This document shows positions 1 through 64,000 of a DNA stretch of 64,000 nt, piece by piece. The notes beneath the pieces were generated by a model. The model was given only the letters and a program-made list of their open reading frames with translations. It had not been told where the DNA came from and ran no database searches. A program made the translations under genes and the position numbers. This DNA is from Sneathiellales bacterium (GTDB taxonomy: Bacteria; Pseudomonadota; Alphaproteobacteria; JANQFL01): NCBI GenBank assembly GCA_028277845.1, contig JANQFL010000002.1, positions 1-64,000 of the forward strand, read 5' to 3'. How positions within the stretch are numbered: the first letter of the stretch is position 1; the number at the start of each line of letters is the position of its first letter.

Positions 1-61
1 CGCGCAAGCCGTCTGACGCCGTTGGGGGGCGGCCGCTCGGAAACCCGGAGGGACGGGCGTC

Positions 62-140
62 TTGGCGCCAAATCCGGCGGCTGCCGTCTCGGCCATACCC
101 CGGGTATGGCCTTCACCACCAGCCTTGGCCTTGGCGCCAA
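62..140. repeat. cluster of palindromes in the non-coding start of the window
   Basis: Bases 1-317 contain no gene I recognise; open frames exist but resemble no family. Within them the self-complementary decamer TTGGCGCCAA occurs twice (62-71 and 131-140). Between the copies lies a perfect 10-bp inverted repeat with a one-base centre (arms 91-100 and 102-111, GGCCATACCC / GGGTATGGCC). There is no T-run, so a simple terminator is unlikely. It could be a protein-binding region or the remnant of an intergenic repeat family. Confidence 0.5.
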
Positions 141-235
141 TACGCTCCGTCAGAATGCTTCCATCTAAAGAGGAACTGCTCTAGAACGGCAAACGGACAT
201 ATGGCCCATGGTTTCGCGGCGTTTGGTCAATTCAC

Positions 236-1418
<1,183 letters not shown>

Positions 1419-1422
1419 TCGG

Positions 1423-2487
1423 CTACGCCCTGATGGCGTGCCGCGCCACCTTCTTCATCACCGTCGGCAGGGCATAGCCGCCGAACTCATCGGGCCGCAC
1501 CCACACGCCATCGGCATCACCGCCGTCGGCCGTCCCACGCAGCACGGTGAGTTCCAGCCGGAAATGGGTGAACACGTGCACGACCCGGCCCGGCAACACA
1601 TCCCAGTCCGCCGGTATCGGCGCATGACCCGCCGCCGTTTCCGCACCCCAGTCCTCATCGGTCCAGGGCGTGCCGGGAAACTCCATCATGCCGCCGAGCA
1701 GGCCCTGTTCCGGCCGGCGGCGCAACAGCACGGCGCCGTCGGGCCGTTCGGCCCAGAACACCACGCCCCGTCGTACCGGGCGTTTCTTCTTCGGCGCCTT
1801 GCGCGGCAGTTGGGCCGCGTCGCCCGCCGCGGCGGCTTGGCAGTCAGCCTGCAGCGGACAGCGGGCGCAATCGGGCCGGCGCGGCGTGCAGACCGTGGCG
1901 CCCAGGTCCATCATGGCCTGGGCGAAATCGCCGGGCCGGTGCGCACCGGTCAGAGTGTCCGCCAAATCGTAGAGCGCGGTCTTCGCACCCGGCAGCGGAT
2001 CGCGCACCCGGAACAGCCGGGCCACCACCCGCTCCACATTGCCGTCCACCACCGTTGTCGCCTGGCCGAAGGCGATCGCGGCAATGGCGGCGGCGGTATA
2101 GCGGCCGATGCCGGGTAAACCCAGCAACTGCCGTTCGTCGTCGGGAAACCGGCCGCCATGCTCCGCCGCCACGATCCAGGCGCATTTGTGCAGGTTGCGG
2201 GCGCGGGCGTAGTAGCCGAGCCCCTGCCATGCCGTCAGCACGCCGTCCAGGTCGGCGGCGGCCAGATCGTGGACCGTGGGCCAGCGGGTGATGAAATCGC
2301 GGAAATAGCCCTGCACCGCCGCCACCGTGGTCTGCTGCAGCATGATTTCGCTGAGCCAGACATGATAGGGATCGGCGGTCTCACCCGGTTGGGCCCGCCA
2401 GGGCAGGTCGCGCCGCTCGCGGTCGTACCAAGCCAGCAACCGGCGCCGCAGGTCTTCGGGTTTCGTCGGGGAAGCGGGTGCGCTCAC
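1423..2487 (-). CDS. mutY: A/G-specific adenine DNA glycosylase MutY
   Basis: Base-excision repair enzyme that removes adenine mispaired with 8-oxoguanine. The 354-residue protein has the glycosylase core with SEIMLQQT, whose Glu47 corresponds to the catalytic acid, then the helix-hairpin-helix LPGIGRYTA followed by the conserved Asp in VVDGNVERV. A four-cysteine iron-sulfur loop follows (spacing C-x6-C-x2-C-x5-C). The C-terminal third is the NUDIX-like domain that recognises 8-oxoG. It reads towards ccrM and is divergent from dciA with about 85 bp between them, a conserved alphaproteobacterial arrangement. Confidence 0.95.
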   Translation of the reverse strand: MSAPASPTKPEDLRRRLLAWYDRERRDLPWRAQPGETADPYHVWLSEIMLQQTTVAAVQGYFRDFITRWPTVHDLAAADLDGVLTAWQGLGYYARARNLHKCAWIVAAEHGGRFPDDERQLLGLPGIGRYTAAAIAAIAFGQATTVVDGNVERVVARLFRVRDPLPGAKTALYDLADTLTGAHRPGDFAQAMMDLGATVCTPRRPDCARCPLQADCQAAAAGDAAQLPRKAPKKKRPVRRGVVFWAERPDGAVLLRRRPEQGLLGGMMEFPGTPWTDEDWGAETAAGHAPIPADWDVLPGRVVHVFTHFRLELTVLRGTADGGDADGVWVRPDEFGGYALPTVMKKVARHAIRA

Positions 2488-2572
2488 GGAAAAATCATTC
2501 GGTCTGGCCCAGATAACCCTCTACATATGGCATACTTGACCCATCGGCCCAATCGACAACGTACCCGCCCCG

Positions 2573-3055
2573 ATGAGCGACAAAGACAAACGCATGCGCA
2601 AGCCGGTCGGCCTGGCCAGCGTCCTGCCCAAGGTGACGAAAACCGCCATGAAGCGGAAGGGCTTTGCCGTCGGCGACGTGGTGCATAGCTGGCAAAGCAT
2701 CGTCGGCGAGGCCCTGTCCCGGCAAAGTTGCCCGGAATCTCTCTATTTTCCGAAGAATGAGAACGGCCACGGTACTTTGAAGGTGCGGGTCGACGGACCG
2801 CTGGCGCTGGAACTGCAGCACCTGGCCCCCCTGGTCATCGAGCGGGTCAACGGATTTTACGGCTATAAGGTGGTCGAGCGCCTGACCATCGTGCAGGGGC
2901 CGGTGATCCGAGCGACGCCGAAAGTCCGTAAACCGGTACGCCCCCTGACCGAGCGCGAGCGGGCCCTGTTGGACGAAGCCGTCGCCGGAACCAAGGACGA
3001 CGGCCTGCGCCACGCCCTCGAATCCCTGGGCCGCGAGGTGCTGGCGCGCCAATGA
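2573..3055 (+). CDS. dciA: DUF721 / DciA-like helicase-loading protein
   Basis: A 160-residue protein of the DUF721 family, whose characterised member DciA loads the replicative helicase DnaB in bacteria lacking DnaC/DnaI. The N-terminal half has the family's fold, with a conserved Trp in HSWQSIVGE, a basic beta segment, and LxVRVDGPLALELQHL around residues 65-85. The C-terminal part is basic and low-complexity. Neighbours mutY, dsbA and smc match its usual alphaproteobacterial context. The family is clear; helicase loading is inferred from family knowledge. Confidence 0.82.
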   Translation: MSDKDKRMRKPVGLASVLPKVTKTAMKRKGFAVGDVVHSWQSIVGEALSRQSCPESLYFPKNENGHGTLKVRVDGPLALELQHLAPLVIERVNGFYGYKVVERLTIVQGPVIRATPKVRKPVRPLTERERALLDEAVAGTKDDGLRHALESLGREVLARQ

Positions 3056-3185
3056 ATTCTACCCGTTTGGAACGAAATCGGCCCGAATCCGCCGTTGATG
3101 GCGCGATTCAAAGGTTAATTTTCGGCCTTCGTTCCGCCACAAAAATCTTGTTGATAACTGAATCTGACGTGTTGAGGAGGTCGGG

Positions 3186-3848
3186 ATGAAAAATTATACT
3201 GCCACTACATATTGTGGTCTGGAGCGCATCGTGCCCCTAGAACGGCGAACAGTACTGGGTTTGATGGCGGGAACCGCGACGGTTCTGGCGGCCGGACCGT
3301 CGTGGGCGGCGGGTGACCTGGACTACGCCAAGGGCGATATGGTCCTGGGCAAGCCCGATGCGCCGGTGACCATCATCGAATACGCCTCGATGACCTGCCC
3401 GCACTGCGCCACGTTCCACCAACAGACGTTCAAGGGCCTCAAGGAAAAGTACGTCGATACCGGCAAGGCGCGGTTCGTGTTCCGGGAGTTTCCGCTCGAC
3501 CGCAACGCCTTCGTCGCCTCCAAGCTGGCCCGCTGCGCCGGCGAGAAACGCTTCTTTCCGACCCTCGACATGCTGTTCGCCCGGCAGGCCAGCTGGTCCC
3601 GCGAACAGGACCCGACACAGCAACTGGCCAAGATCGTGCGGTTCGCCGGCATCGGCCGGGAAAAGTTCGAGGCCTGTGTCGCCAATCAGACCCTGGGTGA
3701 CGAGATTCTCAACCGGCGCCTCGAAGGCTCGGAAAAACATGAAATCGGCTCGACTCCGAGCTTCGTGATCAACGGCAAAACCTACGCAGGCGCCATGTCG
3801 CTCGAGGAATTCAGCGAAATCATCGACGATTTGTTGCCCGCGTCCTAA
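3186..3848 (+). CDS. DsbA-family periplasmic thiol-disulfide oxidoreductase
   Basis: Thioredoxin-fold protein of 220 residues exported to the periplasm. The N-terminus has ERRTVLGL followed by a hydrophobic stretch ending near AWA (about residues 19-42), a possible Tat-type signal. The redox motif is CPHC (Cys71-Cys74), with the cis-proline loop GSTPSFVING near the C-terminus. The start at 3186 is preceded by a strong GAGGAGG ribosome-binding site; a GTG at 3231 would shorten the n-region but has a weaker site. Similar single-domain proteins sit before smc in many alphaproteobacteria. It probably oxidises or isomerises exported proteins. Confidence 0.88.
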   Translation: MKNYTATTYCGLERIVPLERRTVLGLMAGTATVLAAGPSWAAGDLDYAKGDMVLGKPDAPVTIIEYASMTCPHCATFHQQTFKGLKEKYVDTGKARFVFREFPLDRNAFVASKLARCAGEKRFFPTLDMLFARQASWSREQDPTQQLAKIVRFAGIGREKFEACVANQTLGDEILNRRLEGSEKHEIGSTPSFVINGKTYAGAMSLEEFSEIIDDLLPAS

Positions 3849-3864
3849 CAGTTATGGAGACACC

Positions 3865-6800
3865 TTGCAGTTTACCCGGCTGAAAATTACCGGCTTCAAA
3901 TCCTTCGTCGAACCGACGGAAGTACACATTGAGCCGGGTCTGACAGGTGTCGTAGGACCCAACGGTTGCGGAAAATCCAATCTGGTGGAGGCGCTCCGCT
4001 GGGTGATGGGCGAGACGTCGGCCAAGAAGATGCGCGGCGGCGCCATGGACGACGTCATCTTCTCCGGCACCGCGACCCGGCCGTCACGCAATCTGGCCGA
4101 AGTCACCCTGGTCCTGGATAATTCCGACCGCCAGGCGCCGGCCCAGTTCAACGAAACGGACGAAATCGAGATCACCCGGCAGATCGCCCGGGAATCGGGT
4201 TCCACATACCGGATCAACGGCCGCGAGGTGCGGGCCAAGGACGTGCAGCTGCTGTTCGCCGACCTGGCGACCGGCGCCCATTCCACCGCCATGGTCAGCC
4301 AGGGCCGGGTCGGCGCCCTGATCGGCGCCAAACCGACGGAGCGGCGGGCGTTGCTGGAAGAGGCCGCCGGCATCACCGGCCTGCACTCGCGCCGCCACGA
4401 AGCCGAACTGCGCCTGCGCGCCGCCGATACCAACCTGGAACGGCTGGACGACGTCATCCAGTCCCTGGAATCCCAACTGCAGGGCTTGAAGCGCCAGGCC
4501 CGCCAGGCCACCCGGTACCGCAATATCTCGGGCCATATCCGCCGGGCCGAATCGATCATGTTCCACCTACGCTGGACGGCGGCCGTCGATGCCCGTGACG
4601 CCGTTCAGGCCAAGCTTGCGGAACTGGAAGCCAAGGTCGCGGAACTGACCCAGGCCGCCGCCGCCGCATCGACCGCCCAGGCCAATGCCGGCCAGGCCGT
4701 CCCGCCCTTGCGCGAGAAGGAAGCCGAAGCGGCGGCCTCGCTGCATCGCCTTTCGGTGGCGCGGGAAAACCTGGACGCCGAGGAACAGCGGGCCAAGGAC
4801 GCGACGGCGCAACTGCAGCAGCGCCTGGAACAGATCGGCGCGGACAGCGAACGGGAGCAGCACCGCAAGCGGGAAGCGGAAGACAACATGGCCCGCCTGC
4901 AAGAGGAAGCCGGGCAATTGACGGCGGGTCAGGCCGCCGAGGCCGATGCCCGCGCCGAAGCCGACGACACGCTGGCCGAGTGCCAGCGGACACTGGCGTC
5001 GCAGCAAACCGTGCTGGACGACGTCTCCCAGCGGGTCGCCCAGGTCAACGCCCAGCGCCAGGCCATTGAGCGGCAGATCCGCCAGGCCGAACAGCAGATC
5101 GAACGGTTCGACCAGCGCCTGCGCCAGATCGGCGAGGAGCACGAGGCCCTGATCGCCCAGGGCGGCGGTGACGGCGGCGAAGCTCTGGACGTGGAAATCA
5201 CCGGTCTGAAGTCGCGCAGCGATGCCGCGCACGACGCAGCGGAAAACGCCGAGCGCAAGCGCCTGGAAAGCCAGGGCGTCGAAGCCGAGGCACGGGACAC
5301 CCTGCAGAGCAACCAGTCCGCCGTCGCGAAGTTGCAGGCGGAGGAACGGGCGCTGGCGGAACTGGTGGCCGATCATTCCGACGAGATGTGGCCGCCCCTG
5401 ATCGATGCGATCACGGTGACGCCGGGCCTGGAAGCGGCCCTGGGCGCCGCCCTTGGTGACGACCTGCAGGCGCCCGCGGACGAAGCCGCGCCGGTGCACT
5501 GGCGTTCGCTGCCCCCTCTGGCTCATACGCCGCCCCTGCCCGCCGGCGCCGATGCGCTGAGCAACCACGTCAAGGCACCGGACGCCTTGTCCCGCCGTTT
5601 GAGCCAGATCGGCATCGTCGACGCGGAACAGGCCGCCGCCCTGGTGCCGCAACTGGTGCAGGGACAGCGCCTGGTGAGCAAGGACGGCACCCTGTGGCGC
5701 TGGGACGGTTTCGTCGCCGGCGCCGAAGGCACCGCCGCCGCCGCCCGGCTGGCCCAGCGCAACCGCCTGGAGGAAGTCCGGGTCGAACTGACCGACGCCG
5801 AACGCCGGCTGGCCGCCGCCCAAGGCCAATTCGACAAGGCCAAGGCGGATGTCGCCCGGGCCGCGTCCGCCGAGAAGGACGCCCGCGAAACCGCACGGCA
5901 GGCCGACCGCGCCCTGCGCGACGCACAGGGCCGTCAGACCCAGGCCGCCGCGGCCGAAGCGGCGCGGCGCTCGAAGATCGCGTCTTTGCAGGAAAACGCG
6001 GAAAGCACCCGCGCGGAGCGGGAAGAGGCGATCGATGCCCGGCGCGACGCCACCGAAGCCGCGGCCGAACTGCCGCAGGAAGACGTTTTGCACGGCGAAC
6101 TGACCGAGGCCCGTCGCGCCACCGAGCAGTTGCGGGAAACCACGGCGGAAGCCCGGGCCGAGCGGGACCGGATCGTGCGCGAGGCCGAGACCCGGGCCAA
6201 ACGGCTGGGTCAGATCGAGCAGGAGAAACAGGCCTGGCAGTTGCGCTCGGACGACGCCGAGCGGCAAACCGGGGCCCTGACCGAGCGGCGCGAGGATGCC
6301 CGGACGGAACTGGCCTCGTGGCAGGACAAACCGGCCGAAATCGCCGCACAGCGTGCCGCCCTGCTGGACCGCATCGGCGAGGCCGAAAGCGTGCGCAACG
6401 AGGCGGCCGATGCCCTGGCGCAGGCCGAAAACGATCTGGCCGAACGGGACAAGGCCTTGCGCATGGCCGAACAGGCGCTGGGTGAGAGCCGGGAAAACCG
6501 GGCCCGGCTGCAAAGCGACGCCGAGCACGCCGGCGAGGTTCTGACCGACCTGACCCAGCGCATCCGCGAGGAGTTGGAGTGCGAACCGCAAGGTGTCCTG
6601 GCGGCGGCCGAGATCAAGGAAGACGAGGAACTGCCCGACCTTGAATCCACCGAACGCAAGCTGGAACGCCTGAAAAAGGAACGGGACAATATGGGCCCCG
6701 TCAACCTGCGCGCCGACATGGAAGCGCAGGAGGTCGGCGAGCAGATCGAATCCCTGCTGTCCGAGCGCAGCGACCTGGAGGCGGCCATCGCCAAGCTGCG

Positions 6801-7317
6801 CCAGGCCATTTCCAACCTCAACCGGGAAGGCCGGCAACGGCTGCTGGCGGCTTTCGAGGAAGTGGACAAGCACTTCCAGGAACTGTTCGTCCGCATGTTC
6901 GGCGGCGGTCAGGCCCACCTCAAGCTGACCGAATCCGACGACCCGCTGGAAGCCGGCCTGGAAATCCTGGCCAGCCCGCCCGGCAAGCGCCTGCAGGTCA
7001 TGTCGCTGCTGTCGGGCGGCGAACAGGCCCTGACCGCACTGTCGCTGCTGTTCGCCGTGTTCCTGACCAATCCGGCGCCGATCTGCGTGCTCGACGAAGT
7101 GGACGCGCCGCTCGACGACACGAATGTCGAGCGGCTATGCAATCTGGTCGAGGAACTGGGCCGCTCGGGCGCCACCCGCTTCCTGACGGTGACCCACAAT
7201 CCCATCAGCATGGCGGCCATGGACCGGCTCTATGGCGTGACCATGGCGGAGCGCGGTATTTCGCAGCTCGTGTCGGTCGATCTGGAGGCCGCCGAGGCGA
7301 TGCGGGAATCGGCTTGA
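3865..7317 (+). CDS. smc: chromosome segregation ATPase SMC
   Basis: A 1150-residue SMC protein that, as a dimer with ScpA/ScpB, compacts and segregates the chromosome. The N-terminal ATPase half has Walker A GPNGCGKS (residues 31-38). Long Ala/Glu/Arg-rich coiled coils flank a hinge near residues 510-620. The C-terminal half has the ABC signature LLSGGEQALTALSLLF and Walker B VLDEVDAPLDD. Translation appears to begin at a TTG (3865), 16 bases after the dsbA stop, with GGAGA just upstream; no better in-frame ATG precedes the conserved FTRLKITGFKSF start. Length and architecture are normal. Confidence 0.96.
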   Translation: MQFTRLKITGFKSFVEPTEVHIEPGLTGVVGPNGCGKSNLVEALRWVMGETSAKKMRGGAMDDVIFSGTATRPSRNLAEVTLVLDNSDRQAPAQFNETDEIEITRQIARESGSTYRINGREVRAKDVQLLFADLATGAHSTAMVSQGRVGALIGAKPTERRALLEEAAGITGLHSRRHEAELRLRAADTNLERLDDVIQSLESQLQGLKRQARQATRYRNISGHIRRAESIMFHLRWTAAVDARDAVQAKLAELEAKVAELTQAAAAASTAQANAGQAVPPLREKEAEAAASLHRLSVARENLDAEEQRAKDATAQLQQRLEQIGADSEREQHRKREAEDNMARLQEEAGQLTAGQAAEADARAEADDTLAECQRTLASQQTVLDDVSQRVAQVNAQRQAIERQIRQAEQQIERFDQRLRQIGEEHEALIAQGGGDGGEALDVEITGLKSRSDAAHDAAENAERKRLESQGVEAEARDTLQSNQSAVAKLQAEERALAELVADHSDEMWPPLIDAITVTPGLEAALGAALGDDLQAPADEAAPVHWRSLPPLAHTPPLPAGADALSNHVKAPDALSRRLSQIGIVDAEQAAALVPQLVQGQRLVSKDGTLWRWDGFVAGAEGTAAAARLAQRNRLEEVRVELTDAERRLAAAQGQFDKAKADVARAASAEKDARETARQADRALRDAQGRQTQAAAAEAARRSKIASLQENAESTRAEREEAIDARRDATEAAAELPQEDVLHGELTEARRATEQLRETTAEARAERDRIVREAETRAKRLGQIEQEKQAWQLRSDDAERQTGALTERREDARTELASWQDKPAEIAAQRAALLDRIGEAESVRNEAADALAQAENDLAERDKALRMAEQALGESRENRARLQSDAEHAGEVLTDLTQRIREELECEPQGVLAAAEIKEDEELPDLESTERKLERLKKERDNMGPVNLRADMEAQEVGEQIESLLSERSDLEAAIAKLRQAISNLNREGRQRLLAAFEEVDKHFQELFVRMFGGGQAHLKLTESDDPLEAGLEILASPPGKRLQVMSLLSGGEQALTALSLLFAVFLTNPAPICVLDEVDAPLDDTNVERLCNLVEELGRSGATRFLTVTHNPISMAAMDRLYGVTMAERGISQLVSVDLEAAEAMRESA

Positions 7318-7372
7318 CCCGGCCGCCGATCCGGCCCGAATCGCGAGGCAAAAAACTCAAGATTTCTGCGCC

Positions 7373-7435
7373 TTACACCCCCCTACAGGTGTGTCATAAT
7401 CGCGCCTTGACAGGGGCTATGCCTGCCCGTAAGTT
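7373..7435 (+). promoter_or_regulatory. candidate sigma-70 promoters of the atp (F0) operon
   Basis: Two promoter-like pairs precede atpI in the 188-bp gap after smc: TTACAC (7373-7378) / CATAAT (7395-7400) with a 16-bp spacer, and TTGACA (7407-7412) / TAAGTT (7430-7435) with a 17-bp spacer. The second has a consensus -35 box. No terminator with a T-run was seen after smc. Confidence 0.45.
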
Positions 7436-7505
7436 GGCGCCGCCTTCGGCAAGGCTCCTGCCGGACCCGACCGGGTTCGGCGCGATCTTCTGAGCGATTT
7501 TTCCG

Positions 7506-7886
7506 ATGGGTGATGACCGCAAGCCCGACGCGCTGAAAGACCTGGATGCGCGCCTCAGGGCGGCTAGGGCCGAACACCAAGAGGACGGACCCGACAGCCC
7601 CCGCGCGGAGAACACCCGGGCCCAGAACTGGGCGTGGCGGATCGCCATTGAGATGGTCGTTGCGGTCGCGTTCGGAGGCGGGATCGGTTGGTTGCTCGAC
7701 ACCTGGTTGGACACCATGCCGATCTTTCTCATCCTGTTCTTCCTGTTGGGAGCGGGAGCGGGTTTTCGCAATGTCTACCGCGCTGCCGCGGCGATCAACA
7801 AGGCGGCGTGGGACGAAGATCAAAGGGATGACGCCAGCCAGGCGTCAGATGATGGAACGGACAGCAAACGTGGCGGAAAAAAGTAG
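7506..7886 (+). CDS. atpI: ATP synthase protein I (AtpI)
   Basis: A 126-residue membrane protein with a charged N-terminus, two transmembrane helices (around residues 42-63 and 70-90) and a charged, low-complexity tail. AtpI helps assemble the c-ring and may take part in cation transport. It is the first gene of an F0-only operon, as in Rhodospirillum-type genomes where F1 genes lie elsewhere. Its 3' end overlaps the start of atpB, which suggests translational coupling. Confidence 0.88.
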   Translation: MGDDRKPDALKDLDARLRAARAEHQEDGPDSPRAENTRAQNWAWRIAIEMVVAVAFGGGIGWLLDTWLDTMPIFLILFFLLGAGAGFRNVYRAAAAINKAAWDEDQRDDASQASDDGTDSKRGGKK

Positions 7887-8607
7887 CCCCCTTGCACAAT
7901 TCGATATCAAGACCCTGATCGAGATTTGGATCGGCGGCGTGGATGTGTCCTTTACGAATTCCGCCGCCTGGATGGTGACTGCCGTCGTCTTGATCACGGC
8001 GTTCATGACATTGAGCATGCGCGGCCGGGCCATGGTACCGGGCCGGATGCAGTCGATTGCGGAACTGTGCTACGAGTTTATTGCCAACATGCTGACAGAG
8101 AATGTCGGCTCCGGCGGTCGGCAGTACTTCCCGTTCATCTTCACGCTGTTCATCTTCATCCTGTTCAGCAACCTGCTGGGCATGCTGCCCTACTCGTTCA
8201 CCACCACCAGCCACATCATCGTCACCTTCGCCATGGCGTTCGTCGTTTTCATCGGCGTGACGATCATCGGCTTCGCCAAGAACGGCGCCGGCTTCCTGCG
8301 CCTGTTCGTGCCGTCGGGCGTGCCGCCGGTGCTGTTGCTGCTGCTGGTGCCGATCGAGATCATTTCCTATTTCGTCCGCCCCATCAGCCTGTCGGTGCGT
8401 CTGTTCGCCAACATGATGGCGGGACACACCATGTTGAAGGTGTTCGGCGGTTTCGTCGTAAGCCTGGGAGTTTGGCTGGGCTGGGCGCCTCTCTTGTTCA
8501 TCGTCGCCCTGACCGGCCTGGAAATCGGCATCGCCCTGCTGCAGGCCTACGTCTTCACCATTCTCAGCTGTCTCTACCTGCACGATGCGCTGCATCCGGG
8601 GCACTGA
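7852..8607 (+). CDS. atpB: F0F1 ATP synthase subunit a
   Basis: The a subunit forms the proton half-channels beside the c-ring. It is highly hydrophobic, with about five to six helices, and carries the essential arginine in SVRLFANMMAGH. The C-terminal helix ends in YVFTILSCLYLHDALHPGH. The open frame continues upstream, but that part overlaps atpI and is not conserved. I chose ATG 7852 (251 residues); ATG 7849 and GTG 7870 are alternatives, and GTG would give an N-terminus (AEKSSPLAQF) closest to known homologues. Confidence 0.92.
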   Translation: MERTANVAEKSSPLAQFDIKTLIEIWIGGVDVSFTNSAAWMVTAVVLITAFMTLSMRGRAMVPGRMQSIAELCYEFIANMLTENVGSGGRQYFPFIFTLFIFILFSNLLGMLPYSFTTTSHIIVTFAMAFVVFIGVTIIGFAKNGAGFLRLFVPSGVPPVLLLLLVPIEIISYFVRPISLSVRLFANMMAGHTMLKVFGGFVVSLGVWLGWAPLLFIVALTGLEIGIALLQAYVFTILSCLYLHDALHPGH

Positions 8608-8661
8608 TCGTCTTAACTAACGTCCATTCCACCCTATATCTGATAAAGAGGAACTCGAACC

Positions 8662-8889
8662 ATGGAAGCTGAAGCCGCAAAGCTGATTGGCGCCGGACTT
8701 GCCACCATCGCCCTCGCCGGTGTCGGTGTCGGTATCGGTAACATCTTCGGCAGCTACACCGCCGCCGCCGTCCGCAACCCCGCCGCCGCGCCGAAGGTCT
8801 TCGGTAACGTGCTGCTGGGCTTTGCCCTGACCGAAGCGATCGCGCTGTTCGCGCTGGTGATCGCGATGCTGATTCTGTTCGCGTTTTAA
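8662..8889 (+). CDS. atpE: F0F1 ATP synthase subunit c
   Basis: A 75-residue hairpin protein that forms the proton-translocating rotor ring. Two hydrophobic helices flank the polar loop containing RNP (residues 38-40). The proton-binding carboxylate is Glu58 in [14 protein letters not shown], typical of H+-coupled rings. A GAGG-type ribosome-binding site precedes the ATG. It lies between atpB and the two b-type subunits. Confidence 0.96.
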
Positions 8890-8950
8890 TCGAACCGCAT
8901 CGGTACGGTAGGGCCGGTCATGTGACCGGCCCGCAGACGGAGACCGGGCA

Positions 8951-9442
8951 ATGCCCCAATTAGATATTGCCACCTTTGCGCCCCAGTTGGTGTGGTTGGC
9001 GATCACCTTCATCTTCCTGTACATCGTGCTGTCCAAGGTGGCGCTGCCCCGGGTCGGCGAAGTGCTGGAAGAGCGCCAGCAGCGCATCGCCGACGATCTG
9101 GACCAGGCCGAAAAGCTGAAGTCCGATTCGGAGAAGGCGCTGGCCGACTATGAAGCGGCCCTCGACGAAGCCCGCAGCAAGGCCCACGCCATCGCCGCGG
9201 ACATGCACGAGAAGCTGGCTGCCGACGCGGCCGAGCGCAAGGCCGAGGTCGATGCCGAGCTCAACGCCAAGGCCCAGGAAGCGGAAGCCCGCATCGCGGC
9301 CGCCCGCGAGGACGCGATGTCCCACGTGCGGGAAATCGCCGTCGACGTGGCTTCGGGCGTGGTCGGCAAGCTGCTGAACAGCGAACCCGATAGCGCGGCG
9401 ATCGCCAGGGCGATCGATGCCGAGATGAGCGGGGGCAAATAG
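8951..9442 (+). CDS. atpF': F0F1 ATP synthase subunit b' (AtpF')
   Basis: One of two b-type peripheral stalk subunits; alphaproteobacteria and phototrophs use a b/b' heterodimer. The 163-residue protein has one N-terminal transmembrane helix (about residues 12-28, LVWLAITFIFLYIVLSKVALP) followed by a long Ala/Glu/Lys-rich amphipathic helix. Its stop codon abuts the ATG of atpF. The first of the pair is assigned b' from gene order and from its divergence from the b sequence. Confidence 0.88.
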   Translation: MPQLDIATFAPQLVWLAITFIFLYIVLSKVALPRVGEVLEERQQRIADDLDQAEKLKSDSEKALADYEAALDEARSKAHAIAADMHEKLAADAAERKAEVDAELNAKAQEAEARIAAAREDAMSHVREIAVDVASGVVGKLLNSEPDSAAIARAIDAEMSGGK

Positions 9443-9925
9443 ATGTTTGACGAATCATTCTGGGTCGCCGTCGCCTTCGCCGGCTTCATCGGGGTCGCCA
9501 TCTATTTCAAGCTCCCCGGCATGATCACCAAGCTCTTGGATGAGCGGGCCGAGAAGATCCGCAACGACCTGGACGAAGCCCAGCGTCTGCGCGAGGAAGC
9601 CCAGGCCCTGTTCGCCGACTATCAGCGCAAGACCCGCAACGCGGCCAAGGAAGCCGAGGACATCGTCGCCCATGCCGAGGCGGAAGCCAAGCGCCACGCC
9701 GAACAGGCCAGCAAGGACCTGGCCGACCTGATGGAACGGCGCACCGCCCAGGCGGAAGCGAAGATCGCCCAGGCCGAGGCCCAGGCCGTCCAGGACGTGC
9801 GCGCCGCCGCTGTCGACCTGGCCGTCAATGCCGCCCGCCGGGTGATGCAGGACGACCTGGCCGCCGACAAGGCCGACGCCCTGGTCGACGCCGCCATTTC
9901 GGACCTGCGCGGCAAGCTGCACTGA
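9443..9925 (+). CDS. atpF: F0F1 ATP synthase subunit b
   Basis: Peripheral stalk subunit of 160 residues. One N-terminal membrane helix (FWVAVAFAGFIGVAIYFKLP) is followed by a long charged coiled coil rich in Ala/Glu/Gln repeats and a C-terminal VDLAVNAARRVMQ segment typical of b subunits. It starts directly after the atpF' stop and is the last gene before a strong terminator, so atpI-B-E-F'-F form one transcript. Confidence 0.9.
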   Translation: MFDESFWVAVAFAGFIGVAIYFKLPGMITKLLDERAEKIRNDLDEAQRLREEAQALFADYQRKTRNAAKEAEDIVAHAEAEAKRHAEQASKDLADLMERRTAQAEAKIAQAEAQAVQDVRAAAVDLAVNAARRVMQDDLAADKADALVDAAISDLRGKLH

Positions 9926-9948
9926 GTTCCGCCGGTTCATCCGGACGT

Positions 9949-9981
9949 AAAAAGGCCCCGCTTCTCGAGCGGGGCTTTTTT
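9949..9981 (+). terminator. Rho-independent terminator of the atp operon
   Basis: An 8-bp GC-rich stem (GCCCCGCT 9955-9962 with AGCGGGGC 9968-9975) and a 5-base loop, followed by six T (9976-9981) and preceded by five A. It begins 24 bp after the atpF stop. Confidence 0.93.
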
Positions 9982-10106
9982 ATGGACGAACGGGCAAGTC
10001 TTTTGGACGAAACGGCCAATCTTGGCCGGCCTTTGAAATTGTCCGCCCCGCTGTGTTCCTATATTGTTCTCCTCAACACATCCTATTGAACAAGGAGCAC
10101 GCGGGA

Positions 10107-10505
10107 ATGATCGAGGGAAGCTGCTGCTGCGGCGCGGTCAAGTTCAGGCTGACGTCCGAACCGTCCATGATGGGCACATGTCACTGCTCGCGCTGCCGCA
10201 AGGCCGGCGCCAGCACCATCGTCTTCGTCAGGAAAGAACACCTGCAGTGGATCCAAGGCAAGGAACACGTGGCGCTCTATCAGCCCGCCGCGCCCTACAA
10301 ATACGGCCGATGCTTTTGCAGGATCTGCGGCACGTCGCTCGGCGAAATCCTCTCGGATGAGGACAGTTTCCCGATCGCGGCCAATGCCCTGGACTCGGAC
10401 ATCGGCATCAGGAACCAGTTCCACGAGTTCGTATCCGAGAAACCGGCCTGGCACGACATCTGCGACGACGCCCCGCAATCCGAGGGACATCCATCACCTA
10501 CCTAA
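10107..10505 (+). CDS. GFA-family (CENP-V/GFA domain) zinc-binding protein
   Basis: A 132-residue protein of the glutathione-dependent formaldehyde-activating family fold. Cysteines characteristic of the zinc sites are visible: GSCCCGAVKF near the N-terminus, GTCHCSRCRKAG near residue 32 and CFCRICGTSL near residue 72. The start at 10107 follows AAGGAG at 10092-10097; the longer open frame from 10053 lacks such a site. Most family members have no proven formaldehyde activity, so substrate is unknown. It stands alone between two similar terminator hairpins. Confidence 0.8.
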   Translation: MIEGSCCCGAVKFRLTSEPSMMGTCHCSRCRKAGASTIVFVRKEHLQWIQGKEHVALYQPAAPYKYGRCFCRICGTSLGEILSDEDSFPIAANALDSDIGIRNQFHEFVSEKPAWHDICDDAPQSEGHPSPT

Positions 10506-10524
10506 GTCCGGGCCGTGTTTGAGC

Positions 10525-10557
10525 AAAAAAAAGCCCCGCTCTCGCGAGCGGGGCTTT
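10525..10557. terminator. bidirectional terminator between the GFA gene and gcvPB
   Basis: A 10-bp stem (AAGCCCCGCT 10531-10540 with AGCGGGGCTT 10547-10556) with a CTCGCG loop. The left side has a run of eight A (10525-10532), so the minus-strand transcript of the gcv operon ends in a hairpin plus U-run. Plus-strand termination would have only three T. It lies 54 bp after the gcvPB stop. Confidence 0.88.
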
Positions 10558-10609
10558 GCTTTGTGCCGCCCTGGGTGTGTTGGGCGGCGGGAGGATCCCT
10601 TGCGGCCGG

Positions 10610-12166
10610 TTACTCGGCGGCCCGGGCCGGTTCCGGCGGGCGCCAGCGCAGCTTGGGCTTGCGCGCCGCCGCGGTTTCGTCGAGGCGGCGCCGGGGCGCC
10701 AGCATCGGCGCCTGTTCGAACCGGGCCGTGTCGCCCTGTTTGGCCTTTTCCGTCAGGAAGCGCAGCGTATCGGCGAACAGGTCGAGGCTTTCCTTGCTCT
10801 CGCTTTCCGTCGGCTCGATCAGCATGGCGCCGTGCACCACCAGCGGGAAGTACATGGTCATGGGGTGGTAGCCCTCGTCGATCATAGCCTTGGCGAAGTC
10901 CAGCGTGGTGACGCCGGTGTCGGCCAGGAACGTATCGTCGATCAGGCATTCGTGCATGCACGGGCCGTCGAAGGCCGGCGACATGACGTCCTGCACCCGG
11001 GCCAGGATGTAATTGGCCGACAGCACCGAATCCTCGGCCGCCTGGCGCAGGCCGTCGGCCCCGTGACTCAGCATGTAGGTCAGCGCCCGGATGAACATGC
11101 CCATCTGACCGTGGAAACCTTTCAGCCGGCCGAACGTCTGGCCGTCGTCCCCTTCGGCTTCCACCAGCTCGAAACCGTTCTCGCCGTGCACCACGTAGGG
11201 CACGGGCGCGAACGGCGCGAGCGCCTCCGAGAACACCACCGGGCCCGAACCCGGCCCGCCGCCGCCGTGGGGCGTCGAAAAGGTCTTGTGCAGGTTCAGG
11301 TGCATGGCGTCGACGCCCAGGTCGCCCGGCCGCACCCGGCCCATGATGGCGTTGAAGTTGGCCCCGTCGCAGTAGAAATAGCCGCCCGCTTCGTGCAGGG
11401 CGTCGGCGATGCGCACCACGTCGTTCTCGAACAACCCGCAGGTGTTGGGGTTGGTCAGCATGATGCCGGCCACGTCGTCGTCCAGCTTGGCCTCGAAGGC
11501 CTTGAGGTCGACCCGGCCGCGGTCGTCGGCGGCGATGGCGTCGACGCTGTAGCCGCACATGGCCGCCGTCGCCGGATTGGTGCCGTGCGCCGATTCCGGC
11601 ACCAGCACACGGCTGCGGGAGCTGCCGGCGGCGTCGTGGGCGGCGCGGATGGCCATCAGGCCGCACAGCTCGCCATGGGCGCCCGCGCCCGGCGACAGGG
11701 CGACGGCCGGCATGCCGGTCATCGTCTTGAGCCAGTGGGCCAGGCTATCCATCAGCTCCAACGCGCCTTGAACCGTGGAGGTCGGCTGCATGGGGTGCAA
11801 ATCGCCCAGCCCCGGCAGGCGGGCGGTTTTCTCGTTGAGCCGGGGGTTGTGCTTCATGGTGCACGAGCCCAGCGGATAGAGCCCGGAATCGATGGCGTAG
11901 TTGTTGCGGCTCAGGCGGACGAAGTGGCGCAGCACGCGCGGTTCCGATACGCCCGGCAGGCCGATGTCCCCGTTGCGTTCGAGGCCGCCGAGCTTGGATG
12001 CAGTCTCGGGCGCGTCGGGCAGGTCGACACCGGTGGTCTCGTCCTGGCCCATCTCGAACAGCAGCGGTTCCTCCATGTCGAGGCCGCGGTTGCCCGTGTA
12101 CGTGGTGGCCGGCGCGCTGCCGTCGCCGGCGGCGGGCTGGGTCGGGCGTCCTTGCTTGTTCATCAT
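10610..12166 (-). CDS. gcvPB: glycine dehydrogenase (decarboxylating) subunit 2
   Basis: The PLP-binding half of a split P-protein of the glycine cleavage system, which decarboxylates glycine and passes the aminomethyl group to GcvH. The 518-residue protein contains the PLP-lysine motif [15 protein letters not shown] and conserved segments such as [16 protein letters not shown]. It overlaps gcvPA by four bases (ATGA), so the halves are translationally coupled and should form the usual alpha2-beta2 complex. Last gene of the gcvT-H-PA-PB operon. Confidence 0.96.
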
Positions 12167-13506
12167 GACAGCACCTCCGCCAGTCCGCCCGACAGGGCGT
12201 CAATATCCTGTTCCGAATTCAGCTCCGTCGCCGCCACCAGCATCAGGTCGTCGAGACCGGCATCCGGCAGCAGCCGCGACACCGGCACGCCGGCGAGTAT
12301 GTTCCTGGCCGCCAGGGCCTCGACCACCTCGGCCGCCGGTTTGCTCAGACGCACCGTGAACTCGTTGAAAAAGCTTGCGTTCACGACGTCCACGCCGCCG
12401 ACGCCGGCCAGGCGATCGGAGAGCTGCACCGCGCGGGCGTGGTTCAGTTGCGCCAACTGCTTGAAACCCTTCCCGCCCAGCAGCGCCATGTGGATGGTGA
12501 AGGCCAGCGAACACAGGCCGGCGTTGGTGCAGATGTTGCTGGTCGCCTTTTCGCGCCGGATGTGCTGTTCGCGGGCCGACAGGGTCAGCACGAAACCGCG
12601 CTTGCCGTCCTGGTCGACGGTCTCGCCGCACAGGCGGCCCGGCAATTGTCGAACGTATTTGTCCCGGGTCGCCAGCAGCCCGACATAAGGGCCGCCGAAG
12701 CTGGCGGGAACGCCGATCGATTGGCCCTCGCCGACCACGATATCGGCGCCCATGGCGCCCGGCGACATGACCGCGCCCAGGGACACCACCTCGGTCACCA
12801 CGACGATCAGCAGCGCCTTCTTGGCGTGGCACGCCTCGGCCAGGGGGCGCAGGTCGGCGATGTGGCCGAAGAAGGAGGGGTTCTGCACGACGACGCAGGC
12901 CGTGTCGTCGTCGACCAGCGCCAGCAGGTCTTCCGCGCCATCGGCATCGGCCGGCGACGCGGTCACGGTCAGGTCGGTGAACTTGACCGTGGTTTCCGTA
13001 ACCTCGCGGTAATGGGGGTGCACACTGCCGGCCATGACGATCTTGTCCCGGCGGGTGATGCGGCAGGCCATCAACGCGGCTTCGGCGCACGACGTCGCGC
13101 CGTCGTACATGGAGGCGTTGGCCACGTCCATGCCGGTGATCAGGGCCACCTGGGTCTGGAATTCGAACAGGGCCTGCAACGTGCCCTGGCTGATTTCCGG
13201 CTGATAGGGTGTGTAGGCGGTGAGGAATTCCGAGCGCTGGATCAGATGATCGACCGTCGCCGGGATGTGATGGCGGTAGGCGCCGGCACCGATGAAGGTC
13301 GGCACGCTTGCCGGACTGACGCTCTTGTCGGCCAGACCGCGCAGGATGCCCTCCACTTCCATCTCGCCCTTGTGATGGGGCAGGTCGGGCGGTTCGGCCA
13401 GACGCACCTCGTCCGGCACGTCCTGATACAGGTCGTCGATACTGTCGACCCCGATGGCCGACAGCATGGCCGACCGGTCCGCGTGGGTCAGCGGCAGATA
13501 ACGCAT
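12163..13506 (-). CDS. gcvPA: glycine dehydrogenase (decarboxylating) subunit 1
   Basis: The non-catalytic, structural half of the split P-protein, 447 residues. It starts with [15 protein letters not shown] and contains conserved segments such as [15 protein letters not shown] and [14 protein letters not shown]. The start overlaps the gcvH stop by one base and the end overlaps gcvPB by four bases, so the operon is tightly coupled. The length fits split-type GcvPA proteins rather than the roughly 950-residue fused P-protein. Confidence 0.96.
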
Positions 13507-13883
13507 TATTCGAGCTCCTTGAGCATCTCCTGATAGGCGCCGGCGTCCATCAAGTCATCCAACTCGCCGGTATCGGAGAGCTTGACCTTGACGATCCAGC
13601 CGTCACCCATGGCGCTTTCGTTGATCAGCGCCGGGTTGTCGTTGAGCGCCTCGTTGGCCTCGACGATTTCGCCGCTCACCGGGGCGTAGATCTCGCTGGC
13701 CGCCTTGACCGATTCGACCACGGCGAAATCATCGCCCTTGCTGATTTCGCGTCCTACGTCGGGCAGTTCCACGAACACCACGTCGCCCAACTGCTCCTGG
13801 GCGTACTCCGTGATTCCAATCGTGCCGACATCGCCGTCCATGGCGATCCACTCGTGGTCCTTCGAATACTTTACGTTGCTCAT
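13506..13883 (-). CDS. gcvH: glycine cleavage system H protein
   Basis: Lipoyl carrier protein that shuttles the aminomethyl intermediate between the P, T and L proteins. The 125-residue protein has the lipoylation site Lys60 in [14 protein letters not shown], in the expected beta-hairpin. The N-terminus has YSKDHEWI, the family's start motif. It sits between gcvT and gcvPA on the minus strand. Confidence 0.97.
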
Positions 13884-13919
13884 GACTTGGTCCCCTCCAT
13901 ATTCCCTGATCGGTAAAGC

Positions 13920-15026
13920 CTATTTGCCGGAATAGCGTTTCTGGACAAACGGCATCTTGACCACCTCCGCCGGCACCGCCTTGCCGCGCACGTCGAGCGA
14001 CAGCTTGGTCTCGGCCTTCGCCAGGCCGGTCCGCACATAGCCCATGGCGATGGGCGCCTGCAGCGACGGGCTGAAGCCGCCCGAGGTGATTTCGCCGGCC
14101 TGTGCGCCGGCCTCATCGTTGACCACCGTGTGGGCCCGGGCGGGCGCACGGCCTTCGGGCCGGATGCCGACACGCCGCCGCGCCGGGCCGTCGGCGATCT
14201 GTTGCTGAATGACGCTGTCGCCCGGGAAGCCGCCCTCGGTCCGCCGGCGCTTGCCGATGGACCATAAGAGCCCGGCCTCGACCGGCGACGTGGTCTCGTC
14301 GATGTCGTTGCCATAGAGGCACAATCCGGCCTCGAGCCGGAGCGTGTCGCGGGCACCCAGGCCGATCGGCGCGACCCGGTCGTCGTCCAGCAGCATCTGA
14401 GCCAAGTCGGCGGCGTGCTCGGCGGCCACCGAAATCTCGTAGCCGTCCTCGCCGGTGTAGCCCGAGCGGCTGGCGTAGACGGGGATACCGCCGACCTCGA
14501 CGTCGGCGCCGGCCATGAACGGCAGGTCGGCGGCGGCGGGCGCCAGTTTCGACAAGACGTCCACCGCCATGGGCCCTTGCAGCGCGAGCAATCCGCGGCC
14601 TTCCAGATGCTCGACGGTGCAGTCGGCCGTCAAACCGCCGCGGAGCACATCCAAGCCGACGGCCTTGCGCGACGCGTTGAGCACGACCGACAGACCGCCC
14701 TCACGCCGCGTCGCCATGAAGTCGTCGATGATGCCGCCGCTGCTAGTGGTGAACTGGGTATAGCGCATGCGGCCCTGTTCCAGCGCCTGAATATCGCCCG
14801 GCACCAGGGCCTCCAGCGCCTCGGCCGCGTTGGCGCCGGCGATGGTCACCTGGCCCATATGGGAGACGTCGAACAGCCCGGCCTTCTCGCGGGTGTGCAG
14901 ATGCTCGGCGATGATGCCGGCGGCGTATTGCACGGGCATGGCGTAGCCGGCGAACGGCACCATCTTGGCGCCCAATTCCACATGCAGATCGTAAAGCGGC
15001 GTGTGTGCGAGCGATGTGTCACTCAT
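13920..15026 (-). CDS. gcvT: aminomethyltransferase (glycine cleavage T protein)
   Basis: Transfers the methylene group from aminomethyl-GcvH to tetrahydrofolate, releasing ammonia. The 368-residue protein is full length, with the N-terminal TPLYDLHVELGAKMVPFAGY, the folate-site region GLFDVSHMGQ and the C-terminal GCV_T barrel. It is the first gene downstream of a glycine riboswitch. The 36-bp gap to gcvH contains a good ribosome-binding site. Confidence 0.97.
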   Translation of the reverse strand: MSDTSLAHTPLYDLHVELGAKMVPFAGYAMPVQYAAGIIAEHLHTREKAGLFDVSHMGQVTIAGANAAEALEALVPGDIQALEQGRMRYTQFTTSSGGIIDDFMATRREGGLSVVLNASRKAVGLDVLRGGLTADCTVEHLEGRGLLALQGPMAVDVLSKLAPAAADLPFMAGADVEVGGIPVYASRSGYTGEDGYEISVAAEHAADLAQMLLDDDRVAPIGLGARDTLRLEAGLCLYGNDIDETTSPVEAGLLWSIGKRRRTEGGFPGDSVIQQQIADGPARRRVGIRPEGRAPARAHTVVNDEAGAQAGEITSGGFSPSLQAPIAMGYVRTGLAKAETKLSLDVRGKAVPAEVVKMPFVQKRYSGK

Positions 15027-15073
15027 GGTTCCAAACCTTTTCAGACGACGGCACTGCCGGACACCGTCCGGCC

Positions 15074-15295
15074 ATGCCCTCCTCTGTCATGGAACCTGAG
15101 AGATTTCCCGGTACGTCCTTACAGGAACAACCGGCTATCACCGTCGGTGGAGCACCCGTTCCGGGTACCCGCTTTCCAGAGTCTCGCTCCCGTGCGGTCC
15201 TTTTGCCTGAGAGTTTCCGAGGGCGTTGCTCCTTCGGCGCCGGGCTCAACACTGCATCTCTCGGCGATGCTGTCCCGGTCTCTCCCGCACGGGCG
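15074..15295 (-). ncRNA. tandem glycine riboswitch controlling gcvT-H-PA-PB
   Basis: Reading the minus strand, two glycine aptamers can be recognised. The first has GAGAGACC, then GCCGAAGGAGCAAC, ACTCTCAGGCAAAAGGACCG and a closing GACTCTGGAAAGC. The second has CCACCGACGGTGATAGCC, then ATCTCTCAGGTTCC and GACAGAGGAGGGC. The CTCTCAGG and ACAGAGG/ACTCTGG core elements are family hallmarks. It ends about 48 bp before the gcvT start. Known tandem glycine switches before gcvT turn expression on when glycine is abundant. Confidence 0.93.
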
Positions 15296-15448
15296 TCCTT
15301 TGCGCCGGGCGCGAACCCGACATGCCAAAGATAGAGGGCGCGCCAACAGAGTCAACCGCCTAGCATCCCGCCCGCCGGAAAGCTTTATCCACGTGGCCTG
15401 TCAATGCGTTAGAATCCACATAACACCACGGTTGAAGGACAGAACCAT

Positions 15449-16231
15449 ATGACCCGGGACTGGAAAACACTGGCTGGCGATCTGGAACGGCTGTTGAAAC
15501 TGCGCTGCGTACCGTTCGGCATGAAACTGTTCGAAACGCGGGATGAGATGGAAGCCATCCCGCGCATCAGGCGGCCCAAGGGGGTTCATACGCTGGACCA
15601 GGCCGTCGGCCAGGCGTCGCGCCTGGGCTGGACGGTGGGCATCACGGCGGACGACCTGGTCGGCGCGCAGTGCCGGGCCGTTGTCGGCCTGGGCAACGCC
15701 AAGGACGCCGTCTGGCGCTCCGGGCAGCACATGGTGGGCGTCTGGTTCGAAACCGAGGACGACGCCACCAAGCATCAGGCCGCCATGCACTGTGTCGAGG
15801 ACGGCCGCTACGAGGCCCTGGCGATCTCACCGCTGGCCAGCGGCCGGCTCGACCCACCCGATATCGCCCTGTTCTACGCCACGCCGGGCGCCATGATCTA
15901 CTTCATCAACGGCCTGCAATGGTCCGGCTATGAGAACTTCGAATGGAGCGTGGTCGGCGAATCGGCCTGCGCCGACAGTTGGGGCCGGGCATTGACCAAG
16001 CGCCAGCCCAGCCTGTCCATCCCCTGCTTCGCCGAACGCCGCTACGGCGGCGTGCTGGACGACGAAATGCTCATGGCCCTGCCGCCCGAGCAGCTCGATC
16101 AGGCCATCGCCGGCATGGCGGCGCTCTCCAGGAACGGTTTCCGTTACCCCTTCCCGCAATACGGCATCCAGCAGGACGTGCGGGAAGGCATGGGCGTGAG
16201 TTATCCCGCAAAAGAAGGACAAGGTGCGTAG
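15449..16231 (+). CDS. DUF169 family protein
   Basis: A 260-residue soluble protein of the DUF169 family, of unknown function. Typical family features are the N-terminal LRCVPFGMKLFE segment, a central Cys-containing GAQCRAVVGL stretch and the later VVGESACADSWGRAL with conserved cysteines. Some family members accompany metal or C1 metabolism, but nothing here fixes a role. The ATG at 15449 follows GAAGGA. It is divergent from the gcv operon, with the riboswitch leader between them. Confidence 0.7.
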   Translation: MTRDWKTLAGDLERLLKLRCVPFGMKLFETRDEMEAIPRIRRPKGVHTLDQAVGQASRLGWTVGITADDLVGAQCRAVVGLGNAKDAVWRSGQHMVGVWFETEDDATKHQAAMHCVEDGRYEALAISPLASGRLDPPDIALFYATPGAMIYFINGLQWSGYENFEWSVVGESACADSWGRALTKRQPSLSIPCFAERRYGGVLDDEMLMALPPEQLDQAIAGMAALSRNGFRYPFPQYGIQQDVREGMGVSYPAKEGQGA

Positions 16232-16343
16232 GCACGGCAAGTCCCAATTTATTGCCAGCGCGGATGGCGGAAAACGCCAGTAAAAAGACAGTTTCTCGCG
16301 AGAACCCGTGTCGGCGTCTGATCTACGGCTTGCTTGACACATG

Positions 16344-16376
16344 TTGGATATGCGCGGCCCCTCCTGCGATATCCAA
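16344..16376. repeat. inverted repeat in the 16232-16518 intergenic region
   Basis: A perfect 8-bp inverted repeat, TTGGATAT (16344-16351) and ATATCCAA (16369-16376), separated by 17 bp of GC-rich sequence. It lies about 145 bp before the next gene, close to a TTGACA element at 16334-16339. No T-run follows, so it may be an operator. The rest of this 287-bp gap shows no gene. Confidence 0.35.
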
Positions 16377-16518
16377 TCGGCGACGCATGCAATTGATCGT
16401 CCGTTTTTATCCGCGCTTCGGATGAATTCCGCGTTTTGCGATATAGTAGGATGGAGCAGGGAGGAAAGCTTGATCGCGTGAGCCATTCTCGCAACCCATG
16501 CGATACCAGGAGGTTTCC

Positions 16519-17265
16519 ATGGTTAGACTGATCCTTTCGGCGATCTTGGTGCTGGTCTTTTCCTCAACGTCGAAAGCGCAGGTGTTTGATGAGAAGCATT
16601 TTGACGATGGAAAACACTTCATAGACATCGTCACGGAAGACTGGAGACCCTACAATTTTGTCGACGGCGGCAAGCTGGTCGGAACCAGTGTGGAAACCAT
16701 GCGACTGGTTCTTGAACAGGCGCAAGTCAGCTACCGAATGTCCGTCATGCCCTGGGCACGGGCCTACAAGACCGCGCTGGAATATCCGAATCATATGATT
16801 TTCAGCATGAAACGAATTCCCGAACGGGAACCGTTCTTTGTTTGGGGACGCCCTTTGGTCGTCGGCGGAAGCATCTACCCCTATCGCCTGAAAACGCGCA
16901 ACGACATAAAAATCAGAACGGTCGACGACCTAAGAAAATACCGGACGGTAACCATCCGGGACAGCTTTGAGCATCAGTTTCTCAGCAACAACGACTTGTT
17001 GGAGACCGCATATCTGGTCTCCGACATCCCGCAGCTTTTCAGGATGGTCGCGAAAAACAGGATCGACTACTTTCTTCTGCAGGAAGAAACGTTCCCGTTC
17101 GAAACAAGAAAAGCGGGATTGTCTCCCGAGCTTTACATCAACGAGCCGTTCGAGATCAAGGCAGCGTCCATGTACTTTGCGTTTAATCGGCAAACATCGA
17201 AACAGATTATTGACCGAATAACGCACAGCTTCGATAAACTTAAAAAAGGGGGGCAAATCAGGTAG
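16519..17265 (+). CDS. periplasmic solute-binding protein, SBP_bac_3-like
   Basis: A 248-residue exported protein starting MVRLILSAILVLVF with cleavage expected after SKA. The mature part resembles family 3 extracellular binding proteins: an early TEDWRPYNFVDGGKLVG segment, then GTSVETMRLVL, and a Walker-less two-lobe pattern. No permease or ATPase gene adjoins it, so it may be a sensor or orphan receptor. The ATG at 16519 follows AGGAGG; an upstream in-frame ATG at 16498 lacks such a site. The gene looks more A+T-rich than its neighbours, a possible sign of acquisition. Confidence 0.7.
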   Translation: MVRLILSAILVLVFSSTSKAQVFDEKHFDDGKHFIDIVTEDWRPYNFVDGGKLVGTSVETMRLVLEQAQVSYRMSVMPWARAYKTALEYPNHMIFSMKRIPEREPFFVWGRPLVVGGSIYPYRLKTRNDIKIRTVDDLRKYRTVTIRDSFEHQFLSNNDLLETAYLVSDIPQLFRMVAKNRIDYFLLQEETFPFETRKAGLSPELYINEPFEIKAASMYFAFNRQTSKQIIDRITHSFDKLKKGGQIR

Positions 17266-17497
17266 CTCGAAGATGTGGAAGATAGTCGAACCATTCACCC
17301 AAACGTGAAACAAACGTGTCCGGCCAAATCTCCGCAACTTCATGCTCGTGGATTCTCTCTGGACCGGCTTGCGCGAGGGCATACGAAAGTGTCGGGGATT
17401 TCCCGACTGCATTTCGACGAACGGCGCTTCGCCGGCAAATGCTGGCCGGCATTTCGATTGTGGACGACAAGAAAACCCGTCGCGGGAGGATGGTGCG

Positions 17498-18298
17498 ATG
17501 CGATTGACGGATGAACAACTGAAACAGTTTGACGACGACGGATACCTGTTCTTCCCCGGCGCCTTTTCGCCCGGCGAGGCAGCCTATCTGAAACGCCAGG
17601 CGGACACCGTCTACGCCATGGATCGCAAGGAGGTGTGGCGGGAAAGTTCCGGCGTCGCCCGCACGGCATTCGCCGCCCATCTCTACAACGAGGGTTTCCG
17701 GCGGCTCGGCGCCCATCCGCGGCTGATCGGACCGGTCGAGCAGATCATCGGCGGCCCGCTGTATATGCATCAGTACAAGGTCAATGCGAAAGCCGCGTTC
17801 GACGGCGAAGTGTGGCAGTGGCATCAGGACTACGGCACCTGGAAGCGGGACGACGAGATGCCCGAACCGCGCGCCATGAACATCGCCGTGTTCCTCGACG
17901 ACGTCACCGCCGCCAACGGCCCCCTGCTGTTCATTCCGGGCAGCCACAAACTGGGCGTGGTCGACGCCGGCCACGACCTGGAGACCACGTCGTATCCGTT
18001 GTGGACACTGGGCCGCGACAAGGTCACCGAACTGGCCGAGCGGGGCGGTTGCGTCGCGCCGACGGGCGCCGCCGGCAGCGTGCTGATGTTTTCATCCCTG
18101 CTCGTACACGCCAGTCCGCCCAACATCTCGCCGTTCGGCCGGGTTATCGTCTACCTTTCGCTCTGCCACGTGGACAATCATATCCGCGCCTTCAACCGGG
18201 AGGAGTGGATCGCCCACCGCGACTTCACGCCCATCGTCCCGCTGGCCGACGACTGCCTTGAGGAACTGGCCGCCGCGCGAGAGACCGCGGCCGAGTAA
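17498..18298 (+). CDS. phytanoyl-CoA dioxygenase family (EctD-like) hydroxylase
   Basis: An Fe(II)/2-oxoglutarate dioxygenase of 266 residues. The iron-binding HxD is His109-x-Asp111 within VWQWHQDYGTWKRDDEMP, and a second His lies in LLVHASPPN, followed by the FGR arginine expected to bind 2-oxoglutarate. The motif resembles the ectoine hydroxylase signature but differs at key positions (WHQDY for WHSDF, TWK for TWH), and no ectABC genes are near. The start follows GGGAGGA. The next gene starts five bases downstream, so it probably hydroxylates a small molecule that the following dehydrogenases process. Substrate unknown. Confidence 0.75.
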   Translation: MRLTDEQLKQFDDDGYLFFPGAFSPGEAAYLKRQADTVYAMDRKEVWRESSGVARTAFAAHLYNEGFRRLGAHPRLIGPVEQIIGGPLYMHQYKVNAKAAFDGEVWQWHQDYGTWKRDDEMPEPRAMNIAVFLDDVTAANGPLLFIPGSHKLGVVDAGHDLETTSYPLWTLGRDKVTELAERGGCVAPTGAAGSVLMFSSLLVHASPPNISPFGRVIVYLSLCHVDNHIRAFNREEWIAHRDFTPIVPLADDCLEELAAARETAAE

Positions 18299-18303
18299 CG
18301 CGT

Positions 18304-19611
18304 ATGTATCTCTATCAGGAACTGGCCGCCCGTGCGGAAACGGATAATCCGGTCCGGGTCGGCCTGATCGGCGCCGGCAAGTTCGGCAGCATGTTTCTCT
18401 CCCAGGTGCCGACGACGCCGGGACTGGAGGTCGCGGCCATCGCCGATCTCGATCCCGGCCGGGCGCAGGACGCGTGCCGGACCGTCGGCTGGAGCGAGGA
18501 GATGATCGGTAGGACCGCATTCGTCGACGACGCCGTGGCCATGCTGCGGGCGGGCGGGTTGGACGTGGTGGTCGAGGCGACCGGCAACCCGGTGGTCGGT
18601 TTGACGCACGCACGCGAGGCCATCCGCAACGGCCTGCACATCGTCATGGTCAATGTGGAAGCGGACGTTCTGGCGGGGGCGTTGCTGGCGGAGGAAGCGC
18701 GCCGGGCCGGGGTGGTCTATTCCATGGCCTACGGCGACCAACCGGCGCTGACCTGCGAACTTGTGGAATGGGCAAGGTCCTGCGGCTTCGATGTGGTGGC
18801 CGCCGGCAAGGGCACGAAATACCTGCCCGCCTATCATGCCTCCACCCCCGACACGGTCTGGCAGCATTACGGCCTGACGGCGGAACAGGCGGCGGCGGCC
18901 GGCATGAACAGCCAGATGTTCAATTCCTTCCTCGACGGCACCAAGTCGGCGCTCGAGATGGCGGCGATCGCCAACGCCACCGGCCTGACGCCGCCGCCCG
19001 ACGGCCTAGAGTTCCCGCCCGCGGGCATGGACGACCTCGCCCATGTCCTGCGCCCCATGGCCGACGGCGGGCAATTGCACCACAAGGGGCAGGTGGAGGT
19101 GGTCTCGTCCCTCGAGAGGGACGGCCGTCCGGTGTTCAAGGATCTGCGCTGGGGCGTTTACGTGGTCATCGAAGCGCCCAACGACTACGCCGCGGCCTGT
19201 TTCCGCCAATACGGCATGAATACCGACGCATCGGGACGTTACTCCGCCATGTACAAGCCGTTCCATCTGATCGGCCTGGAGCTGAACATCTCCATTCTCT
19301 CCGCCGCCCTGCTCGGCAAGCCGACCGGCGCGACGGACGGTTTCCGCGCCGACGTGGTGGCCACGGCAAAACGGGATTTGAAGGCCGGCGAGGTGCTGGA
19401 CGGCGAAGGCGGGTTTACCGTGTGGGGCAAACTCTACCCGGCCGACACATCGCTGCGGTTGGGCGGCCTGCCCATCGGCCTCGCCCACAACGTCACGCTG
19501 AAGGCGGACATCGCGGCCAACCAGCCGGTACGCTGGCAGGACGTCGAGGTCGACGAAACGATGGCAGCCGTGACCATGCGCCGTGAAATGGAAGGACGGT
19601 TCCGACAATGA
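18304..19611 (+). CDS. COG4091-type NAD(P)-dependent oxidoreductase with SAF domain
   Basis: A 435-residue protein with an N-terminal Rossmann fold (GLIGAGKFGSMFLSQ, about residues 19-33), a homoserine-dehydrogenase-like central part (VVVEATGNP) and a C-terminal SAF-like domain from about residue 340 (DLKAGEVLDGEGGFTVWGKL). This layout matches predicted homoserine dehydrogenase-like proteins of COG4091, which often sit in sugar-acid or branched-carbon catabolic clusters. It is co-transcribed between the PhyH dioxygenase and a quinone-oxidoreductase homologue, overlapping the latter by four bases. Exact reaction not known. Confidence 0.72.
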   Translation: MYLYQELAARAETDNPVRVGLIGAGKFGSMFLSQVPTTPGLEVAAIADLDPGRAQDACRTVGWSEEMIGRTAFVDDAVAMLRAGGLDVVVEATGNPVVGLTHAREAIRNGLHIVMVNVEADVLAGALLAEEARRAGVVYSMAYGDQPALTCELVEWARSCGFDVVAAGKGTKYLPAYHASTPDTVWQHYGLTAEQAAAAGMNSQMFNSFLDGTKSALEMAAIANATGLTPPPDGLEFPPAGMDDLAHVLRPMADGGQLHHKGQVEVVSSLERDGRPVFKDLRWGVYVVIEAPNDYAAACFRQYGMNTDASGRYSAMYKPFHLIGLELNISILSAALLGKPTGATDGFRADVVATAKRDLKAGEVLDGEGGFTVWGKLYPADTSLRLGGLPIGLAHNVTLKADIAANQPVRWQDVEVDETMAAVTMRREMEGRFRQ

Positions 19612-20708
19612 GTGCCAACGGCAAGAAGGTCGTGCTCCCGAAGTTCGCGGAGTCGCCCGGGCAGGCAATCGACGGCCTCCTGACCCTGGAGGAGATGGCG
19701 TATCCGGACACGTCGGCCCTGCAGCCGACGGACGTGCTCGTTGCGGTCAAGAGCACGTCGGTCTCGTTCGTCGACCTGATCATGATGACGGGACAATACC
19801 AGCACATGGCGGAACCGCCCTTCACGCCTGGCCTGGAATATTCCGGCGAGGTGATCTGGGTGGGCAGCGATGTGGTCCGGTTCGAAGTCGGCGACCGGGT
19901 CATGAGCGATTTCATGACCGTCGGACCGCGCAGCAAGGGAGCCTACCGGCACTACGGCGGCTGGGCCAGTTACGCGGTGGCGCCCGAGAACGGCGTTCTG
20001 CCGATCCCCGACGGCTATGATTTCGACGAAGGCTGCGCGCTGCTTGGCAGTTACGAAACGCCCTATTTCGCCCTGGTCAAACGCGCGAATATCCAGCCGG
20101 GCGAAAGCGTGCTGATCACCGGCGCCTCCGGCGCGGCAGGCATGTCAGCGGTGCAGATGGCCAAACTGCTCGGCGCCACCGTCATCGCCACCGGCCGTTC
20201 GGATGAGAAACTGGCCGCGGTCAAGGCTTTCGGCGCCGACCACGTGATCAACACGTCGCCGAGAGACGGGGAAGACGGCGTGCCCCGCTTCCGCGAGGAC
20301 GTGAAAGCCTGCACCAACGGCGAAGGCGTCGACGTGGTCTATGACGCCGTCGGCGGCGATGTGGGTCACGAGGCGCTGCGCTCCCTCGCCTTCGGCGGCC
20401 GCTTCATCATCGTCGGCTGGACCAGCAACGTTGCGGACAGCGGCGGCCGGGCGACGTTCGAGCCCGACAGATTGCCGACCAACATCATGCAGATGAAATG
20501 CCTGCAGGTCATGGGCTCGCCGATGGTCATCTACTCCATGCGCCATCCCGAATACCGGGCGGGTCAGCTAAAGCAAATCCTGACCTGGGCCGAACAGAGC
20601 AAACTGCGGCCGCACATTTCCCACCGGTTCCCGCTGGAACAATTTCGCGACGCGGCCCGGGCCAAGCTGAACGGCAAGATCAGCGGCAGTTGCGTACTGA
20701 GCCTGTAA
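19608..20708 (+). CDS. NADPH:quinone oxidoreductase-like MDR family protein
   Basis: A zinc-independent medium-chain dehydrogenase/reductase of 366 residues. It has the GroES-like N-terminal domain (VGSDVVRFEVGDRVMS), then the nucleotide-binding domain with ITGASGAAGMSAVQMAK near residue 166 and DVVYDAVGGDVG. The structural and catalytic zinc cysteines of alcohol dehydrogenases are absent, as in quinone reductases. The four-base overlap with the preceding gene implies translational coupling. It probably acts in the same pathway as the dioxygenase and dehydrogenase. Confidence 0.82.
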   Translation: MSANGKKVVLPKFAESPGQAIDGLLTLEEMAYPDTSALQPTDVLVAVKSTSVSFVDLIMMTGQYQHMAEPPFTPGLEYSGEVIWVGSDVVRFEVGDRVMSDFMTVGPRSKGAYRHYGGWASYAVAPENGVLPIPDGYDFDEGCALLGSYETPYFALVKRANIQPGESVLITGASGAAGMSAVQMAKLLGATVIATGRSDEKLAAVKAFGADHVINTSPRDGEDGVPRFREDVKACTNGEGVDVVYDAVGGDVGHEALRSLAFGGRFIIVGWTSNVADSGGRATFEPDRLPTNIMQMKCLQVMGSPMVIYSMRHPEYRAGQLKQILTWAEQSKLRPHISHRFPLEQFRDAARAKLNGKISGSCVLSL

Positions 20709-20736
20709 GGTCGGACGCCGCGACGGATGAAGCCGG

Positions 20737-21480
20737 CTACTCCACGTACGCGCGGTTCCAGGTCGGACTGATGACCAGGGTGTTGACGCAGACCCGCGCC
20801 GGCATCCGGGCGAGAAACAGGACGGTATCGCCCAAATCCTGCTCCTGCAGCATGCGCTCGCGGTCCTCCTGCGCGGGCGGCACCGGGCGTTTCTCCAGGA
20901 TCGGCGTATTGACCTCGCCCGGGCACAATGCACAGGCCCGGATGCCGTGCCGTCCCTCCTCCATGTTGAGGCACTCGTTCATGGCGACCATGCCGTGCTT
21001 GGCCGCGCTGTAGGCCGGGCCGGTCAGTTTGGACGGATGCACGCCCGCCCAGGATGAGACGTTAATAATCAGACCGTCCTTTTGCGCCCGCATGGTGGGA
21101 AGCACGGCCTGGCAGCAGTAGAACGCCCCGTTCAGATTGGCTTCCACAACGCTGTCCCATCCATCCAGCGTAACCGCCTCCCAGCTTCGGTTTGGGATGT
21201 TCATGCCGGCGCAATTCACAAGAAGGTCGATGCGGCCGAACCGTTCCATGATCCGCGCGCCCACATCGGCCACCGCGTCCTTGTCGGTGACGTCCAGCGG
21301 TTCGACTTCGGCAGTGCCGCCGTTACCGCGAATGCGCGCCGCCACATCCTCCAACGGCTCCCTGCGGCGCCCGGACAACACGACCGTCATGCCCGCGCCG
21401 GCCAACTTCTCCGCCGCCGATGCGCCGATGCCGGAACCCGCACCGGTCACCCATCCCACTTTGCCCGTCAAGTCCGCCAT
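20737..21480 (-). CDS. SDR family short-chain dehydrogenase/reductase
   Basis: A 247-residue classical SDR. It has the NADP-binding TGAGSGIG near residue 12, NCAG at about 90, catalytic Ser in NVSSWAG and the YSAAK active-site motif near residue 156. It ends 28 bp from the convergent MDR gene, facing the dioxygenase cassette, so the two may work in related catabolism. Substrate cannot be deduced. Upstream lies a 119-bp gap with a short hairpin (21562-21581), then the reductase operon on the same strand. Confidence 0.85.
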   Translation of the reverse strand: MADLTGKVGWVTGAGSGIGASAAEKLAGAGMTVVLSGRRREPLEDVAARIRGNGGTAEVEPLDVTDKDAVADVGARIMERFGRIDLLVNCAGMNIPNRSWEAVTLDGWDSVVEANLNGAFYCCQAVLPTMRAQKDGLIINVSSWAGVHPSKLTGPAYSAAKHGMVAMNECLNMEEGRHGIRACALCPGEVNTPILEKRPVPPAQEDRERMLQEQDLGDTVLFLARMPARVCVNTLVISPTWNRAYVE

Positions 21481-21561
21481 TCCTGTTCCTTTTTAAGTGT
21501 TACCAGCAAGCAAACAGCATTACGCGCTCACAGACAGTTGTCCATGAGCGCGCCGAATGCC

Positions 21562-21581
21562 GAAGACGATACGTCGTCTTC
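21562..21581. repeat. short hairpin between the hcr-like operon and the SDR gene
   Basis: An 8-bp inverted repeat, GAAGACGA (21562-21569) and TCGTCTTC (21574-21581), with a four-base loop. It lies 19 bp beyond the stop of the FAD subunit gene on the minus strand. No T-run follows, so it is at best a weak or Rho-assisted terminator. Confidence 0.35.
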
Positions 21582-21599
21582 CGTGTCACCGTCTAGGAA

Positions 21600-22583
21600 C
21601 TACCCCTGCGCCTCGTACAGCTTCGACACCAGCCGCCGGGCCAGGGCGCCGACGACGCGGCGGCGGTACCAGGGTGCGACGGTGGTGGTCTGCATGGGCT
21701 TGGCCTGGGTGCGCACGGTGTCGCGAATGGCGTCGAGCGCCTCGTCGTCGAGGGGCTTGCCGACGTGGGCGTCCATGCCCTTGACGAAATGGGGATAGGG
21801 ATTGACCGCCGTCAGCGCCACCACCAGGTCGGAGACATCGGCGCCGTCCCGTTGCAGGCGCACGGCAACGCCGGCGAGCGGGAAGTCGATGGACCCGCGC
21901 ACCCGCGACTTGACGTAGGTGGACGGGATGCCCGCCGTCGATGCCGGCAGGTACACGGCCACCAGCAACTCGCCGGGTTGCGTCGCCAGGTGATCGAGGC
22001 CGTCGTTCCTGTAGATGTCCTGCAACGGCACGCGGCGGGTGCCGCCGGGGCCGGCCAGCTCGACCTCGGCCTCGTGCACCAGCAGGGCCGGCGCCACGTC
22101 GCCGCTGAAGGCGGCGAAACAGCGTTTGCCGGACGGCGCCACGTGGCAGACCTCGCCCGCCTTCTTGAGGCAGTAATCGTTGCTGGCGCGCCACCATTCG
22201 CTTTGGTTGTAGTAGAGGCAGCGGGTATCGAGGAACAGGTTGCCGCCCAGGGTGCCGTAATCCCTGTGCGTCGGACCGGCCACCTCACCCGCCGCCTCGG
22301 CGACCGCGGCATAACGCTCACGGACGATCGGGCTCTCGGCGATCTCGCGCAGCACCGTGGCCCCGCCGATGCGCAGGCCGCCGCCGGCGTCCGAGATGCC
22401 GGTCATTTCTTCGACCCCGGTCAGGTCGATCATGGTCTGCGGCGTTTCGATACCGCGCCGCACATTGACCACCAGATCGGTGCCGCCGGCCAGATAACGC
22501 GGCTCGTCGGATTCGGCGAAGAATTTGACCGCTTCGGCCGCCGTCGACGGGCGGTGGGTCTTGAAGTTAGGCAGGTACTCCAT
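21600..22583 (-). CDS. hcrB: 4-hydroxybenzoyl-CoA reductase-type FAD/[4Fe-4S] subunit (beta)
   Basis: FAD-binding subunit of a xanthine-oxidase-family molybdenum hydroxylase, 327 residues. The FAD loop LAGGTDLVVNVRRG lies near residues 31-44. Residues 121-160 carry a cysteine-rich insert with Cys122, Cys138, Cys146 and Cys155. In Thauera HcrB a similar insert holds an extra [4Fe-4S] cluster that reverses electron flow for reductive dehydroxylation. This points to 4-hydroxybenzoyl-CoA reductase rather than an ordinary xanthine or CO dehydrogenase. The ATG at 22583 overlaps the stop of hcrA; the longer open frame upstream is a shadow of hcrA. Substrate remains to be proven. Confidence 0.82.
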   Translation of the reverse strand: MEYLPNFKTHRPSTAAEAVKFFAESDEPRYLAGGTDLVVNVRRGIETPQTMIDLTGVEEMTGISDAGGGLRIGGATVLREIAESPIVRERYAAVAEAAGEVAGPTHRDYGTLGGNLFLDTRCLYYNQSEWWRASNDYCLKKAGEVCHVAPSGKRCFAAFSGDVAPALLVHEAEVELAGPGGTRRVPLQDIYRNDGLDHLATQPGELLVAVYLPASTAGIPSTYVKSRVRGSIDFPLAGVAVRLQRDGADVSDLVVALTAVNPYPHFVKGMDAHVGKPLDDEALDAIRDTVRTQAKPMQTTTVAPWYRRRVVGALARRLVSKLYEAQG

Positions 22584-24919
22584 CACGCCACCTCCGCGGA
22601 ATCTTGCGCCGCGGCCTTCTTGTCGGCGCGGGCCTTGTCTTCCATCAGTTTGAGCAGCACGTCGGGGGTCAGCGGCAAGTCCGCCGCCCGTACGCCGATG
22701 GCGTCGGCCACCGCCGCCGTCAGCGCCGGCAGGAAGCCGGACAGCGAGCCCTCGCCGGCCTCCTTGGCGCCGAACGGGCCGTGGGGGTCCTCGGCCTCGA
22801 CGATCTTCACCTCGATGGGCGGCGATTCGACGATGGTCGGCACCCGGTAATCCAGCATGTTGCCGGTGATGCCGAGACCGTCGTGGTAGCGCGTGCCTTC
22901 GGTCATCGCCTGGCCCATGCCCATCCATACCGAGCCCTGGACCTGGCCCTCGACCGACAGGGGATTGAGCGCCTTGCCGCAATCATGGGCGACCCAGACC
23001 TTGTCGACGCTGATTTCGGCCGTATCGGGATCGACCGTGACCTCGACCACCTGGGCGGCGTAGGAAAACGCCATGGTGCCGCCGATGGCCGCGCCGCGGT
23101 ACTTCTTGCCGCCCTGGGATTCCGGCAACGTCGTGAACGTGCCCTTGACGGTGATGGTGCCGGTGTCGCGCAGCGCCTCCATGACCACCTCGTCGAAGGT
23201 CAGGCCTTCGTCTTGGGTGCCGGCACGGTAGACTTCACCCAGGCATTCCACCTGGTCGGGCGGCACCTCGAGCTTGCGGGCGGCGGCTTCGGTCAGCACA
23301 TTCTTCAGGTTGTTGGCCGCGTCGACCGCGGCGTTGCCGACCATGTAGGTCACCCGCGACGAGTAGGAACCGTTGTCCTTGGGCGTGATCGCGCTGTCGG
23401 ACGAAATGGTGTGCACGCGGCCCATGTCGACGCCCAGCACCTCGGCGACGCACTGGGTCGCCATGGTGGACGAACCCTGGCCGATCTCGGCCGCGCCGGT
23501 GAGCAGCGTCACAGAGCCGTCGAAATCGACCTTGAGGTTGACCGTGGCGTGGGGTTCGCCGGTCCAGTGCTTGGGCTTGGAGGCGCCGCTGACATAGTGG
23601 GAGCAGGCCATGCCGAGGCCCTTGCCCGGCGGCAGCTTGCCCTTGCGGTCCTTCCAGCCGCTGGCCTCTTCGACCCAGTCGAGGCATTCGTCGAGGCCGT
23701 AGCTGTTGACCATCAGATCGTTGAACGTGAACGTCGGTGCCTTGAGCAGATTGGCCCGGCGCACGGCGAAGGGATCGAGCCCCAGCTTGGTCGCCATGCG
23801 GTCCATCAGATCCTCGAAGGCGAAGCGCATATTGACGGTGCCGTGGCCGCGCATGGCACCGGGTGGCGGCATGTTGGTCAGGACCCGGTAGCCGTCGAAC
23901 TTGATCGCCTCGATATCATAGATGCCATAGAGCATGCTGCCGGCGTAAAGGATGGTGACGATGCCGTAGCCGGAGTAACCGCCGCCGCGCTGCACGCACT
24001 CGCTCTGCGCCGCCAGCAGCTTGCCGTCCGCCCGCATGCCGATCTTCATCTTGACCGCGGTCTCGGGCCGGCCGCGGTGGGTGATGAAGGTTTCCTCGCG
24101 GCTGACCACCAGACCGACCCGGCCGCCGGCCGCCCGCGCCAGCATGGCGCAGATCAGCTCGACATTGAGGGTTTCGGTACGGCAGCCGAAGCCGCCGCCC
24201 AGTTGCGGTTTGATCACCCGGATGCGGGATTTCTCCATCTCCAGGGTGCGTTCCAGCATCAAGTGCACGTAGAACGGCACCTGGGTGCTGGGCCAGACCG
24301 TCAGCTTGTCCCGCTGCGTGTCGTATTCGGCGTAGGTGGCGTGGGGTTCGGATTGCACCTGGGCGATTTCGGCGCACTGGTATTCCTCTTCCATCACCAG
24401 GTCGGCCTTGGCGAAACCGTCTTCGACGTCGCCCAGGTCGTAGTGCACGTCCCGTTCGATATTGCCGGGGCGCTCCTCGTGCAGGTCGATGGCGTCCTCG
24501 GCCCGCGCCTCCTCGGCGGTGAAATAGGCCGGCAGTTCCTCGTATTCGAAGGTGATGGCGTCGAGCGCCTTCTGCGCCGTGGCCACGTCGACGGCGGCGA
24601 CGGCGGCAATCGGCTCGCCCCGGTAGCGCACGCGGTATTTGGCCAGGGGATATTCGTTCTGGGCGATGGGCAGGACGCCGAACGTCTGATTGCAGTCCTC
24701 GCCGGTCAGCACGGCCTTGACGCCGGGGATCTCCCGCGCCTTGCTGACATCGACCTTCTTGACCTTGGCGTGGGCCACGGGGCTGCGCAGGATGCGGCCG
24801 ACCAGGCTGTCGGCGACGCAGTAATCGGCGGCGAACATGGCGCGGCCGGTGACCTTCTCCGGCCCGTCGACCAGGGGGGTCGGCACGCCGATGGTTTGCA
24901 CGGGTCCCATGTCGTTCAT
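22583..24919 (-). CDS. hcrA: 4-hydroxybenzoyl-CoA reductase-type molybdopterin subunit (alpha)
   Basis: A 778-residue molybdenum-cofactor-binding catalytic subunit of the xanthine oxidase family. It has the N-terminal Ald_Xan_dh a/b-hammerhead domain (TGRAMFAADYC), then cofactor motifs QLGGGFGCRTE, GAMRGHGTVNMRFA, GAAEIGQGSSTM, and the active-site region FGAKEAGEGSLSG near the C-terminus. It sits between the 2Fe-2S subunit (four-base overlap) and the FAD subunit (one-base overlap). With HcrB's extra cluster it should reductively remove the para-hydroxyl from an aromatic CoA thioester. Aldehyde or purine dehydrogenase activity is less likely but not excluded. Confidence 0.83.
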   Translation of the reverse strand: MNDMGPVQTIGVPTPLVDGPEKVTGRAMFAADYCVADSLVGRILRSPVAHAKVKKVDVSKAREIPGVKAVLTGEDCNQTFGVLPIAQNEYPLAKYRVRYRGEPIAAVAAVDVATAQKALDAITFEYEELPAYFTAEEARAEDAIDLHEERPGNIERDVHYDLGDVEDGFAKADLVMEEEYQCAEIAQVQSEPHATYAEYDTQRDKLTVWPSTQVPFYVHLMLERTLEMEKSRIRVIKPQLGGGFGCRTETLNVELICAMLARAAGGRVGLVVSREETFITHRGRPETAVKMKIGMRADGKLLAAQSECVQRGGGYSGYGIVTILYAGSMLYGIYDIEAIKFDGYRVLTNMPPPGAMRGHGTVNMRFAFEDLMDRMATKLGLDPFAVRRANLLKAPTFTFNDLMVNSYGLDECLDWVEEASGWKDRKGKLPPGKGLGMACSHYVSGASKPKHWTGEPHATVNLKVDFDGSVTLLTGAAEIGQGSSTMATQCVAEVLGVDMGRVHTISSDSAITPKDNGSYSSRVTYMVGNAAVDAANNLKNVLTEAAARKLEVPPDQVECLGEVYRAGTQDEGLTFDEVVMEALRDTGTITVKGTFTTLPESQGGKKYRGAAIGGTMAFSYAAQVVEVTVDPDTAEISVDKVWVAHDCGKALNPLSVEGQVQGSVWMGMGQAMTEGTRYHDGLGITGNMLDYRVPTIVESPPIEVKIVEAEDPHGPFGAKEAGEGSLSGFLPALTAAVADAIGVRAADLPLTPDVLLKLMEDKARADKKAAAQDSAEVA

Positions 24920-25404
24920 TCCGCCGCCTCCTTGGCCGAGGTTTCCGCGACCGCGGCATGCACCGACTCGATGATCTTCACATAGCCGGTGCAGCGGCAG
25001 ATGTTGGCGGCCAGCTCACGCCTGATGTCGTCGTCGTTCGGGTTGGGGGTGTGCCGCAGCAAGGCCTCGGAGGCCATGATCATGCCCGGCGTGCAGAAGC
25101 CGCACTGGGCGCCGAGCTTCTCGTTGAAGGCCCGTTGCAGGGCCGACATGCGGCCGTTCCGTTCGAGCGATTCGACGGTTTCCACCGCTTTCCCGTTGCA
25201 CGACACGGCCAGGGTCAGGCAGGCATGGCGCGCCTTGCCGTCGACAATGACCGTGCAGGCGCCGCATTCACCGCCGTCGCAGCCCACCTTGGTGCCGGTG
25301 GCGCCGACGACTTCACGCAGATAGTCCACCAGCAGCATGTTGTCCGGCACGACATCGTCGCGCGTGCGCCCGTTCACCGTCAGGGACAGCATCGATTTCG
25401 ACAT
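24916..25404 (-). CDS. hcrC: 4-hydroxybenzoyl-CoA reductase-type 2Fe-2S subunit (gamma)
   Basis: Small iron-sulfur subunit of 162 residues with two [2Fe-2S] clusters: a plant-ferredoxin-like site (Cys42, Cys47, Cys50, Cys62 in GCDGGECGAC...C) and an alpha-helical site (Cys101, Cys104, Cys136, Cys138 in CGFC...CRC). Electrons pass between the FAD subunit and the molybdenum site. The start at 25404 follows GTGAGGA and gives the family N-terminus; the open frame from 25581 includes untranslated leader and operator. First gene of the operon. Confidence 0.87.
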   Translation of the reverse strand: MSKSMLSLTVNGRTRDDVVPDNMLLVDYLREVVGATGTKVGCDGGECGACTVIVDGKARHACLTLAVSCNGKAVETVESLERNGRMSALQRAFNEKLGAQCGFCTPGMIMASEALLRHTPNPNDDDIRRELAANICRCTGYVKIIESVHAAVAETSAKEAAE

Positions 25405-25511
25405 GAGAATCCTCACTTGATCGCTCGGAACTGTATGATTTTGGCCGTTTGCCGCAGAGTCCCGCACGGTGTTCCACAGACGGAATTCGGCGTCATTCGG
25501 CATTGGCAAGC

Positions 25512-25552
25512 AGTATAACTTAAATTGTTGGGGTATCCAACAATTTAAGTTA
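25512..25552 (-). promoter_or_regulatory. promoter embedded in a perfect 16-bp inverted-repeat operator (hcr operon)
   Basis: A perfect inverted repeat has arms 25516-25531 (TAACTTAAATTGTTGG) and 25537-25552, with a five-base spacer. On the minus strand it contains TTGGAT (-35, 25540-25535), a 17-bp spacer, and TATACT (-10, 25517-25512), so start of transcription should fall near 25505, about 100 bp before hcrC. A dimeric repressor bound here would block RNA polymerase. The regulator is not next to it. Confidence 0.75.
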
Positions 25553-25658
25553 CGCGCCTTTTTCTTGTCTCGAAGGCCCAATGTCTGCTAACCAGACCCG
25601 CCCGCGCCGTCATCGAAGCTCGGCCCGGTTCCCGTAACCCTTTGATTTATATGGTCTG

Positions 25659-26306
25659 ATGATGAAAGCCGCCATAATCCCGGTGACCCCGTTCGCCCAA
25701 AACTGCAGCCTGATCTGGTGCACCGAAACCAACAAGGGCGCCGTGGTCGACCCGGGCGGCGAGATCGAAAAGATCCTCGAGGCGGCCAAGGGCCAGGGCA
25801 TCGAGATCGAAAAGATCCTCGTCACCCACGGCCATATCGATCATGCCGGCGCCGTGGCGGATATGGCGGAACAGCTCGACGTGCCCATCGAGGGACCGCA
25901 CGCGGAAGACAAGTTCTGGATCGACCAGCTCGGCGAGCAGGGCGAGCGCTTCGGTTTCGAGGGTGCCCGGGTGTTTACCCCCGACCGCTGGCTCGAGGAC
26001 GGTGATACAGTCACGGTCGGCAACGTCACCCTGTCGGTGCATCACTGCCCGGGCCACACGCCGGGCCATGTGGTGTTTTTCAACGCCGACACCAACGTGG
26101 CCATCGTCGGCGACGTGCTGTTCAAGGGTTCCATCGGCCGTACCGACTTCCCGCGCGGCGATCATGCCACGCTGCTCAACTCGATCCGCGAACAGTTGTG
26201 GCCGCTGGGCGACGAGGTGGTGTTCGTGCCGGGGCACGGCCCGCTGTCCACCTTCGGCGAGGAACGCCAGACCAATCCGTTCGTCGGCGACAACGCCGTG
26301 ATGTGA
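25659..26306 (+). CDS. MBL-fold metallo-hydrolase (glyoxalase II-like)
   Basis: A 215-residue metallo-beta-lactamase fold protein. The zinc motif THGHIDHAG lies at residues 56-64, with further ligand regions [24 protein letters not shown] and a C-terminal VPGHGP. The compact form without the HAGH C-terminal helical domain matches the YcbL/GloB2-like group, thioesterases such as type II glyoxalases. It probably shares a transcript with rimO, which begins 16 bases later. Divergent from the hcr operon. Confidence 0.85.
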
Positions 26307-26322
26307 GCGGACGGCCCGATCC

Positions 26323-27645
26323 ATGACAGATCAGCCTACGGGCCGTGTCGGCATCGTCAGCCTGGGATGCCCCAAGGCGCTGGTGGATTCCGAACGTATC
26401 CTGACCCAGTTGCGCACCGAGGGCTACGAGGTGTCGCCGACCTACGACGGCGCGGACGTGGTCATCGTCAACACCTGCGGGTTCATCGACAGCGCCCGGG
26501 CCGAATCCCTCGACGCCATCGGCGAGGCACTGAACGAAAACGGCAAGGTCCTGGTGACCGGCTGCCTGGGCATGGACGAAGGCCTGATCCGCGAACGGTA
26601 CCCCAACGTGCTGTCGGTCACCGGGCCGCAACAGTATCAGGCCGTCATGCGGGCCGTGCATGATGTGGTGCCGCCCAGGCACGACCCCTACACCGATCTG
26701 GTGCCGCCCCAGGGCATCCGGCTCACGCCACGCCACTACGCCTATCTGAAAATCTCGGAGGGCTGCAATCATTCCTGCAGCTTCTGCATCATTCCCAGCC
26801 TGCGCGGGCCGCTGGTCAGCCGGCCGGTGTTCGACGTGCTGGACGAGGCCGAGAAACTGGCGGTCTCGGGCGTCAAGGAACTGCTGGTCATTTCCCAGGA
26901 CACCAGCGCCTACGGCGTCGACGTCAAACATGCCGCCGGCGACTGGCACGGCAAGCCGGTACGCGCCCACATGACCGACTTGGCCCGGGCGCTCGGCGAC
27001 CTGGGCGTCTGGGTGCGGCTGCATTACGTCTACCCCTACCCGCACGTGGACCGGGTCATCCCGCTGATGGCCGAGGGCCGCATCCTGCCCTACCTGGACA
27101 TCCCCTACCAGCACGCCAGCCCGACGGTGTTGAAAGCCATGCGCCGCCCGGCCCACCAGGAGAAGGTGCTGGAGCGCATCCGCGCGTGGCGTGAACAGTG
27201 CCCGGACCTGACGATCCGCTCCACGTTCATCGTCGGCTTCCCCGGCGAGACGGAGGAGGATTTCGAATTCCTGCTCGACTGGCTCGCGGAGGCCCAGTTG
27301 GACCGGGTCGGCTGCTTCCGCTACGAAGCCGTCGCCGGCGCCGCCGCCAATGCACTCGATAATCCGGTTCCGGCCGAAGTCACCGAGGACCGCTGGCACC
27401 GCTTCATGGCGGCGCAGCAGGAGATCAGCCGCGGACGCCTGGCCGCCAAGGTCGGCAGGACCCTCGACGTCATCATCGACGAGGTGGACGAGGAAGGCGC
27501 CATCGCCCGGTCATCGGCGGACGCGCCGGACATCGACGGCTGCGTGTTCCTCAACGGCGAAACCGACGTGGCGCCGGGCGATATCGTCCAGGCCCATATC
27601 GAGCACTCGGACGAATACGACCTGTGGGGCCGGGTCGCGATTTAA
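26323..27645 (+). CDS. rimO: ribosomal protein S12 methylthiotransferase RimO
   Basis: Radical-SAM enzyme that adds a methylthio group to Asp of ribosomal protein S12. The 440-residue protein has the UPF0004 N-terminal domain with its cluster cysteines ([34 protein letters not shown]), the radical-SAM motif CNHSCSFC around residues 148-155, and a C-terminal TRAM-like domain. The S12-specific features favour RimO over MiaB. Its last four bases overlap the convergent hemY stop. Confidence 0.95.
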
Positions 27646-29042
27646 CGGATGGCCGCCGCGCTGAAATCCTGAGACTCCGAGGGACCGGACCGGTCGAGAA
27701 ACGCCCCGACCTCGACCGCCTGTGCATAAGCCCGGGCGACGCAATTGCCGACCGACGGCCCGCCGAAATAATTGCCGGTCAAGTAAAGGCCCGGGACCCG
27801 TTCACACACCGATTCAAGGCACGCAGTACGATCTGGATGGCCCACCGTGGCTTGCGGCAATCCGACGGGCCAGTGCCGCACACGGGTCTGCAGCGGCATG
27901 CCGCGGGCGCCGATCAGCTGACGCAGTTCCTCGCGCGCCAGAGCGATCAGGGCGTCGCCCGACTGGCGGCCCAGTTCGGGTGCACGGGCGCCACCGAAAT
28001 AGACCGACAGGGCGACTTTGCCGCCGGGCGCCCGGTTTGCGAACATGGTCGAGCAGAACAGCGATCCGGTCAGCGCCCGGTCCTCGCCGCTCGGGCTGAG
28101 GAAACCCAGGCCGTCCAGCGGATGATCGATCTGGTCCCGGTCATAGGCCAGAAACACCACGGCGATGGGCGGCGCCGCAATCGACCCAACCGCCGCCGCC
28201 GCGTCGCCGTCCAACGGCTCGAGCATACGTGCGGCCACGTGGGGCTGGGTTGCGATGACGACACTGCGGGCCCGGACCGTGCCGTCCGGCCCGGTGTCGA
28301 CCGCGAACCCGTCCGACAAGCGGCGGATGGCGTGCACGGTCGTGCCGGTGCGGATGCGCGCACCCAGTGCAGCGGTCAACGCTTTCGGCAAAGTGCCGAT
28401 TCCGTCCCGCCAGGAATAGAGGCGGCTGCCGGGCATGCGCCCGCCGCGCATGCGGCCGCGCACGGCGCCCATAGTGACCGACCCGAACCGCCGCTCCAGT
28501 TCCACAAGGCGGGGGAACACAGCGGACACGGACAATTGATCGGCCAGGCCGGCATACAGACCGCCGACCAACGGGTCCATGACCCGGTCGGCGAACTCGC
28601 GGCCGAACCGGCGGGCGCAGTAGGCGGCGACGCTTTCGTCGCCGGAGTGTGACGAGCGGCCGACAAAAGGCTCGGCGAACACACGCAGCCGGCCCTTCAG
28701 GGACAGATAATCCGATGTCAGGAAACCCAGCGGTCCCACCGGAATGCCCGACAGCCCGCCGTCCTTGACCAGGTAACGGCGCCGCACGCCCTCGCCCAAA
28801 TCGCGGCGCAGGCCATCGATGCCGAGCTCCCGGCCAAGCGCCGTCACTTCGGCCGCCATGCCGTTGACCGTGCTGGGACCGTGCTCCATGAGGAAACCGC
28901 CGACCCGGTCGGACTGGGCGTTGCCGCCCGTGCGCGCCTGACGTTCCAACACGATTACCGAACGGCCCATTCGGGCCAGACGGTAGGCGGTCGTCAGGCC
29001 GGAAATGCCGCCACCGATGATTGCCGTGTCGACCGTGGTCAT
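27642..29042 (-). CDS. hemY: oxygen-dependent protoporphyrinogen oxidase (HemY/HemG type)
   Basis: FAD flavoprotein of 466 residues that oxidises protoporphyrinogen (or coproporphyrinogen) to the porphyrin. The dinucleotide-binding [17 protein letters not shown] is at residues 10-26, followed by [20 protein letters not shown], typical of protoporphyrinogen oxidases. The C-terminus has [20 protein letters not shown]. Its start overlaps the radical-SAM stop by four bases (ATGA), so it belongs to the long redox operon, probably to support haem production for the many cytochromes encoded there. Confidence 0.85.
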
Positions 29043-30313
29043 GGCTTGATCCCCGCCGGCGGACGCGGCGGGCCGGCATCGCCGAAGCGCCGCCGCACGA
29101 GGGTTTCCAGATGATCGACGGTGACCTGGCTGGCGCCCTGTTCGGCAGCGAAGGCTTCGGCCCGGTTGCGCACCATGCGGCGCAGGAAAGCCGGCACGCG
29201 GGACAGGCGCCGTTCGGCATCAGGCGCCCATACCAGGGCGTTGGCGTCCTTGCGTAGCGGCTCGATGACGGCGCCACCCTTCGGCTGATAGCTGCAGAGG
29301 AAATCTTCGGCCATGAGGTCGCCATCGCGGGCGAACGGCCGGGCGCGGCAGCCGCCGCACATCTTGCGGTATTCGCAGTCACCGCACCGGCCGGTCAGCG
29401 CCGGTTGGCGCAGCGCTTCGAACATGGGCGCATCGCGCCAGATGGTGGCGAAGGCGGTATCGCGGATTGAACCGACGCTTTCCTCGATATAGGGGCACGC
29501 CGTCACATCGCCTTCGGGCGTCACCCGGCAATACCGCGATCCGGCCAGGCAACCGCCGGCCTCGTAACCCTGGGCCAGCGTGATCGGCCATTCCGGATCG
29601 AGTTCCAGCGCCATGCGCTTGAAGTGCGGCGCGCATTTGGCACGCACCATGAGCTTTTCCTCGTCGTGGGCCGCTTCGGTCACCCGCTGTAACACCCGGT
29701 CGTAGGTTTCGCGCGAAATGTTGGTCACCGTCTCGCCGCGGCCGGTGCAGACCAGGAAAAACACGTTCAACACCAGCGCGCCCGAAGACCGGGCGAAGGC
29801 GATCATCTCGTCCAGTTCGTGGGCGTTGTCGTCGGTGACCGAGAAATGGATCTGGAACGGAAGACCGGCCCGGCGGCAGGCATCGATGCCGGCCATTGTC
29901 TTGGCCCAGCTGCCTTTCAGGCCTCGGAAATCGTCGTGGAAATCGGGATCGAGACTGTCCAGGCTGATCCCGGCACCGCGTACGCCGTTGCGCGCCAATT
30001 TGGCCACATTGTCGTCGGTCAGCGTGGTGCCGTTGGTGCCCAGCACCACCATCAGCCCGAGATCAGCGGCGTAGTTGCAGAGCGTCACGATGTCGGGCCG
30101 CAGGGTCGGTTCGCCGCCGGTCATGACCACCATGGCGCCGGGACCGACCTCCGCGATCTGATCCAACAGGCGGCAGACTTCTTCGGTGTTCAGTTCGCCG
30201 GTGTCGCCGTCATCGCGGGTACCGGCATCCAGATAGCAGTGGGCGCAACTGAGGTTGCAACGCCGCGTCAGATTGAGCGCAATGAGAAAGGGAGCGTCGA
30301 CCGGCGCGGCCAT
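29039..30313 (-). CDS. radical-SAM/SPASM haem-modification enzyme with C-terminal PCP_red domain
   Basis: A 424-residue radical-SAM protein related to NirJ/AhbD haem-biosynthesis enzymes. The SAM cluster motif is Cys19-x3-Cys23-x2-Cys26 (CNLSCAHC). A SPASM-type region follows from about residue 245, with CRVTPEGDVTACPYIEESVG and later CGDCEYRKMCGGC. The last 50 residues (WAPDAERRLSRVPAFLRRMV onwards) match the PCP_red domain found at the end of the light-independent protochlorophyllide reductase B subunit. It is transcribed between the PCP_red-containing stress protein and hemY, so a porphyrin or haem substrate is likely. Whether it makes haem d1 or another variant cannot be told; no nirS is present. 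Confidence 0.78.
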   Translation of the reverse strand: MAAPVDAPFLIALNLTRRCNLSCAHCYLDAGTRDDGDTGELNTEEVCRLLDQIAEVGPGAMVVMTGGEPTLRPDIVTLCNYAADLGLMVVLGTNGTTLTDDNVAKLARNGVRGAGISLDSLDPDFHDDFRGLKGSWAKTMAGIDACRRAGLPFQIHFSVTDDNAHELDEMIAFARSSGALVLNVFFLVCTGRGETVTNISRETYDRVLQRVTEAAHDEEKLMVRAKCAPHFKRMALELDPEWPITLAQGYEAGGCLAGSRYCRVTPEGDVTACPYIEESVGSIRDTAFATIWRDAPMFEALRQPALTGRCGDCEYRKMCGGCRARPFARDGDLMAEDFLCSYQPKGGAVIEPLRKDANALVWAPDAERRLSRVPAFLRRMVRNRAEAFAAEQGASQVTVDHLETLVRRRFGDAGPPRPPAGIKP

Positions 30314-30318
30314 GGCAT

Positions 30319-32004
30319 TCAGCTTTCGCCGCCGCCCGATCCCGGGTGGCCGCCCGCCTTCATGGCTTCCTGCATGGCCTTGCGGGCCTCGACCAGACCG
30401 AGCTCGACGATCTCCAGGGTGACCTCGGTGACGCCCTGCTGCCGGGCCACGCCTTCGATGCGTTTCTTGGTTGGCTCGCGCATGGGTTCGGGCACGCGGG
30501 ACAAACGGGCCAAAGCCGCCGCTTGCCAGACAAATTCCTGCGCCTCGGGCTCGGATGGGGCATCGGCAACAAACGGCTGCACGTGTTCGAGCAAAACCTG
30601 TTCGGACCCTTCGCGCCGGGCCTTCTTCTCGGACCGCAAGCGGATGGCGTCGGTCGCACCGGTGGCGGCCTGGCTATCCAGCAGGACCTTGGCCTCGTCG
30701 CTCCAGGTCAGCGGCGTGTCGACGACGGACGGTTTGTCGTTGCCGCCGCGACCCGGCATCATCTTGTCGGCGACCTGTTGCACCAAATCGGTGGTGATGA
30801 AGGTGTGGCCTTGGTCATGAGCCGTACGCAGGATCGCCTTGCGGGCCATGCCGCGGGCGAATTCGGGGGCGCGGTTCAGCATCTGCTCCGCTTCCTCGCT
30901 CCACGAGATGGTTTCCTCCGCGACCACATCCAGATCCGGCGTATGCTCCGCCTGACCAAGCCAGACATGACACGGCGCTATGCGCAGCAGATTCTCGGCG
31001 TTGCCGCCGATATCGAGGGCGTCGTCGGCGTGAATGCCGGTCTTGCCGGCCATCAACAGGCTGGCGCCGACGTCCTTGAGATACTGGTTGATGACCTTGA
31101 AGGCCTTGCCGTCCAGAAGCTTGCATGTCAGATCGATGCCATCCTCGGCGGCGATCTTTTCGGCCACGTCCAGGTGGGATTGGTAGATCTTGGCGATGCC
31201 TTCGTCGATCAGTTCCTCGTGCAGGGCTTCCTGTTCCTTGAAACGGAAGACCTTGCCGGCTTCCTCGCTCAGCACCTTGGCGATCTTGTTGAAGGCGACG
31301 TAGTGGTAGTAGGGGTCATAGCTGGCGATGGCGTGCACTTCGGCGCCCGTAACGCGACTGAGCGCGAAGGCCGTCTTGAGCACGCCGAAGGATTTGTCGG
31401 ACCCGTCCAGCGCCACCACGATGGGTCCGTCGCCGATGGCCTTGGACCGGTTGCGGATGACCAGCACGTCGATCGGGCAGCGCCGCACGACGCGCTCGCA
31501 CACGGTGCCGATCAGGCTGCCCTGAACCTTGCCCAGGCCGAGGGACCCCATGGCCAGCAGGTCGAATTCGCCGCTGCCGGCGGCCTCGACGATCTTGGCG
31601 TAGTTCTTGCCTTCCGGGCTGAGACGGCGGTACTCGACTTGTGCCTCTTCACAGGCCGCCAGGCCGACATCGTGATAGCTGTCGCTGATGATCTGCAGGC
31701 CCTGGGTGATCAGGTCGTCGTGCACATCGCGCTGGTATTCCATCTCCGCTTCCTGGCGGTAGCGGTCGGGCAGTCCGCCTTCCATCTGGCGGAAGCGGCG
31801 GTCGTGCAACTGCGCCGCGTAGGCGTGAATACCGGTGACCACGCCATCCGTCGCCTTGGCGATGGTGACGGATTCCGCGAGCGCCTTGTTGGCCTGGTCG
31901 GAGGCATCGAGCGCCACCAGGATGCGCTTCAGCGGCAGCGGCGCCTGAACCGCGTCGCCGGCCGATTGGGCCTGGTTTGCTTGTGCCGTTACGGGTGCTG
32001 CCAT
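30319..32004 (-). CDS. tandem universal-stress protein fused to PCP_red domains
   Basis: A 561-residue protein of unusual composition. Residues 26-184 and 194-349 are two UspA-like domains; the first begins KRILVALDASDQANKAL and the second PIVVALDGSDKSFG. The C-terminal part has PCP_red-like repeats: one at 366-415 (WSEEAEQMLNRAPEFARGM), a degenerate copy starting at 432 (LTWSDEAKVLL), and one at 491-540 (VWQAAALARLSRVPEPMRE). The ATP-binding GxxGxG of the first domain is visible as MGSLGLGKVQGS. It precedes the PCP_red radical-SAM gene by five bases. Function unknown; tetrapyrrole handling under stress is a guess based on PCP_red. Confidence 0.78.
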   Translation of the reverse strand: MAAPVTAQANQAQSAGDAVQAPLPLKRILVALDASDQANKALAESVTIAKATDGVVTGIHAYAAQLHDRRFRQMEGGLPDRYRQEAEMEYQRDVHDDLITQGLQIISDSYHDVGLAACEEAQVEYRRLSPEGKNYAKIVEAAGSGEFDLLAMGSLGLGKVQGSLIGTVCERVVRRCPIDVLVIRNRSKAIGDGPIVVALDGSDKSFGVLKTAFALSRVTGAEVHAIASYDPYYHYVAFNKIAKVLSEEAGKVFRFKEQEALHEELIDEGIAKIYQSHLDVAEKIAAEDGIDLTCKLLDGKAFKVINQYLKDVGASLLMAGKTGIHADDALDIGGNAENLLRIAPCHVWLGQAEHTPDLDVVAEETISWSEEAEQMLNRAPEFARGMARKAILRTAHDQGHTFITTDLVQQVADKMMPGRGGNDKPSVVDTPLTWSDEAKVLLDSQAATGATDAIRLRSEKKARREGSEQVLLEHVQPFVADAPSEPEAQEFVWQAAALARLSRVPEPMREPTKKRIEGVARQQGVTEVTLEIVELGLVEARKAMQEAMKAGGHPGSGGGES

Positions 32005-32034
32005 CGCTGATCTCCTTGCCTGCCTGCGTGCGGA

Positions 32035-32772
32035 TTAGCGGTCGGACACGGGACGCACGCAACGGAAGCCGAAAAAGTCGGCCACCGTGTCGGTGTAGTC
32101 CCAGATGCGCTGGGAGGATTTGGCCATATGGGGCAAGCCCGACCAGTTCCCGCCTCTTAGATACGCGCGGAACGTCAATGTGCTGGGGGCACCGCCGGGC
32201 ACCGGCCCGCCGTCGCAGATTGCGCCGGCGATACGCATGTCGGCGGTCCATTCGGACACGTTGCCGCCCATGCCGCGCACGCCATAGGGGCTGACGTCGT
32301 GCGGGTTGGCATGGACCGAAACGGGTGCTTCGCCGCCCAAATGGGCCACGCGCACCGGATCGTCCTCGCCCCAGGGATAGCTGCGCCGGTCGGTCCCGCG
32401 GGCCGCTTTTTCCCATTCCGCCTCGGTCGGCAGCCGCTTGCCGGCCCAGGCGCAATAGGCCGACGCGTCCTGCCAGGTGACACCGGTCACCGGCTGATCG
32501 GGTGCGTTGAGGTCGTCCTCGTCGGCGAACGACGGCGGCTTATGTCCCGTCGCCTTGACGAAGCGCCGATAGTCCCGGTTGGTCACTTCGAACCGGTCGA
32601 TCCAGAAGGCCTCCAGCCGGTACTCGGCGGGGCCGGGCATGGCGGCGTGGCCGACACTGCCCAGCGTCGCCGCGCCTGCCGGCACCAGCACCATGTCGCC
32701 GGGCGGCACCGAGGCGTCGGCCGACAAGGCCAGTACGGAAACGGCAGCCAGGGCCTGGAGCGTCTTCCACAT
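32035..32772 (-). CDS. periplasmic SUMF1/FGE-fold protein, probably non-catalytic
   Basis: A 245-residue exported protein with signal peptide MWKTLQALAAVSVLALSADA. The rest is an FGE-sulfatase (SUMF1) domain with DRFEVTNRDYRRF, GVTWQDASAYCAWAGKRLPTEAEWEKAARG and GGNVSEW, ending GFRCVRPV. Formylglycine-generating enzymes need an active-site cysteine pair after the RGG motif; here the segment reads YLRGGNWSGLPHMAKS with no cysteine, so catalysis is unlikely. NirV-like SUMF1 proteins accompany respiratory reductases elsewhere. It is translationally coupled (TGATG) to the small membrane protein before it. Confidence 0.75.
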   Translation of the reverse strand: MWKTLQALAAVSVLALSADASVPPGDMVLVPAGAATLGSVGHAAMPGPAEYRLEAFWIDRFEVTNRDYRRFVKATGHKPPSFADEDDLNAPDQPVTGVTWQDASAYCAWAGKRLPTEAEWEKAARGTDRRSYPWGEDDPVRVAHLGGEAPVSVHANPHDVSPYGVRGMGGNVSEWTADMRIAGAICDGGPVPGGAPSTLTFRAYLRGGNWSGLPHMAKSSQRIWDYTDTVADFFGFRCVRPVSDR

Positions 32773-32879
32773 CAGTGCAGCACCCAGTAGCCGAACAGCA
32801 GCAGGACAACGACGATATTGACGGCCGCGCCCGAAAGCACGAAGGCATTGAAAATACCGATCCGCCGCAACCTGTTCAT
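32772..32879 (-). CDS. 35-residue single-helix membrane protein
   Basis: A short gene not recognisable by homology. It encodes MNRLRRIGIF, then a hydrophobic helix NAFVLSGAAVNIVVVLLLFG and a short tail YWVLH. The positively charged N-terminus predicts an N-in single membrane span. Its TGA overlaps the ATG of the SUMF1-like gene by one base, and it follows the periplasmic protein gene by 28 bases, so it is firmly inside the operon. The size and topology recall small subunits of respiratory complexes. Confidence 0.7.
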   Translation of the reverse strand: MNRLRRIGIFNAFVLSGAAVNIVVVLLLFGYWVLH

Positions 32880-32907
32880 CGCCGTTCTCCCAACCGCCAA
32901 TTCCGGA

Positions 32908-33642
32908 TCAGAAGGTGAAGTCGACCTTGGCCGTACCGTCGGCCTTGACCGTCACCTTGCCTTTCTTCTCGCCCAATGTGCCGTGCCACGCCTTGATGGT
33001 GTACTTGCCGGGCGGCACGTCCTTGATCTCGAACTCGCCACTGTCGTTGACCACGGCGTAGTAGGGATTGCGGGCGACGAAAACGAAAGCGTGCATGAAA
33101 TCATGGGCATCGCATTCCACCTTCATGCCGGCGCCTTTGCGCAGCTTGATCTTCTTGGTGACGATGTTGCCCTTTTCCGGCTGCGACACGTTCAGCACGG
33201 TGCGCCGGGCGCGGCCGATCAGCTCGTAGGTGTGGATGTTGTGCAGCACCGGATCCGAGTTGATGGCTTCCAGTTCGCCCTGGTTCTGCATCACGGACAG
33301 ATAGGGAATGAACTCGCAGCGTTTCTGGTCGACGGTGATCTTTTTCAGGCCGGCGGGGAACTTTTTCCCTTCCTTGACCTTGTCGAGATAGACCACGGCG
33401 TCGAGCAGTCCGCCATTGCCTTCGCGGATGAACGACACCGTCCGGTTGCCGGAGCCGCAGACTTCGGGATTTTTCGAGATCGTGTAGTCCTGCACCTTGG
33501 CCTTGGCGCTGCCGATATTGACCTTGCCGGTGATGGTGCCGCCGCCGGACACATCGATTTCCTTGTATTTGGCGGCCTGGGCCGAAACCGAGAAAGCCAT
33601 CGAGGCGGCCGCGGTCAGGGCGATTCGAGTGAATTTGTGCAT
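32908..33642 (-). CDS. periplasmic beta-sandwich / carboxypeptidase-regulatory-like protein
   Basis: A 244-residue protein with signal peptide ending SVSAQA. The mature part begins with GGGTITGKVNIG. A central cupredoxin-like stretch (VLHNIHTYELIG and KVECDAHDFMHAFVFV) may bind metal through His and Cys. The C-terminus has FEIKDVPPGKYTIKAWHGTLG, typical of carboxypeptidase-regulatory-like beta domains. The start at 33642 is chosen for the signal peptide; an in-frame ATG at 33663 lies upstream. It lies 23 bases after the HEAT-protein stop. Electron transfer or metal carriage is possible, not proven. Confidence 0.65.
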   Translation of the reverse strand: MHKFTRIALTAAASMAFSVSAQAAKYKEIDVSGGGTITGKVNIGSAKAKVQDYTISKNPEVCGSGNRTVSFIREGNGGLLDAVVYLDKVKEGKKFPAGLKKITVDQKRCEFIPYLSVMQNQGELEAINSDPVLHNIHTYELIGRARRTVLNVSQPEKGNIVTKKIKLRKGAGMKVECDAHDFMHAFVFVARNPYYAVVNDSGEFEIKDVPPGKYTIKAWHGTLGEKKGKVTVKADGTAKVDFTF

Positions 33643-33665
33643 CGTCTTTACCTCATCTCCCATGG

Positions 33666-35930
33666 TCAGATGGATGCGAAAGCGGTCCGGGTCCGGTCTC
33701 CATCCGGTCCCGTACCGTGAAGTTCTTCAAGCGCCTGAATGGCCACTTGCCAGAAACGGCGGCGTTCGTCCTGCCCCAAGGCGTCGAGGAACGCGTCCGT
33801 GGCCGCATCGGCATCGATGCCGCGCAGCATCCGGGCCGTTTCACGACCGTGATAGCCCTCTTCCTTGAAGGCGAATCCGGCCAGCAGGGGCACGTCGCCG
33901 GCGTCCTTGCGGGCGGCGATGATCTGCGCCGTCGTCAGCCGCACGGCGGAATCGGGGTCATCCAGGAACCGGGCGATACCGGTGCCCTCGTCGCCGTTGC
34001 GGGCCAGGCCTTTCAGCGACTCCATGCGAATGAAGGCATCCGTGTCGGCCAGGCCGTTGATCAGCGTCTGCGCCGCCAGTGCGTAGTTGCCATAACCCAG
34101 GGCCCGAACCAGCAACACCCGCGCGTCCCGGTTGGCCTGCCCGCGCAATTGCCCGAGCAAGGCCTCGGTCATGTCGGCCGTCAGGCCATGTCGTTTCGCG
34201 GCCAGCCGCGACAGGGAATCGGCGGCGGCGAGAACAAGGTCCTTGTCCTCCGCCCCCAGTTGGTCGGCCAGGGCTTCGGCGACACCATCTTGCGCCACGT
34301 CACCCAGAACCCGGGCGGCGAAACGGCGCACGTCCTGGTGCGGCGCGAGGGCCGCCTTGATATCGATCTTGCGCTTTTTCGGCCCCTTGCCGACGAGGCC
34401 GAGATATTCCAGATCCTCGGGCGACAACAGCGTTTCACCGTCATCCTCGCTATCGACCGCGATCGCTTCCCCGGCAGGCGACAGAATGGTGTCGAGGGTG
34501 GATGTCGGGAATGCGTCGGCATCCTCGGCATCGTCTTCCGCCGCAGTGTCTCCGGCCGAAGCGTCCTCGACGGTTGCATCGTCGTTGGCGGGTAGATCGA
34601 CAGCCTCTTCTTCCGGTTCCGGTTCGGCCACCAGTTCGCCACGCAACGCCGCCAACAATGTTTCCGTAGCCTGACCGGCAAAGCTTTCCGAACCATTGGC
34701 CAAATCGGCCAAAGCCGTCATGGTCGCCAACCGGACCCGCCGATCCTCGTCGCCGACGGCATCGATCAGCAAGCGAACGGTCCTGTCGTCGGGACTGCCG
34801 GCCAAGGCACTCAACGCGGCCAAGCGGACCTCCGCCGGCCGGCTCGTTTCGTCGGCGATTTCCGCCAAGACCGCACGGTCCTCGGGATAGTACCGCGCCA
34901 ACGCCGGCGCGGCGGCGGCGGCAATCGCGGGCTCGTCGTGCCGGGCGTGTGCATGCAATTTCGCCCTCAACGGATCGGTCGGGGCGATTGCCGTGGGCGG
35001 CACCTGCGCCATGGCGGCCAAGGCGGCGGCGCGCACGGCGACATAGTCGTCGTCCAGCAGCGCCGGCAGTTTGTCGGCGTTGGCGGCACCGATCAGGCCG
35101 ATCACCTCGGCCCGCGAGCCAGGATCGCCCAATTGCATCAGCGGCACCAAACGCGGATCGGCGGCATTCTTCTGCGCCAGGATCCGGACCGCGGCCATGC
35201 GCACCTCGGCCTCGGGGTCCTTGAGGGATTTGATCACCGCATCGTTGGCCACGCCGGCTGGCAATCCGGCCAGCACCGTCGCGGCGCGGCGGCGGCGGCG
35301 CACGTTCCTGTCGTCGAGAAATGCGATCAGGGCGTTCAGGCCTGCGTCGCCCATCCGGGGCAAGGCGCGGAACGCCACTTCGGTCACGTCCTGGCCGTCC
35401 TCGTCGTCGATGGCGGCGAGGATGTCGGGCACGGCGGCGGCTTCCTGGAACGTACCGAGTGCCTCGATCGCCTTGAGCTGCAGGTCGACCCAGTCGTCCC
35501 AGCCGCCGGCAAAGAACTCGTCGTCGTCCCAGGCGATCTCGCCGTCACGGGCGACCACGAGGCGTCGCAGCCAGGGCACGACCTCGGTGTAATTCATGGC
35601 CGTCAACGCCGAGAGTGCGGCGGTTTTCACGTCGCCGCACGGATCGCCGATCAGATTGTCCAGCAGTTGCGGCGCGGCGCGCGGGTCGAGGATCCTGGCC
35701 AACGCCGTGGCGGCGTCGGAGCGTACGTCCTCGTCCTCATCCAGCAGGCATCCGATCAGAACCGGCACGTCGTCGTTGCGGCCGATATGGCCGAGCGCCT
35801 GCACGGCATAGCAGCGGTGTACATCGACACCCTCGCGGGCGAAACCGGCCAATGTCTCACAGGCCCGGTCCTTCGCCGAGGCCGTTTCGGCGGCGCCGTC
35901 TTGTGCGGTGTTTGCGGTGGGAATGCTCAT
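33666..35930 (-). CDS. large HEAT-repeat protein
   Basis: A protein of about 754 residues made almost wholly of alpha-helical HEAT repeats, such as DDVPVLIGCLLDEDEDVRSDA and PRLVPLMQLGDPGSRAEVI. Around residues 440-520 an acidic, low-complexity linker rich in Glu/Asp/Ala separates two repeat blocks. There is no signal peptide, so it is probably a cytoplasmic scaffold. I chose ATG 35930; 35960 is possible but lacks a clear ribosome-binding site. It directly follows the molybdoenzyme gene after a hairpin, and may act as maturation chaperone for the molybdoenzyme, which has no NarJ/TorD-type chaperone here. Confidence 0.7.
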   Translation of the reverse strand: MSIPTANTAQDGAAETASAKDRACETLAGFAREGVDVHRCYAVQALGHIGRNDDVPVLIGCLLDEDEDVRSDAATALARILDPRAAPQLLDNLIGDPCGDVKTAALSALTAMNYTEVVPWLRRLVVARDGEIAWDDDEFFAGGWDDWVDLQLKAIEALGTFQEAAAVPDILAAIDDEDGQDVTEVAFRALPRMGDAGLNALIAFLDDRNVRRRRRAATVLAGLPAGVANDAVIKSLKDPEAEVRMAAVRILAQKNAADPRLVPLMQLGDPGSRAEVIGLIGAANADKLPALLDDDYVAVRAAALAAMAQVPPTAIAPTDPLRAKLHAHARHDEPAIAAAAAPALARYYPEDRAVLAEIADETSRPAEVRLAALSALAGSPDDRTVRLLIDAVGDEDRRVRLATMTALADLANGSESFAGQATETLLAALRGELVAEPEPEEEAVDLPANDDATVEDASAGDTAAEDDAEDADAFPTSTLDTILSPAGEAIAVDSEDDGETLLSPEDLEYLGLVGKGPKKRKIDIKAALAPHQDVRRFAARVLGDVAQDGVAEALADQLGAEDKDLVLAAADSLSRLAAKRHGLTADMTEALLGQLRGQANRDARVLLVRALGYGNYALAAQTLINGLADTDAFIRMESLKGLARNGDEGTGIARFLDDPDSAVRLTTAQIIAARKDAGDVPLLAGFAFKEEGYHGRETARMLRGIDADAATDAFLDALGQDERRRFWQVAIQALEELHGTGPDGDRTRTAFASI

Positions 35931-35977
35931 GACCTGTCCAGCCTGCTCAATCGGGTACATATGGAATTCTTGTCGGA

Positions 35978-36015
35978 TAAAAGGGTGGCCAGGCAGGCTG
36001 CGCCCGCCTGGCCAC
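35978..36015 (-). terminator. intra-operon hairpin (attenuator) after the molybdoenzyme gene
   Basis: A perfect 10-bp inverted repeat, GTGGCCAGGC (35985-35994) with GCCTGGCCAC (36006-36015), and an 11-base loop. On the minus strand it is followed by CCC then four T. It lies just after the molybdoenzyme stop. With so short a T-run it probably terminates only part of the transcripts, so accessory genes would be expressed less than structural ones. Confidence 0.6.
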
Positions 36016-36024
36016 GTCCCACGT

Positions 36025-38697
36025 TTAGATGATATCGCGTGGGGCCCACGACATGGACCGGAACGTCCTCTTGTAAGCGGATTCGCCGATCTTCTTCACC
36101 TTGGCGACACCCATCTTGTAGTTGTAGTTGCCGCTGATCCAATCGACGATTCGGCCTTCAATGGCATTGGCCGGCTGTTCGGGATGCAGGAAGTCCATGT
36201 AGATCACGCCTTTCTTGATGTGGCGCGTCACATGGGCGACCCCGGTTACGGCCGCGCGGGTCAGTTCGACATTGCCGTTCTTCATCTGACCCGAGAAGCT
36301 GTAATCCGCCCCTTCGACCCCGACGATGGTTTCCTTCAGGCTTGGTACCCGGTCGGAATAGACCATCACCATGTCGCCGCTCTCGATGCCGCGCGACTTG
36401 GCGTCATCGGGATGGATTTCGACATAGTTTTCGGGCCAACGCTGGACAACGTACGGACGGCGCCGGTCGTCGAAACCGGATTGCCACCGTTCGTTGGTCC
36501 GGCCGGATGTCGCCCACAGCTCGTCGCCCTTCGGGTTGAGCCATTCCCAGTAATCCGAGAACAGCGACCACGGGGACTTCTGAATGTTGCAGCGTCCGGT
36601 CTGGCTGTTGAAGTGGGTGAGCTTCTTGTTGTACATGTTCGCGCCCTGCGGCCCGTTGGGGTCGAGCTTGCGCTGCGTGTCATGCAGGCGCTTGGTCCCC
36701 ATCAGGGAGCCATCGTCCTTCATGAACACCGGCCCCTGGATACCGTTGGTGCCGAATTCACCCAGTTTCTGATGCAGGGTCTTGCCTTCGCGGTGGGCGG
36801 CGACCTTGATCATGTGGAAGTCCTTGCGGCTGCCACGCGAGAAGCGCGAGGCTTCTTCCGCGACGTCGTTCGAATTCTTCCAATCAAAGCCGTCGAAGCC
36901 CATGCGCTTGGCCAGCTGTGCAATGATCCACCAGTCCGGCTTGGCGTCGCCCGGTGCATCATAGAACTTGTTGTACAGCCGCAAGCGCCGCTCGCCGTTG
37001 GCCCGCATGAACGTCTCCTCGCCCCAGGTGGCGGCGGGGAAGATGATGTCGGCATAGCGGTTGCCGATGGGATCGACCAGATAGATGTCCTGGTTGACCA
37101 CCACCATGCCGCCCGAGTCGGCGCGGGCCTTCAGGGTATCGATGATATCCTGCTTGTCGTAGGACCGGACCTGATGCGGGTTGGCGACGGTGAGTTCCTC
37201 GAAACGCTGGGCGAGGACCTGCGAGCCGCACATGGACTGGATCCATGTGGTCCCGATGACGTGAGCCAGGCGGGTATGACCCGACATGGTCCAGGTATCG
37301 GTATCCAGGGCGCGGCGGCGCCGGCCCGGCAGCTTCATCGGCGACTTGTTACGCGGATACTTGCCGCCACGCTGGCCGCCACGCTGGTGACCGCCGGCCC
37401 GGCCGATAACCTGACCGGGACGTCCACCGGCGCCGCAGATGATGCCGAGCGCGGAGATGGCCTGGGTGTTGCCCGTATTGTTGGACCAGTAGAAGCCCTT
37501 CTCGATCATGATCGAGGTTTTGGGCCGCTTGCCGCCCTGGGGCTTGGCCAGCCATTCGGCCGCCGTGCGGATCTTCTTGGCGTCGACGCCGGCCACCTTG
37601 GCGGCGTTCTCGACCTTGAACTCGTCCTGGGCCAGGAGCCACTTCTTCCAGTCCTTGAAACCCTTGGTCTGGAACTTGCCCCAGGTAGTGCGCCACTGCC
37701 AGGGCGTGTTACGCGTGCCCTGGCCGAAGCCCGACGACGAACCCCACTTGTCGTTGACCCACTTCTTGATCCACTCGCTGTCTTCCCAGCCGTTTTCCAC
37801 GATGGTGCGGGCGATGGCGTTGACGACCAGCAGATCGGTTCCGGGGGTGACGTCGAGCCAGAGACCGCCGTTTTCCTCGGCATAGGCGACGCCGGCCGTG
37901 CGGCGCGGCACCATCAGGATGGCCTTCTGACCGTTCTGAATCCCCTTCATGATCCACTGGGTCCACAGGATCGTCTTGGTCTCGTACGGGTCGGTGCCGC
38001 AGATGAACAGGGTTTCGGCGTTCATCCAGTCCTCATATGAAGGACCGAAATTGTCGAAGCCCGCATCGCGGAAGCCCGGCGTCGAGGAGACGTCCGACGG
38101 CGTGTCGTGGAAGGTGAAGTTGGCCGTGTTGATGTGACGCAAGGCGTATTTGGAAATGGCGTAGGTGTTCTCGATGTACTGGTACGAGAAGGTTTTGACG
38201 CCATAGGCATTGTCGCCGTGCTTCTTGATCACGTGCTTGCCGACCTCGGCGGCCACATCCAGGGCGAACTCCCACGGAACGGGCTGCAGGATGCCGTAAA
38301 TGCGCATCATCGGGGTTTTCAGCCGGTCGCGGGTGGGAGTCTGCGGATTGTAGCATTTCTGCGCAATGCAGCCGCCACGCAGGCTGGAGTCACCGTCCGT
38401 GTTGACGTACTTGGTGTCCTTGTCGGGGATGATGACCACGTGGTGCGGCTCGCCCTTGTGCAGCACGACGTTGTGCTGGTTCGGGGCGACCCAGGGGCCG
38501 AGCGGCGCGACCGGGAAGTCTTCGCCGAAGGCATTGGTGTCGGCACTGGCGCCGCCGTTCTTGTTGCCGGCCACCGGCCAGCGGTAGACCTTGTAGCCGC
38601 AGGCGACAATGCAATAGTCGCACGCGGTGGTGATGACGTCCGCGTCCTTCGGAGGCAGCGGAACGTTGGATTCGGGGATGTAATAAGGTGTTGCCAT
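36025..38697 (-). CDS. idrA: arsenite-oxidase-family molybdoenzyme, probable iodate reductase catalytic subunit
   Basis: An 890-residue DMSO-reductase-superfamily enzyme related to AioA. The N-terminal cluster site is Cys26-x2-Cys29-x3-Cys33, and Ser104 (in DSSLRGG) lies 71 residues after Cys33, the position where AioA has Ser instead of a fourth Cys, so a [3Fe-4S] cluster is expected. It has no Tat signal; export would rely on the Rieske partner. Two dihaem peroxidase genes plus a Rieske subunit reproduce the idrABP1P2 set of iodate reducers. By hand alignment with remembered AioA, the arsenite ligands around His195/Glu203 look replaced while the Arg/His of RAGGHQ remain. A novel oxyanion substrate is possible. 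Confidence 0.72.
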   Translation of the reverse strand: MATPYYIPESNVPLPPKDADVITTACDYCIVACGYKVYRWPVAGNKNGGASADTNAFGEDFPVAPLGPWVAPNQHNVVLHKGEPHHVVIIPDKDTKYVNTDGDSSLRGGCIAQKCYNPQTPTRDRLKTPMMRIYGILQPVPWEFALDVAAEVGKHVIKKHGDNAYGVKTFSYQYIENTYAISKYALRHINTANFTFHDTPSDVSSTPGFRDAGFDNFGPSYEDWMNAETLFICGTDPYETKTILWTQWIMKGIQNGQKAILMVPRRTAGVAYAEENGGLWLDVTPGTDLLVVNAIARTIVENGWEDSEWIKKWVNDKWGSSSGFGQGTRNTPWQWRTTWGKFQTKGFKDWKKWLLAQDEFKVENAAKVAGVDAKKIRTAAEWLAKPQGGKRPKTSIMIEKGFYWSNNTGNTQAISALGIICGAGGRPGQVIGRAGGHQRGGQRGGKYPRNKSPMKLPGRRRRALDTDTWTMSGHTRLAHVIGTTWIQSMCGSQVLAQRFEELTVANPHQVRSYDKQDIIDTLKARADSGGMVVVNQDIYLVDPIGNRYADIIFPAATWGEETFMRANGERRLRLYNKFYDAPGDAKPDWWIIAQLAKRMGFDGFDWKNSNDVAEEASRFSRGSRKDFHMIKVAAHREGKTLHQKLGEFGTNGIQGPVFMKDDGSLMGTKRLHDTQRKLDPNGPQGANMYNKKLTHFNSQTGRCNIQKSPWSLFSDYWEWLNPKGDELWATSGRTNERWQSGFDDRRRPYVVQRWPENYVEIHPDDAKSRGIESGDMVMVYSDRVPSLKETIVGVEGADYSFSGQMKNGNVELTRAAVTGVAHVTRHIKKGVIYMDFLHPEQPANAIEGRIVDWISGNYNYKMGVAKVKKIGESAYKRTFRSMSWAPRDII

Positions 38698-38709
38698 TGT
38701 CCCTGCTCC

Positions 38710-39321
38710 TTAACCCTGCAGGTTGTCCGCGCGGCCGAAAATCAGGCCGAACACGCCAACTGCGTAAATTTTGTCGCCTTCCAACTCCAGCAGCACCTGC
38801 GGCAGGCTTTGGTATGCCTGACCGGAGATCAGAATCCCGTGACGGGTCAGATCGTAGGTCGACAGATGCAACGGGCAGGCGCCCAAGGACTTGGTATCGG
38901 CCTTGTAGGAACCGCTGAGGTCACCGCCCTGGTGGGTACAGGCATAGTTGAACGCCACCACGTCGCGGTTCGGTCCGATGCCGCCACCGGCGGCCTCGCC
39001 CATCTTGACGATCATCGATTCCGAATAGGCACCGTCGTCCGGGTATGTGAAGTCGACCGGTTCGTCCTGCTTCAGTTCGCTCAGGTTCGCGATGAACTTG
39101 CGCGGATAGCTGGCGACCACCGCCGGGACCTGCTGCGCATGCGGCGTGCCCGGATTGATCATCACCATGACGGTCGCCGTGGCCGTGGCCGCACTCGAGG
39201 TCAGCAGGAACTGACGCCGGTTCATCAGGCACTTGCCGTGCCCCTTGGATTTCACCGCCGGCTTGTCTTGCGGCAAGGCCGGGTCGGTTTTGGCCAAGGC
39301 TTCTGTAGTAAGTGTCGTCAT
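38710..39321 (-). CDS. idrB: Tat-exported Rieske [2Fe-2S] subunit, probable IdrB
   Basis: A 203-residue small subunit that passes electrons to or from the molybdoenzyme. A Tat signal MNRRQFLLTSSAAT lies at residues 33-46, after an extra N-terminal stretch. The Rieske ligands are Cys128-x-His130 (CTHQGG) and Cys149-x2-His152 (CPLH). The extra cysteines that form the disulfide in many Rieske proteins are missing (Gly133 and Leu151), which usually lowers the redox potential. It lies 14 bases after the peroxidase gene and 12 bases before the catalytic subunit. The Tat signal probably exports both subunits as a folded pair. Confidence 0.8.
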   Translation of the reverse strand: MTTLTTEALAKTDPALPQDKPAVKSKGHGKCLMNRRQFLLTSSAATATATVMVMINPGTPHAQQVPAVVASYPRKFIANLSELKQDEPVDFTYPDDGAYSESMIVKMGEAAGGGIGPNRDVVAFNYACTHQGGDLSGSYKADTKSLGACPLHLSTYDLTRHGILISGQAYQSLPQVLLELEGDKIYAVGVFGLIFGRADNLQG

Positions 39322-39335
39322 TGTCCTAGCCTCTC

Positions 39336-40490
39336 TTAATCCGTTTCCACGGGGAGTGGTGCATACGGCGGAAGTTTGGGCGCCTTGACTTCGATTTCGG
39401 GGCCGGAATAGGCCTCGACGAACGCAACCAGGTCGTCCATTTCCTCATCCGTCAGGCCCAAGGGCTTGATCAGAGATGTCTTGTTCTTGCCCATGGTGCC
39501 GTCGGTGAAGTCGTTCGAACCGCCACCGGCGTTGTAGAATTCGACCACTTCACGCAGATCCCAGAACGCACCGTTGTGCATGTACGGCGCCGTGTAGGCG
39601 ACGTAGCGCAGGGTCGGCGTGCGGAACTTGCCCATATCGCTCTTCTGCTTGGTGCGATAGTAGAGGCCCGCGTCGTCCTTGATCTTGCGGTACATTTCCT
39701 GGGTCACGCCCTTGGCGTACTGCTCGTAGCGGAACGTGATCTGCGCCAGGCCGTCCTCTTCCCAACGCTCTGCCGGCGGAACGCCCAGGTTGTAGTAACG
39801 CTGATCCGTCGTCAGGGCGCCGTTGTGGCACTCGATGCAGTTGGCCTTGCCGTTGAACAGCTTCATGCCGCGCACCTGCTGTTCGTCCAGCGCGCTCTTG
39901 TCCCCAGCCAGGTATTTGTCAACCGGCGTATCCTTCTGCACCATCGTGCGTTCCCACGCGGCGATGGCCCGCCAGGCATTACCGAGCTTCGGCCATTCGT
40001 CGCCGAAGATCTGCTTGAATGCCGCACGGTATTCCGGAATGAACGCCAACCGGGCTTCCATCACCTCGGCCTCGCCGTTACCGGCGACGGCGCCGGACGC
40101 TGCCGATTTCGCTTGCTTCTCGAGCGAAGACGCGGAGCCGGCCCAGAACAGTTTGCCGAGATAGGCCGAATTGACGATGGTCTGGCTGTTGCGCCAGTGC
40201 ACCGTGGCCGGATAACCGCGCGACAGGGCGTCGCCGAAAGCCCAGCCCTGGCTCGGCTCGTGGCACGACACGCAGGCCGTCGAGGCGTCACCGCCGAGAC
40301 GGGGATCGAAGAACAGCTTCTTGCCCAGCTCGATCTTCTCGGGCGTCTGCGGGTTGTCGGCCGGAACCGGCGGGTCACCCAGCGGAGCCAACGGCGGGTT
40401 GGTGTCCGCCAGCGCACCGGATGCGGTGATCTGCGCTACGGCGACGATCGCGGCCGCGGCGAAGATTGTGGTTGTCTTTCCCATTTTCAT
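39336..40490 (-). CDS. dihaem cytochrome c peroxidase/MauG-family protein (IdrP-like, second)
   Basis: A 384-residue periplasmic protein with a signal peptide ending ASGALA. Two haem c sites are present: CVSCH (Cys73-His77) and CIECH (Cys218-His222). Conserved peroxidase features include RNSQTIVNSAY after the first haem and the late TAPYMHNGAFWDL. In iodate reducers, IdrP1 and IdrP2 are thought to remove hydrogen peroxide or intermediates made during iodate reduction. Which of the two genes corresponds to P1 is not settled. An in-frame ATG two codons in is an equally good start. Confidence 0.82.
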   Translation of the reverse strand: MKMGKTTTIFAAAAIVAVAQITASGALADTNPPLAPLGDPPVPADNPQTPEKIELGKKLFFDPRLGGDASTACVSCHEPSQGWAFGDALSRGYPATVHWRNSQTIVNSAYLGKLFWAGSASSLEKQAKSAASGAVAGNGEAEVMEARLAFIPEYRAAFKQIFGDEWPKLGNAWRAIAAWERTMVQKDTPVDKYLAGDKSALDEQQVRGMKLFNGKANCIECHNGALTTDQRYYNLGVPPAERWEEDGLAQITFRYEQYAKGVTQEMYRKIKDDAGLYYRTKQKSDMGKFRTPTLRYVAYTAPYMHNGAFWDLREVVEFYNAGGGSNDFTDGTMGKNKTSLIKPLGLTDEEMDDLVAFVEAYSGPEIEVKAPKLPPYAPLPVETD

Positions 40491-40505
40491 TGTTCCGTTC
40501 CGATC

Positions 40506-41639
40506 TCAATTGCGGGCATCGCGCCAGTTTTCGATAGCCGGATACTCAAGCGGGATTTTGTCCTTCCAGACATAATCCGGACCGGTCAGCGGATCGCCCG
40601 ACAAGGCTTCCAGGAAGGCCACCAGATCGGCGCGCTCTTCACTGCTCAGCCCAAGCGGCTTGATGCGGGGATCCTTGTTGACGTCGTTGCCGCCGCCGCG
40701 GTTGTAGAAATTCACGACGTCCTTCAACGTGGCCAACATGCCGTTGTGCATGTACGGCGCCGTGTATTTCAGTTCGCGCAGGCTCGGCGTCATGAACTTG
40801 CCGATGTCGCTGCCGTCCGACTTGTGAGTGCGGATATGGGCGCCGACGTCGCGGCGGATGTTCATGATGTTTTCGATGCCCTGGAACAGGCCGAAGGCCA
40901 CATAGGTGGTGTGGCGGACCGGGTTGCTCCAGATTTCCGGATTGTTCGGCACACCGGTGTTGTGTGCCTTGTCGTCGCTGAACAGCGGACCGTTGTGGCA
41001 TTGGGCGCAGCCGGCCTTGCCCTTGAACAGCTCGAAACCGTTCTGGGCGGACACCGACATGGTGCCCTTGTCGAACGGCGCGTTGCGCGACGTCAGGGTC
41101 TTCATAAACTCCGGTAGGGCCTTGCGGACGGAGCCGTTGGAGGGCTCGCCATAACCGGCGTCCTTGAACATCTTGACATAGACCGGGTCCTGCTTGATGC
41201 GCTCCTGCATCAGACGCATGTCCATGTTCATGATGTAGGTCTCCGTGATGTTCTCACGGGTAACGTCGTTCAGGTTGGTGCCGACGCGGCCGTCGTGGAA
41301 CCAGGCCGCCTTGTAGGCCGTGTTGATCAGCGACGGCGTGTTGCGCCAGCCGTCCGATCCCGGATACAGGGCCGACAGCGGCTTGCCGTCGGAGAAACCC
41401 TTGTTCGGGTCATGGCAGGTGGCGCAGCTGATCGCGGCGTCTCCCGACAGGCGAACGTCATAAAACAGACGCTTCCCCAGCGCCGCCTTCTTGGCGTCGA
41501 CCTTGAGCGGTTTCACGGGCCCGAAGGCCATGTCGTCCGCAGCGAAGCTACCGGTTGTCGGCCAAGCCAACAGTCCGGCTGACGCAATCGCTGCCGCGGC
41601 GACGAAGCCTTTGGCGTGCGTGCTTATTTTGAAGGTCAT
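40506..41639 (-). CDS. dihaem cytochrome c peroxidase/MauG-family protein (IdrP-like, first)
   Basis: The first gene of the long reductase operon, 377 residues, with a signal peptide ending TTGSFA. Haem c sites are CATCH (Cys72-His76) and CAQCH (Cys211-His215). It shares with the next gene the RNTPSLINTAY-type segment after haem 1 and the C-terminal TAPYMHNGMLATLKDVV, so the pair probably arose by duplication. It starts about 45 bp from the predicted sigma-54 transcription start. A role in peroxide removal beside the molybdoenzyme is inferred from known idr clusters. Confidence 0.82.
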   Translation of the reverse strand: MTFKISTHAKGFVAAAAIASAGLLAWPTTGSFAADDMAFGPVKPLKVDAKKAALGKRLFYDVRLSGDAAISCATCHDPNKGFSDGKPLSALYPGSDGWRNTPSLINTAYKAAWFHDGRVGTNLNDVTRENITETYIMNMDMRLMQERIKQDPVYVKMFKDAGYGEPSNGSVRKALPEFMKTLTSRNAPFDKGTMSVSAQNGFELFKGKAGCAQCHNGPLFSDDKAHNTGVPNNPEIWSNPVRHTTYVAFGLFQGIENIMNIRRDVGAHIRTHKSDGSDIGKFMTPSLRELKYTAPYMHNGMLATLKDVVNFYNRGGGNDVNKDPRIKPLGLSSEERADLVAFLEALSGDPLTGPDYVWKDKIPLEYPAIENWRDARN

Positions 41640-41693
41640 TGACTCTTTCCTTCCTTGGATGCGGGTTTACCCACGTTGAATCACCTTTACGTG

Positions 41694-41709
41694 AGCAATT
41701 TCCATGCCA
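41694..41709 (-). promoter_or_regulatory. sigma-54 promoter of the reductase operon
   Basis: The minus strand reads TGGCATGGAAATTGCT, matching the consensus TGGCACG-N4-TTGCW with the invariant GG and GC in register. Transcription would start near 41683, giving a leader of about 45 bases before the first peroxidase gene. No competing sigma-70 promoter was noticed. Sigma-54 promoters need an NtrC-type activator, and one is encoded 6 kb away. Confidence 0.8.
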
Positions 41710-41747
41710 TATCCACACAAATGGTATGGAAAATTTATTCTTTTAAA

Positions 41748-41850
41748 TTCAATGACTTAACTGAACCGATATTGAACCGGGCGGCGCCTGCCGGGCATGC
41801 CGCGCGCTTTTGTTCAATTATCCCCGCGGCGATTCGACATTTGATTCAAT
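41748..41850 (-). promoter_or_regulatory. candidate activator-binding sites upstream of the reductase operon
   Basis: Repeated TTCAAT/ATTGAA elements occur at 41748-41753, 41771-41776, 41808-41819 (TTTTGTTCAATT) and 41839-41850 (ATTTGATTCAAT). The 12-mer TTTTGTTCAATT is identical to one upstream of the cytochrome operon (47257-47268), and lies about 100 bp upstream of the -24 element, a typical enhancer distance. Confidence 0.55.
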
Positions 41851-41867
41851 CCCTGTCCCCGTCTGGC

Positions 41868-41902
41868 AAAAACAATGCCCCGGCCGATGGACCGGGGCAT
41901 TG
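41868..41902 (-). terminator. terminator of the membrane cytochrome operon
   Basis: An 11-bp stem (CAATGCCCCGG 41873-41883 with CCGGGGCATTG 41892-41902) and an 8-base loop. On the minus strand it is followed by five T (41872-41868). It begins 29 bases after the trihaem cytochrome stop and separates the two sigma-54-controlled operons. Confidence 0.93.
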
Positions 41903-41930
41903 CGTTCGATCAAACGAAAAACAGGTTATT

Positions 41931-44213
41931 TCAGGTGTTTTCGAAGCGTTTGCGCTGGCGGCGGGCGGCGCCGAAAAACAGCAGCCCGGCGATCAGGCCG
42001 CTGGCGCCGGTCGACCCGTAGACCAGGGCGGGTTCTTCGTCGGGTTCCAGCAACAGCCAGTACCACGACGTCATGGTGTGCCGTCCGCCCTTCTCGCCTG
42101 CAATACCGTCCCAGTTGGCAAAGGCGATCGGTATGTAACGGCCCGCTTCGAACTGCAGGTCGTTGGCATCGTCCGAGGTTAACGGCCGCTGCATAACGAC
42201 CTGCCATTGGCCGTCTTTCCACGTGCCGGTGGACTTGAGACCCGTATCGCCTTGCCGTGGCACCGGCGGCTTGTCGGGTCCCTTGGCATCCAGCACCACC
42301 GCCATCTCCGGCACCGCCGGTTCGGCGCTGGGCGCGCGCCAATACCACATGTTCACCGCGTGGCCGGGATCGCCGTGACGGAACCAGGGCTTTTCGCTGG
42401 TGGTGGGGATTTCCGCCGGAAACTGCACCGCGAGGGCATCCGGCGTCGGGTCGACGTCGTCGAGACGGTACATTTTCTCCAACTTGTCCCCGGGCACCGA
42501 ATAGGTCCGGTCGTCGACATCGAGGCGCAGGGCCACGTCGGTCTCGTTGAACAGGGCGCGCACGGTGATGCGATCGTTCAGCGAGAAAAAAAGACGCGGC
42601 TCCTTGATGATATTGGGCGCCAGGGCGAATGTGATCGGCACGGCCTGCTCCCAGGCCGGATCGTCCGGCGTCGCCGGCAGGGCGCCGTCGATGCGGATCC
42701 CACGCAACACGGTTTCGCCGCCGACCAGCGGCACGGCGTTGTCGCGCAGCGTCATGGCATAGTTGGAGACATGCCAGCGGTCCTCCACCGACATGGTGGT
42801 GGTGTGTTCGGGCATGGGTGTCGAACGGATACCGGTGCTGACGCGCTGGAACACGTCGCGGGCATCGGAAGTGGCCCGCCAGGTTTCCGGCCGAGTCAGG
42901 TTGCGCGGCCAGATGCGGTCCTGCCAGTCGTCCTTCAGCCGCTTGCCCGACGTAATGTTGCCGCGGCCTTCTTCGCCATGGCACTGCACGCAGGCCTTGA
43001 CGAACAGCTCGCGTCCCTTGGCGATGGATTCGGCGGAGCTTTCGACACGGGTTCCTTCGTCGATGGGCAGAAGTTCGAGTTCTTCCTCTTCCCAGCCGCC
43101 GAACACCTTGATGTAGTGGATCAGCGCATCCACCTCGGCGTCGTTGAGGATCGTCTTCCAACCCGGCATGGACGTGCCGGGCAGCCCGTCGCGGATGGTC
43201 GCGCGCAAGTCGTCGTCGGAGGGAAATTCGTTATCGGCATGGGTGGTCTTGTACTTGAACGTACCCAGCGTGAAGTCACGCGGTTTCGGGTACATGAACT
43301 CCGCGGCGGGGCCCAGGCCGTCGCCGTCCTCGCCGTGGCAGTGAGCACAGCGCTTCATATAGAGCGCTTCAACCGCTTCCTCGTCCAGGGCGCCGCCTTC
43401 GGATGCGGCTTCCGACGATTCCTCGGCTGCGGCCGGTTCGGCACTGCCTTCCTCCAGTTCCCACGACCGCGGCACATGGCCGGTGTAGTCGTAGAGGAAC
43501 AGGATGATCTTCCAGACCTCGTCCTCGCTCAGCATTTCGTGCCAGACCGGCATGGCAGAGGCCCATGGCGCGCCTTCGCGGGGCAGGCCGGGCGCGCCGG
43601 TGGTGATGCGCCAGAACAGGTAGCTTTCCTGCAGCTGGGCGATGGTGCCGACATCCTGGAAATTGGCCGGGCGCGGATTGAAACCCTCGCCGAAATGGCC
43701 TTGCCCGTCGAGCAGGTCGCCGTGGCAGTAGATGCAGTTCTTGTAGTAGAGCTCGCCGCCCTCGGCGACCAGTTCGGCGAATTCCTCGCTGCCCTCTTCC
43801 GCCTGCTCGCGCAACGGATTGGTCAGGCTGAGCAGATCATAGGACTTGCCGTAGACCCGGATCGACGACGGCGGCGCGGGGTGCACCGTGCGCAATTCGA
43901 TGGGCGCCGCGGAATCCGGCTTGACCATGTCGTAGGTGAAGGCGCCGACGCCGCCGACCACGACCAGCAAGGCGATAACGCGCGGGATCAACAGCTTGGG
44001 ATGGCCAAGCAGGGCCCGGATAGGTTCGGCCATGCGCTGCGCCGTCGGTTCGTGGAAGGTGCCGACCATCAGAATGCCGATGACGCAGAACACCATGTAC
44101 TGGATCAGCAGCGACTGGGGGATCGGCGGCCAGATCACGTATTTGAAGACGGTGTACAACCCCACGGCCACCAGGATGGACAGGAACAGGGGATGGGTGA
44201 CGGTCCGGATCAC
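41931..44213 (-). CDS. membrane-anchored trihaem cytochrome c fused to ethylbenzene-dehydrogenase-type haem domain
   Basis: A 760-residue protein. Three membrane helices lie near residues 10-27, 35-53 and 77-93. Three c-type haem sites follow: CIYCH (160-164), CAHCH (289-293) and CVQCH (408-412), separated by an acidic Glu/Ala linker. Residues about 520-735 resemble the EB_dh haem-b-binding domain seen in gamma subunits of ethylbenzene dehydrogenase-type enzymes (RLFFSLNDRITVRALFNETD). A last helix near 738-752 gives a cytoplasmic tail. The start overlaps the dihaem gene stop (ATGA). It probably carries electrons between the membrane complex and periplasmic redox partners. Confidence 0.78.
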   Translation of the reverse strand: MIRTVTHPLFLSILVAVGLYTVFKYVIWPPIPQSLLIQYMVFCVIGILMVGTFHEPTAQRMAEPIRALLGHPKLLIPRVIALLVVVGGVGAFTYDMVKPDSAAPIELRTVHPAPPSSIRVYGKSYDLLSLTNPLREQAEEGSEEFAELVAEGGELYYKNCIYCHGDLLDGQGHFGEGFNPRPANFQDVGTIAQLQESYLFWRITTGAPGLPREGAPWASAMPVWHEMLSEDEVWKIILFLYDYTGHVPRSWELEEGSAEPAAAEESSEAASEGGALDEEAVEALYMKRCAHCHGEDGDGLGPAAEFMYPKPRDFTLGTFKYKTTHADNEFPSDDDLRATIRDGLPGTSMPGWKTILNDAEVDALIHYIKVFGGWEEEELELLPIDEGTRVESSAESIAKGRELFVKACVQCHGEEGRGNITSGKRLKDDWQDRIWPRNLTRPETWRATSDARDVFQRVSTGIRSTPMPEHTTTMSVEDRWHVSNYAMTLRDNAVPLVGGETVLRGIRIDGALPATPDDPAWEQAVPITFALAPNIIKEPRLFFSLNDRITVRALFNETDVALRLDVDDRTYSVPGDKLEKMYRLDDVDPTPDALAVQFPAEIPTTSEKPWFRHGDPGHAVNMWYWRAPSAEPAVPEMAVVLDAKGPDKPPVPRQGDTGLKSTGTWKDGQWQVVMQRPLTSDDANDLQFEAGRYIPIAFANWDGIAGEKGGRHTMTSWYWLLLEPDEEPALVYGSTGASGLIAGLLFFGAARRQRKRFENT

Positions 44214-45064
44214 TGGGCGTCCCCCTTGGCGTCCAGGGTCATCAGGTAATCGATAATCATATCCAGCTCGCTGACCCGCATCTGGTCGCCGAAATCGTCC
44301 GGCATCATGTCGGCCTCGAAGCCTTCGGCGATGGTGGCATTGGGATCGAGGATGGCTTCGCGGATGCCGTCGCGGCCCAGCTTGGCGCCCAGGCTATGCA
44401 AGGGCGGTCCGGCATCGGCACCCGAGTCGTTGACGTCGTGACAGGCCGAACAGGTGTATTTGTCGAGCGCCACCTGGGCGCTCTCGGCCGGGCCCTCTTC
44501 TTCCCCGTCCTCATCATCCCCGGCCACGTCCTCGCCGTCATCGCCGGTCGGCAGGGGCACCGTGACATCCACGCCGGTACGGTCCTGCAGGAAGGCGATC
44601 AAGGCGTTCATCTCCACCTCCGACAGGGAAATCGGCGCAGCGTCGACGGCGGGCATCGGACTGACCGTATCGTTGGTGCCCTTCTTGCCGAAACCGGGCA
44701 CCACGTATGCCGATGTGTCGACCATAGATTCGCGGAGATAGATTTCGATGGCCGCCGCACCCTCTTCACCCTTGGCTTCGCCCTCGTAGTTGGCGTTGCC
44801 GAGGCGGTCCGCCCAGGTTTCGGCCAGGTTGAGCTTCAGCAGATCCGGCGCACGGCCCAAATCGTTGTGGCACAAAGTGCATGTACCCTTGCCCGAAAAC
44901 AGCCGCTCGCCCCAGGCGATCATGGCCGGCATGTCGAGCCCGTCCGCGGCTACCGGCGCCTCATCCGTAGGCGGGTCCGATTGCACCTGCGGCAGGATGT
45001 TGGCGAACAGGGTGTAAGCCAGCAACACGACGACGCTGAAGGCGAGAACCCGGACCAGGGTCAT
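44210..45064 (-). CDS. membrane-anchored dihaem cytochrome c
   Basis: A 284-residue protein with a single N-terminal helix (residues 3-22, LVRVLAFSVVVLLAYTLFA) acting as an uncleaved anchor. Two haem c sites, CTLCH (Cys62-His66) and CSACH (Cys205-His209), belong to two cytochrome c domains joined by a very acidic Asp/Glu linker at about 173-192. Met ligands are plausible in SPMPAVDAA and ADMMPDDFG. The ATG at 45064 overlaps the stop of the bd-like gene, and its own stop overlaps the trihaem start. The longer open frame upstream is a shadow of the bd-like gene. Confidence 0.82.
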   Translation of the reverse strand: MTLVRVLAFSVVVLLAYTLFANILPQVQSDPPTDEAPVAADGLDMPAMIAWGERLFSGKGTCTLCHNDLGRAPDLLKLNLAETWADRLGNANYEGEAKGEEGAAAIEIYLRESMVDTSAYVVPGFGKKGTNDTVSPMPAVDAAPISLSEVEMNALIAFLQDRTGVDVTVPLPTGDDGEDVAGDDEDGEEEGPAESAQVALDKYTCSACHDVNDSGADAGPPLHSLGAKLGRDGIREAILDPNATIAEGFEADMMPDDFGDQMRVSELDMIIDYLMTLDAKGDAQ

Positions 45065-46827
45065 GACCCGGCTCCCGCGGCCGGTTGCACGGCGGCCTGC
45101 CTCTGGGGCACCTGTTTCGTCGCGCCCAATTGGCTGAGCCAGAAGATGAACACGATCAGCGCCATGAACATCAACGTAATGACGGTGATGATGTTGCCCG
45201 CCTCGCCGATGGTCGGAATGTACGCCTCGGGCGAGTTGTCCTTCATGATCGTGTAGACGTGCCAGTGGGTGCGCAGGCTGGAACGGATATAGCCCATCAG
45301 CGCCATCAGCCAGGTGAACGCCACCGGCAGCACGAACAGGGCGTATTGCGAACGCACCGTCATGCGGCCCCAGTTGACCTGGGTCTTGGTGGCGCCCTTG
45401 AGCATGAAGCCGTCGATGATGGCGGCGAAGACGATGATCGACAGGGTCGTCACCACCTGCGGCACCGAGGCGCCGACCTTGTAGACGGTGGGCGTGATAT
45501 AGCCGTAGATGCCGGCGGCGATGATGTTCAGACAGCCCACAACGTAGAGCGCGATGATCGCCGCGTTGCCGGCCTTGTACCAGGACACCGTCGGCACCCG
45601 GCTGGAGCGGTAGAACATCTGGAAGGACAGGAAGGTGAACACCAGCATAAGGTTTACGGCCGTATTCTTGGCCGGCATGATGCCAAGCGGGCCCAGCACC
45701 TTGTGGTGCGAGCCGCCCATCAGTTGCAGTTCCTGGGGTGTCAGAATCAGCGAGTGGGGCGTCACCCAGACCAGGAAACCGCCGACCATGACCACGGCGA
45801 TGTATTTCACGTAAGGTGCGTAGGACGCGCCGCGGTCGGTGCGTCCCAAACCGCACCACAAATAATAGTTGGCGGCCAGCAGGATCGAGCCGATTAGCAC
45901 GGCCTGGATGATGAACAGCCAGGCCAGCACGCCGCCCATGGCTGTGATGCCCATTTGCTGGCTATAGGCGTAAATCTCGGCCATCAGCCAGTAGCCGGCG
46001 AACGGCAGCGGCAGAAACCCGACCACGGCAATGATGTTGGAGGTGTAGCCCATCCAGTCGTAATGGGCCCTCAAATCCGCACTCTTTTCGCTGAGGAACC
46101 GGTAAGCCGCGTAGGCACCGACGATGGCCCCGCCGTAGGCGATATTGGCCAGGAAGCGGTGCAGGTTGAGTGGATTCCACAGCGGATTGCGGGTCGCCTC
46201 CCACACGGTGCCGGTGACGGCACCGTCGGGGCCGACGCCCGCCGGCGACATCATGAAAGCCGCCCAGGCGTTGGCCACGAACAGCAGGGCCAGGCCGACC
46301 GTATTGAGGATCAGCCCGATGGTCATGTGGTACCACTTCCTGTCGCCGTAGCGCAGGGCGTCCCACGAATAGTAGTAGACGTAGAGGCAGACCGATTCGA
46401 GGCCGAACAGCAAGGCGTAGATCAGCGTCTGGCCCTTGAAGACCTTGAGCAGGTAGCCCATCAGGTGCGGATAGAACAGGAACAGGGCGATCGCCAAGCC
46501 GCCGCCGGCCAGGGCGGTGAACGAATAGGCCGCCATCGAGATCTTCATGAACTCGTGGGCCATGTTGTCGTAGCGGTCGTCGCCGCTCAACACGCCGGCC
46601 AGTTCGATACACAGCACGAACAGCGGCACGGCCAGCACGAAAGCGGCGAGGAACAGGTGCATCTGCGACAGACCCCACACCAGCGTGCGGGCGCTGAAAC
46701 CCTTGATCGCCGGATAGTCGGCCCGGGTCGGCTGCGGCGCCGGATCGGCGGCGAACACCAGGTCCGGCAGTACCATCACGGCAAAGGCCATCGCCAGGAC
46801 GGCGAATGTCAAACGGACCGGGTTCAT
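45061..46827 (-). CDS. cytochrome bd-like multi-helix membrane protein
   Basis: A 588-residue integral membrane protein with about fourteen hydrophobic helices and an N-terminal signal-like segment ending VFAADPAP. The region QMHLFLAAFVLAVPLFVLC, with His57, resembles the first helix of cytochrome bd subunit I, which binds haem b595; LHRFLANIAYGG resembles the helix carrying the b558 ligand. The quinol-binding Q-loop signature of CydA was not found, and the protein is longer than CydA. Similar bd-like proteins occur in Nitrospira-type genomes. With downstream c-type cytochromes it probably exchanges electrons between quinone and periplasmic haems rather than reducing oxygen. Function is inferred. 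Confidence 0.68.
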   Translation of the reverse strand: MNPVRLTFAVLAMAFAVMVLPDLVFAADPAPQPTRADYPAIKGFSARTLVWGLSQMHLFLAAFVLAVPLFVLCIELAGVLSGDDRYDNMAHEFMKISMAAYSFTALAGGGLAIALFLFYPHLMGYLLKVFKGQTLIYALLFGLESVCLYVYYYSWDALRYGDRKWYHMTIGLILNTVGLALLFVANAWAAFMMSPAGVGPDGAVTGTVWEATRNPLWNPLNLHRFLANIAYGGAIVGAYAAYRFLSEKSADLRAHYDWMGYTSNIIAVVGFLPLPFAGYWLMAEIYAYSQQMGITAMGGVLAWLFIIQAVLIGSILLAANYYLWCGLGRTDRGASYAPYVKYIAVVMVGGFLVWVTPHSLILTPQELQLMGGSHHKVLGPLGIMPAKNTAVNLMLVFTFLSFQMFYRSSRVPTVSWYKAGNAAIIALYVVGCLNIIAAGIYGYITPTVYKVGASVPQVVTTLSIIVFAAIIDGFMLKGATKTQVNWGRMTVRSQYALFVLPVAFTWLMALMGYIRSSLRTHWHVYTIMKDNSPEAYIPTIGEAGNIITVITLMFMALIVFIFWLSQLGATKQVPQRQAAVQPAAGAGS

Positions 46828-46946
46828 TGCGGCATCAGCAGCGCGTTCACTGGCAGCCCCTGCCCTTCCATGATAAGAAAATCGATACCGTAGAAGTAGG
46901 CGGTCCACCCCACCAACGTCGCGGCCAACACGACCCACTGATTCAT
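46824..46946 (-). CDS. 40-residue membrane protein preceding the bd-like protein
   Basis: A short gene encoding MNQWVVLAATLVGWTAYFYG followed by IDFLIMEGQGLPVNALLMPQ. It has one clear transmembrane helix. Its TGA overlaps the ATG of the bd-like gene (ATGA), which strongly supports that it is translated. Small single-helix subunits are common in bd and cbb3 oxidases (CydX, CcoQ). Sequence similarity to those is too weak to name it. Confidence 0.72.
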   Translation of the reverse strand: MNQWVVLAATLVGWTAYFYGIDFLIMEGQGLPVNALLMPQ

Positions 46947-46961
46947 TTCGTTCCCCACATG

Positions 46962-47084
46962 TCAGTGCACCGCCGGCGCGCCGTGGTCGTAGATCAACAT
47001 CCACCAGAAGAACACCAGCACCGCGAGCAGGGTGATCCAGAAGACAGCCGGGCCGAGAACCGTTGCCTTGGGTTTGTCGTTCAT
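46962..47084 (-). CDS. 40-residue membrane protein, first gene of the cytochrome operon
   Basis: A short gene encoding MNDKPKATVLGP, then a hydrophobic helix AVFWITLLAVLVFFWWMLIY and the tail DHGAPAVH. The start at 47084 follows GGGAGAG; the open frame runs further up but crosses the sigma-54 promoter. It is the first gene after that promoter, with about 40 bases of leader, and ends 15 bases before the next small gene. A small subunit of the bd-like complex is the likeliest role. Confidence 0.72.
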   Translation of the reverse strand: MNDKPKATVLGPAVFWITLLAVLVFFWWMLIYDHGAPAVH

Positions 47085-47139
47085 TGTGTTCCGCTCTCCC
47101 TGTGCCGGGTTCAACACGCGCGCACTGTCCGCATGTGAT

Positions 47140-47155
47140 TGCAAATCGCGGGCCA
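47140..47155 (-). promoter_or_regulatory. sigma-54 promoter of the membrane cytochrome operon
   Basis: The minus strand reads TGGCCCGCGATTTGCA, matching TGGCACG-N4-TTGCW at all but one position. Transcription would start near 47128, about 45 bases before the first small gene. Together with the reductase-operon promoter it gives two sigma-54 promoters with the same architecture. Confidence 0.8.
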
Positions 47156-47256
47156 ACGCCGGCGGGCTTGGCTTCAATTCACTTCTACAAACAATTTCAA
47201 TGCGTTATCAGAAGCCAAATCATTGTCTTCGCGGGCTGGCGCCATCGGCTTCGACA

Positions 47257-47283
47257 TTTTGTTCAATTCCCGATTGGTCAAAA
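47257..47283 (-). promoter_or_regulatory. palindromic candidate enhancer site of the cytochrome operon
   Basis: An interrupted palindrome, TTTTGTTCAAT / ATTGGTCAAAA with TCCCG between, with 9 of 11 pairs matching. Its left arm is contained in the 12-mer shared with the reductase operon. It lies about 115 bp upstream of the -12/-24 promoter and just after the activator gene's stop. It is the best candidate binding site for that activator. Confidence 0.55.
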
Positions 47284-47289
47284 CGACGA

Positions 47290-48684
47290 TCACTTGCCCA
47301 TTCCGCCGTTGACCGCCATCCTGGGTTTGAGGCCGTATTCCTTGATCCGCCGGTCCAGTTTCGGCCGGCTGGTGCCGAGGATTTCGCAGGCCTTGCCCTT
47401 GTGCCAGTCGGTGCTCTCCAAAACGCTGAGGATGTGCTCGCGTTCGATATCCTTGAGCGACAACGTGGCGGAGTCCGAAGCCAAGCGATCCTCGTTGGCA
47501 AGCTCCCCATCACTTTCCGCCGCGCCTTCCAACATTTCGTCGGGTAGCTGTGCCAGATGCAGGATGTCGCCTTGCGACATGACGACAGCCTTGATCAGAA
47601 CGTTTTCCAATTGCCGCACATTGCCCGGCCAGGCATAGCCGACAAGACGGTCCATCACGTTCCCGGGAACGCGACGTATGCTTTTGTGGTTTTCCTTGTT
47701 GATGCGCTTTAGCAGATGCTCGACCAGGAGCGGGATGTCCTCCTGGCGTTCACGCAGCGGCGGCAAGTCGATGCTGAACACGTTCAAACGGTAATAAAGA
47801 TCTTCGCGGAACTCCCCGTCCGTCACTTTCTGAGCCAAATCCACATTGGTGGCCGCGACAAACCGGGCCGAACTGATCTTGGCGTGGGTCCCGCCCACCG
47901 GCGTGTATTCCCGCTCCTCAAGCAGCCGGAGCAACTTGCCCTGCATGCGCGGCGACAGTTCACCGATCTCGTCGAGGAACAGTGTGCCCTCGCCGGCCAG
48001 GTCGACCTTGCCGCGTCGTGCATTGACGGCACCGGTGAAGGCGCCTTTCTCGTGGCCGAACAAATCGCTTTCCAGCAGGGTCTCGACAAGCGCGGCACAG
48101 TTGACGGCGACGAAAGGCTTGTCGGCGTCGGGTCCGGCCTTGTGGATGGCCCGGGCCACCAGTTCCTTACCGGTGCCGGATTCGCCCAGGATCAGCACCG
48201 TCACGTTGCTCTGCGACACCATGCCGATGGACTTGAACACGTTTTTCATGGCCCGGGTGCGGCCGATGATGGTGGCCGCTTCGTCGCCGCCTTCGACCAG
48301 CAAGGCGTCGCCGTCGCTTTCCACGCGCATGCGCAGGGCTTTGTCGACGGCGGCCTCCAAATCATCCAGATCGATAGGTTTGGTGATGTAATCGATGGCC
48401 CCGCCTTGCATGGCGGCAACGGTGCTGTCCAGGTCATGGAACGCGGTAATCATGATCACCGGCACATCGGGCCGTTCCCGGCGGATATCCGTCAGCAGGG
48501 ACAATCCATCACGGCCCGGCATGCGGATATCGGACACGACGACATCGATGGGGTTGGCTAACAGAACATCCAGTCCCTCGTCCGCGCTGGCGGCGGTTTT
48601 GACATCGAAACCGCTGCTGGAAAAGTGCAGTTTCAGCGTACGGGAACTGGACTGATCATCATCAATGATCAAGATATTCGGCAT
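47290..48684 (-). CDS. NtrC-family sigma-54-dependent response regulator
   Basis: A 464-residue activator. The receiver domain spans residues 1-115 with phospho-acceptor Asp52 in [10 protein letters not shown]. The AAA+ domain has Walker A GESGTGKE (167-174), the sigma-54-contacting GAFTGA loop (214-219) and the LFLDEIGEL Walker B. A Fis-type helix-turn-helix is at the C-terminus ([20 protein letters not shown]). It is encoded between the AsmA-like gene and the cytochrome operon, and the sensor kinase is two genes upstream. It is the obvious candidate to drive the two sigma-54 promoters nearby. Confidence 0.92.
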
Positions 48685-48791
48685 GCTCTCCCACCGGTGT
48701 ATCTGCAGATAGCGGTGGTAAGATTAGGTCGGGCGGCCAGACCGGGCCTTGTTTTGAGTCAATTGCCGATCGCGCGCGGAAACGGACGATG

Positions 48792-51700
48792 TCAGTCGAA
48801 TATGCCGCCGAAAAGGTCACGCAGAATGCCGGGCGCCAGTACCGAACCCGGATTGACCGAGACCTGCGGGTCACTGGCCTTGCCATCGACAGCGTATTTG
48901 ACCGCCAGCAGCCCTTCCCTGCCACTGCCCGTCAGTACCCGCCCAAGAACGGGTATCTGGGCCAACAGCTTGTTCAGGCGCCGGGCCGGCACAACCAAGC
49001 CTTCAATCCTAACCGCATCCGCATCGAGATCGACCCGACCGGCCGCCGTAATGGCCAGTGATCCGCCATGGGCACGCAAGTTGTCCGACGAGATCGCACC
49101 GCCTTCGAGGACCAGAGTCCCGAACAGGCGATCGAACGGAATACCGTCACGCTCAAACACGCCGCGAATGTCGGCCAATGACTCGACAGCCAATACCTGC
49201 CCGAGGATCGGTGTGCGTTTGACGTGAAACGTGTTGACGTCCAGGGTCGCGTACATGGGGCTGTCGTCGGGACGCCGTTTGCGGACTCCCTCAACCAGCA
49301 TTCGCCCACCCGAAATTCCTTCCGACAAGCCCGTGGCTTTGAGCAGACGGCCGAAATCGGACGACCGCACGACCAGAAAGTGATCACCATTGGCCAGCGG
49401 AGCGAAACGCAGATCCAGCACCGGCACAAGCCCCGCGTCGGCGGACGCCGACGCCGAGATATTGGCTTCTTGCCAAACCTCGTCCCGATAGTCGAACTCG
49501 AGGGATACGGCAATGAGATATGTGTCGTCGGCTAGGTAGACCCGGTCCAACTTTGGCGCACGCAACTTGACCGATGTAAATGTCGGCACCGGCGGCGTTC
49601 GATCCGCATCCGAACGTGCGGTTTCCCCTTTGCCAGAAACGCTTCCCAGATATGCGCTTGCGTCCACCGTCCCTTTTCCCACCGCAATATCGGCCACTTG
49701 TCCTTTAACGCGGACGGTGAGATCTTTTAGATGGCTTTTGCCGAGTATCACTTCGGTCACAGCCACGTCGATAGCCGATCCAGGTTTTAACGCCGTCTTC
49801 ATCCGACCGGCGGCACGCAGTCCGCCCGCTTCGACCGTGGCGTTCTCCAAAATGATTTGATCGTCTGGTCCGATGGTGACCCGTCCGGCGATTCGTCCCG
49901 CTTGGCCGGCTTGTTTGCGCCATTGGATCGCCGGAAGATCAATCCGCGCCGACCGCACATCCACCACGGCGTCCATGACGACTGTACGTCGGCCATCTAC
50001 GCGGCCCGCAACGGTGACGGCATGGGGGCCTTGCAGATACGCCGTCAGGTCCAGTCCGAAAGCGGACCAGTAGGCTGCATCGATCTGTGGCAAGCTGGCT
50101 TCAAACCGGGTTCCGTTCAGTCCTCCCGGCGTCATGGCCTGCTTGATGTCCACCACCATCGGGGCGTCGGCGAATGTCAGGGCACCGGACAGCTGCAGCA
50201 ACTTACCATCGAAGCCAAAGTCAAGATCGGCATTGCGCACGTCCTGGCCCAATAGCGCTTCGGGAACCGACGCATCGGCGACGGAACCTGTCGCACTCAG
50301 CCTGGCGGTTTGCAGGGATACGGCCTTGCCGAGTGGAAAGGACATGGAAAGAGATGACGTCAAACGTCCGCTGGAGCGGCTGACGTCGAAGGGCAAGGCC
50401 GCCGTTCCGGGACCGCCCAAGCGCTCCACCACGGCCAGGGTCTCGCGCACACCGCCGAAAAACTCCGTGGACAGTTCGGCCCGGAGAGACGCATTTCTCA
50501 GTCCGGAGATACGCACCTCCGTATCCGAAAAAGTCAGGGACGCCAGCGTCGCCGCCGGAACGCTGACCACGGCGGTGTCCTTTCCGACGGAGACTTCGCC
50601 TGCCGGTGCCTTCACGGCCGGAACGCCGGGTGCGATTTGCACGGCGGCGTTGCGGAACCGCAATGACGCCTCCACGGTACGTACGCTGTTTTGCGTGATG
50701 GCGCCGTCCGCCACGACGGCATGAAACCTGGCTTGTCCGGCCGTGACCGTCCCTTGCCTTAGATCCTGGCCGATCCAGGCCCGAAGATCCGATGGGTCGC
50801 CTGCCGGCCAATAGGTCTTGATGTCCGTGACCGACACATTTTCGACCGTTACGTTGCCTTTGATTTCCTGACTTTCGTCACGCAGGTGAACGGCCCCTTC
50901 GACGACCGCCTTGGTCTGACCGTCAGCCGACAGATCCGCGGCAAGTTCGGCCCGGTCGATTTCGACGATACCCGCGGCCAAATCGACACGCCCTTCCGCG
51001 GAGACGGATCGTAAAGGTAGGGGTTTCGGCACCAGCGGCTCCCGGATCTCGCCCGGCCTTTGCCCCTTCAGTCGGAATGTGTAGGTCTGTAAAGCCGAAG
51101 CACGCGCCAGGAGAAACGAGGCTTGCCCCTCAATTGGAATCGCGACCGCATACAAGGGATTGTTGGATTTCTCGAATTCGGGGAATTCCGATGGATTGAC
51201 GTTGTCGAATGCAATATCGACACGGCCTGCATCCTCGGACAGCGTTGCGTTGACATCGAGGTTCAGTTCTTCGCTCAACCCGTCCGTCGCAACCGAAGCC
51301 GTCATGATACCGCCCAGACGGTCTTGAAGTCGTTGAACTTGCAGGCGCGGGATTTTCAATAGCCATTCCCGACCCGTTTTCTCCCTGGTCAGGGTCACGC
51401 GGGCATGATGCAGCGTGACGGCCTCAAGAACCCGAAACAAGGATGTATCGTTGCCGGGAGACAACACGGTTTGTACGAGCCGCCAGGGATCGAACGCCGT
51501 GTCGGGCAGATCGACGCTTTCGTCCGGCACGACCGACGTATCCGCGCCGGCATGTACGCGGCCGTCCAGGCCGATGCGCAACGCAGTTTCGATTCCGACC
51601 ACATCGATCCTGGACGGCTGCACCCGGCCCGACAGCAGCGCGGTCACATCCAGACGGATTTTGGTCGAGGGAATCTCGAGAACACGACGCCCGCCGGCTT

Positions 51701-51953
51701 CCCGTAATGACGATCCGCCGGTTCGGATCACGAGGGAATGATCCTCGCGGTCCCACGCCACCGCCGCGCTGTTGATGTCGAGCTCGTATCCGCTGGCGGG
51801 ATCGACCAGCGCCTGCTGTAAATAGGGCAGCAAAAACGAAACCTGGACAGGGGCCACGGACAGACGCCACAGCAGGCCGCCCGCCGCGATGACGGCAAGG
51901 ATCAGGAAACCGGCCAAAAACCGGATGAATCGTTTGGAACGGCGCCGGCGCAT
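48792..51953 (-). CDS. AsmA-like / YhdP-type envelope protein
   Basis: A 1053-residue protein with one N-terminal membrane helix (FIRFLAGFLILAVIAAGGLLW) and a very long beta-rich periplasmic part. It contains a DUF3971-like region and ends in an AsmA-like C-terminal domain (GSVLAPGILRDLFGGIFD). Such proteins (YhdP, TamB, AsmA relatives) bridge the periplasm and move phospholipids to the outer membrane. It is inserted between the kinase and the response regulator genes, so it probably shares their transcript, but no direct link to respiration is evident. Confidence 0.75.
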   Translation of the reverse strand: MRRRRSKRFIRFLAGFLILAVIAAGGLLWRLSVAPVQVSFLLPYLQQALVDPASGYELDINSAAVAWDREDHSLVIRTGGSSLREAGGRRVLEIPSTKIRLDVTALLSGRVQPSRIDVVGIETALRIGLDGRVHAGADTSVVPDESVDLPDTAFDPWRLVQTVLSPGNDTSLFRVLEAVTLHHARVTLTREKTGREWLLKIPRLQVQRLQDRLGGIMTASVATDGLSEELNLDVNATLSEDAGRVDIAFDNVNPSEFPEFEKSNNPLYAVAIPIEGQASFLLARASALQTYTFRLKGQRPGEIREPLVPKPLPLRSVSAEGRVDLAAGIVEIDRAELAADLSADGQTKAVVEGAVHLRDESQEIKGNVTVENVSVTDIKTYWPAGDPSDLRAWIGQDLRQGTVTAGQARFHAVVADGAITQNSVRTVEASLRFRNAAVQIAPGVPAVKAPAGEVSVGKDTAVVSVPAATLASLTFSDTEVRISGLRNASLRAELSTEFFGGVRETLAVVERLGGPGTAALPFDVSRSSGRLTSSLSMSFPLGKAVSLQTARLSATGSVADASVPEALLGQDVRNADLDFGFDGKLLQLSGALTFADAPMVVDIKQAMTPGGLNGTRFEASLPQIDAAYWSAFGLDLTAYLQGPHAVTVAGRVDGRRTVVMDAVVDVRSARIDLPAIQWRKQAGQAGRIAGRVTIGPDDQIILENATVEAGGLRAAGRMKTALKPGSAIDVAVTEVILGKSHLKDLTVRVKGQVADIAVGKGTVDASAYLGSVSGKGETARSDADRTPPVPTFTSVKLRAPKLDRVYLADDTYLIAVSLEFDYRDEVWQEANISASASADAGLVPVLDLRFAPLANGDHFLVVRSSDFGRLLKATGLSEGISGGRMLVEGVRKRRPDDSPMYATLDVNTFHVKRTPILGQVLAVESLADIRGVFERDGIPFDRLFGTLVLEGGAISSDNLRAHGGSLAITAAGRVDLDADAVRIEGLVVPARRLNKLLAQIPVLGRVLTGSGREGLLAVKYAVDGKASDPQVSVNPGSVLAPGILRDLFGGIFD

Positions 51954-52032
51954 GGCGGGATGTTACCGGGCCTCGGTCCCGACTTCAGTAAAGAAACCGG
52001 CCCTGGATGACCAATTCTTTGTCATTTGACAA

Positions 52033-54378
52033 TCATTCGGCGGAAACCGTCGGTAAGTGAAACGTGACACGGGTTCCCGCGCCCTCTTTGGATTCGATAG
52101 ACACATCGCCGCCATGCTGATCGACGATTCGCTTGACGATGGCCAGGCCCAGACCCGTGCCCTTCGTCCGTGTTGTGAAAAACGGTTCGAATACATCGGC
52201 CAGCGTATCTTCGGAAATGCCGACGCCGGTGTCCGAGATGACGATTTGAACGGTGGGGTCTTCGCTCAACACCATGTGGGTCGAGACGTTCAACGTACCG
52301 CCATCGGACATGGCCTCGATGGCGTTGTCGACCAGATTGCGCAGCACCGCCATGACCTTGACCCGGTCACCGTAGATCTTCGGCAAGGCCTGGGCGTCGT
52401 CGCGCGTCACCGAAATGCCGTGCTCGCGGATTCGATGGTCGAAGGCGGCCAAGGTTTCGTCGATGATCGGCGTGATGTCATGCCAATCGGACTGCAACCG
52501 GTCCGGACGGGCATAGCTCAGCATATCGCGCAGGATTTCCTCCATGTAGCGCACCTGCTCGAGCCCCATTTCGCAGCTTTCCCGTGACCCGTCATCGCTC
52601 TCCGACGAGCGGCGGAACAGAATCTGCAGGTTCATCTTGACCGTCGAGAGGGCGTTGCGAAGATCATGGGCGATCATGCTGGCCATGCGGCCCATGGCGG
52701 TCAGGCCCTGCGTTTCGGCGATTTCCCGCGTCCGCGCCTCTACTTCGCTTTCCAGGCTCTGCTGGTATTCGCGCGCCAGGGTGATGTCGCGAAATATGGC
52801 CACCAGGGCAACCACGTCGCCGTTTTCACCATGAATGGGACTGATACTGACGTCGATCGGAAACATGTCGCCGTTGGCGCGCCGGGCCAAAACCTCGCCG
52901 CGCCAAGTCAGTTCGCCGCCGATGGCATCCCGCAGCTCGTTCCACCGCGACCGCGACGTGTGGTCGAGCGCAGCGCCGGCATCCAAAAGGGATAGGGATT
53001 CGCCGTGCACGGCACCGGTGCCGTAACCGGTGACCGTCTCGAACGAAGGATTGACATAGTAGATGCGTCCGTCCGGCTCCATCAGCACCATGGCGTCGGC
53101 CGCATCCTCCACGGCGCGGGCAAATGCCCTGAGCTCGCTTTCCGACGCCGATACACGCGCCGCCATGCGGTTGAACTCGGCCGCCAGTTCGCCGATTTCG
53201 TCCGACGTGGAGACCTCCACCGCCCGGTCGCGTACACCGCGGGCGAACCGCCGGACGCCTTCCTGCAACTGCTGCAGCGGTGTCGTGATGTGCCAGGCGA
53301 TGAACGCGCCACCCAGGCCGACGATGACCACGCCGACCGCGCCCGCGAGCGCAAAGAAGCCCAGTGAATTGCGCAGTACCGCGTAACTTTCGACAGGCGC
53401 CTGCGTCACGACGACGGCCCACGGCGGCAACTGAAAACGGTCGCGCAGGCCATTGATGGCCAAGGTACGGGCAATGCAAACCAGACGCTGCCAAAAGAAC
53501 GGGCCGCGGTCGTCACTGAGCGTGACCCAGTACGGGCTGTTGCCGTCAGCCACGTTCTGCTGGCTGGTGATTCCGGCTTCCGGCCGTTCGGCCAGAGCCT
53601 GAACCAGCAGCGGTTGGCCGCGCCCGCTCAACGGCACACCCGCATAATCGACCAGGACCGCTTCACCGGTGTTGCCGAAGCGTACACCGTCGATGACGTC
53701 GACCAACTGATCGAAACGGTAGGAGCCGACGACGTAGCCGACGATATTGATGCCGCCCCATACCGGCGCGGCCACAGTCAACGCTCCGGCCTGCCGATCC
53801 AAATCCACGTAAACGAAATGATCGGACTTCTGCGTCAATGCCCGATACCAGGAGAGGTCGCCGATCACCCGGTCCTGTGGCGGATTACTGGCGGCAATGA
53901 TGGCGCCGTGCAGGTCGACGACAAACAAGGCGCCGACGAGGCCTTCCTTCAGACGGGCCAAAATCGCCAGACGGTGTGACAGTTGCGGATGCAACTGGCT
54001 GCTGCCGCCCACCCGGGCCGCCGCGTCCCGCCATTCCTTGGTCAACCGGTCATTGCGCACCTGGAGCCACGGCGCCGGCCGGCCGTCATAGATTTCGAAG
54101 GCTTCCATGGCCACTTCGGTGGTCAGAACGTCGGTCGCAATCCCTTGTATGAAGGCGGTTTCCGTCCGCACGCGGCTCTCGAACTGGCCCACCACGCGGG
54201 AGGCTATTTGGCAGTAGGTCTGGCCCAGTGTGCCCTGGATCGTCGACAGACCCGAGATGTAGACGACGATGCCGCCGAAAAAGACGGCGCCCACGGCACC
54301 AAGCACGAACCAGAGGATCAACCGGCCGCGGATCCCCAGCGACAGTGGCTTGGAAAGAGGATCGGCGGCGGTCGTCAT
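52033..54378 (-). CDS. NtrB-like membrane sensor histidine kinase (dCache-HAMP-PAS)
   Basis: A 781-residue kinase. A helix near residues 20-42 and another near 335-360 enclose a roughly 290-residue periplasmic dCache-type sensing domain. HAMP (near 365-415), a PAS domain (about 420-545) and a HisKA domain follow; the phospho-acceptor is His571 in ASMIAHDLRNALS. The HATPase domain ends the protein, with LVDNAIEAMSDGG, DTGVGISEDTL and GTGLGLAIV. It lies one gene upstream of the sigma-54 activator, its probable partner, and overlaps the preceding small gene by four bases. The periplasmic ligand is unknown; a reductase substrate is an attractive guess. Confidence 0.88.
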   Translation of the reverse strand: MTTAADPLSKPLSLGIRGRLILWFVLGAVGAVFFGGIVVYISGLSTIQGTLGQTYCQIASRVVGQFESRVRTETAFIQGIATDVLTTEVAMEAFEIYDGRPAPWLQVRNDRLTKEWRDAAARVGGSSQLHPQLSHRLAILARLKEGLVGALFVVDLHGAIIAASNPPQDRVIGDLSWYRALTQKSDHFVYVDLDRQAGALTVAAPVWGGINIVGYVVGSYRFDQLVDVIDGVRFGNTGEAVLVDYAGVPLSGRGQPLLVQALAERPEAGITSQQNVADGNSPYWVTLSDDRGPFFWQRLVCIARTLAINGLRDRFQLPPWAVVVTQAPVESYAVLRNSLGFFALAGAVGVVIVGLGGAFIAWHITTPLQQLQEGVRRFARGVRDRAVEVSTSDEIGELAAEFNRMAARVSASESELRAFARAVEDAADAMVLMEPDGRIYYVNPSFETVTGYGTGAVHGESLSLLDAGAALDHTSRSRWNELRDAIGGELTWRGEVLARRANGDMFPIDVSISPIHGENGDVVALVAIFRDITLAREYQQSLESEVEARTREIAETQGLTAMGRMASMIAHDLRNALSTVKMNLQILFRRSSESDDGSRESCEMGLEQVRYMEEILRDMLSYARPDRLQSDWHDITPIIDETLAAFDHRIREHGISVTRDDAQALPKIYGDRVKVMAVLRNLVDNAIEAMSDGGTLNVSTHMVLSEDPTVQIVISDTGVGISEDTLADVFEPFFTTRTKGTGLGLAIVKRIVDQHGGDVSIESKEGAGTRVTFHLPTVSAE

Positions 54379-54728
54379 CGGCAGGTCGTTTCAATGCGGA
54401 ACGTCAGGCGGGAGAGATAATCTGTATCACTCTCGCCCTGTTTCTGCGGCACCAGATAGAGCAGTTTCGCGGCAACGATATACGGCCGACGGCTTTCATC
54501 CTCAGACAACGCAGGTTTGGCGAGGATTTCGCCAATGCGAGCGACATGCCCCGCCGGATCGTCGCAATACCGGTTGAGAGACACCGTGTCGGCCCGCCAC
54601 TGGGCGAAATTGAAGACACCGACCAGGGCCAAAGCGGCGACGCCGAAGACCACTGCCAGACGCAACACGCCGGCGCGCGGCTTCGCCGCTGGCTCGTGTT
54701 CTAGCGATGTGTGCGTCTGTCCGGCCAC
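54375..54728 (-). CDS. small membrane-anchored periplasmic protein before the sensor kinase
   Basis: A 117-residue protein that I do not recognise. One helix (residues about 21-40, VLRLAVVFGVAALALVGVF) anchors a short domain outside the cytoplasm, which has one early (YCDDPAGH) and one terminal (TTCR) cysteine that could pair. Its stop overlaps the kinase start (ATGA), so the products are made together; an accessory sensing role is possible. Confidence 0.6.
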   Translation of the reverse strand: MAGQTHTSLEHEPAAKPRAGVLRLAVVFGVAALALVGVFNFAQWRADTVSLNRYCDDPAGHVARIGEILAKPALSEDESRRPYIVAAKLLYLVPQKQGESDTDYLSRLTFRIETTCR

Positions 54729-54831
54729 CGCCGCCTCGCTCCAGCCTATCCGCGAATTGGCGGAATTCCACGGCTAGAGGTTAAGACGGCCGGCGGCAAC
54801 CTTCATTGCGCGAGATCAAGGGCGCACGCCG

Positions 54832-55595
<764 letters not shown>

Positions 55596-55599
<4 letters not shown>

Positions 55600-56357
55600 A
55601 TGTGGGCACCCCCGAGATAGGCTTCCTGGACTTGTGGATTGCCGCGCACTTCGTCAGGCGTGCCTTCGGCAATGACGGTGCCTTGGGCCAGTACGGTGAT
55701 ACGGTCGGCCAAGCTGAATACAACGTGCATGTCGTGTTCGATGATCACCTTGGTCATGCCGCGCTCCTTGATGCGTTTGAGCAGGTCGATGGTGCGGTTG
55801 GTATCGTGGCGCGACATGCCGGCCGTCGGTTCGTCCAGCAGCAGCAGGCGCGGATGCTGAACCAGACACATGGCCAGCTCGAGGCGGCGCTTGTCGCCAC
55901 GCGACAGGCTGCCGGCCTCGCTGTCCCGCTGATCGATCAGGTCGAGGTCTTCGAGGATATGCTCGGCTTCGTCCCGGATATCGTTCTCACCTTGCAGGAT
56001 ACGGAAAGCGTTGAACTTGAACGACCCGTCCCGCTTGGCCAATGCCGGGATCATGACGTTCTGCATCAAGGTCAGCTCGGGAAATATTTCCGGCGTCTGA
56101 AATACCCGGGCGACACCGACCTGGTTGATCTCGTGCGGCTTCTTGCCGGTCAGCGTCTCGCCGTCGAAGGTGACGGAACCGTTGTCCGGTTCGATGCGAC
56201 CGACGCAGACATTGAGCAGGGTCGATTTGCCGGCGCCGTTGGGACCGATGATGGCGTGGGTCTTGCTCTGTTCTATGTCCAGATTGACGTCGCGCAGGGC
56301 ATGCAGGCCACCGAAGCTTTTGTGCACATCGGCGACCTTGAGGACCGTGTCGTTCAT
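55596..56357 (-). CDS. livG: LivG-type ABC transporter ATP-binding protein
   Basis: A 253-residue ATPase with Walker A GPNGAGKST, signature LSRGDKRRLELAMCL and Walker B LLLLDEPTAGMSRHDT, the last being typical of LivG. The signature differs from the usual LSYGEQ form but keeps the LSxG core. Three bases separate its start from the LivM stop. It pairs with LivF on the cytoplasmic side of the LivH/LivM permease. Confidence 0.92.
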
Positions 56358-56360
56358 GGC

Positions 56361-57518
56361 TTAGCCCTCCTGCTCCGTTGGCCGCATCACGCCACCGGTT
56401 TGTTCCGGCTTCTTGCCGCCGCCGCGTTTCTGGATCATGCCGCCGATGCGCCGGATGCCTTCCATCAACCCGCCGGGCAGGAAGATGACGATGGCCATGA
56501 AGATGATGCCCAGCGTCAGATGCCAACCCTCGCCGACGAACAGGCCGAGCAATGCAACCACGGCACCTTCCATGCCGTCCGGCAGGAACGCCAGCATCTG
56601 ATGCAGCAGCTGGTCGTTGTAGGCCGAGAAGATGTTTTCGAAGTACTTGATGATGCCGGCGCCCAGCAAGGGACCGACCAGCGTACCGGCGCCGCCCAAA
56701 ATGGTCATCAGCACCACTTCGCCCGAGGCCGTCCACTGCATGCGCTCGGCGCCCGCCAGCGGATCGGTGACCGCCAGCAGCGATCCGGCCAGGCCGGCAT
56801 ACATGCCCGACACGACGAAGGCGATCAGCATATAGGGCCGGGTGTTGAAGCCGGTGTAGTTCATGCGCACCTGATTCGACTTGATGGCCAGTAATTTCAA
56901 CCCAAACGGCGAGCGGAAAATGCGCAGGGAGATGAAGAACGCGATGATCAGCAGCACGGCGCAGAAATAGAAGCCGGGATAACCGCTCATCTTGAGCCCG
57001 AACAGGTTGGTCGAGGGCAGGCCCTCGCCCGCCGCGACGAACAGGCTGTCGATGATGCGCGGGTCCTGCTGGGTGAGTTGCAGGCCCGTTTCACCGTTGG
57101 TGATCGGCGTCAGCACCGAATAGGCCAGATTGTAGGACATCTGGGCGAACGCCAGGGTCAGGATCGAGAAGTAGATGCCCGATCGGCGCAAGCTGACGAA
57201 ACCGATCAGGGCGGCGAACACGCCGCCGATCAACGTGCCGAACAGCACCGCCGGCAGCACGTTCATGGTGACCAGCTTGAACGACCAGACCGCGGCGTAG
57301 GATCCGACGCCGAGGAAGGCGGCGTGACCGAACGAGAGATAACCGGTCAGGCCGAACAGGATGTTGTAGCCGACAGCGAAGATACCGAAGATGGCGAACT
57401 TCTGCAGAAGATCGGGATAGGACGCGCCGATCGGCGCCAGCCACAGCGGCATGGCCAGGACGGCGATGGCGAAGATCGCCATGGTGACCGTATCGTTCTT
57501 GGGTGACAGATTGAACAT
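56361..57518 (-). CDS. livM: LivM-type ABC transporter permease
   Basis: A 385-residue membrane protein with about ten helices. Family features include [16 protein letters not shown] near the N-terminus and [15 protein letters not shown] before the last helices. The C-terminal tail is cytoplasmic and rich in Gly/Lys/Arg. It begins one base from the LivH stop, so the two permeases are made together. Confidence 0.92.
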
Positions 57519-57519
57519 A

Positions 57520-58536
57520 TTACGTCTCCATCACCCCTTTACGTCCCATCAGACCACGCGGCCGGACCAGGAGAATGATCACCGCAACCAGATAGATGAT
57601 GATCTGGTCGATGCCGGGAATGATCTGTTTGACTTCGTTCATCGAGGCGAACGACTGCAGGATGCCGAGCAGGAAGCCCGCCGCAACGGCGCCGGGCAGC
57701 GAACCCATGCCGCCGACCACCACCACGACGAAGGACAAGACCAGGAAGTCCATGCCCATGTGATAGTCGGGTGGCAGGATCGGCGTGTACATCACGCCCG
57801 CCAGGCCGGCCACCACGGCGGCCATGCCGAACACGATGGTGAAGCGTTTCTGAATGTTGATGCCCAACAGCCCGACGGTTTCACGGTCTTCCATGCCGGC
57901 GCGCACCACCATGCCGTAGGTGGTGAACTGCAGGAACGAAAACACCAGGCCGATCACGATCAGGGAACTGGCGAGATAGATCAGGCGCCACCAGGGATAC
58001 ACCAGGGCGTCGCCGAGGCCGAACCACGCGCCCACATTGGCGCTGCCCGAAACGATCTCGGGTGCCGCCACCGGGATCGGATTGGCGCCGAAGAACGACT
58101 TGATGATTTCCTGCAGCACGATGGCCAGGCCGAATGTCACCAGGATCTGTTCCGCGTGCGGCCGTTTGTAGAAGAAGCGTATGAGGCCGCGCTCCATCAC
58201 CAGGCCGACGAGGAGCATCACCGGAATGGCCAGCAGGATGGACAGGATGACCACATAGTCGATCATCATCGTGCCCCACTCGCCGAACCAGACTTCCAGG
58301 TACGGCGTTTCCTTGTAGGCCTCGAAGAAGGTGACGCTCTTGTCCCGGACCTTCATGGAGATGGTCAGGACTTTCTGCAGCGTTACGGCACAGAAGGCGC
58401 CGATCATGAAGACCGCGCCGTGGGCGAAGTTGACGACACCGAGGGTGCCGAAAACCAGGGTCAGTCCGAGGGCAATAAGGGCGTAGGCGCCGCCCTTATC
58501 CAGCCCGTTGAGGACCTGTAAGAGAATTGCGTCCAT
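57520..58536 (-). CDS. livH: LivH-type ABC transporter permease
   Basis: A 338-residue permease with the N-terminal [32 protein letters not shown]-type stretch, here [18 protein letters not shown], and [17 protein letters not shown] towards the end. An inserted loop after the third helix ([20 protein letters not shown]) is longer than in E. coli LivH. It is separated from the binding-protein gene by a strong hairpin, so the permease genes are probably expressed by readthrough. Confidence 0.92.
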
Positions 58537-58561
58537 GACCGTCCGGCATGTTTACGGCTGG

Positions 58562-58603
58562 AAAAAAGAGGAATGCCGGCCGCGTGGGGACGGCCGGCAT
58601 TCC
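58562..58603 (-). terminator. terminator/attenuator between binding protein and permease genes
   Basis: A perfect 13-bp stem, GGAATGCCGGCCG (58570-58582) with its complement at 58591-58603, and an 8-base loop. On the minus strand it is followed by CTC and then six T (58567-58562). It lies 12 bp after the binding-protein stop and 26 bp before livH, so it should end most transcripts and keep the binding protein in excess of the transporter. Confidence 0.88.
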
Positions 58604-58614
58604 GACTTATCGAC

Positions 58615-59964
58615 TTACGCTTCGTACGGGCCGAGCTCGCCGCCGAAGATGGATGGGTCATATTCCACCTGCGACCGCGGCACTTCCTGTACGACTTCCA
58701 GCAAGTCGAACTGGCTCGTCGGGTTTTCGTTACCCTTCACGACGAGAACCTTCTTGAAGCATTGGTGATCGGCCGCGCGGTACTCGGTCGGGCCGTTGCC
58801 CATGCCGTCGAATTTGAAGCCTTCCAACGCCCGGATGACGTCCGGCGGCGCGAACGTACCGGCCATTTCACAGGCGTTGGCATAGAGCAGCGCCTGGACG
58901 TAGCAGGTATGGGCGGCCTGGGACGGCGGGAAGCCGTACTCTGCGCCGAACGACTTGACGAAGGCTTGCGAGCCGGCGTCCTTCAGCGACCAGTTCCAGT
59001 TGGTCGTACCGTAGATGCCCTTGATGTTCTTGCCGGCACCCTGGGCCATCAGACGCGAATACAGCGGCACGATGATCTCGAAGTTCTTGCCGTTGACCTG
59101 TTTGTCGCGCAGGCCGAACTGAACCGCCTGGGTCAAGGAGTTGATCATGTCCTTGCCGTAGTGGTTCAGGATCAGCACGTCGGCGCCCGAATTCAGCACC
59201 GGCGTGATGTACTGCGAGAAGTCACCGGCGCCGAGCGGGGTCTTGACCCGGTTGACGGTCTGCCAGCCGAGGCCTTCGGTGGTGTTCTTGATCGACTCTT
59301 CCTGGGTCCAGCCCCAGGTGTAGTCGGCCGTCAGGTGATAGGCCTTGCGCTCCTTGCCCATCTGCTTCTCGAGCACGGGGCCGAGGGCCGCACCGGACAT
59401 GTAGGCGTTGAAGAAGTGGCGGAAGCCGTAGCGCCGCTTGTCCTTGCCCGTGGTGTCGTTGGAGTGGGTCAGGCCGTTCATGAAGACCACGCCCATTTCC
59501 TGGGCCAGCGACTGCTGGGCAATGGCCACGCCCGAGGACGAGCCGCCGGAATACATGATGACGCCGTCTTTTTCGATCATGCGCTTGGCCGAGGCGCGCG
59601 CGGCGTCCGACTTGGTCTGGGTGTCGCCCGTAACGTATTCGACCTTCTTGCCGAGGATACCGTTGCCCTTCAACGACAGCGGCTTCATGGTGTTCATCAG
59701 ACCACCGTCGCCCTCACCGTTGATGTGCTTGACCGCCAGCTTGTAGGCGCGCAACTCGTCCGCACCCTCATCGGCATAGGCGCCGGTCTGGGGTACGTTG
59801 AAGCCGAACTTCACCGAAGAGGCGTTGCCCGGATTGTTGCGGAAATTCTTCGCCGCCCAACCGTCGCGCACGAACACGGTGGGGGCCACAACAGCCGCGC
59901 CGGCAAGTGCGGAACCGCCCTTGAGCACCGTACGCCGCGACCATTTTTTGTCGAGAATCGTCAT
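58615..59964 (-). CDS. Tat-exported ABC transporter substrate-binding protein (HAAT family)
   Basis: A 449-residue periplasmic receptor for the neighbouring LivFGMH transporter. The signal has WSRRTVLKGGSALAGAAVV, a twin-arginine signal. The mature protein is a type I periplasmic-binding fold (KFGFNVPQTGAYADEG, MYSGGSSSGVAIAQQ). The start at 59964 follows GGGAGGA; the longer open frame has no such site. Members transport branched-chain amino acids, urea or amides; the ligand here is unknown. The divergent ScfR-like regulator hints at short-chain acyl compounds, but that is only contextual. Confidence 0.87.
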   Translation of the reverse strand: MTILDKKWSRRTVLKGGSALAGAAVVAPTVFVRDGWAAKNFRNNPGNASSVKFGFNVPQTGAYADEGADELRAYKLAVKHINGEGDGGLMNTMKPLSLKGNGILGKKVEYVTGDTQTKSDAARASAKRMIEKDGVIMYSGGSSSGVAIAQQSLAQEMGVVFMNGLTHSNDTTGKDKRRYGFRHFFNAYMSGAALGPVLEKQMGKERKAYHLTADYTWGWTQEESIKNTTEGLGWQTVNRVKTPLGAGDFSQYITPVLNSGADVLILNHYGKDMINSLTQAVQFGLRDKQVNGKNFEIIVPLYSRLMAQGAGKNIKGIYGTTNWNWSLKDAGSQAFVKSFGAEYGFPPSQAAHTCYVQALLYANACEMAGTFAPPDVIRALEGFKFDGMGNGPTEYRAADHQCFKKVLVVKGNENPTSQFDLLEVVQEVPRSQVEYDPSIFGGELGPYEA

Positions 59965-60112
59965 TCGATATTCCTCCCGTAATGACCGTTCTTTTGAATT
60001 GAATAATTGCTGATCAACGCCAGTAAGAGATTCGTAGCGGGTGACAACGGGGTCGGGCAACAGAGACTTGCCGCGGCTGCAAAGTTCTGTAAAAATCTAG
60101 TGTATCAGTGAG

Positions 60113-60140
60113 TTATTGGTGTAAATTTATTTACTATACA
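60113..60140 (+). promoter_or_regulatory. promoter with operator palindrome in its spacer (XRE regulator)
   Basis: TTATTG (60113-60118) and TATACA (60135-60140) are spaced by 16 bp. The spacer is largely the palindrome GTAAAT-TT-ATTTAC (60121-60134). A repressor there would block polymerase, so the following regulator gene is probably autoregulated. The position also lies about 150 bp before the divergent binding-protein gene. Confidence 0.55.
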
Positions 60141-60170
60141 CGGCCGGATTCGGCCGGAGATCGAGGTCCG

Positions 60171-61754
60171 ATGGCACGCATTCCGATCGGCGAACGCATC
60201 CGGGATAGCCGCAGGGAACGGGGTGTTACGCAGTCCGCGCTGGCACAGCAGGTGGGCATTTCGGCGTCCTACCTGAACCTGATCGAGCACGACAAACGCA
60301 TGATCGGCGGCGCCCTGCTCAAGCGCCTCGCCGACGCACTGAACGTCGATCTCAACCGTCTAAGCGGCACCGAGGACGCGCGTCTCGCCCAGGACATCGT
60401 CGAGATGACGCGCCTGCTATCCCTGCCCGAACTCGACGAACGCAGTGCCGTCAAACTCGTGGCGCAATCGCCCGAATGGGCGGCGGCCGTCCGAACGCTG
60501 CATCAGTGGTACCGGGACGCGTCCGAAACGGCGTTGGCCCTGTCCGACCGGCTCAGTCAGGATCCGGCGTTGATGGAGCTGAGCCATGCGGTGCTGACGA
60601 AGATTACCGCCATCCGCTCGTTCGCCGAGATTCTAGCCCAGCATCCCGACCTGGCTCCTGAGGAACGTTTGCGCTTCTCCGGCATCATCGCATCCGAAAG
60701 CGACCTCCTGGGGTCGAGCGCCCGGTCGATGATCACGTTGCTGGAAGGCACGCCAGACGCATTGCCGTCGTCTTCGCCCGCCAACGAAGTAGAAGATTTC
60801 ATCATCTTCCATCGCAACCATTTTCCCGAACTGGAAGACGCCGCCAGCGAATTGCGGCAATCGCTCGGCGATCTATCGGTCACACCGGTCTCGGTGATCA
60901 CGGACCGCTTGGAGGAAACCCATGGCGTCTCCGTCCGGTTTCATCGCGGCGGCACGCCGCTTGGCGAAGGCGCCGCGTCGGATAAACATTGGATCCTGAT
61001 CGACGATCAGGCGCTGCCGCCGTCGATCAGATTCATGCAAGCGCGGGCGCTGGTCGACCGCGAATTCGGCGCTTTGCTGGACAGCTTGACCGATGACGAC
61101 AAGCTGACCACCGACGCCGCCCGGACGCGTGGCCGGCGGGCGCTGGCCAACTATGCCGCCGGCGCCCTGCTGTTCCCCTATCACCGCTTTCTCGAAGCCG
61201 CCGAAAATCAGCGCTACGACATCGAGCGGCTGAACCGCCAGTTCGACGGCAGCATCGAACAAATCGCCCATCGGCTGGTCACCTTGCGGCGGCCGGGCGC
61301 CGAGGGCGTGCCCTTCGCATTCCTGCGCGCCGATCCGGCCGGCAATATCTCGAAACCGTTCAGTATTTCCGGTTTGCGCATGCCGCGTTTCGGCGGCGCC
61401 TGCCCGCTGTGGGCCATCTACTCGGCCTTCGCCAGGCCCAATCGCACTGTCGCCCAATTGGCCACCATGCCCAACGGCGAGCACTTCCTGTTCATCGCCC
61501 ATTGCATGATGAAACAAGCCGCGGCCTATGGTGACCAGGCGACAACGTTCAGCATCATGCTGGGCTGCGATGCCTCTTACGGCGACCGGGTGGTTTACGG
61601 CGACGGTTTCGCGTCGGGCAGAAATTCGTTGGCGACGCCGGTGGGGACCAATTGCCGCTCCTGCAGCCGGCAGAACTGCCGGCAGCGGGCCTACCCGTCC
61701 ATCATTTCAGACTCCGAATCGGGCACTCGTACCGCGCCGTCGAATGTGGAATGA
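60171..61754 (+). CDS. XRE-family short-chain fatty acyl regulator (ScfR-like)
   Basis: A 527-residue regulator. The N-terminal helix-turn-helix (residues 1-65) reads TQSALAQQVGISASYLNLIE. A segment around 125-190 (SHAVLTKITAIRSFAEILAQ) looks like a HisKA dimerisation helix pair, with His in the expected place but no ATPase domain. The second half is the DUF2083/IrrE-like acyl-binding region with a C-terminal cysteine cluster (CRSCSRQNCRQRAYPS). Family members sense short-chain acyl-CoA and control propionate or glyoxylate genes. It is divergent from the ABC transporter genes. Start at 60171 follows GAGG. Confidence 0.75.
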   Translation: MARIPIGERIRDSRRERGVTQSALAQQVGISASYLNLIEHDKRMIGGALLKRLADALNVDLNRLSGTEDARLAQDIVEMTRLLSLPELDERSAVKLVAQSPEWAAAVRTLHQWYRDASETALALSDRLSQDPALMELSHAVLTKITAIRSFAEILAQHPDLAPEERLRFSGIIASESDLLGSSARSMITLLEGTPDALPSSSPANEVEDFIIFHRNHFPELEDAASELRQSLGDLSVTPVSVITDRLEETHGVSVRFHRGGTPLGEGAASDKHWILIDDQALPPSIRFMQARALVDREFGALLDSLTDDDKLTTDAARTRGRRALANYAAGALLFPYHRFLEAAENQRYDIERLNRQFDGSIEQIAHRLVTLRRPGAEGVPFAFLRADPAGNISKPFSISGLRMPRFGGACPLWAIYSAFARPNRTVAQLATMPNGEHFLFIAHCMMKQAAAYGDQATTFSIMLGCDASYGDRVVYGDGFASGRNSLATPVGTNCRSCSRQNCRQRAYPSIISDSESGTRTAPSNVE

Positions 61755-61823
61755 TGCCGCAAATAACAACAACGCGTAAACCGGCCCCATCGATGTGGCC
61801 GGGCCGACCAGGGAGAAGAGTTC

Positions 61824-62192
61824 ATGGGGGCGAGCATTCTGATCGCCGAGGACGAAGCGTATATCGTCGAATCACTGAAATTCCTGCTGACTCATGCCGG
61901 CCACACCGTCGAGACGATAGCCGACGGCGCGGCCGTGCTGCCGGCTATCCAGAAACGCCGGCCCGATCTGTTGATCCTCGACGTCATGTTGCCGACAACG
62001 AACGGCTATGACGTGCTGCGCCTGGTGCGGGGCACCACGGGTTTCGAATCCCTGCCCGTCCTGGTGCTGACCGCCAAGGGCCAGGAAGCCGACCGGCGCC
62101 TGATGATCGACCTCGGCGCCAACGACTTCGTCACCAAGCCGTTTTCCAATCAAGACCTGATCGAGCGTGTGAACGGTCTGCTGAACGGCTGA
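61824..62192 (+). CDS. single-domain response regulator
   Basis: A 122-residue receiver domain with no output domain. Phospho-acceptor Asp53 is in LLILDVMLPTTNG, the acidic pair is ED at 9-10, and the conserved Thr and Lys appear in VLVLTAKGQ and FVTKPFSN. It follows the ScfR-like gene by 69 bases in the same direction and may receive phosphate from an unlinked kinase. A GGGAGAAG ribosome-binding site precedes the ATG. Confidence 0.87.
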   Translation: MGASILIAEDEAYIVESLKFLLTHAGHTVETIADGAAVLPAIQKRRPDLLILDVMLPTTNGYDVLRLVRGTTGFESLPVLVLTAKGQEADRRLMIDLGANDFVTKPFSNQDLIERVNGLLNG

Positions 62193-62219
62193 CCGGATAA
62201 CCGGCAGGCATTTGAAACA

Positions 62220-62888
62220 TCAATATCTGTAGGGCTCATCAAGGGTGGGAACGCGCGTCGCCCAGTCGTTGTATGGCGTGCCCGTCGCCAAATCGTAGAC
62301 GGCAATGAGCCGGGCAACGGGGTCGTCGTCGAAATCGACTCTTAAGTCCAATGGCGCGCAGTCGCGTCGAACGATGCGAATTGCTGCCGAAAGCGTGCCA
62401 CGGGCGTCGCTTCCCGCCGCGACACCCGCTTCCAGGCATGTCAAAAGGTGCCGACCGAAATCGGAACCTTGATCCGGCGCCCTGTCCTCGTGGGTGCGTT
62501 GCATGGCTTCGAGAACGTCGAGGCTTGATAGCCAGTTGCCGGCAACCACAAACCCGGGCCCGATGACGTGACCTTTTTCCTCCACGTTCCGGTCACCGGT
62601 CCACACCGCGGCCTGGCCGTTCAAATCCAAAACGGCGAACTGACGATGGTCTCTGCCTGTATCCGGCCGGGTCACATGCGCCACCACCTCTTCGGCCGAT
62701 TCGCGGTTCGTCAGCCTTTCGAGCCCGTCATCGCCCCATAGTGCGCTGACACTGAGGCCTTGGGTCGCGACCGCCCCGGCACGGGCGGAAGCACGCAATA
62801 CCCACCCCCCCACGGCGAGATTACCCGTAGCCGCAGCGCAGCCGATGGCTCCGGTTTCTTTATCCAGCGCAAGAATCGAAAATGTCAT
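62220..62888 (-). CDS. DUF1028 family protein (Ntn-hydrolase-like)
   Basis: A 222-residue protein of the DUF1028 family, related to N-terminal nucleophile hydrolases. It starts MTFSILALDKETGAIGCAAATG, the family signature, and continues with QGLSVSALWGDDGLERL and VAGNWLSSLDVLEAM. Similar proteins are often encoded beside peptide or amino acid ABC transporters, as here, where it is divergent from a binding protein. Its exact reaction is unknown. The stop is 28 bases from the convergent response regulator. Confidence 0.85.
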   Translation of the reverse strand: MTFSILALDKETGAIGCAAATGNLAVGGWVLRASARAGAVATQGLSVSALWGDDGLERLTNRESAEEVVAHVTRPDTGRDHRQFAVLDLNGQAAVWTGDRNVEEKGHVIGPGFVVAGNWLSSLDVLEAMQRTHEDRAPDQGSDFGRHLLTCLEAGVAAGSDARGTLSAAIRIVRRDCAPLDLRVDFDDDPVARLIAVYDLATGTPYNDWATRVPTLDEPYRY

Positions 62889-62920
62889 GGTGTTTTCTAC
62901 TCGAATATGACGGGCTCAGT

Positions 62921-62969
62921 GAATTTATCATAATAAACTTGCGAATTTCAAATTTGTTATGATAAATTC
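62921..62969. promoter_or_regulatory. paired operator between DUF1028 and the peptide-binding protein genes
   Basis: Perfect 13-bp inverted repeat arms GAATTTATCATAA (62921-62933) and TTATGATAAATTC (62957-62969). Each arm overlaps a palindromic core, TTTATCATAATAAA (62924-62937) and TTTGTTATGATAAA (62953-62966), 29 bp centre to centre, close to three helical turns. This suits two repressor dimers controlling both divergent genes; no regulator gene is seen nearby. Confidence 0.65.
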
Positions 62970-62994
62970 GGATCGTCAAACAGGGGAGACGATA

Positions 62995-64000
62995 ATGAAG
63001 CACCTTTCACAATGGGGCTTCGGTCTCGGACTTGCTGCCGCGATCCTCGCCATATCACCCGCCGTTGCACAAACGCCGCAAAATGTGCTCGTCGTCGGGC
63101 AGATCGCCGAACCGAAGTCGCTCGATCCACATGCCGTCACCGCGGTCAACGATTTCCGCATCCTGATGAACGTCTATGACGGCCTCGTCCGTTACAAGGA
63201 TGGAACGCTGGAAGTCGAACCGTCTCTGGCCAAAAGCTGGACCATCAGCCCGGACGGCACGGAATACACCTTCGAATTGCGCAACGACGTAACGTTCCAC
63301 GACGGTACGCCGTTCAATGCGCAGGCCGTCGAATTCAATTTCGACCGCATGCTCGACGAGAAGCACCCGTATCACGACACCGGCCCCTTCCCGCTGTCGT
63401 TCTTTTTCTCTGCCGTCGAGGACGTTGACGCAGTGGACGCCGATACGGTCAAGTTCAAGCTCAAGGAGCCGTACGCGCCGTTTCTCTCGAACCTTGCCTA
63501 CCCGACCGGTCTGATCGTTTCGCCCGACGCCGTGAAAAAGCACGGCAAGGAATTCGGCCGCAACCCGTCGGGCACCGGTGCCTTCAAATTCGCCGAATGG
63601 CAAGCCAACGCGAAAGTCGTGGTCACGCGAAACGACGATTATTGGGACGGCGCGCCGTCGTTGGAAGCCGTCGTATTCCGGCCGATCACGGATGCCAACA
63701 CCCGGGTCGCGGAAATGCTGTCCGGCGGCATCGATGTGATGGTTGAAATTCCGCCGGATTCGGTTTCCACATTCAACGGCAACGGCTTCACGCTGCACGA
63801 ACAAGCCGGGGCCCACCTTTGGTTTCTCATCCTGAATGCCAAGCAAGGCCCGTTTGCCGACAAACGCGTGCGCCAGGCCGTGAACTACGCGATCGACAAG
63901 AAATCCCTGGTCGAAAACGTCCTGCAAGGGACCGCCGAAGTCGCCGCGGGCCCGACCCCGCCGGCCTTTTCGTGGGCCTACAACAATTCGCTACAGCCGT
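62995..64000 (+). CDS. peptide/nickel-type ABC transporter substrate-binding protein (partial)
   Basis: The gene starts at 62995 after GGGGAGA and runs off the right edge, so only about 335 residues are seen of an expected 500. The signal peptide ends SPAVAQ. The mature part matches SBP_bac_5 proteins: EPKSLDPHAVTAVNDFRI, SWTISPDGTEYTFELR, FHDGTPFNAQAVEFNFDRM and a later RVRQAVNYAIDKKSLV. It probably feeds an oligopeptide-type ABC transporter encoded beyond the window. The DUF1028 gene is divergent with a shared operator. Confidence 0.9.
   Translation, partial: MKHLSQWGFGLGLAAAILAISPAVAQTPQNVLVVGQIAEPKSLDPHAVTAVNDFRILMNVYDGLVRYKDGTLEVEPSLAKSWTISPDGTEYTFELRNDVTFHDGTPFNAQAVEFNFDRMLDEKHPYHDTGPFPLSFFFSAVEDVDAVDADTVKFKLKEPYAPFLSNLAYPTGLIVSPDAVKKHGKEFGRNPSGTGAFKFAEWQANAKVVVTRNDDYWDGAPSLEAVVFRPITDANTRVAEMLSGGIDVMVEIPPDSVSTFNGNGFTLHEQAGAHLWFLILNAKQGPFADKRVRQAVNYAIDKKSLVENVLQGTAEVAAGPTPPAFSWAYNNSLQP

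Follow-up and report, generated by a model that had tools for sequence, protein, structure and literature searches.

In Nitrospira, Nitrospina and anammox bacteria, a bd-like protein, dihaem and monohaem cytochromes and an alternative NxrC are encoded beside NXR (PMC3578206, PMC6606698). This NXR-side module has been proposed to act 'like an alternative complex III' or to interact with quinone, although its function in Nitrospira, Nitrospina and Kuenenia was described as undetermined (PMC3578206, PMC6606698). The anammox bacteria that carry a related module are strict anaerobes (PMC3578206). In the literature searched, which covered few subscription journals, transcript levels in Nitrospira (PMC6606698) were the only experimental data on module members. 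The bd-like proteins of the OR-N family have been proposed as cytochrome c-fed O2 reductases (PMC10839748, PMC12324825), and the same search found no demonstration of O2 reductase activity for any OR-N enzyme. Names of OR-N subclades follow papers citing Murali 2021, and our statements on this family extend as far as those papers do. In E. coli-type cytochrome bd, H19 ligates haem d, E445 haem b595, and H186 and M393 haem b558, with E99 adjoining haem d (PMC8585947).

Iodate reducers are marked by idrA-idrB-idrP1-idrP2 synteny and an IdrA outside the AioA clade (PMC8692401). Their Idr clusters are described as having no quinone oxidoreductase of their own and poorly conserved neighbours, electrons being drawn from the quinone pool through cytochrome c; in the Pseudomonas SCT model, hypoiodite is also a source of O2 (PMC8692401). 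By its effect on marine iodide, iodate reduction influences atmospheric ozone (PMC11445184).

A five-gene operon around a bd-like protein

We analysed a stretch of 64,000 nucleotides from a Sneathiellales bacterium (the window). A preliminary description of this DNA had proposed a single operon for a bd-like membrane protein, two 40-residue partners and two cytochromes. ORF calls on the window bear this out, with five tightly coupled genes on the minus strand, from 47084 to 41931, and a terminator-like structure at the operon end:

46962..47084, minus strand: sm1, a 40-aa single-helix protein (MNDKPK...FFWWMLIYDHG...), from ORF and homologues
46824..46946, minus strand: sm2, a 40-aa single-helix protein (MNQWVV...IMEGQGLP...LLMPQ), from ORF and homologues
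45061..46827, minus strand: bd-like gene, 588 aa, signal peptide and 13 helices, from PF01654, AlphaFold2 and structural matches
44210..45064, minus strand: dihaem cytochrome c gene, 284 aa, membrane-anchored, CTLCH62 and CSACH205
41931..44213, minus strand: 760-aa fusion gene, monohaem cytochrome c and alt-NxrC-like part, GTG start
41872..41902, minus strand: terminator-like hairpin and T run (-29.4 kcal/mol, z -5.4)

The gene order, looked for in other genomes, is conserved in relatives. Three four-base overlaps join four of the genes, as had been noted, but only two of them read ATGA (sm2/bd-like gene, 46824-46827; bd-like/dihaem gene, 45061-45064). The third (dihaem/760-aa gene, 44210-44213) reads GTGA, as GTG is the start codon of the 760-aa gene. 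A gap of 15 nt separates sm1 from sm2, which is preceded by GGGGA. The five products would form one complex, which the preliminary description took to be stoichiometric.

Homologues of sm1 with the fixed motif FFWWLLIYxHG occur in at least 53 relatives, and homologues of sm2 with the fixed motif FYxxDxxIMxxQGLPxxxxLxP in at least 37, in both cases from alpha- to gammaproteobacteria. The two 40-residue partners are therefore real genes and not chance ORFs, and they are probably small structural subunits of the complex.

The five c haems and the ethylbenzene-dehydrogenase-type haem-b domain of the preliminary description were recovered as five CxxCH motifs, two in the 284-aa protein and three in the 760-aa protein (CIYCH160, CAHCH289, CVQCH408), and as a Pfam EB_dh match in the latter (65.5 bits, residues 518-712). 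Residues 1-254 of the 760-aa protein comprise three N-terminal helices and a monohaem cytochrome c domain, which weakly matches ActE (6f0k_E, E 3e-4). The alt-NxrC-like part that follows has two c haems, the EB_dh domain at about 502-722 and a C-terminal helix (728-759). The EB_dh domain matches EbdC and NxrC in the PDB, and in a model of the protein the beta domain sits between the c-haem part and the C-terminal helix.

Pfam Cyt_bd_oxida_I (PF01654) covers residues 55-300 only of the bd-like protein (50 bits), and hhalign to canonical cytochrome bd gives a local match limited to 46-252. The AlphaFold2 model predicts a bd-like fold with confidence (pLDDT 83, pTM 0.84), and Foldseek finds significant PDB similarity to cytochrome bd subunits I alone (E 2e-8, TMt 0.59). 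In a profile alignment, H57, E144, H167 and H223 correspond to E. coli H19, E107, H126 and H186, and R519 and W522 probably to R448 and W451. E99 is replaced by Tyr and E445 by Ser (S516 here) across the clade of the protein. Neither an M393 equivalent nor a Q-loop with K252/E257 and GRQPW could be aligned, and no quinone site is recognisable in the protein. Charged, His and Trp residues are very strongly conserved. From helix order and the signal peptide, H57, H223, H358, H375 and H523 would lie near the periplasmic face.

The description of a bd-like helix bundle with no recognisable Q-loop, in an assembly unlike standard oxidases, holds. The full set of oxygen-site ligands expected of a characterised oxidase family is not present, with H19 and E107 equivalents kept and E99 and E445 lost. 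None of the hallmarks of a canonical bd quinol oxidase (full PF01654, the H19/H186/E445/M393 set, Q-loop, CydB) was found in full. The operon shares with CydAB/AppBC the subunit I fold and the H19, E107 and H186 equivalents, and differs in having no CydB, Q-loop, GRQPW, E445 or E99, in its larger number of helices and in its c-type cytochrome partners.

Relatives of the module

A search of GTDB genomes with the bd-like protein identified 575 loci encoding relatives, the best 80 of which were used. A plasmid search with the same query gave no match, and no viral contigs were found. Among these 80 loci, type A has one bd gene, usually the microproteins, and a fused gene of the 760-aa type; type B carries an additional bd paralogue (about 720 aa) and encodes the monohaem and alt-NxrC parts separately. 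In a tree with long branches and quick-method support only, the window falls within a clade of alphaproteobacterial type A loci and is separate from both the clade of two-copy loci and the Nitrospira copies.

One relative genome, which we take to be that of Ca. Nitrospira defluvii, carries the module set twice. In its first region, a bd gene with 49% identity to that of the window is accompanied by genes for a dihaem cytochrome, a monohaem cytochrome and alt-NxrC, with another bd gene at a distance of 5.5 kb; its second region is NIDE0901-like. This layout agrees with the published bd-like_3/alt_NxrC_2 cluster and with the NXR region of Nitrospina and Kuenenia. The two halves of the 760-aa protein are separate genes here, as in the two-copy loci.

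In EbdC, haem b is ligated by Met and Lys (PMC8840923). The corresponding columns, picked by inference from the alignment, hold His/His in most type A proteins and Met/His in most type B main copies. Both presumed ligands change together in four relatives (L041, L045, L047 and L067), which supports the two columns acting as a pair. His/His in place of the Met/Lys of EbdC would agree with an altered haem b, perhaps of lower potential.

The gene set of the NXR-associated module (bd-like protein, dihaem c, monohaem c, alt-NxrC with EB_dh) is thus found in the window as well. However, the bd-like_3/alt_NxrC_2 cluster has two bd copies (in Nitrospira), separate monohaem and alt-NxrC genes and NXR as partner, whereas the window has a single bd copy, a fused gene, two microproteins and IdrABP1P2. 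NXR as a partner was ruled out, as nothing in the genome matched the type II DMSO reductase alpha family above its cut-off.

As far as the OR-N family is described in the papers followed here, the bd-like protein belongs to this branch: it has the superfamily core, the H19 equivalent, no quinol loop and cytochrome c partners, and groups with the Nitrospira/Nitrospina bd-like proteins rather than with CydA. It differs from the CydAA' (NIDE0901) type in forming its own clade (44% identity to the N. defluvii OR-N1-like copy, 31% to the NIDE0901-like one) and in having no CydA' partner in this genome. A classical CydAA' pair was ruled out, there being no second PF01654 gene in the genome. The N. 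defluvii OR-N1-like protein carries the same residue set (H19, E107 and H186 equivalents), so these residues cannot separate the bd-like clade from this presumed oxidase. Alternative complex III resembles the module in proposed role and in the weak ActE match of the monohaem domain, but the operon encodes a bd-type membrane protein instead of ActB/ActC polysulfide-reductase-like subunits (no Pfam/NCBIfam match).

The earlier proposal of a new type of quinone-cytochrome c oxidoreductase accordingly loses its claim to novelty of kind, as such modules are known from Nitrospira, Nitrospina and anammox bacteria and had already been given a complex III-like or quinone role (PMC3578206, PMC6606698). 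New here are the fused monohaem/alt-NxrC gene, the one bd copy, the two conserved microproteins and the idr partner in place of NXR. The fused one-copy form with two microproteins, idr genes and sigma-54 sites was not found in the literature searched (few subscription journals).

Linkage to iodate reductase genes and sigma-54 sites

The partner genes lie directly downstream of the bd operon:

40506..41639, minus strand: first idrP, dihaem cytochrome c peroxidase/MauG-like, IdrP-type, from profile matches
39336..40490, minus strand: second idrP, dihaem cytochrome c peroxidase/MauG-like, IdrP-type, from profile matches
38710..39321, minus strand: IdrB-type Rieske subunit with Tat signal (TIGR02694, 118 bits, above cut-off)
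36025..38697, minus strand: IdrA-type molybdenum enzyme, 890 aa (TIGR02693, above cut-off)
27642..35960, minus strand: accessory genes of the idr directon (HEAT, CarboxypepD-reg-like, FGE-sulfatase-like, USP/PCP_red, radical SAM/PCP_red, protoporphyrinogen-oxidase-like)

These are the four genes of Pseudomonas SCT and Denitromonas IR-12 in the same order, with an IdrA outside the AioA clade, and idrP-P-B-A is a predicted iodate reductase cluster. The IdrA-type enzyme has 67% identity to the Vibrio copy, whose locus likewise has two peroxidases and a Rieske subunit. Arsenite oxidase was ruled out by the low identity to AioA (about 30%), the peroxidase synteny and the AioA motif SEVHGTRDMGVGE, which here reads SSTPGFRDAGFDN. 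The accessory genes except FGE recur in 27-33 of 46 relatives among the matches listed. The radical SAM/PCP_red protein is NirJ/AhbD-like.

In known idr islands neighbours are poorly conserved, whereas here a conserved membrane module adjoins. The order idrP-P-B-A downstream of the module is the same in alpha- and gammaproteobacterial relatives. Among the matches listed, 35 fused loci extend at least 6.5 kb downstream, and 20 of these have Ccp or IdrA there; IdrA is encoded in 58 of 71 module-bearing genomes (21 within the locus, and elsewhere in the genome for 37 of the other 50); the remaining 13 include several incomplete MAGs. Association was also seen in sampled genomes. The bd gene occurs in 9 of 289 alphaproteobacterial genomes and IdrA in 10, with 6 carrying both (hypergeometric p 2e-8, kinship ignored); of 274 gammaproteobacterial genomes, 12 have the bd gene, 10 IdrA and 8 both (p 3e-11, kinship ignored). 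Six of the 20 sampled IdrA carriers are without the module, and the module was not found near the idr clusters of Vibrio and Azonexus; it is therefore not essential to Idr in general.

The two operons are each preceded by a sigma-54 type promoter match, and a regulator gene adjoins the bd operon:

47290..48684, minus strand: sigma-54 dependent response regulator, from profile matches
47140..47155, minus strand: sigma-54 type promoter match TGGCCCGCGATTTGCA (-24/-12), 55 nt upstream of sm1
41694..41709, minus strand: sigma-54 type promoter match TGGCATGGAAATTGCT (-24/-12), 54 nt upstream of the first idrP gene

A looser sigma-54 pattern matched 5 times in the window versus 1.1 expected; for sigma-70 promoters, the one match equals chance expectation. 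Among the matches listed, 22 of 54 relatives have a sigma-54 score of at least 10 within the 200 nt before sm1, versus 0.9% of background stretches; the sites are mostly missing from Rhodobacteraceae-type loci. The regulator has a 69% homologue at the same position in one related locus (L035), and 40% identity to the regulator beside the idr clusters of Azonexus and Thiothrix; in Azonexus a matching site precedes idrP. Together, the sites before both operons, the enrichment in relatives and the regulators at the Azonexus and Thiothrix clusters make it likely that the bd operon and the idr genes are under shared sigma-54 control.

Possible roles of the complex

The reading that we favour, and to which we give an even chance, is that the operon encodes a dedicated membrane electron-transfer complex of the OR-N/alt-NxrC kind for iodate respiration, serving the periplasmic iodate reductase. 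The quinol pool would be the donor to the bd-like subunit, whose haem or haems near the periplasmic face (H57, H223) would pass electrons to the dihaem cytochrome and the 760-aa arm, and the arm would carry them through its three c haems and haem b to IdrB/IdrA, and perhaps to the IdrP peroxidases. Electron exchange between the membrane and periplasmic high-potential molybdenum enzymes is favoured because no other single role suits nitrite oxidisers, the strictly anaerobic anammox bacteria and iodate reducers under oxygen limitation together, and the exchange would most simply be with the quinone pool. The reading is supported by the conserved gene order, the linkage to idr, the sigma-54 sites before both operons, the reported lack of a quinone complex in idr islands, the His/His pair of the EB_dh domain in most one-copy relatives, the loss of E445 and E99 and the three haem-copper oxidases that the genome already has (one aa3-like, one cbb3-like and one further). 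Points against it are that no quinone site is visible, that O2-site residues are shared with the N. defluvii OR-N1-like protein, that some idr clusters have no module nearby and that 13 of the 71 module genomes are without IdrA.

Those shared residues (H19, E107, H126, H186 and probably R448 and W451 equivalents) also make it quite possible, if not what we expect, that the complex reduces O2 as a member of the OR-N branch, fed by periplasmic cytochrome c, whose electrons would enter via the c haems and reach O2 in the bd-like core. Next to Idr, such an enzyme would scavenge O2 at low oxygen or respire O2 from iodine intermediates, in line with the cytochrome c use proposed for OR-N enzymes (PMC10839748, PMC12324825) and the hypoiodite-derived O2 of the Pseudomonas SCT model (PMC8692401). 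However, E445 and E99 have become Ser and Tyr across the clade, a further oxidase would add to the three haem-copper enzymes, the related module occurs in strictly anaerobic anammox bacteria (PMC3578206), and genetically the module is linked to a reductase that is used when oxygen is limiting. It is improbable that the module serves periplasmic molybdenum enzymes only by anchoring them to the membrane and relaying electrons, its bd-like subunit catalysing neither quinone nor O2 chemistry. An anchor role has been hypothesised for alt-NxrC with NXR (PMC6606698), and parts of the chain appear dispensable since both presumed EB_dh haem ligands are replaced in four relatives; yet charged, His and Trp residues of the bd-like subunit are conserved more strongly than an anchor would require. 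The occurrence of the module without IdrA in Nitrospinota, Nitrospirota and some Proteobacteria, and of IdrA without the module in sampled carriers, would suit a general respiratory add-on of marine chemolithotrophs that neighbours idr by chance and is unrelated to iodate. Against the co-occurrence in two classes, the conserved adjacency and order and the matching sigma-54 sites before both operons, we consider this very unlikely.

Extending the electron-transfer reading to the whole clade is more tentative. Its bd-like complexes may not be O2 reductases but may carry out quinone:cytochrome c exchange for high-potential periplasmic molybdenum enzymes, forward with iodate reductase and backward with nitrite oxidoreductase, possibly using a modified haem produced by the radical-SAM and porphyrinogen-oxidase-like enzymes encoded nearby.

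What the bd-like/alt-NxrC module does has been a standing puzzle in nitrite oxidisers and anammox bacteria, groups that are hard to manipulate genetically. Its linkage to idr in many alpha- and gammaproteobacteria shifts the question to groups with culturable members, and the sigma-54 sites predict a regulon that can be tested. The module is a candidate for the electron source that iodate respiration has been missing, and the idr neighbourhood offers a route to learning what bd-like/alt-NxrC complexes do.

Presumed EB_dh ligand columns and second bd copies

Both presumed haem ligands of the EB_dh domain, at its columns 613 and 712, are jointly lost in four loci (Q/Q in L041 and L045, L/Q in L047, N/Q in L067). 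In the first three of these loci, L041, L045 and L047, an additional c-haem stretch separates the dihaem gene from the fusion gene.

Two-copy loci (L028, L095, L107, L189 and others) contain, a few kb away from the first bd gene, another bd paralogue (about 720 aa) that has its own cytochrome and EB_dh set.

Microprotein genes and other enzymes

Genes for the microproteins adjoin the CarboxypepD-like gene, rather than lying upstream of the bd gene, in L087 (sm1 and sm2, 15088-16200) and L105 (sm2, 11681-12600).

Three ORFs at 21600-25581 of the window resemble a molybdenum hydroxylase set of the xanthine/CO-dehydrogenase type, a putative class assigned from their translations. A haem-copper oxidase-like subunit I of 562 aa (L118, G000:C20) is unusual; it is the third in the genome, besides an aa3-like and a cbb3-like one.

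Possible haem-modification genes beside the module

Three genes of this candidate set lie in the window:

27642-32004 region, radical SAM protein, NirJ2/AhbD-like (match below equivalog cut-offs), with PCP_red domain
27642-32004 region, USP protein with PCP_red domain
27642-32004 region, protoporphyrinogen-oxidase-like enzyme

Genes of these three kinds were repeatedly found adjoining the module, and haem modification is a possible role of the set.
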